Source: Baffinella frigidus (lineage: Eukaryota > Cryptophyceae > Cryptomonadales > Baffinellaceae). Taken from it: a DNA stretch of 20,804 bases. Under the pieces are notes generated by a model. The model did not search any database, was not told the origin of the DNA, and saw nothing but the letters and a program-made list of their open reading frames with translations. A program made the position numbers and the translations under genes. Below are positions 1 through 20,804 of this stretch, piece by piece (position 1 is the stretch's first letter; each line of letters starts with the position of its first letter). Location of the stretch: NCBI GenBank assembly GCA_026770585.1, contig MU646494.1:356843-377646 (forward strand). Reading direction: 5' to 3'.

Positions 1-23
1 GGGGGGGGGGGGGGGGGGGGGGG
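1..23. repeat. Poly-G homopolymer at window start
   Basis: The window opens with 23 consecutive G residues followed by CGGG. It could be a real microsatellite or an assembly-edge artefact. It lies just beyond the truncated exon-tail copy of the minus-strand gene. Confidence 0.85.
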
Positions 24-29
24 CGGGAA

Positions 30-62
30 CTGGTAGCGTAGATGGACCTGAAAGTTCTCGTA
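30..62 (-). repeat. Truncated tail copy of minus-strand exon 2, donor lost
   Basis: Read on the minus strand, this segment repeats the last ~33 nt of the exon at 237-183 (codons for YENFQVHLRYQ). The base after CAG is T instead of G, so the donor GT has become TT. It lies downstream of the intact exon, as expected for an intron-embedded duplicate of the exon's donor half. Confidence 0.7.
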
Positions 63-65
63 TCA

Positions 66-170
66 TTGATGTATGGACTATATACATATATATGGACTAT
101 AAACATATATATACATATATGGAATATATACATATATATATAATACATATAGACTATATATATGTAAAGG
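66..170. repeat. TA-rich (ATATAC/ATATGG) microsatellite
   Basis: Repeats of ATATAC, ATATATAC and TGGACTATA fill this stretch. A similar block lies at 657-757. It sits inside the putative downstream intron of the minus-strand gene. No coding signal seen. Confidence 0.8.
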
Positions 171-182
171 GCGGGGCGGGAC

Positions 183-237
183 CTGGTAGCGTAGATGGAC
201 CTGGAAGTTCTCGTAGCGCCGCACGTTCGCGGCCCAC
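183..237 (-). CDS. Minus-strand gene exon 2 (55 nt)
   Basis: A 55-nt segment is bounded by a TC-rich tract and CAG (240-238) on one side and CAG|GTCCC on the other. After one leading G it encodes WAANVRRYENFQVHLRYQ (18 codons). The polypyrimidine tract before the acceptor is a long (TC)n microsatellite. It is the only copy here with both an acceptor and a donor; the copies at 420-450 and 30-62 are incomplete. Confidence 0.5.
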
Positions 238-383
238 CTGAGAAAGAGAGAGAGAGTGTGAGTGAGTGAGTGAGGGTGGGTGAGAGAGAGAGAGAGTGAG
301 TGTGTGAGAGAGAGACAGAGAGACAGTGTGTGTGTGTGTGTGTGAGTGAGAGTGAGTGTGAGAGGGAGAGGGAGAGTGGGAGT

Positions 384-424
<41 letters not shown>

Positions 425-1966
425 CGTACCGCCGCACGTTCGCGGCCCACCTGCCGGGTTTGGGGGTTGGGGGTTTAAACCGTGAACAAGTATTTTTCTT
501 TTAAAAAATGGCAATGAAAACTACTACACAATGGGTCACGTCCGAAGCAATTGTGTAGTAATTTTCGTGCAGATTTTTAAAAAGAAAGATACTTGTTCCC
601 GGATGAGGTTGGGGGTTAGATCGATAGCGCCGCGGCCTTTGTGCGCATCGGACGTGATTAGTCCATATATATGCATATAGTCCATGTATATGCACATAGT
701 CCATATACATATACATATATATATATGTGTGTGTATATATGTATATAGTCCATACATCAATCCACACAGCGGGCTACGAAGGGATTTTCGGCCCAAATAG
801 GGCCACCTTTCCGTTACCTTATCCGTAGGAAACCCCCCTATGTCCCTACGGATTGCCTACCGTACGGTCCTAGGTCTCATCGCTTGAGGGTTATTCAAAA
901 ACCCATTTAGACGTCTAAATACATTTAATACATTTAGACGTCTATGTATTTAATTTGTACTGGAGCCCCTGCTCTAAAACTAATAGTGACGCGCCCAGGT
1001 TTTCTCGGACAGAGCTAGGGCAGGGACGTGCAGACGTTGTGGGTCATCTGATGACACGAGAGCCCCTCCCTACAGCTATGTGTGCTGTCTCGGACTATTT
1101 GGGCTCAGGCTCAGAAATTTGGTGAGACCGGGTTCTTCCCCGCTCCAAAGTTGACGAATGTGTACCGCAAACCCAGCATGTCAACTCGAGAAGAGTCGGT
1201 CAACCCGAGTGAGGCAGAGCTAGAGCTGGGTGCCTGCCGCGCTGGGGTCCCACCAGCCCTCCGAAGTGGACCAAATCGAGCTTGTAGCTTGAGCAATTTC
1301 CTTCGGGCAGCCAGTCGAAAACGACCGGCCCCTCGAAGGAAATGGCTGCAGATACAACATCGATTTGACGGGGGGGGGGCAGGGGAGGCGGGCGAGGAGG
1401 GTGCCGGGAGGGAGTACATCGGCTGAGTCACACTCGCTGCAAATGAACCGGTGGGAGATCGGGGGGGGGGGGCTGGAAATGAAAGGGAGAGGGGCAGGAT
1501 CGGTATGGCGGCAAACCGGGTATTCAAGGAGTACAGGGTAGGGAGCTGGGGAGGCGCTGGGCGTGGAGAGGAGGGCGCGGCGGGTCAGACAGGCTTGGGG
1601 GACGGCAGGTGGAGAGGGGGGCTGGGGACTTTGACGGTGCGTGCCTCTGTGCGGGACGGGGGGAGGGATGGGAGAGGCGAGATGTGCAAGAAAGGATTCG
1701 CCCGGTGAAGCAAGCTCGATGGGGGCGACGCACGCCTCGCGCTGGGGGGCTCGGTCTAGTAGGTGTGTGTGCGCTGGCAAGAGCCTCACAGCTCGGGGTT
1801 GGCGCGGGGTAGGGGGGCACCAGTCGTTATCAGCGTACGCTTCGACTGAGGCGCCCTCCCGGAACCAGAAATTCTCCCACCACCGCGGTGGAATCACGCG
1901 GTCCTCCTCCTTCGGCACCTCGACGACGGCCACCTCCGGATTCGGTGAGGCGAAGGGGACCTCCAT
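183..1966 (-). CDS. Agenet/Tudor-like domain protein, 5' part (two exons)
   Basis: Minus-strand gene model with exon 1 at 1966-1821 and exon 2 at 237-183, joined across a 1,583-nt intron. Exon 1 ends with TG and exon 2 begins with G, so the junction creates a Trp codon and the frame stays open. The joined stretch contains FREGASVEAY, then DNDWW, AANV and FQVHLRY. This resembles the Agenet/Tudor SH3-like barrel pattern (GxxVEA, WWxAxV, then a V-x-V/L-x-Y strand). Such domains bind methylated histone tails or other peptides in known families. Exon 2 has a head copy upstream and a tail copy downstream, the same pattern as the plus-strand LCYB gene. The gene runs off the left edge. The family call rests on motif resemblance only, and the exon 1 donor (GTGCCC) is not a strong consensus. 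Confidence 0.45.
238..419 (-). repeat. (TC)n/(AC)n microsatellite forming an expanded polypyrimidine tract
   Basis: On the plus strand this is GAGA/GTGT-rich; on the transcribed minus strand it is TCTC/ACAC. It separates the truncated head copy of exon 2 (450-420) from the intact exon and ends in the CAG acceptor at 240-238. It therefore reads as intron sequence expanded between two copies of one exon head. Confidence 0.8.
420..450 (-). repeat. Truncated head copy of minus-strand exon 2
   Basis: On the minus strand, CAG (453-451) is followed by 31 nt nearly identical to the start of exon 2 (codons WAANVRRYEN). It then runs straight into TCTCTC. It has an acceptor but no donor, so it is a decoy 3' splice site upstream of the real exon. 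Confidence 0.7.
454..479 (-). repeat. Telomere-like C-rich tract next to acceptor
   Basis: On the minus strand the sequence AAACCCCCAACCCCCAAACC leads directly into GGCAG, the acceptor of the exon-head copy at 450. This is the same arrangement as in the LCYB introns, mirrored on the other strand. Confidence 0.6.
480..602. mobile_element. Foldback element, core family GCAACGAAAATTACTACACA, copy a
   Basis: A near-perfect inverted repeat of about 50 nt per arm around a short spacer. The inner ~20 nt (GGCAATGAAAACTACTACAC and its complement) is shared with copies at 5194, 9091, 13097 and 18247. The outer part of the arm (GAACAAGTATTTTTC) is specific to this copy yet pairs with its own partner. 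No ORF is present, so it is non-autonomous. Confidence 0.8.
657..757. repeat. TA/CATATA-rich microsatellite
   Basis: Runs of ATATAGTCCATATA, ATACATATAT and GTGTGTATAT. Same composition as 66-170. No coding signal. Confidence 0.75.
762..905. mobile_element. CCACACAGCGGGC TIR element, right end missing
   Basis: Begins with CCACACAGCGGGCTACGAAG, the terminal repeat of a ~160-bp family seen whole at 15215-15371, 18709-18870 and 19429-19585. It carries the internal block with CCGTAGG...CCTACGG palindromic segments. The distal TIR is not found; the sequence passes into an ATTTAGACGTCTAAAT palindrome region instead. Confidence 0.65.
904..948. repeat. Repeated 16-bp palindrome ATTTAGACGTCTAAAT
   Basis: A perfect palindrome ATTTAGACGTCTAAAT is followed within 30 bp by a second ATTTAGACGTCTA. 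No other function visible. Confidence 0.6.
1118..1215. repeat. Dispersed repeat shared with 10496-10590
   Basis: TTTGGTGAGACCGGGTTCTT, then GCTCCAAAGTTGACG and a GTACCRC block followed by GTCAACT, recurs inside LCYB intron 4 at about 10496-10590 in the same orientation. Not recognised as coding. Confidence 0.6.
1254..1345 (-). other. Exon-like segment, minus strand, function unknown
   Basis: After TATCTGCAG (acceptor-like) the minus strand reads an open frame containing ISFEGPVVFDWLPEG and then NCSSYKLDLVHFGGL, up to a possible GTGGGA donor. The residue pattern is protein-like. Its entry phase (two leading bases) does not fit either exon of the minus-strand gene, so it could be an exon of another isoform, a decayed exon, or chance. 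No family recognised. Confidence 0.3.
1346..1820. other. Putative intron of the minus-strand gene, pyrimidine-rich on minus strand
   Basis: The minus strand is strongly C/T-rich with many CCCTCCC and CCCCCC runs and several CAG endings. Long frames exist on both strands, but they are Pro/Ser-rich low-complexity translations expected from such composition. I do not call them genes. Confidence 0.5.
1821..1966 (-). CDS. Minus-strand gene exon 1 with ATG
   Basis: Starts at an ATG on the minus strand with an in-frame TGA 12 nt upstream, and encodes MEVPFASPNPEVAVVEVPKE, then RVIPPRWWENFWFREGAS and VEAYADND (48 codons plus TG). The end is placed at CTG|GTGCCC because phase and protein pattern continue into the exon at 237-183. 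The upstream TGA supports this ATG as the start, though an acceptor just before it (GAG|CAATCG) cannot be excluded. Confidence 0.45.
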
Positions 1967-2560
1967 CTCGATTGCTCAGCTCAAGGGTGCTTCCTGTCGC
2001 CGCGGCGGAGGCGCCCGCCAGCTTGCGACCCCGCTGCCTTTTTCCCTTCCCCCCTCCCCCTCCCCTTCGCTGCAACACCCGCCCCACGCCAATCCCGTTG
2101 CGCCACACCCTCCTTCAACGCAAGACGTTGAAACGTCACGTCAACGATGCGTTGATGCGAATCCCAGAGCGTTCCCTCTTCCTTCGAATCTGGAAATTTC
2201 GCGTCCAAGTGGAAATCTAAAGTTGATTTCTCCACTTTGAACGTCAAAACAAAACATCACGGGCCCGCCTCGGGGTTTTGAAATCCGTTTTTTAGCATAT
2301 TAGTACTACTGCAAAGCCACAGGGGGGGGTTCAAAATTCTTGGACACGACACTAAAATTACTTGTAAGGTTACCTTTTGACGAATTTTGGTCACGTCCTT
2401 GGGGTGAAAATCGCCTTTTGAGTCAATAAGTGAGGAGAAAATGGCTCAAAAGTATAGGACACCAAGTGTCACCAGAGTGTCCGCTACTCTTTGAAACCCA
2501 CCCTGTGGCTTTTCAGTAGTAAGTGAGCCGTTTTTAGCCGTTTTCTGCCGCGACCTAAAG
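1967..2560. other. GC-rich then AT-richer flank of the minus-strand gene, no gene called
   Basis: The part at 1967-2110 is GC- and C-run rich. Frames on both strands here are short or Arg/Pro/Gly-rich. A minus-strand frame near 2245-2000 has no ATG and I cannot attach it to any exon. From 2250 on there are stops in all frames. This stretch may hold the promoter of the minus-strand gene, but no element is recognisable. Confidence 0.5.
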
Positions 2561-2564
2561 GAGA

Positions 2565-2785
2565 GCTAAACGCGATCCGAAAGCAAAAATGCTTTCTCTG
2601 CAGTCCTTTCTACGGAAGGGCGTGTCGTTGGCATATGTTGGGAGCATTTAAAACCTAAAGGACTAAAGGATCCTCTGCACCGGGGGGCCTGAATGTGATC
2701 CGAAAGGAAGCATGGTTTTTTTGCAGAACAACTTCTGGTGTCCGCCTATGTTGGGAGCTCGAAGAACCTAAAGGACCTAAATAAC
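2565..2785 (+). repeat. CTAAAGGAC-type dispersed repeat, forward, units A and B
   Basis: Unit A runs from CGATCCGAAAGCAAAAATGC through CGGAAGGGCGTGTCGTTGGC to ATGTTGGGAG and AAACCTAAAGGAC. Unit B runs from TGATCCGAAAGGAAGCATGG through TTCTGGTGTCCGCCTATGTT to GAGCTCGAAGAACCTAAAGG. The units are homologous to each other and recur at 3125-3365 and 3666-3848 (forward) and at 5868-6690 (reverse). Confidence 0.75.
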
Positions 2786-3124
2786 ATTCTGACTGACCTT
2801 ATTGAAAGGCGGGGGATCATTGATACACTCGTTGCTTTGCTAAACTTGCATTCTTGATCTCAGACACTCGGTTAGACTTAACTCTGCTGACTCACACTGA
2901 CACTTCGGGGCACAGTACGATCACTCATGCTAGGCTTGCCATTGACTCTACTGACTGATGTACATTGGGGGAAATCCTTGACGCAACCACATTTTCTCTC
3001 CTTATTCATCTTTGGTGCCTGGCTGATCTCACCTCATCCCCCCACATAATCACTCTCACCTTTTGGAATCTTGTTTCCTCCCTCATCTGAGGCATCCGTG
3101 GTCGGAGCTCTTATGCTCCAACCA
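2786..3124. other. No feature recognised
   Basis: Mixed-composition DNA with stops in all frames and no repeat family that I recognise. Possibly unique intergenic sequence. Confidence 0.5.
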
Positions 3125-3365
3125 TAGGATACCATGAGCCTCATAAAGGCTGACTTGGGTTCGGTGTGTGGGCGAGCGCGGTCCTCTGGATCAACTCAAA
3201 CACCCCAAGAGACCACCCTGTATCCCCTCTTCACGAGCCTCTGCACTGGAGAGCTCGATGCGATCCGAAAGCAAAAATGCTGTTTCTGCAGATCTTTTCT
3301 ACGGAAGGCGTGTCGTTGGGTTATGTTGGGAGAAATGAAAACCTGAAGGACCTAAAGGTCAAGCT
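3125..3365 (+). repeat. CTAAAGGAC-type repeat, long unit A
   Basis: Contains a 5' extension (CCTCATAAAGGCTGACTTGG to CACTGGAGAGCTCGATGCG) followed by unit A. The whole ~230 bp recurs as a reverse complement at about 6334-6550, giving a long-range inverted pair about 3 kb apart. The short frames in it are repeat-derived. Confidence 0.7.
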
Positions 3366-3439
3366 TATTGCATGACCTTTCGGAATCGGGAGCGGCCCCT
3401 TTAGCTGCAGTGGGCGGAGCCCTATGCTCAAGTGGGAGT

Positions 3440-3534
3440 ACGGCCGATCCGGTCCTGAAAGGGCGTAGGGGTAACGGGGAACTCCGTTACAGGTCCTGGC
3501 TTGGCGACCTGGCTTGCCGAGCCTGGGGGGATTG
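3440..3534 (-). other. Candidate minus-strand exon next to a telomere-like array
   Basis: On the minus strand a CCCTCAA array ends in CCTCAATCCCCCCAG, and the following frame reads ASQVAKPGPVTEFP then VTPTPFQ. Telomere-like array plus CAG plus open frame copies the LCYB acceptor layout. There is no clear GT donor and no family match, so this stays a candidate only. Confidence 0.22.
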
Positions 3535-3535
3535 A

Positions 3536-3544
3536 GGTTGAGGC

Positions 3545-3604
<60 letters not shown>

Positions 3605-3608
3605 GGTT
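3536..3608 (+). repeat. Telomere-like (TTGAGGG)n array
   Basis: About nine tandem TTGAGGG units. This is a variant of the plant-type TTTAGGG telomere unit. Interstitial, with the G-rich strand on plus. Confidence 0.9.
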
Positions 3609-3665
3609 GCCGACGGCATGGGCTGACACCGACAATCCTGTTGAATAAATCGGAAATAACGAAAA

Positions 3666-3848
3666 TAGATCCTTTCCACGGAAGGGCGTGTCGTTGGCAT
3701 GTGTTGGGCGAAATTAAAACCTAAAGGACCTAAAGGATCTAAAGGTCGGAAACTCCACCGGGGGGGGCCTGAATGTGATCCGAAAGGAAGCATGGCTTTT
3801 CTGCAGAACAAGTTCCGGTGTCCGCCTTTGTTGGGAGCTCGAAGAACC
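3666..3848 (+). repeat. CTAAAGGAC-type repeat, units A and B
   Basis: Unit A (CCACGGAAGGGCGTGTCGTT to AACCTAAAGGACCTAAAGG) is followed by unit B (TGATCCGAAAGGAAGCATGG to GGGAGCTCGAAGAACC). Same order as at 2565-2785. Confidence 0.75.
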
Positions 3849-4120
3849 GTGTGTGAAAATTTAATACACTCTCCTTCCCCCTTTTCCGACCGGAATGGTG
3901 GGGAGGACCGTTCCATATCTGTCTGGCATGAGCGAGGTTACTGATTACTGAATTTATTAAAGAGGTTTCGCCGTTATTGCCTAACCCGTGCCTTAACCAG
4001 ACTATGATCGGTCCATGTTATACCCCGCTCAGTCAGTCTCCGAGGGATGCTCCCAGGTACCCCTGTACGCGCCCTGGAACCATCTGCTCGCCTTCAGGGA
4101 AATCCTCAGATTTCTGAGGA
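3849..4120. other. No feature recognised
   Basis: No open frame of note, no repeat family and no RNA-like structure that I can support. Confidence 0.45.
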
Positions 4121-4236
4121 TTTCTTAATCCGTAGGAACCCCCCCTCTGTCTCTGTAGACGGATTGCCTGCCGTAAGATCGTAAGTATCATCGCTCAAGG
4201 GTTATTCGAAATCCCTTCGAAGTCCGCTGTGTGAGA
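4121..4236. mobile_element. CCACACAGCGG TIR element, left end missing
   Basis: Carries TTAATCCGTAGGAACCCCCC, the internal TCGCTCAAGGGTTATTCGAA and the right terminal repeat CCCTTCGAAGTCCGCTGTGT. Family as at 15215-15371. The left TIR is absent. Confidence 0.6.
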
Positions 4237-4586
4237 AACTTTCCAAGAGTGGCCGATTTGTACCATGAATATCGAAAAACTCAAACAAGAGTGTGAGGCC
4301 GCGTATGGCCCCTCATGAATAAAACACACATCTCTGAAGTGGCGAGTAGGCTCAGACGCCCTACGGCAAGGCCCTCGGACCTGCCTAGGGCGAGTTAGGG
4401 TGAATATTCTCCCTATGGGTACCTAGGGGATAGCAGCAGTCTTCGATCAGGCTGTAGGAGGTGGAGTTAGAATCCATCCGGAAAATGCTCGTATGAGCGG
4501 GCGACACGGGGTACAGTAAGTGGCACAATGCGTAGCATGTGCGGCGCTGACGCTGGTTGTTTGGCAATAAATTATCAATCTCTCGA
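4237..4586. other. No gene recognised
   Basis: A 60-codon minus-strand frame exists here without supporting features. No repeats stand out. Confidence 0.4.
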
Positions 4587-4634
4587 TCAGGATTGTGGGG
4601 CTCGTCGGCACAGATCCTTGGCTCGTTCGTACGC
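4587..4634 (-). other. Candidate short minus-strand exon after a telomere-like array
   Basis: The minus strand reads a CCCTAAA array ending CCCTAAACAG, then an open frame AYERAKDLCRRAPQS followed by TGA. Layout mirrors the LCYB acceptors. It may be a terminal exon or chance; no family recognised. Confidence 0.2.
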
Positions 4635-4637
4635 CTG

Positions 4638-4715
4638 TTTAGGGTTTAAGGTTTGGGGTTTAGGGTTTATAGTTAAGGGTTAAGGGTTAAGGGTTTAGGG
4701 TTTAGGGTTTAGGGT

Positions 4716-4768
<53 letters not shown>

Positions 4769-4985
4769 GGTTAAGAGTTGATGGTTTAGGGTTTAGGGTA
4801 TAGGGTGTAGGGTGTAGGGTTGAGAGGGTTTCGGTATAGGGTTGAGGGTTTAGGGTTCAGGATTTAGGGTTCAGGGTTTAGGGTTCAGGGTACAGGGTTC
4901 AAGGTTTAGGGCTTAGGGTTCAGAGTTTAGGGTTCAGGGTTCAAGATTTAGGGTTCAGGGGTCAGGGTTTGGGGTTTATAGTGTA
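4638..4985 (+). repeat. Interstitial telomere-like array (TTTAGGG/TTGAGGG/TTCAGGG)
   Basis: About 350 bp of degenerate 6-8-nt units, mainly TTTAGGG, TTGAGGG and TTCAGGG, with TTAAGGG and TGTAGGG variants. The G-rich strand is on plus, opposite to the arrays inside LCYB introns. Degeneracy argues against a live chromosome end. Confidence 0.9.
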
Positions 4986-5081
4986 CTGTCTTCTTTTCTG
5001 ACGCAATCCCCGGATCCGAGTGGCACGTGACGTTCCCGGAAATAAACGCAGAACACTCAGACCCCCCTCGGGGGGGTACCG

Positions 5082-5150
5082 TTAAGCGATAAGACCTATG
5101 ACCCTACGGTAGGCACTCCGTAGGGCCATAGGGGAGGTTCCTGGATCCGA
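5082..5150. mobile_element. Internal fragment of the CCTACGGTAGGC element family
   Basis: AAGCGATAAGACCTATGACC, then CCTACGGTAGGCACTCCGTA and AGGGGAGGTTCC match the internal part of the CCACACAGCGG family in reverse orientation. Termini not seen. Confidence 0.5.
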
Positions 5151-5193
5151 AATAAATTCAGAACAAGCAGAACCCTTTCCGGGGGGGCACTTG

Positions 5194-5350
5194 GGGTTCT
5201 TCCTTCATTTGCGAAAACGATGAAATACAATCGTTTTTTGGCAACGAAAATTACTGCACAAACGCTTCACTATTGCTAATAAGATCCGATTGTGTGGTAA
5301 TTTTCGTTGCTAGAAACGATTAGATTTCATCGTTTCCGCACATGAACCTT
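5194..5350. mobile_element. Foldback element, core family GCAACGAAAATTACTACACA, copy b
   Basis: Inner arms GGCAACGAAAATTACTGCAC and its complement surround a ~30-nt spacer. The outer arms (GAAAACGATGAAATACAATC / mirrored) are unlike those of the other copies but pair with each other, and pairing continues weakly to AAGGTTC at the ends. Confidence 0.8.
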
Positions 5351-5474
5351 GTGTCTCTTTCTGCACTGAGCCACGGTCGTGTTATGCGCTCGATAGACCG
5401 TGCTTCCCCCCTTCTGGTTGTTTCGCTTCACGTAAACCAAATGAATTTCTCCCTCTTTCCTTTATGCCGATAAA

Positions 5475-5830
5475 TTTGAGGGCCAAGAGGTCCTAGGCAG
5501 GTCCTAGGGCCCTACGGTAGGGCGTATGAGCCTACTGGCCTTTAACCACTTAAGGGATAAGGCCCACAGGTTATGGGGCAAAACAATCGGTTCAAACCCC
5601 CAAACCCCAAAAGTCGGCCACACCCCACACCGACGTTTCACCAATGTTTTTTTTCCAGTCTCGGCACCACGGGAACAGCGGGTGGTGCTACGAAGGAATT
5701 GTCGGCCCAAATCGGGCCACCTTTCCGTAACCTTATCCGTAGGAACCCCCCCTGTTTCCCTACGGATTGCCTACCGTAGGGTCCTCTGGCGTATCGCTTA
5801 TGGGTTATTTGGTGGTGGTGACCCGCTGAA
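5475..5830. mobile_element. Nested fragments of CCACACAGCGG-type elements
   Basis: Contains CCTACGGTAGGGC, GATAAGGCC, GGCCCAAATCGGGCCACCTTTCC, CCTTATCCGTAGGAACCCCC and GATTGCCTACCGTAGGGTCC, internal blocks of the family in both orientations. Intact termini are missing. Frames crossing it are repeat-derived. Confidence 0.5.
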
Positions 5831-5867
5831 CCCCTGGGATCCCACCACAATCCCCCCATCGCTGATA

Positions 5868-6330
5868 GGTCCTTAAGGTTTTAATTTCGCCCAACATAGC
5901 CCACCAACACGCCCTTTTAATTCCTTTAAGTTCTTCGAGATCCCAACATAGGCGGACACCGGAACTTGTTTTGCAGAAAAGCCATGCTTCCTTTCTATGT
6001 TTGGTCACTTATTGACACTTGTTGACTTTATTCGAAAAAGAATTGCACGGCGCAGAAATGAGGCGTCCTTTAGATCCTTTAGGTTCTTCGAACTCCCAAC
6101 ATAGACGGACACTGGAACTTATCTGCAAAAAAGCCATGCTTCCTTTTGGCGTGGTGCTAATTCCTTTAGTAGGTCCTTTAGGTTTGAATTTCGCCCAACA
6201 TAGCCCAACGACACGTCTTTCCGTAGAAAAGATCTGCAGATCCTTTAGGTCCTTTAGGTTCTTCGAGCTTCCAACATAGGCGGACACCGGAACTTATCCT
6301 GCAGAAAGGCCATTCTTCCTTTCTTCTCCT
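5868..6330 (-). repeat. CTAAAGGAC-type repeat, reverse, several units A and B
   Basis: Reverse-complement copies: GGTCCTTTAGG, TTCTTCGAGCTTCCAACATA, GGCGGACACCGGAACTT, GCAGAAAAGCCATGCTTCC. At least three B units and two A units alternate. Together with 2565-3848 they form a large imperfect inverted arrangement. Confidence 0.75.
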
Positions 6331-6333
6331 GTA

Positions 6334-6690
6334 GGTCCTTTAGGTTTTAATTTCTCCCAACATATGCCAACGACACGCCCTTCCGTAGAAAGGACTGCAG
6401 AGAAAGAATTTTTGCTTTCGGATCGCATTTCGCTCTCCAGTGCAGAGGCTCGTGAAGAGGGGATACAGGGTGGTTCTCCTGGGGTGTTTGAGGAGTCCCA
6501 AGTGGGAACTCGCTCGCGCACACACCGAACTCAAGTCAGCCTTTAGACTCTGCTGCTCTTTTAGGTCCTTGAGGTTTTAAATGCTCCCAACATAGCCCAA
6601 CGACACGCCCTTCCGTAGAAAGGATCTGCAGAGAAAGCATTTTTCTCTACCTAGTTTTTGCTTTCGGATCGCATAGGATCCTAGCTATTC
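6334..6690 (-). repeat. CTAAAGGAC-type repeat, reverse, long unit A plus a second A
   Basis: Starts with TAGGTCCTTTAGGTTTTAAT and includes CCAACGACACGCCCTTCCGT, then the extension found at 3125-3250. A further A unit lies at about 6560-6680. Confidence 0.7.
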
Positions 6691-6961
6691 GCCGTTCAGT
6701 CCAAGGGGCGAAAAAATCGGAGGCCCGTTGACCGGAATTGGAGCCATTTTCATTCTTTCATAGGAGAAATCATAGGAGAAATTACTATGCCATAGGTAAT
6801 TTTACTTATGATTCCCAATCAAATCACATCACATCTTCGCGGTCAAAACCTGACATGACACCGAAATTCTGAGGTGGAGGCCGTAGGCGGAGGCAGTTGA
6901 GGACAGTTGGCATCGAACGGCTCTTCGGATTGTGGTGGGAAGCCTGCCACGAGGAGCTACC
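6691..6961 (+). promoter_or_regulatory. 5' flank of LCYB, no element identified
   Basis: This 270-bp stretch precedes the LCYB start codon. No TATA box, initiator or other defined element is recognised. The start context CTACCATGCG has an acceptable eukaryotic initiation context (C at -3, A two bases before the ATG is not at the Kozak purine site). The call is positional only. Confidence 0.2.
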
Positions 6962-7364
6962 ATGCGCCGCGTGACGGTGCTGCTCCTCTCGCTGGCGGCG
7001 GCGCCCTCCTCGCTGGCCTTCCTGGCCTCTTCCCCAAGGTTTCATCCAGCGCCGCGTACTGGCGCAGCGCAGTGCGGTATTCGGCGGGGGCCAGACAGGC
7101 CAGGGCTTCGGTTGACAGGTGTGGGAGCGAAGGGGCTGCGGAGCGTGCTTTCGGGGGCGGATGCTCCCTCGAAGGAGCAGGAGGGGGACAAGGTGCACGG
7201 GGAGGCCAGTGGGAACCAGCACGGGGATGCGGGGCAGCAAGTGCTGTGGAAGGACGCATCGCCGCAGCGGACCGTAGGGAATGACCAGAAGTCGTGGATG
7301 AACCAGTTCCCCAACACGTGGCAGCCTGCGGAGGCGCTGGCCCTCGACCGTTCGCTCCGAAATG
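6962..7364 (+). CDS. LCYB: LCYB exon 1: bipartite plastid leader and N-terminus
   Basis: ATG at 6962 is the first ATG of the frame. It encodes MRRVTVLLLSLAAAPSSLAF: basic n-region, hydrophobic core and AxA-like SLA|F cleavage site with Phe at +1, typical of targeting through secondary red plastid membranes. A Ser/Arg/Pro-containing transit-like stretch follows (LASSPRFHPAPRTG). The exon ends ...ALALDRSLRN G|GTGAGC, a good donor in phase 1; the first base of exon 2 completes a Gly codon. Reading on past the donor meets a stop at 7556-7558. It is the longest exon and the only one without obvious truncated copies. Confidence 0.85.
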
Positions 7365-9556
7365 GTGAGCTGGCACCCAAAGCTCACCTGAGTTGCACCC
7401 TCTCGTCTCTGCACCGGGAGAGAACGGGGCACGGGCCGGGTAGTGTCGGTTTTCTCAGATTCTCGCTCCCTCCTGAGGGGCCGTTTCCTCACAGTTGGAA
7501 GCAGTCTACGAGCCGCGTGCCGACACCCTCAAACGGAGCCACGAACCAAAGTAAATAGCTGCTCCCGATATCACTCAACTGGGAAAAGACACAATCCAGA
7601 GGTTCCCACAAAGTCCAGGAGCCCACATGGCGCCGTCCCCCGGCTCCTCGCTCATACCACTTAGCAGCGGCTGAGTTCCTCCCCCCCCGGATATCCGGGG
7701 GAAACGCGGTTAGAATCCAATGCAAATGGATGAGATTCTAGTACAAATGGTTTAGATGGACTATATCCGTGAAGCCCGCGGAGGCTGCTAAGTGGTGGCG
7801 CCGTTCCCCGGCTCCTCGCTCATGCACGAAACGTCCTCTGCACGCAAACAATCGTTGCTGCCGATCAGAGATGCTTTCATTGGACATCCAGGATGCTGCA
7901 ACAATCTCATCACAGATTAATAGGGCAACGGCCTGAAAATGGGGTAGTTAGGCCTACGGGATTGCCTAGGACCTCCTACCGTAGGCCGAGACTTTTTGGT
8001 CCCAGGATCCCTCGGCCTACGGTAGGAGGTCCTAGGCCATCCCGTATGCCTAACTACCCCATTTTCAGGCCGTTAGCCTATCAAGATCGTTTCAGCTCAG
8101 AGTGCTTACTTCAACAGTTCTTCATTTTTTTAACCCCACCCCCGACCCCCGCAGAATCGCAAAAGTCAACTCACCCCCACCCTCGAGTCAACTTTTGGCG
8201 GACCGCAGGGCCAGCATCCACCGGGGGCAACTACACCCAAAACCCAAACCCTAACCCCAACCCTAACCCTAACCCTCAACCTAAACACTAAACCCCAACG
8301 CCCCCCGCAGGGCCAATCCCCCCCCGGAGCCCCTACACCCAAAACCCAAACCCTAACCCCAACCCTAACCCTAACCCTCAACCTAAACACTAAACCCCAA
8401 CGCCCCCCGCAGGGCCAATCCCCCCGGGGAGCCCCTACACCCAAAACCCAAACCCTAACCCCAACCCTAACCCTAACCCTAAACCTAAATGCTCCCCAAC
8501 GCCCCCTGCAGGGCCAACCTTCCCCGGGGGTACAGCGCGCGTCTCAGGCATCGAAGTCAAACCCACGGATCCAACCAATCTCATCCGGAGGATTATTCAA
8601 CTTGAATACTCCTCCGGATGATTAAATCTCGTCAGGGATGGTTTCAGCGGGATTAAATCTCGTCAGGATTTTTTTGATTGCATACTTGTTCGTTTTGTAA
8701 CCCCCCCCGACCCCCGCAGGACCGGTCTCTCCCGGGAGCACTTAAACCCAAACCCCAAACAGAAACCCTGAACCTGAACCCTAAACACTAAACCCAAACG
8801 CCCCCCGCAGGGCCAATCTCTCCCGGGAGCACAGTCCGCGTCTCAGGCACAAACCCTGAACCCTAAACCCTACACCCTAAACCCTAAACCCTAAACCCTC
8901 AACCCTCAACCCTCAACCCCAAACCCTCAACCCTCAACCCTCAACCCTAAACGCAGGCGTCGAGCTCAAAATCGCCGACCCAACCAAGCTGTACGACGTA
9001 GCGCTCGTCGGGACAGGTCCTACCCTAAACCCTTAACCCTGAGACCTAAACCCTAAACCGTGAGACCTAAACCCTGAGACCTAAACCCCGAGATCTCATC
9101 CGGACGAGTATTTATGATAAATACGCCACGGCAAAGAAATTTACTACACACATGCTTTAACAATTACTAGTATGATCCATTTGTGTAGTAAATTTTGTTG
9201 CCGTGGCGTATTTATCATAAATACTCGCCGCGATGAGATCTAAACGACCCAGCCAAGCTGAACGACATGGCGCTAGTCGGGACCGGTCCTGCCACCATCG
9301 AAACCCTCAATCCCAAACCCCAACCCCCAAACCTCAAACCCCAAACCCCAGACCCTAAACCTTGAACCGTAAACACTAAACACTAAACCCCAAACCCCAA
9401 ACCCTACACCCCAAACCCTAAATCCCAAACCCCAAACCCCATACCCCAAACCCTAAACCCCAAACCCCAAACCCCAAACCCCAAACCCCACACCCCACAC
9501 CCCACACCCCACACCCCACACCCCACACCCCAACCCCCAAACCCCACCCTAAACCT

Positions 9557-9587
<31 letters not shown>

Positions 9588-12500
9588 ACCCCCAACCCCA
9601 AACCCAGGCCCCGCCGCCATCGCGCTCGCTGCGGAGCTTGGGAGGGCTGGGGCGTCGGTGTGCGTCGTGGGACCCGTGCAGGTATATACAGTATATACGG
9701 TATATACGATATATATGGTATAAACGGTGTGTAACGTAGTTATATACGGTGTGTAACGCAGTTATATACGGTGTGTAAGGTAGTTATGCACGGCGTGTAA
9801 GGTAGGTATAAACAGTGTGTAACGTAGTTGGCAGGGCTGGGGCGTCGGTGTGCGTCGTGGGACCCGTGCAGGTATCCACACAGTGGGCTTCGAGGGGTTC
9901 GTCGGGGCCGAACTTCCGGGCGTTACGTGACCAATTTGCACTAGAACAATCCGACCTGGCGTGGCGTGGCCGAACAATTATGGGGTGTGGAGAGACGAAG
10001 GGGAGGAGCTCGGCCGCCCTTTGTAAAGCGATTGAGTGTGTAAAGCGACTTGTGTGTCTTCATGGGGAGAAAAGTGCCCCCCCCCCCATGTAAAGCGACT
10101 CCCATTTTGTAAAGCGGCTGGTTTCTCATCAGGGGGCGTGGCCGAACAATTACGGGGTGTGGAGAGACGAATGGGAAGAGCTCGGCCGCCCATTGTAAAG
10201 CGATTTGGTTTGCAAAGCGATTTGTATCCCCGTTTGTAAAGCGATGAGTGTGTAAAGCGATCGCTGCCTCTTCAGGGGGCGTGGCCGAATAACTACGGGG
10301 TGTGGAGTGACGAATGGGAAGAGCTCGGCCTCCCAGACAGCTGCGTCGAGGAGAGCTTTCTGGTGCGCCTCATAACCTGAACCCAAACCCCGAAACCCGA
10401 ACCCCGAAACTCGAAACCCGAAATCCATTTGCGTGGAGCGCTTTCTGGTGCTGCCGAACTCCCATTTCTGTCACAGTCTATTTGGCCTCGCCGGTTTGGT
10501 GAGACCGGGCTCGTTTTCGCTCCAAAGTTGACGGAGTTGTACCACGGACCCGGCACGTCAACTTTAGAATAGTCCCGCGGTGCAGCCCTCCCACGAACCA
10601 GCCTAGCGTTGCGCTGGCGAAACGGAGTCTTTCTATTATTTGTACCACGAATCGGCCACTTCTTGAGATAAATCACGGACTTCCCTCCTCGCTTTGTTTG
10701 GTGCCCACCCACGAACAAGCCTCGGGCAGAGAGCTCCCTGTAAATGCCATATCCGATTCCGGACATTTGACGCCTACAGAGAGCTCCCTGTAAAGGCCAT
10801 ATCCGATTTCGGACATTTGACGTGCGGTGAATTGCGGGGGGATCCGTTATTCTGCTCGCGAAGTGGCCGATTCGTGGTAGAGCGCTTTCATCTCGGACCA
10901 TACCAGAATCTGTCCTGATGAAAAGGCGTAAGATAGCATCATTTGATGCCTAAAATAGCATATACACCTTTACCTTCCGCGTGGGGAGCCTAAGATAGCG
11001 GGACAGATTCTGTCCTGGTCCGAAATTAGCATGCGGGAAAGCTTGGCCGATTTCAAGAAGAGACGTTTTTTCAGAAATCGAAGAAATTGTACCATGACGC
11101 GCCATGTGCACGGTCCATCTAAACGATTCTGGTACAAATTCTGAAAATGTTCATCTTTAAAATCGGCCAAGTTTTGCCGCAAGCGCTCTACAGATAAAAG
11201 AAAGACTCTGTTTCGCCAGCCCACCCTAAGGCTCTTGGTCCTTGATTTGCGTGCCGTCTTTTTTGTTCGGTATGCACAGCTCCCCTGACAGTGTCGACCA
11301 TGCTGATTTTGCCACCTTACAAACTTAATTGGTATTAATCGCGCAGTCTGGCGTGGTGACTTGCGTGCCATCCTTTTTGTTTGGTATTCACCCTGAGGGG
11401 ACTTGCGGCCAATCCCGAATAACCCTTTATCGCAAAAGTTGACATGATTTATACCACTAAAATACATGTTAGACCTTTTTGTACCGGATCCATTCATCAC
11501 GGGGCAGCCGCATTGCGGCCGCATCTCGAGAGGATCTGACTTAAGAATGCTCAAAATACCATAATGTTCCATCCAGGGTGGTCACAGCGCCCCATCGCAG
11601 TGTCGAATATGCTGATTTTGCCCCCTAACACAGCTATTGCTAACACATCCAGTGGGTATTAATTGCATCCCGCATGGACGTGGAGTCACTCCCGACCCAC
11701 ACTCGTTATTATTCAAGTATTAAAATGCGGTCTTGTCCGACTATTACAGTATTAAAGCGCGGTCTTGTCCGACTATTATAGTATTAAAGTGCGGTCTTGT
11801 CCAACTATTTAAGTATCTACGTGCGGTTTTGCCCTCTACTACAATACTCAAGTGCGGTCGTGCCCTCCAGTTGAGGCGGATGACCATATTAAATTATTAA
11901 ACTGTGGTCTTATCCTTCTATAAAGTATTAAAGCGCGGTCGTGTCCTCTTAAACTGCGGTCTTGTCCGACTATTATAGTACTAAAGCGCGGTCTCGTCCT
12001 GCAGTCGATCACCACATTAAATTATCAAACTGCGGCCGTGTCCCGCTACAAAGTATTAAAGTATGGTCTCGTCCCGAAGTCGACGCGGATCACCATCTCC
12101 TCGCTCGTTCTTGGAGCCGTTTGCTCGTTCTTGGAGTCATTTTCTTCCAAAAATTGACTTTTGAATACCGTTTCCCCTTAAAAAATGACTTTTGAATAAC
12201 TCCCGAAGGGCCCTCCGTGGTCCAGTACTAAAACAAGGTCTCGAAGTACAAAGTATTAAAGCGCGGTCTCGTCCTCCAGTCGATCACCATATTGAATTAT
12301 TAAAGTGCGCTACAAAGTATTAAAGTGTGCTACAGAGTACTAAAACACGGTCTCGTCCTGCCGTCGACGCGGACCACCATCCCCAAGGGCGAGTCGACCA
12401 GCATCCCGTCCGCGGATTACCTACCATATTACATGACCATATTACATACTTCAACTGCCGTCGTGTCCTACTACAAAGTACTAAATATCGGTCGTGTCCT

Positions 12501-14088
12501 CTTAAACTGCGGTCGTGTCCGACTTTTGCAGTATCAAAGTGCGGTATTGTCCGACTATTCAAGTATTAGAATGCGGTCGCGTCCGACTTTTAAATTATTG
12601 ACGTGCGGTCTCGTCCTGCAGTCGACGCGGATCACCATCTCCAAGGGCGAGTCGATCAGCATCCCGCGCGGCTACGGCAAGGTGCGCGAAAGTTGACAGG
12701 CGAAAGTTGACAGGAGAAAGTTGACGCACGAAAGTTGACTGACGAAAGTTGATAGACGAAAGTTGACAGACGAAAGTTGACAGCAGCTCTAGGGCGAGTC
12801 GATCAGCATCCCGCGCGGTTACGGCAAGGTGCGCGAAAGTTGACAGGCGAAAGTTGACAGACGAAAGTTGACATCAGCTCTTCCGAAGTTGACAGTATCT
12901 CTTCCAACGTTGCACAACCGCTCTTCCAAACTTGTCGAAAGAGCTACACCAAGTGAAATCCACTGTTACTTCTTAAGTTAACAGAGGTTCCACTTTTGCT
13001 TTGAGACGTTCCACTCTCGACTGTTGTCTCGGTGGGCCTCGTTTTAAAATGAAACCCTCGTAGTCCACCGTGTGGACCCGGCAGGTGTTAGCACTATAAT
13101 CTCCATACAAGTATTAATTAATTGCTTTTGGGTAACGAAATTTACTACACGATTTGCTCATAAAAGTAATAGTAAAGCAGCTGTGTAGTAAATTTCGTTG
13201 CGCAAAAAGCAATTAATTAATACTTCTATGGAGATTAACTAGGACGAGGACTAACCCGGACAGGCTTACAGTCCACCCACCCTAACACAGGCTACCGTAA
13301 CACATACGTACCCTCCACACATACTCCTTCGGCCGGCCCCCGATTTCCCCCTGCAAGGAAGTATGCCTGAAGGGTGGACACCATAACGCAGACCTACCCT
13401 CCACACATACTCAATCAGTCCGGCCCCGACGGGTTTGTGTTAGGGTAGGTCCACTGTACACCTCCCTTCGGTCATCAGGTATGGGTTGTAGGGTGTAGGG
13501 GGGAGGTGTAGGGGTTAGGGAGTAAATGGTTTGTAGGGGTTAGGGAGTAAATGGTTGTAGGGGTTAGGGAGTAAATGGTTGTAGGGGTTAGGGAGTAAAT
13601 AAATAAATGGTCTCGCACGGCAGGACGCGTTTTTCCTCGTGGAGAACAACGTAGTGCGGGAAGTTGTCGCCCTCTTTTGCTAAGTTGTTAGGGTAGGTCC
13701 ACTGTACCACACGGTGGGCTACGAAGGTTTCGTTCGGGCTGAAATTCAGGGTGGTACGTGACCAAATTGCACCAGAAGATCCTTAAAGTTAATTGCATCG
13801 AGGCAAGTTGACTTTTGATGAGAGGTTCGTAGTCCACCGTGTGGGTACCGCAGTAGCTTGCAAACTAGAAGGTGGTTAACTTAGACGGTAATCAACTTAA
13901 ACGGTCGACAACTTAGACGGTTATCAACTTAGAAAGGTAATCAACTTAGACGGTAATCAACTTAGACGGTAATCAACTCAGACGGTAATCAACTTAGAAG
14001 GTAATCAACTTAGACGGTAATCAACTAGATGATGATATGATGATGAAATGCACGCGGCGTTGCGTGGCCTACCCCTAACCCCCAAACC

Positions 14089-14169
<81 letters not shown>

Positions 14170-17100
14170 ACCCCGGGGCCGCAGGTGTCGGGGGCGAAGA
14201 CACGGGAGGTGCTCCTAGGCCGCTGCGCAGAATACGGTGTCGAGGTACGGCTCAAGCACCCAAGTGCCACTCGAGGCCAGAACCGTGACTATTTTAAAAC
14301 AGGGATTCCTTTACAAGTGAAGAAAAAAAACAGCGGTGTAGTAATTTTCACAGAAAAGGGGGCGTTTGGTCACGTATCTAGGGAAATTCCCCTAGATATG
14401 TGACCAAGCCTGCCCGGGACTGGTACTAAATTTAACAACCCCACATTTAAAATACTCCCTCTTCTAGCCTCGAGTGGGGGGTGTCGGGGGCGAAGACACG
14501 GGGGGTGCTCCTCGGGCGTTGCGCAGAGCACGGTGTCGAGGTACGGCTCAAGCACCCACGTGTAGCAGTGTCTTGATCGTGTGTCTAATATTGTCTTGCT
14601 CGTGCGCCCAAGTGTAGTAGTGTCTTGATCGTGTGTCCCAAGCACCCAAGGGCAGTAGTGTCTAGGGCGCTGCGCTGAATACGGTGTCGAGGTCTGGCCC
14701 AAGCACCCACGTGTAGCAGTGGCGTCGCTGGCTGGATCCGGCCCAAGCACCCAAGTGTAGCAGTGTCTTGATCGTGTGTCTAATATTGTCTTGCTCGTGC
14801 GCCCAAGTGTAGTAGTGTCTTGATCGTGTGTCCCAAGCACCTAAGGGCAGTAGTGTCTAGGGCGCTGCGCTGAATACGGTGTCGAGGTCTGGCCCAAGCA
14901 CCCACGTGTAGTAGTGTCGTCGCTTGGTGGATCCGGCTTAAGCTCCCAAGTGTAGCAGTGTCTTGAGCGTGTGTCTTGAGCGTGTGTCTCGCTTGGTGGA
15001 TCCGGCCCAAGCACCCAAGTGTCGTAGTGTCGAGGGCGCTGCGCAGAGTACGGCGTCGAGGTCCGCCCCGAGCTCCCACCACAAAAGTGGGCTTCGCAAG
15101 AGATTTCGAGCAGAAATCCGGTCGAACTGTCGGCGAATTATTTTTTCTTGTTCCAGCAGTCCAACAATTAGTACCACGGAGCTAAATGGACCGTTCTGCG
15201 AAGCCCACTGTGTGCCACACAGCGGGCTACGAAGGGATTTTCGGGCAAATTCTGCCCGACTTTCCGTTACCTTATCCGTAGGAACCCCCCTATGTCCCTA
15301 CTAGCTACCGTAGGGCCTTTGGATTGTTCACCAAGTGGTTATTCAAAATCCCTTTGAAGTCTGCTATGTGGCAAGTGGAGTATCTCGATCTCGGTTTCGG
15401 CTGGCGGGTTTTCTACGAGGGGTTGCCTGTTCCTCTCCCCACCCTACACCTTATTTAGTAAATTCGGGTTTATTCGGGTGTGTTCGGGTGTATCCCCGAG
15501 TAAAGTAAAAGGGAACCGGCAGGGGAGACTCTCCCCGAGTAAATGTGAGCTTGCCACACGCCCCAACCCTAAACTTTACACCCTAAACCCTACACCCCAA
15601 AATACTATACACCCTCATAAACCGTAACAAATGGTAAACCCTACGCAGGTTCTGGAGGGAATCGTAGAAGAAGTGACGCACGGGGACGGCTTGCCTGGGA
15701 GCAACACCGCCATGCTATCCCTCAACCCTAGACCCTAGACCCTGCACCCTACACCCTACACCCTACACCCTACACCCTACACCCTACACCCTACACCCTA
15801 CACCCTACAACCCACACCCTACACCCTCACACACCCTACACCCTAATAAACCCTGCGAAACCTGAATACACCCGAATAAACCCGCATAAACCTTAATAAA
15901 CCTTAACACACCCGAATAAACCCGAATAAATCCGAATAAACCCTCAACCCCACACGCTAGGTCCTCGAAGGAATCGAGGTGACGCATGGATCCGGCTTGC
16001 CCGGGAGCAACAACGGACTGCCATCCCTCAACCCTACACCCTAATCCCTACACCCTACAACCTACTCCCTACACCCTCACACACCCTACACCCTAATAAA
16101 CCCTGCGAAACCTGAATACACCCGAATACACCCGAATAAATCCGACCAAACCCTCAACCCCACACGCTAGGTCCTCGAAGGAATCGTAGAAGAGGTGACG
16201 CACGGATCCGGCTTGCCCGGGAGCAACAACAGAATGCGGCTCACTAACCCTCAACCATAACCACAACCATAACCCCTAATCCTAAACCCTAAAGCCTAAC
16301 CATAACCCCTAATCCTAAACCCAAAACCGTAGCCATAAACCCTAATCCTAAACCCTAAACCCCAATCCTAAACCCTAAACCCTAACTACATCCCCTAATC
16401 CTAGACCCTAAACCCACCCTCAGCCCTCAACAATACACCCTAACCCCCAGGTCCTGGAAGGAATCGTAGAAGAAGTGACGCACGGATCCGGCTTGCCCGG
16501 GAGCAACAACGGACTGCGGCTCACTGGCGGGACAGAGCTGCAGTGCCGCGTCCCGGTACAGCCCCGACCGCGGGGTTTACGGACAGGAAAGCAGCGTTTT
16601 GTTGGGGGAGACGCCGGTTATGGGTAGGAAAGCGCCGTGTATGTTAGCTAACGCGCTGAGGACGTGGGCGAGAGAGAGAGAGAGATATAGAGAGAGAGAG
16701 AGAGAGAGAGAAAGAGAAAGAGAGAGAGAAAGGGAGCAACAACGGAATGCGGCTCACGGGCGGGACGGAGCTGCAGTGTCGCGTCCCGGTACAGCCCGAA
16801 CCGCCGCGTTTTGTCCGCTCGTGTCCCGGTCAACTCCGAACCGACGCGTGTTTGCGTCCCGGTCAACTCCGAACCGATGCGTGTCTGCGTCCCGGTACGG
16901 CATGTGCCTCACGGGCGGGACGGAGCTGCAGTGCCGCGTCCCGGTACAGGCCCGAACCGCCGCGGTTTGTCCGCTCGTGTCCCGGTACAGTCCGAACGGG
17001 CGCGTGTTTCCCCCGGTACAGTCCGATCCGTTGCATGTCCGCTCGTGACAGAGCTAGACAGCGCTCCGCGCGTGCCACTTTGGATGTGATGGCAATCAAA

Positions 17101-20100
17101 AGTTGCTTCCACGCAAGAGTGTAGGGCAGAGTGACCCACATGAAAAATAGTAGAATTCTACTATTTTTTAAGTTCATAAGTGGACATTCTTCCCACAAAA
17201 AAATCGAAATTTCGGAAATTTGTTACACATTCCGTGTGAACTGGCTTGTTTTCCCAGGTCAGCCCTACACTTTTGCGTGGTTATGGGGAAGAACCGCGTG
17301 AAAACGCGCGATTTCTCCAAAAGTTGACTTAAGCCTCCAGCAGACTTGACTTTTGCGATTGACCCCCTTCCCATGTAGCGTAGCCGGTGACGCGGGTGCG
17401 TCAACCTGAGCGGTTTCGAACGTGGACGTTTTCGCAGCTGCCTCGTCAACTTACACGTAAGTTGACGTAGCTGCCTCGTCAACTTACGTCACTTCGTAGC
17501 TGCCTCGTTAACTTACGTCACTAACGTGGACGCTTGCCACTCGAGGCTGGAAAGGGGGGCATTTTAAATGTGTGGTTGTAAACTTTTGTACGAGACTCAG
17601 GTTGTGGCGGCCGGGCACTACTCCTCAAATGCTACGAAAATTACTTCACACATGTTTGCTTTACTATTCCTAGTATGACCCACCATATGGTCCAGTAAGT
17701 TGACGAGTCCACTTTCGGAACTGTTCAGGTGGTTGCGGCCGGGCACTACTCACCGATGGTGCGGGACTGCTCTCCGGGCGTGGAATTCAACGCGATTCGA
17801 AGCGAATACGCCGTATGCCCCTACGGTAGGTCATCCGTAGGGGCATAGGGGGGTCCCTACGGATGTCCTAACCGACACCCTGGAATCCATCGGACCCTAC
17901 GGTAGGCCATCCGTAGGGGCATAGGGGGGTTCCTACGGATGTCCTAACCGACACCGCGCAGGTTGTGGCGGCCGGGCACTACTCTCCGATGGTGCGGGAC
18001 TGCTCTCCGGGCGTGGAATTCAAAGCGATTTGAAGCGAATACGCCGTATGCCCCTACGGTAGGCCATCCGTAGGGGCATAGGGGGGTTCCTACGGATAAG
18101 GTAACCGACACCGCGCAGGTTGTGGCGGCCGGGCACTACTCTCCGATGGTGCGCTACTGCTCTCCGGGCGTGGAATTCATGCGCTTCGAGGGGGAGTACA
18201 TGACCCGGGACTGGGAGCCTCTTCTCCAGGTCAACCTTAACACTCTTATCCGGGAAAACCTATTTTTCTTTCATTTGATGGCAATCAAAATTACTACACG
18301 AATTCTTTAATTTATTAATAAAAACGAATTGTGTAGTAATTTTCGTTGCCATCAAATGAAAAAAAAATAGGTTTCCCCGGATAAACTCCACTTAGCAGCC
18401 ACCGGGGGCTTCACGGATACAGTCCATCTAATCGATTTGTGCTATAATCTTATCCATTGCCCTCCAACCTAACCGGGATTTCGCCTTGATTTCAAGGCGA
18501 AAAGGTCCTCGGTCGCTGCTAAGTGGGCAGGGGTTCCTCGAAATTAAGTTGCGTGCCTTGCTTTCTCTCTCTGTCTCGTCCCGGCGCGTTTGACTATCAA
18601 TTAACACTACAAGGGTTACTCGAAATTAAGTTGCGTGCCTTGCTTTCTCTCTCTCGTTTGACTATCAATTTGACCATCAACTTTCAGGGGCCCTCGGGCC
18701 TATTCTATCCACACAGCGGACTTCGAAGGGATTTCGAATAACCCTTAAGCGATAAGACCTAGGATCCTACGGTAGGCAATCCGTAGGGACATAGGGGGGA
18801 GTTCTACGGATAAGGAAACGGAAAGGTGGCCCGATTTGGGCCGAAAACCCCTTCGAAGCCCGCTGTGTAGCGTACTACAATCCACTCGAGGCTAGAGATG
18901 TGACTATTTTAAAACAGGGTTTCTTTTACAAGCGAAGAAAAAAAGGCGTGTAGCAGTCTTCACACAAATGGGGGCGTTTGGTCACGTATCTGCGGGATAT
19001 CCCGCAGATACGTGACCGAGCCTGCCCGTGACAGGTACTAAATTTAACAACTCCCTTTTAGAATACTCCCTCTTCCAGCCTCAAGTGGATACAGTGTCTC
19101 ATTACCCTGAATCTCATTTCGGAACGTAACAGAACCTGATAATAAATACACTCATCTAAGCCTTGGTTTTATATCCCCAAAAGCATTATCCACCCTTGTC
19201 ATCGGCGTTGGAAGCCTTAAGATACACAACATATTCTGTTATGTTCCGAGATTAAATCGAGCGTGCCCTACGGTAGGCAACACCGTAGGGACATAGGGGT
19301 GTTCCTACGGATAAGGCAACGGAAAGTCGGTGGATTATCTACCAAAAACCGTGGCAAGTAATAACAGGTTCTCTCTCTTGTCCGGCAGACGCTAGGATGA
19401 AGAAACGCGGTTTCAGGGGCCTACAGTACCACACAGCGGGCTGCGAAGCGATTTTCGGGCTCTGGGAGCCCGAGTTTCCGTTCCCTTATCCGTAGGAACC
19501 CCCCTATGTCCCTACGGGTCGCCGTAGGGTCCTCGGTCTTATCGCTTAGGGGTTAGTCAAAACCCCTTCGAAGTCCGCCGTGTGGCTCCAATGAAGTGTC
19601 TCAAAGACCCTGAATCTCTCTCTTGTGCGGCAGACGGTCTTATCGCTTAGGGGTTACTCAAAATCCCATCGAAGTCCGCTGTGTGGAAAGCATGCATGTG
19701 GACAGAAATGAAATCATGCCCAACCTCCCACACAGCGGACGTCGAAGAGGTTTTGAATAACCCCGACATGCAGTGTCCCAATTACCCTGTGTGGCTCCAA
19801 TGCAGTGTCTCAAAGACCCTGAATCTCTTCCTCCTCCGGCAGACGCCGCCGTCGCAGCATTATCTACCGAAAATCCCTTCGTCCACACGAGGCTAACCAG
19901 GCGAACAGAATAAAACCCGGGGGCTGTACAAGTAGGGCCTATCCACAAGTGATTTATAACCGACCGACCGCTGAGCGGTCGGTAACGTGATCATTTCCCT
20001 ACAAAACTTTAAAAGTCCCTTTTATTCTGTTCGCCTGGGTAGCCTCGTCTGGGTAGCCCGCTGTGTGGCAAGTAATAACGTGTTCTCTTCCTCCTCTGGC

Positions 20101-20262
20101 AGACCCCGCCGTCACAGCGCATCCAGATCTCCAAGGAGTACGTCGAGTCGGTCCGCCCCCCCCCACTCCTGTCTTTGTCCGTGCGCCCCACCCCTCCCCT
20201 TCTTGCAGCTTGTGTTGCGTCAGCACCGTCCTGCCCTCACTGCAGCAATTCCATCTCGGAAG
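6962..20262 (+). CDS. LCYB: Lycopene beta-cyclase, plastid-targeted, split gene (C-terminus not resolved)
   Basis: The enzyme cyclises lycopene ends to beta-rings in the plastid, giving beta-carotene. Joining 6962-7364, 8957-9016, 9608-9681, 10276-10362, 12622-12681, 14185-14244, 16451-16555 and 18119-18229 gives 320 codons with no stop and phase-compatible junctions. Residues 1-19 are a signal peptide, with Phe20 after the cleavage site. Residues 148-179 hold the FAD/NAD(P) Rossmann motif (YDVALVGTGPAA, then ASVCVVGPVQ). Residues 182-189 are WPNNYGVW, diagnostic of plant-type lycopene cyclases. Spacing from there through GYGKV, RCAEYGVE and AAGHYS matches the plant enzyme closely. Exons 9 (20103-20150) and 10 (20246-20262) are tentative. 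The C-terminal ~150-200 residues expected for the family are not identified. A paralogous cyclase (epsilon-cyclase or neoxanthin-synthase-like) is possible. Confidence 0.88.
7628..7825. repeat. 30-bp direct repeats flanking the CCACTTAGCAGC element
   Basis: TGGCGCCGTCCCCCGGCTCC...CATAC at 7628-7657 and TGGCGCCGTTCCCCGGCTCC...CATGC at 7796-7825 immediately flank the element. This is far longer than a normal transposon target-site duplication. Confidence 0.75.
7657..7795. mobile_element. TIR element CCACTTAGCAGC, 139 bp, copy 1
   Basis: Ends are CCACTTAGCAGC and GCTGCTAAGTGG. A copy of the same length lies at 18388-18526 in reverse orientation. Shared internal parts are a GGATTTAGATGGAC-like segment and TATCCGTGAAGCC. 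No ORF; MITE-like. Confidence 0.8.
7920..8081. repeat. Near-perfect palindrome, 71-nt arms
   Basis: Arms 7920-7990 and 8011-8081 pair with about four mismatches around a 20-nt loop. The arms contain GGCCTGAAAATGGGGTAGTT and CCTAGGACCTCCTACCGTAG. The inner part resembles the CCTACGGTAGG blocks of other elements. It would form a very stable hairpin in the LCYB pre-mRNA. Confidence 0.9.
8215..8540 (+). repeat. ~105-bp tandem repeat with CCCTAACCC arrays and CCCCGCAGGGCC
   Basis: Three units of ACACCCAAAACCCAAACCCT, CCCCAACCCTAACCCTAACC and CGCCCCCCGCAGGGCCAAT. Each carries a CGCAG that resembles an acceptor without a coding frame after it. More units occur at 8700-8850. Confidence 0.85.
8548..8580 (+). 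repeat. Acceptor-side copies of LCYB exon 2
   Basis: After CGCGTCTCAG (8538-8547) the sequence encodes IEVKPTDPTNLI in the phase of exon 2 (VELKIADPTKLY), then diverges. A further acceptor-only remnant, CCGCGTCTCAG|GCA, ends at 8845. Both lie upstream of the intact exon. Confidence 0.7.
8869..9090 (+). repeat. Telomere-like arrays around LCYB exon 2
   Basis: CCCTAAACCCTAAACCCTC units run from 8869 to the acceptor at 8956. After the exon, CCCTAAACC and ACCTAAACCCTGAG units continue to 9090. Confidence 0.85.
8957..9016 (+). CDS. LCYB: LCYB exon 2 (60 nt): start of the Rossmann motif
   Basis: After AACGCAG the frame completes Gly135 and reads VELKIADPTKLYDVALVGT, ending with the first base of the second glycine codon (GGGACA G|GTCCTA). 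This is the beta-1 strand and first glycine of the dinucleotide-binding fold. The donor GTCCTA is weak and still looks like coding sequence (Gly-Pro). A second copy at 9244-9300 continues straight into exon 3-like sequence. Confidence 0.85.
9091..9241. mobile_element. Foldback element, core family GCAACGAAAATTACTACACA, copy c
   Basis: Perfect ends AGATCTCATC/GATGAGATCT and ~60-nt arms. Inner core is GGCAAAGAAATTTACTACAC; outer arms (CGAGTATTTATGATAAATAC) are specific to this copy yet nearly perfect complements. It sits in intron 2 between the intact exon 2 and its decayed second copy. Confidence 0.88.
9244..9300 (+). repeat. Decayed copy of fused exon 2-exon 3 (intronless junction)
   Basis: Encodes DPAKLNDMALVGTGPATI without interruption. 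Its first part matches the end of exon 2 (DPTKLYDVALVGTG) and its last 15 nt (GTCCTGCCACCATCG) match the start of exon 3 (GCCCCGCCGCCATCG). So one copy inside intron 2 spans the place where the intron now lies. Confidence 0.75.
9300..9606 (+). repeat. Telomere-like (CCCCAAA/CCCTAAA/CCCCACA)n array to the exon 3 acceptor
   Basis: About 300 bp of degenerate CCCCAAAC, CCCTAAAC and CCCCACAC units, plus TAATCCATAATCCATAATCC. The array ends in CCAAACCCAG, which is the exon 3 acceptor. Confidence 0.9.
9608..9681 (+). CDS. LCYB: LCYB exon 3 (74 nt): Rossmann helix and beta-2 strand
   Basis: Completes the split glycine and encodes PAAIALAAELGRAGASVCVV, then GPVQ. With exon 2 it forms the G-T-G-P-A motif and the hydrophobic VCVV strand. 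Donor CAG|GTATAT. A tail copy with its own GTATCC donor lies 190 nt downstream. Confidence 0.88.
9682..9832 (+). repeat. Intron 3 satellite, unit about GGTGTGTAACGTAGTTATATAC
   Basis: Begins at the exon 3 donor as GTATATACAGTATATACGGTA and passes into ~22-bp units with the motif GTGTGTAACGYAGTTATA. It ends at the tail copy of exon 3. Confidence 0.85.
9833..9871 (+). repeat. Tail copy of LCYB exon 3 with donor
   Basis: AGGGCTGGGGCGTCGGTGTG...CCCGTGCAG is identical to the last 39 nt of exon 3 and is followed by GTATCC. No acceptor precedes it. Confidence 0.9.
9874..9960. mobile_element. Left part of a CCACACRGTGGGC element
   Basis: CCACACAGTGGGCTTCGAGG followed by GGCCGAACTTCCGGGCG and TACGTGACCAATTTGCAC matches the more complete element at 13706-13850. 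The right end is replaced by the head copy of exon 4. Confidence 0.55.
9964..10190 (+). repeat. Two acceptor-side copies of LCYB exon 4
   Basis: Copy 1 (9964-10019) encodes WPNNYGVWRDEGEELGRP and has no clear CAG. Copy 2 (10133-10190) follows CATCAG and encodes GAWPNNYGVWRDEWEELGRP. Both then break into TGTAAAGCG satellite with an early stop. They differ from the intact exon at a few codons (R/S, R/L), so they are diverged. Confidence 0.88.
10020..10262 (+). repeat. Intron 3 satellite TGTAAAGCGA
   Basis: About a dozen TTGTAAAGCGA / GTGTAAAGCGA units fill the gaps after each truncated copy of exon 4 and stop just before the intact exon's acceptor. This satellite is not seen elsewhere in the window. 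Confidence 0.85.
10276..10362 (+). CDS. LCYB: LCYB exon 4 (87 nt): WPNNYGVW motif
   Basis: After TTCAG it encodes GAWPNNYGVWSDEWEELGLP, then DSCVEESFL (29 codons, phase 0 at both ends), with donor CTG|GTGCGC. WPNNYGVW followed by DE is the signature of lycopene beta/epsilon cyclases and is the strongest evidence for the family call. Of three copies of this exon head it is the only one that continues to a donor. Confidence 0.92.
10430..10447 (+). repeat. Tail copy of LCYB exon 4 with donor
   Basis: TGCGTGGAGCGCTTTCTG followed by GTGCTG matches the last codons of exon 4 (CVEESFL) with a 3-nt loss. It lies downstream of the intact exon. Confidence 0.6.
10727..10822. repeat. ~50-bp tandem duplication
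   Basis: CAGAGAGCTCCCTGTAAATG, CCATATCCGATTCCGGACAT and TTGACG occur twice in direct tandem with two or three differences. Confidence 0.9.
10905..11020. repeat. Imperfect inverted repeat
   Basis: ACCAGAATCTGTCC near 10908 and ACAGATTCTGTCCTGGT near 10999 face each other. TAAGATAGC occurs twice between them. Possibly a decayed foldback element. Confidence 0.4.
11700..12615 (+). repeat. Intron 4 satellite AGTATTAAAGTGCGGTC
   Basis: Roughly 20 units of about 33 bp with the pattern AGTATTAAAGYGCGGTCKTG and TCC(GACTATT). Some units continue into CTGCAG/CTCCAG plus the first bases of exon 5, so the unit appears to derive from the 3' end of the intron including its acceptor. Confidence 0.85.
11871..12423 (+). 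repeat. Acceptor-side copies of LCYB exon 5
   Basis: Head copies begin at 11871 (TTGAGGCGGATGACCAT), 12005 and 12280 (TCGATCACCA, after CAG), 12080 (TCGACGCGGATCACCATCTC, after AAG) and 12364 (full-length-like, coding STRTTIPKGESTSIPSADY, after CCG instead of CAG). All lie upstream of the intact exon and show graded decay. Confidence 0.8.
12622..12681 (+). CDS. LCYB: LCYB exon 5 (60 nt)
   Basis: After CCTGCAG it encodes STRITISKGESISIPRGYGK (20 codons, phase 0), with donor AAG|GTGCGC. It corresponds to the segment between the WPNNYGVW-DE region and the conserved Y-G-R-V motif of lycopene cyclases, and its length differs by only one residue from the plant enzyme. It is the only one of the copies with both CAG acceptor and GT donor intact. 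Confidence 0.85.
12684..12895 (+). repeat. Intron 5 satellite GCGAAAGTTGACAG
   Basis: About a dozen units of GCGAAAGTTGACAG, starting two bases after the exon 5 donor and restarting after the tail copy of exon 5. The unit is the first 14 nt or so of the intron itself. Confidence 0.88.
12791..12828 (+). repeat. Tail copy of LCYB exon 5 with donor
   Basis: AGGGCGAGTCGATCAGCATC...GGTTACGGCAAG, then GTGCGCGAAAGTTGACAG, repeats the last 38 nt of exon 5 plus the first part of intron 5 with one synonymous change. No acceptor precedes it. Confidence 0.9.
13097..13237. mobile_element. Foldback element, core family GCAACGAAAATTACTACACA, copy d
   Basis: Ends TAATCTCCAT/ATGGAGATTA. Inner core GGTAACGAAATTTACTACAC and its complement. 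Copy-specific outer arms ACAAGTATTAATTAATTGCT pair with their partner. Confidence 0.88.
13245..13470. repeat. ACCCTCCACACATACTC direct repeats
   Basis: ACGTACCCTCCACACATACT and ACCTACCCTCCACACATACT occur about 80 bp apart with CGGCCGGCCCC-type followers. GTTAGGGTAGGTCCACTGTA occurs at about 13439 and again at about 13688. Confidence 0.65.
13480..13600 (+). repeat. Tandem GGGGTTAGGGAGTAAATGGTTGTA
   Basis: Four units of about 24-27 bp. Intron 5. Confidence 0.9.
13706..13850. mobile_element. CCACACGGTGGGCTACGAAG TIR element
   Basis: Begins CCACACGGTGGGCTACGAAG and ends TTCGTAGTCCACCGTGTGG, about 145 bp. A left-end relative is at 9874 and a right end (CTCGTAGTCCACCGTGTGG) is at about 13056-13074. 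No ORF. Confidence 0.75.
13872..14030 (+). repeat. Intron 5 satellite CGGTAATCAACTTAGA
   Basis: About ten 16-bp units with small changes, ending in TAGATGATGATATGATGATG. Found only here. Confidence 0.9.
14070..14175 (+). repeat. Telomere-like (CCCTCAA)n array before LCYB exon 6
   Basis: About thirteen near-perfect CCCTCAA units, then CCCCGGGGCCGCAG, the exon 6 acceptor. Confidence 0.92.
14185..14244 (+). CDS. LCYB: LCYB exon 6 (60 nt)
   Basis: After GCCGCAG it encodes VSGAKTREVLLGRCAEYGVE (20 codons, phase 0), with donor GAG|GTACGG. It aligns residue for residue in length with the V-x-R-x-x-L/LL-x-R/K-C-x-x-x-G-V segment following the Y-G-R motif of lycopene cyclases. The other copies of this exon lack an acceptor, so this first one is the natural choice. 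Confidence 0.87.
14267..14477. mobile_element. CCACTCGAGG TIR element, 211 bp, copy 1
   Basis: Ends CCACTCGAGGCCAGA and TCTAGCCTCGAGTGG. A 207-bp copy lies at 18882-19088 and a truncated one at 17537. Central palindrome GGTCACGTATCTAGGGAAAT...GTGACC. It separates exon 6 from its first tail copy. Confidence 0.85.
14481..15060 (+). repeat. Four donor-side copies of LCYB exon 6
   Basis: Copy at 14481-14540 is full length (VSGAKTRGVLLGRCAEHGVE) but has GGGG instead of an acceptor, because the preceding sequence is a TIR element. Copies at 14662-14691, 14857-14886 and 15031-15060 keep only the last 30 nt (GRCA/GRCAEYGVE). Each is followed by GTACGG, GTCTGG or GTCCGC. Confidence 0.88.
14555..14925 (+). 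repeat. 195-bp tandem duplication with CAAGTGTAGCAGTGTCTTGA units
   Basis: The segment with CAAGTGTAGCAGTGTCTTGA, TCGTGTGTCTAATATTGTC and the exon 6 tail is repeated at 195-bp spacing. Smaller CAAGCACCCAAGTGTAG units recur to about 15030. Frames on the minus strand across it are repeat-derived. Confidence 0.85.
15076..15214. mobile_element. TIR element with CACAAAAGTGGGCTTCGCA ends
   Basis: Left end CACAAAAGTGGGCTTCGCAA and right end TGCGAAGCCCACTGTGTG, about 135 bp, directly abutting the next element at 15215. Related to but distinct from the CCACACAGCGG family. Confidence 0.65.
15215..15371. mobile_element. CCACACAGCGG TIR element, complete, 157 bp
   Basis: CCACACAGCGGGCTACGAAG at the left and CCCTTTGAAGTCTGCTATGT at the right. 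The interior has ACTTTCCGTTACCTTATCCG and TAGGAACCCCCCTATGTCCC. MITE-like. Confidence 0.8.
15460..15645. repeat. TTCGGGT units and telomere-like CCCTAAAC/CCCTACAC before first exon 7 copy
   Basis: TATTCGGGTGTGTTCGGGTG around 15465-15500, then CCCTAAACCCTACACCCC and related units up to ACCCTACGCAG at 15648. Confidence 0.7.
15649..16245 (+). repeat. Three acceptor-side copies of LCYB exon 7
   Basis: Copies start at 15649 (after CGCAG), 15961 (after GCTAG) and 16171 (after GCTAG). They encode VLEGIVEEVTHGDGLPGSN, VLEGIEVTHGSGLPGSNNG (a 6-nt in-frame loss) and VLEGIVEEVTHGSGLPGSNN. Each then dissolves into CCCTCAACCCTA-type repeats. All are upstream of the intact exon. Confidence 0.9.
15718..16168 (+). 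repeat. CCCTACA and CCCGAATAAA arrays, duplicated block
   Basis: (CCCTACA)n with about twelve units, then AATAAACCCGAATAAACCCG units. The block from CACACACCCTACACCCTAAT to CACACGCTAG is repeated at 15830-15960 and 16078-16170 together with the exon 7 head. Confidence 0.88.
16246..16450 (+). repeat. Telomere-like (CCCTAAA/CCATAACCCCTAATCC)n array to the exon 7 acceptor
   Basis: CCTAATCCTAAACCCTAAAC units and variants run into ACCCTAACCCCCAG, the acceptor of exon 7. Confidence 0.88.
16451..16555 (+). CDS. LCYB: LCYB exon 7 (105 nt)
   Basis: Encodes VLEGIVEEVTHGSGLPGSNN, then GLRLTGGTELQCRVP (35 codons, phase 0), with donor CCG|GTACAG. It matches the segment between the R-C-x-x-x-G-V motif and the A-x-G motif of lycopene cyclases in length. 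It is the only copy with both ends; three head copies precede and at least two tail copies follow. Confidence 0.87.
16669..16735 (+). repeat. (GA)n microsatellite
   Basis: About 65 bp of GAGAGA with AAAGAG interruptions, lying between the intact exon 7 and its first tail copy. Confidence 0.95.
16733..17045 (+). repeat. Donor-side copies of LCYB exon 7 and donor satellite
   Basis: Tail copies at 16733-16788 (GSNNGMRLTGGTELQCRVP) and about 16902-16943 are each followed by GTACAG. Around them CGTCCCGGTACAGTCCGAAC and CGTCCCGGTCAACTCCGAAC recur about seven times, so the donor junction itself has become the unit of a satellite. Confidence 0.88.
17046..17600 (+). other. Rest of LCYB intron 7, left part
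   Basis: Contains a short hairpin AAATAGTAGAATTCTACTATTT (17144-17167 region), GTAGCTGCCTCGTCAACTTACG repeats at 17430-17525 and a truncated CCACTCGAGG element at 17537-17590 that ends next to the first exon 8 head copy. No gene. Confidence 0.6.
17601..18025 (+). repeat. Three acceptor-side copies of LCYB exon 8
   Basis: Copies start at 17601 (after CTCAG; VVAAGHYS only), 17729 (after TTCAG) and 17962 (after CGCAG). The last two encode VVAAGHYSPMVRDCSPGVEF, with Asp where the intact exon has Tyr, then run on in diverged form (NAIRSEY versus MRFEGEY) into element sequence. Spacing is 233 and 157 bp. Confidence 0.9.
17812..18110. repeat. CCTACGGTAGGCCATCCGTAGG element blocks, three copies
   Basis: CCCCTACGGTAGGYCATCCG and TAGGGGCATAGGGGGG blocks at 17818, 17893 and 18050, each following or separating exon 8 head copies. 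They match the inside of the CCACACAGCGG family in reverse orientation. Confidence 0.8.
18119..18229 (+). CDS. LCYB: LCYB exon 8 (111 nt)
   Basis: After CGCGCAG it encodes VVAAGHYSPMVRYCSPGVEF, then MRFEGEYMTRDWEPLLQ (37 codons, phase 0), with donor CAG|GTCAAC. AAGHYSPMVRY sits where lycopene cyclases have the V-L-D-A-T-G motif, though the Asp is not conserved here. It is the fourth and only complete copy. After it the gene is hard to follow. Confidence 0.82.
18247..18383. mobile_element. Foldback element, core family GCAACGAAAATTACTACACA, copy e
   Basis: Ends TATCCGGG/CCCCGGATA. Inner core GGCAATCAAAATTACTACAC with its complement, and copy-specific outer arms AAAACCTATTTTTCTTTCAT. Begins 18 nt after the exon 8 donor. 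Confidence 0.9.
18388..18526. mobile_element. TIR element CCACTTAGCAGC, 139 bp, copy 2
   Basis: CCACTTAGCAGC and GCTGCTAAGTGG ends. Same length as the copy at 7657 and reversed relative to it. Internal GATTTCAAGGCGAAA-type hairpin near the right end. Confidence 0.85.
18531..18672. repeat. ~80-bp tandem duplication
   Basis: CTCGAAATTAAGTTGCGTGC, CTTGCTTTCTCTCTCT and GTTTGACTATCAATT occur twice. The related complement TGATGGTCAAATTGATAGT is tandemly repeated at 20345-20385. Confidence 0.85.
18709..18870. mobile_element. CCACACAGCGG TIR element, reverse orientation
   Basis: CCACACAGCGGACTTCGAAG at the left and CTTCGAAGCCCGCTGTGTAG at the right, interior reverse-complementary to the copy at 15215. 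Confidence 0.8.
18882..19088. mobile_element. CCACTCGAGG TIR element, 207 bp, copy 2
   Basis: Ends CCACTCGAGGCTAGA and TCCAGCCTCAAGTGG. The central 38-bp palindrome GGTCACGTATCTGCGGGATA...GTGACC differs from copy 1 at both arms in compensating fashion. Confidence 0.87.
19255..19325. repeat. CCTACGGTAGGC block
   Basis: CCCTACGGTAGGCAACACCG, TAGGGACATAGGGG and TTCCTACGGATAAGGCAACG: internal part of the CCACACAGCGG family without termini. Confidence 0.6.
19388..19870 (+). repeat. Acceptor-side copies of tentative LCYB exon 9
   Basis: The context TCTCTCTTSTBCGGCAG|ACG or TTCCTCCTCCGGCAG|ACGCCGCCGTCGCAG occurs at 19388, 19636 and 19846. It recurs with the longer open frame at 20103. The first copies last only a few codons before element sequence. 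Confidence 0.6.
19429..19585. mobile_element. CCACACAGCGG TIR element, complete
   Basis: CCACACAGCGGGCTGCGAAG to CTTCGAAGTCCGCCGTGTGG, 157 bp, same orientation as 15215. Further loose ends of the family lie at 19664-19685, 19729-19765 and 20058-20068. Confidence 0.8.
19887..20055. mobile_element. TIR element GAGGCTAACCAGGCGAACAG
   Basis: Left CGAGGCTAACCAGGCGAACA and right TTCTGTTCGCCTGGGTAGCC form ~27-nt inverted repeats. The interior has a perfect hairpin ACCGACCGCTGAGCGGTCGGT. Only copy in the window. Confidence 0.75.
20103..20150 (+). CDS. LCYB: Tentative LCYB exon 9 (48 nt)
   Basis: After CTCTGGCAG a frame continuing phase 0 from exon 8 reads TPPSQRIQISKEYVES and meets a GTCCGC donor. 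The upstream acceptor-side copies argue that this is a genuine exon by the pattern of this gene. I cannot align it with a conserved cyclase motif. Confidence 0.45.
20246..20262 (+). CDS. LCYB: Tentative LCYB microexon 10 (17 nt)
   Basis: ACTGCAG|CAATTCCATCTCGGAAG|GTAACT would code QFHLG plus two bases. Two later copies (direct at 20640-20656, inverted near the right edge) have ATAACT in place of the donor. Acceptor tracts before the copies are C/T-rich and similar. Length and function are unverified. Confidence 0.35.
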
Positions 20263-20399
20263 GTAACTGAATCAGTTCCTTTTCAACACGCGGTTGCATA
20301 GGAGAAACTAGTAAGGGGCGGTCCGCCCCCCGCCCGGGGATCAATTTGATGGTCAAATTGATAGTTGATGGTCAAATTGATAGTCTTCTCCCGCCCCCT

Positions 20400-20639
20400 C
20401 ATGTCTGTGATGTGTCAACTCCGTGCCCTGCCCTTCCTCCAGCATTTTTTGTGCCCTCTCCCACACACCAACGCTCTCTCCCTCGCCCCCCCACACCCTC
20501 TCCACCCCCCTCTCTCCCACACACACACACCCTCTCTCTGCCTCTCCCACCCTCCCCCCATCTGTCCCTCTCTGACCCATACCCACTCTGTCTGCCTCTC
20601 GCCCACACCCCCTCTCGCCCAGCCCTACCCTTCCTGCAG
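20400..20639 (+). repeat. C/T-rich microsatellite tract with repeated CTTCCTSCAG acceptors
   Basis: CTCTCCCACACACAC and CCTCTCTCTGCC repeats between GCCCTTCCTCCAG (20443) and CTACCCTTCCTGCAG (20639). It looks like an expanded polypyrimidine tract between two acceptor copies. Confidence 0.75.
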
Positions 20640-20804
20640 CAGGTTCATCTCGGAAGATAACTGACTCAGTTCCTTTTCAACCGGAGGTTGAACAGGAGAA
20701 ATTAGCCGAGGCATAGTAAATTCAATAAGTCCTCCTCATAAATGAAAACGCTAATTAGGGAACTGATTCAGTTATCTTCCGAGATGAAATTGCTGCGTCG
20801 ACCC
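20640..20804. repeat. Direct and inverted copies of the exon 10 region
   Basis: 20640-20700 repeats 20246-20305 (GTTCATCTCGGAAGATAACT, then TTCCTTTTCAACCGGAGGTT). 20757-20804 is the reverse complement (AACTGATTCAGTTATCTTCC, GAGATGAAATTGCTGC). The window ends inside the inverted copy. Confidence 0.85.

Follow-up and report, generated by a model that had tools for sequence, protein, structure and literature searches.

How an exon comes to be surrounded by broken copies of itself, and what such copies record about the growth of introns, is the question raised by this locus. The window, by which we mean the whole stretch of DNA that was analyzed, comprises 20,804 bases with a G+C content of 52%. 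A preliminary description of it reported that truncated exon heads in a lycopene cyclase (LCYB) gene lie only upstream of the intact exon and truncated tails only downstream, attributed this to repeated tandem duplications spanning splice junctions, and proposed that only outcomes preserving one intact exon survive. We consider it very probable that the copies are recurrent local duplications in direct orientation, in a duplication-prone stretch, and that they have lengthened the introns. The copies, their orientation, their side, their continuity into intron sequence and their occurrence in a second gene are seen directly in the DNA.

The lycopene cyclase gene and its partial exon copies

The plus-strand LCYB model has nine exons, all introns are of the GT-AG type, and the reading frame is open throughout exons 1–9. 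Joined exons 2–8 match PF05834 (E-value 1.8e-25; 90.3 bits, against a curated cutoff of 23.4) over residues 14–157, from exon 2 to the start of exon 8 and across every junction; the gene is a lycopene cyclase. It also matches TIGR01790 (5e-21, 75.3 bits), below the full-length cutoff of 209.5 because the window contains only the N-terminal part. Neither family model matches the later part of exon 8 or exon 9. Exon 1 (6962–7364), which carries the start codon, encodes what is presumably a plastid-targeting leader of the complex-plastid type. Both the gene model and the family match define the intact exons 2 (8957–9016), 3 (9608–9681), 4 (10276–10362), 5 (12622–12681), 6 (14185–14244) and 7 (16451–16555). 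The match covers only the start of exon 8 (18119–18229), and exon 9 (20103–20150) is tentatively placed by the gene model alone. No locus related to the LCYB region was found in the viral and genome contigs scanned.

We aligned each LCYB exon to the entire window and set the floor for exons 2–9 at the best score obtained from the gene region after dinucleotide shuffling (40 shuffles), with maxima of 15–19 depending on the exon. We examined 24 partial copies, so the earlier estimate of about 25 was reasonable. Nineteen are solid, scoring above the shuffle maximum, which rules out chance similarity for them, and five are weak. The solid set consists of ten heads, eight tails and one full-length copy of exon 6. 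Solid copies occur for seven of nine exons, or eight of nine when an exon with a weak copy is counted.

All of these copies lie on the plus strand, and the solid ones were recovered by alignment. Two heads precede exon 4, one having lost its acceptor (9963–10019) and the other carrying 48 nt of upstream intron (10082–10192). Exon 5 also has two, one with 21/21 exon bases and 65 nt of intron (12016–12100) and one in which the acceptor AG is lost (12348–12415). Three precede exon 7 (15561–15709, with intron flank; 15947–16021, found by self-BLAST as well; and 16157–16245), and three precede exon 8 (17598–17636, 35 nt; 17726–17809, 81 nt; and 17895–18042, 81 nt), the last of which the repeat scan shows to form a 157-bp tandem with intact exon 8. 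The solid tails belong to exon 2 (9245–9299, discussed below), exon 3 (9823–9880), exon 5 (12767–12872, with 44 nt of intron), exon 6 (14662–14713, 14857–14908 and 15033–15078) and exon 7 (16732–16811 and 16897–16968, each with 23 nt of intron), those of exons 3–7 all with a donor. In the repeat scan, the second exon-6 tail is a 195-bp tandem of the first. The 157-bp and 195-bp pairs are clean, abutting tandems. The full-length copy of exon 6 (14480–14562, exon part 14481–14540) has a donor and, as had been described, no acceptor, there being no AG in front of it. The downstream copy of exon 2 aligns to exon positions 1–58 (45/58), its first ~12 bases lying within a hairpin arm; judged by this alignment it may be a full-length copy instead of a tail, and it too would then be a full copy preceded by no AG.

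The weak set comprises a head of exon 2 (8545–8581, exon part from 8548), which keeps its AG and matches at 25/34 positions over the exon part (score 16 against a shuffle maximum of 15), a tail of exon 4 with 16 exon bases and a donor (10432–10455), and three exon-9 sites with 16, 2 and 0 exon bases. The exon-4 tail was identified by outward extension, as were the short exon-9 head with 16 exon bases (19824–19858, also seen by self-BLAST) and the copy of the exon-9 acceptor region with 2 (19571–19636, also seen in the hairpin scan).

A few matches stand outside the count: one to exon 4 at 19697–19753 (score 21 against a shuffle maximum of 19, 9 kb off), one to exon 5 at 4325–4370 (17 against 16, 8 kb off), and an inverted match to exon 7 at 16817–16891, within the downstream intron (21 against 19). 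Self-BLAST shows none of the three, nor any match for exon 1, whose alignment to the window gave only low-identity matches (best score 33, 122/186, 5 kb off), the shuffles having covered exons 2–9. The most similar copy is also the nearest in four of six series (heads of exons 4, 7 and 8, and tails of exon 7) and is not the nearest among exon-6 tails and exon-5 heads, which gives only a hint of an age gradient.

Orientation, splice junctions and the local background

An independent self-BLAST of the window (E-values up to 1e-2, simple arrays masked) yields 24 local direct rows that touch exons 2–9. All lie on the predicted side and within 1.5 kb: 15 heads upstream, and seven tails and two full-exon rows (exons 2 and 6) downstream, with four of the head rows touching the exon by only a few bases (17, 4 and 4 at exon 5, and 2 at exon 9). 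Exons are touched by neither inverted nor distant rows. The strict polarity claimed at the outset thus holds for 24/24 rows. When a segment spanning the end of an intron and the start of an exon is duplicated in tandem, the truncated head must fall upstream; in the mirror case the tail must fall downstream. Dispersed copying would leave copies on both sides, so the polarity supports tandem over dispersed copying.

By itself, polarity is no demonstration of selection. It follows automatically from tandem duplication, and the part of the preliminary proposal that invoked survival is required only for explaining why whole-exon duplicates are absent. The calculation on this point hinges on the unit assumed. 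If the duplicated unit equals the spacing between copies, 53% of exon-touching events are expected to duplicate a whole exon, and 12 exon-side events would all fail to give a full copy with a probability of 1.3e-4; with a unit equal to the length of homology, the figures are 12% and 0.21.

Similarity runs across the splice junction into the intron in 17/24 copies by outward extension (14/19 of the solid ones). These 17 share 14–91 nt of intron before the acceptor or 18–44 nt past the donor, a count that leaves out 71 nt of array-like flank at the exon-2 copy; among them, one includes no exon base and another includes 2. The exon-2 head, two exon-8 heads and the full exon-6 copy start 1–3 nt before the exon and share no clear intron sequence with it; an exon-4 head starts 2 nt inside its exon. 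Taken together, the alignments give good support to recurrent local duplication, in direct orientation, across splice junctions.

Such duplication extends beyond exon edges. A direct copy lies within 1.5 kb for 83/138 intronic 75-mers and an inverted one for 23/138; the mean number of copies is 2.06 direct (capped at 8) versus 0.22 inverted. With simple arrays masked, local direct repeats account for 41% of intron bases, 32% of intergenic bases (2400–6900, a comparison region that itself includes repeated elements) and 79% of exon bases; the higher exon coverage may reflect conservation of the source exon. We found no enrichment of duplication near exons, the observed difference between near and far intron being reached in 679/2000 shifts. 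Because coverage is similar in intron and intergenic DNA, and near exons as far from them, splice junctions are not privileged, and the exon copies are the recognizable part of a general process. The original proposal of intron growth by repeated junction-spanning duplication therefore stands as to recurrence, orientation, side and the crossing of junctions, and falls as to any special role of the junctions.

Nor is the pattern private to the cyclase gene, since a second gene on the minus strand (183–1966) also has a head upstream and a tail downstream. Its first exon (1821–1966) is joined in frame to exon 2 (183–237) in our exon model, and its start reads MEVPFASPNPEVAVVEVPKEEDRVIPPRWWENFWFREGASVEAYADNDWWAANVRRYENFQVHLRYQ. 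Alignment places a 32-nt head copy of exon 2, with AG kept, at 419–450 and a 33-nt tail copy, with the donor GT changed to TT, at 30–62. The gene has no NCBIfam match up to an E-value of 1, and its first reading frame has no Pfam match.

Two dispersed families are also present in the window. One has members at 762–837, 5676–5751, 15215–15290, 19429–19504 and, on the minus strand, 18728–18868, with CCACACAGCGGGCTACGAAGG-like starts and 79–91% likeness to the first copy. The other occupies 2560–2663, 3212–3363 and 6323–6474, the last inverted relative to the first two and 86–95% complementary.

On the reading that we favor, DNA would be duplicated recurrently and locally, in direct orientation, in units of tens to a few hundred bases, commonly both in introns and between genes. 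The tandem duplications would arise by breakage or replication restart. An event with breakpoints in an exon and in the intron next to it would necessarily leave the exon intact and add a surplus head on its upstream side or a surplus tail on its downstream side, to be removed along with the intron. Repetition of such events, together with hairpin elements and short-period arrays between the copies, would yield longer introns.

Material between the copies and the origin of intron 2

Most adjacent copies do not abut, which speaks against fresh tandems, whose copies would lie end to end. The 22 gaps between copies measure 9–247 nt, and some consist of near-pure hairpin elements (exons 2, 6 and 9), others of near-pure short-period arrays (exon-3 tail, exon-5 tail and exon-7 heads), and some of neither. 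Hairpins or arrays make up 63% of gap bases versus 40% of other intron, counting only hairpins from the systematic scan; the excess is mainly in arrays (0.40 versus 0.20), with hairpins alone at 0.23 versus 0.19. At least 39% of the gap is hairpin or array in 15/22 cases. This comparison of gaps with the remaining intron supersedes a shift test on gap contents (0/2000), the null of which was unfair in including the copies themselves.

These gaps bear on a second reading, in which duplication is coupled to insertion: where DNA has broken or a fork has stalled at a hairpin or array, repair with filler would leave duplicate, insert and duplicate in the manner of a very long target-site duplication. 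Its clearest case is at exon 6, where the hairpin scan found a 211-bp element with terminal inverted repeats on the plus strand (14267–14477) between two exon-6 copies; the 83-bp duplication brackets it almost exactly, one copy ending at 14266 and the next starting at 14480 (0 nt to spare on the left, 2 nt on the right). Between successive exon-9 copies lie different hairpins (19650–19764 and 19883–20052). The arrangement suggests, without proving, that breaks at hairpin elements drive the duplications. It was found post hoc, however; only 3/18 testable hairpins (19 found) have flanking direct repeats at p<0.05 relative to random positions, and the elements may have inserted later into pre-existing tandems. 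We regard the coupling as possible, if on the unlikely side. Within the gene, 14 hairpins have arms of 22 or more, and the ends nearest to a splice site lie 17 nt (18246, donor at 18229) and 23 nt (14267, donor at 14244) away.

One hairpin element recurs. A core of 66–75 nt is shared by five occurrences that have both halves (480–602, 5204–5346, 9091–9241, 13097–13237 and 18246–18384), and a sixth left half, without its right half, lies at 17641. The element centers a palindrome in 5/5 cases, with outer arms of 28–38 nt that match at 26–37 positions within an element and are little alike between elements (local scores 5–14). It either inserts into the centers of hairpins or makes palindromes from its own flanks.

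Telomere-like arrays of the CCCTAAA type occupy 8231–8517, 8851–8952, 9022–9088, 9301–9605, 14073–14173 and 15725–16447, coming within ~12 nt of four of the eight acceptors (exons 2, 3, 6 and 7). On the sense strand of introns their heptamers are C-rich (119, versus 18 G-rich); upstream intergenic arrays are G-rich on the plus strand (2 C-rich versus 41 G-rich). Judging from their composition and position, the arrays could serve as ready-made branch points and pyrimidine tracts, a role for which nothing specific appeared among the literature matches listed.

The copies might instead be truly spliced or bound, acting as alternative exons or as regulatory decoys. Splice dinucleotides are mostly retained: the donor GT in 10/10 LCYB donor-side copies (with the exon-2 copy read as ACCG|GTCC) and the acceptor AG at 12/14 head sites, the losses affecting a single head each of exons 4 and 5, and the AG of the first exon-9 site being placed two bases to the left of the split as printed. 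At ~90% identity, however, such retention would be expected without selection. None of the 24 copies is a complete extra exon with both splice sites; the heads continue into intron, neither the tails nor the exon-6 copy has its own exon's acceptor, and the intact exons by themselves suffice for an open frame and an unbroken family match. We therefore find a spliced or decoy function highly improbable.

Intron 2 holds the one copy in which a spliced junction appears. A scan of the gene for uninterrupted exon-exon junctions returned one clear case of eight, at 9286, where 13/15 bases match the end of exon 2 and 12/15 the start of exon 3. Apart from exon 3, the plus strand of the window contains no other 12/15 match to the start of that exon. 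In this copy, the tail of exon 2 runs into the head of exon 3 in frame and without an intron: positions 9246–9299 encode DPAKLNDMALVGTGPATI, compared with DPTKLYDVALVGTGPAAI in the joined exons, so that the coding frame is kept through the nucleotide-binding motif, at the place that intron 2 now occupies. The junction of exons 2 and 3 in the gene reads AG-GC, as a proto-splice site would, and the start of intron 2, GTCCTACC, resembles GTCCTGCC in the exon-2 copy. An alternative alignment of the copy, to exon 2 followed by intron 2 and with two small gaps, scores nearly as well (37 versus 39). Because an in-frame, intronless copy of this junction lies inside the intron, we suggest that intron 2 was born by duplication of continuous coding DNA, an origin that we consider likely but not proven; local duplication may thus also create introns.

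Taken by itself, the same copy would fit an origin of the copies from reverse-transcribed mRNA. For the seven other junctions we found no uninterrupted copy (the weaker side matching at most 8–9/15), on which ground a cDNA origin is rejected there, and the intron sequence in 17/24 copies largely refutes it; hardly any likelihood attaches to such an origin. An assembly artefact, which a region so rich in repeats might invite, is the least credible account of all, since divergence between copies and exons reaches 26% (one copy of 21 bases matches perfectly), the copies also diverge from one another, and the pattern is found in genes on both strands.

Beyond the recurrent local duplication that we favor lies a speculative and rather improbable extension, in which a single ongoing engine both makes and enlarges introns. 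Breaks at exon-side hairpins or telomere-like arrays would lead to re-copying of the exon edge with an insert, each intron would be a stack of tails, inserts and heads, and intron 2 would retain its uninterrupted source coding sequence.

Comparison with known systems

Arguments about the birth and lengthening of introns usually rely on faded traces. At this locus, individual events are marked by partial exon copies, which are recognizable because the source exon is conserved; the outermost copy-to-exon spacings span 33% (solid copies) to 41% (with weak copies) of 12,181 intron bases. Exon-edge copies are thus a readable record of intron growth and possibly of one intron's birth. If the pattern is genome-wide, single events could be dated and their presence or absence tested among strains.

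The preliminary description knew of no described gene with partial copies on nearly every exon. For a single boundary duplication this would be too strong, one such event being known from the RdRp gene of potato (PMC4974935); as judged by titles and abstract starts, the matches listed from the open-licence literature include no gene with repeated partial copies on most exons.

In the potato gene, reads and phylogeny document the origin of a new spliced intron through tandem duplication over an intron-exon boundary. The duplicated unit combines an intron's 3′ portion with the 5′ portion of the exon that follows, the copies differ at ten sites, and the first intron holds another tandem duplication of 83 bp (PMC4974935). 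The likeness to LCYB is the head copy upstream of an intact exon. Unlike the one boundary event described in the potato report (PMC4974935), LCYB has several per exon and on both sides of exons, with solid copies for 7/9 exons.

Exon duplication has been proposed as a route of intron gain for cases in Drosophila (PMC2891723), and for Daphnia a review mentions double-strand-break repair as a suggested route (PMC3488318). Intron 2 of LCYB resembles intron gain by tandem duplication in the AG-GC junction in the gene and the in-frame, uninterrupted copy in the intron, which duplication of the junction would predict, but differs in that its acceptor side is a telomere-like array and no clean exon copy.

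Introner transposons invite comparison because LCYB introns also hold inverted-repeat elements; in LCYB, however, the hairpin ends are off the intron ends, the closest by 17 nt, and whereas introner target repeats measure 3–9 bp, here the flanking duplication is 83 bp or none is detected (PMC9860276). Direct repeats at intron borders are similar to those of LCYB in lying near splice sites. They are described as 4–30 bp long, with a mean of 11.4, whereas the LCYB repeats are exon portions together with their flanks, and are multiple and one-sided (PMC11782384).
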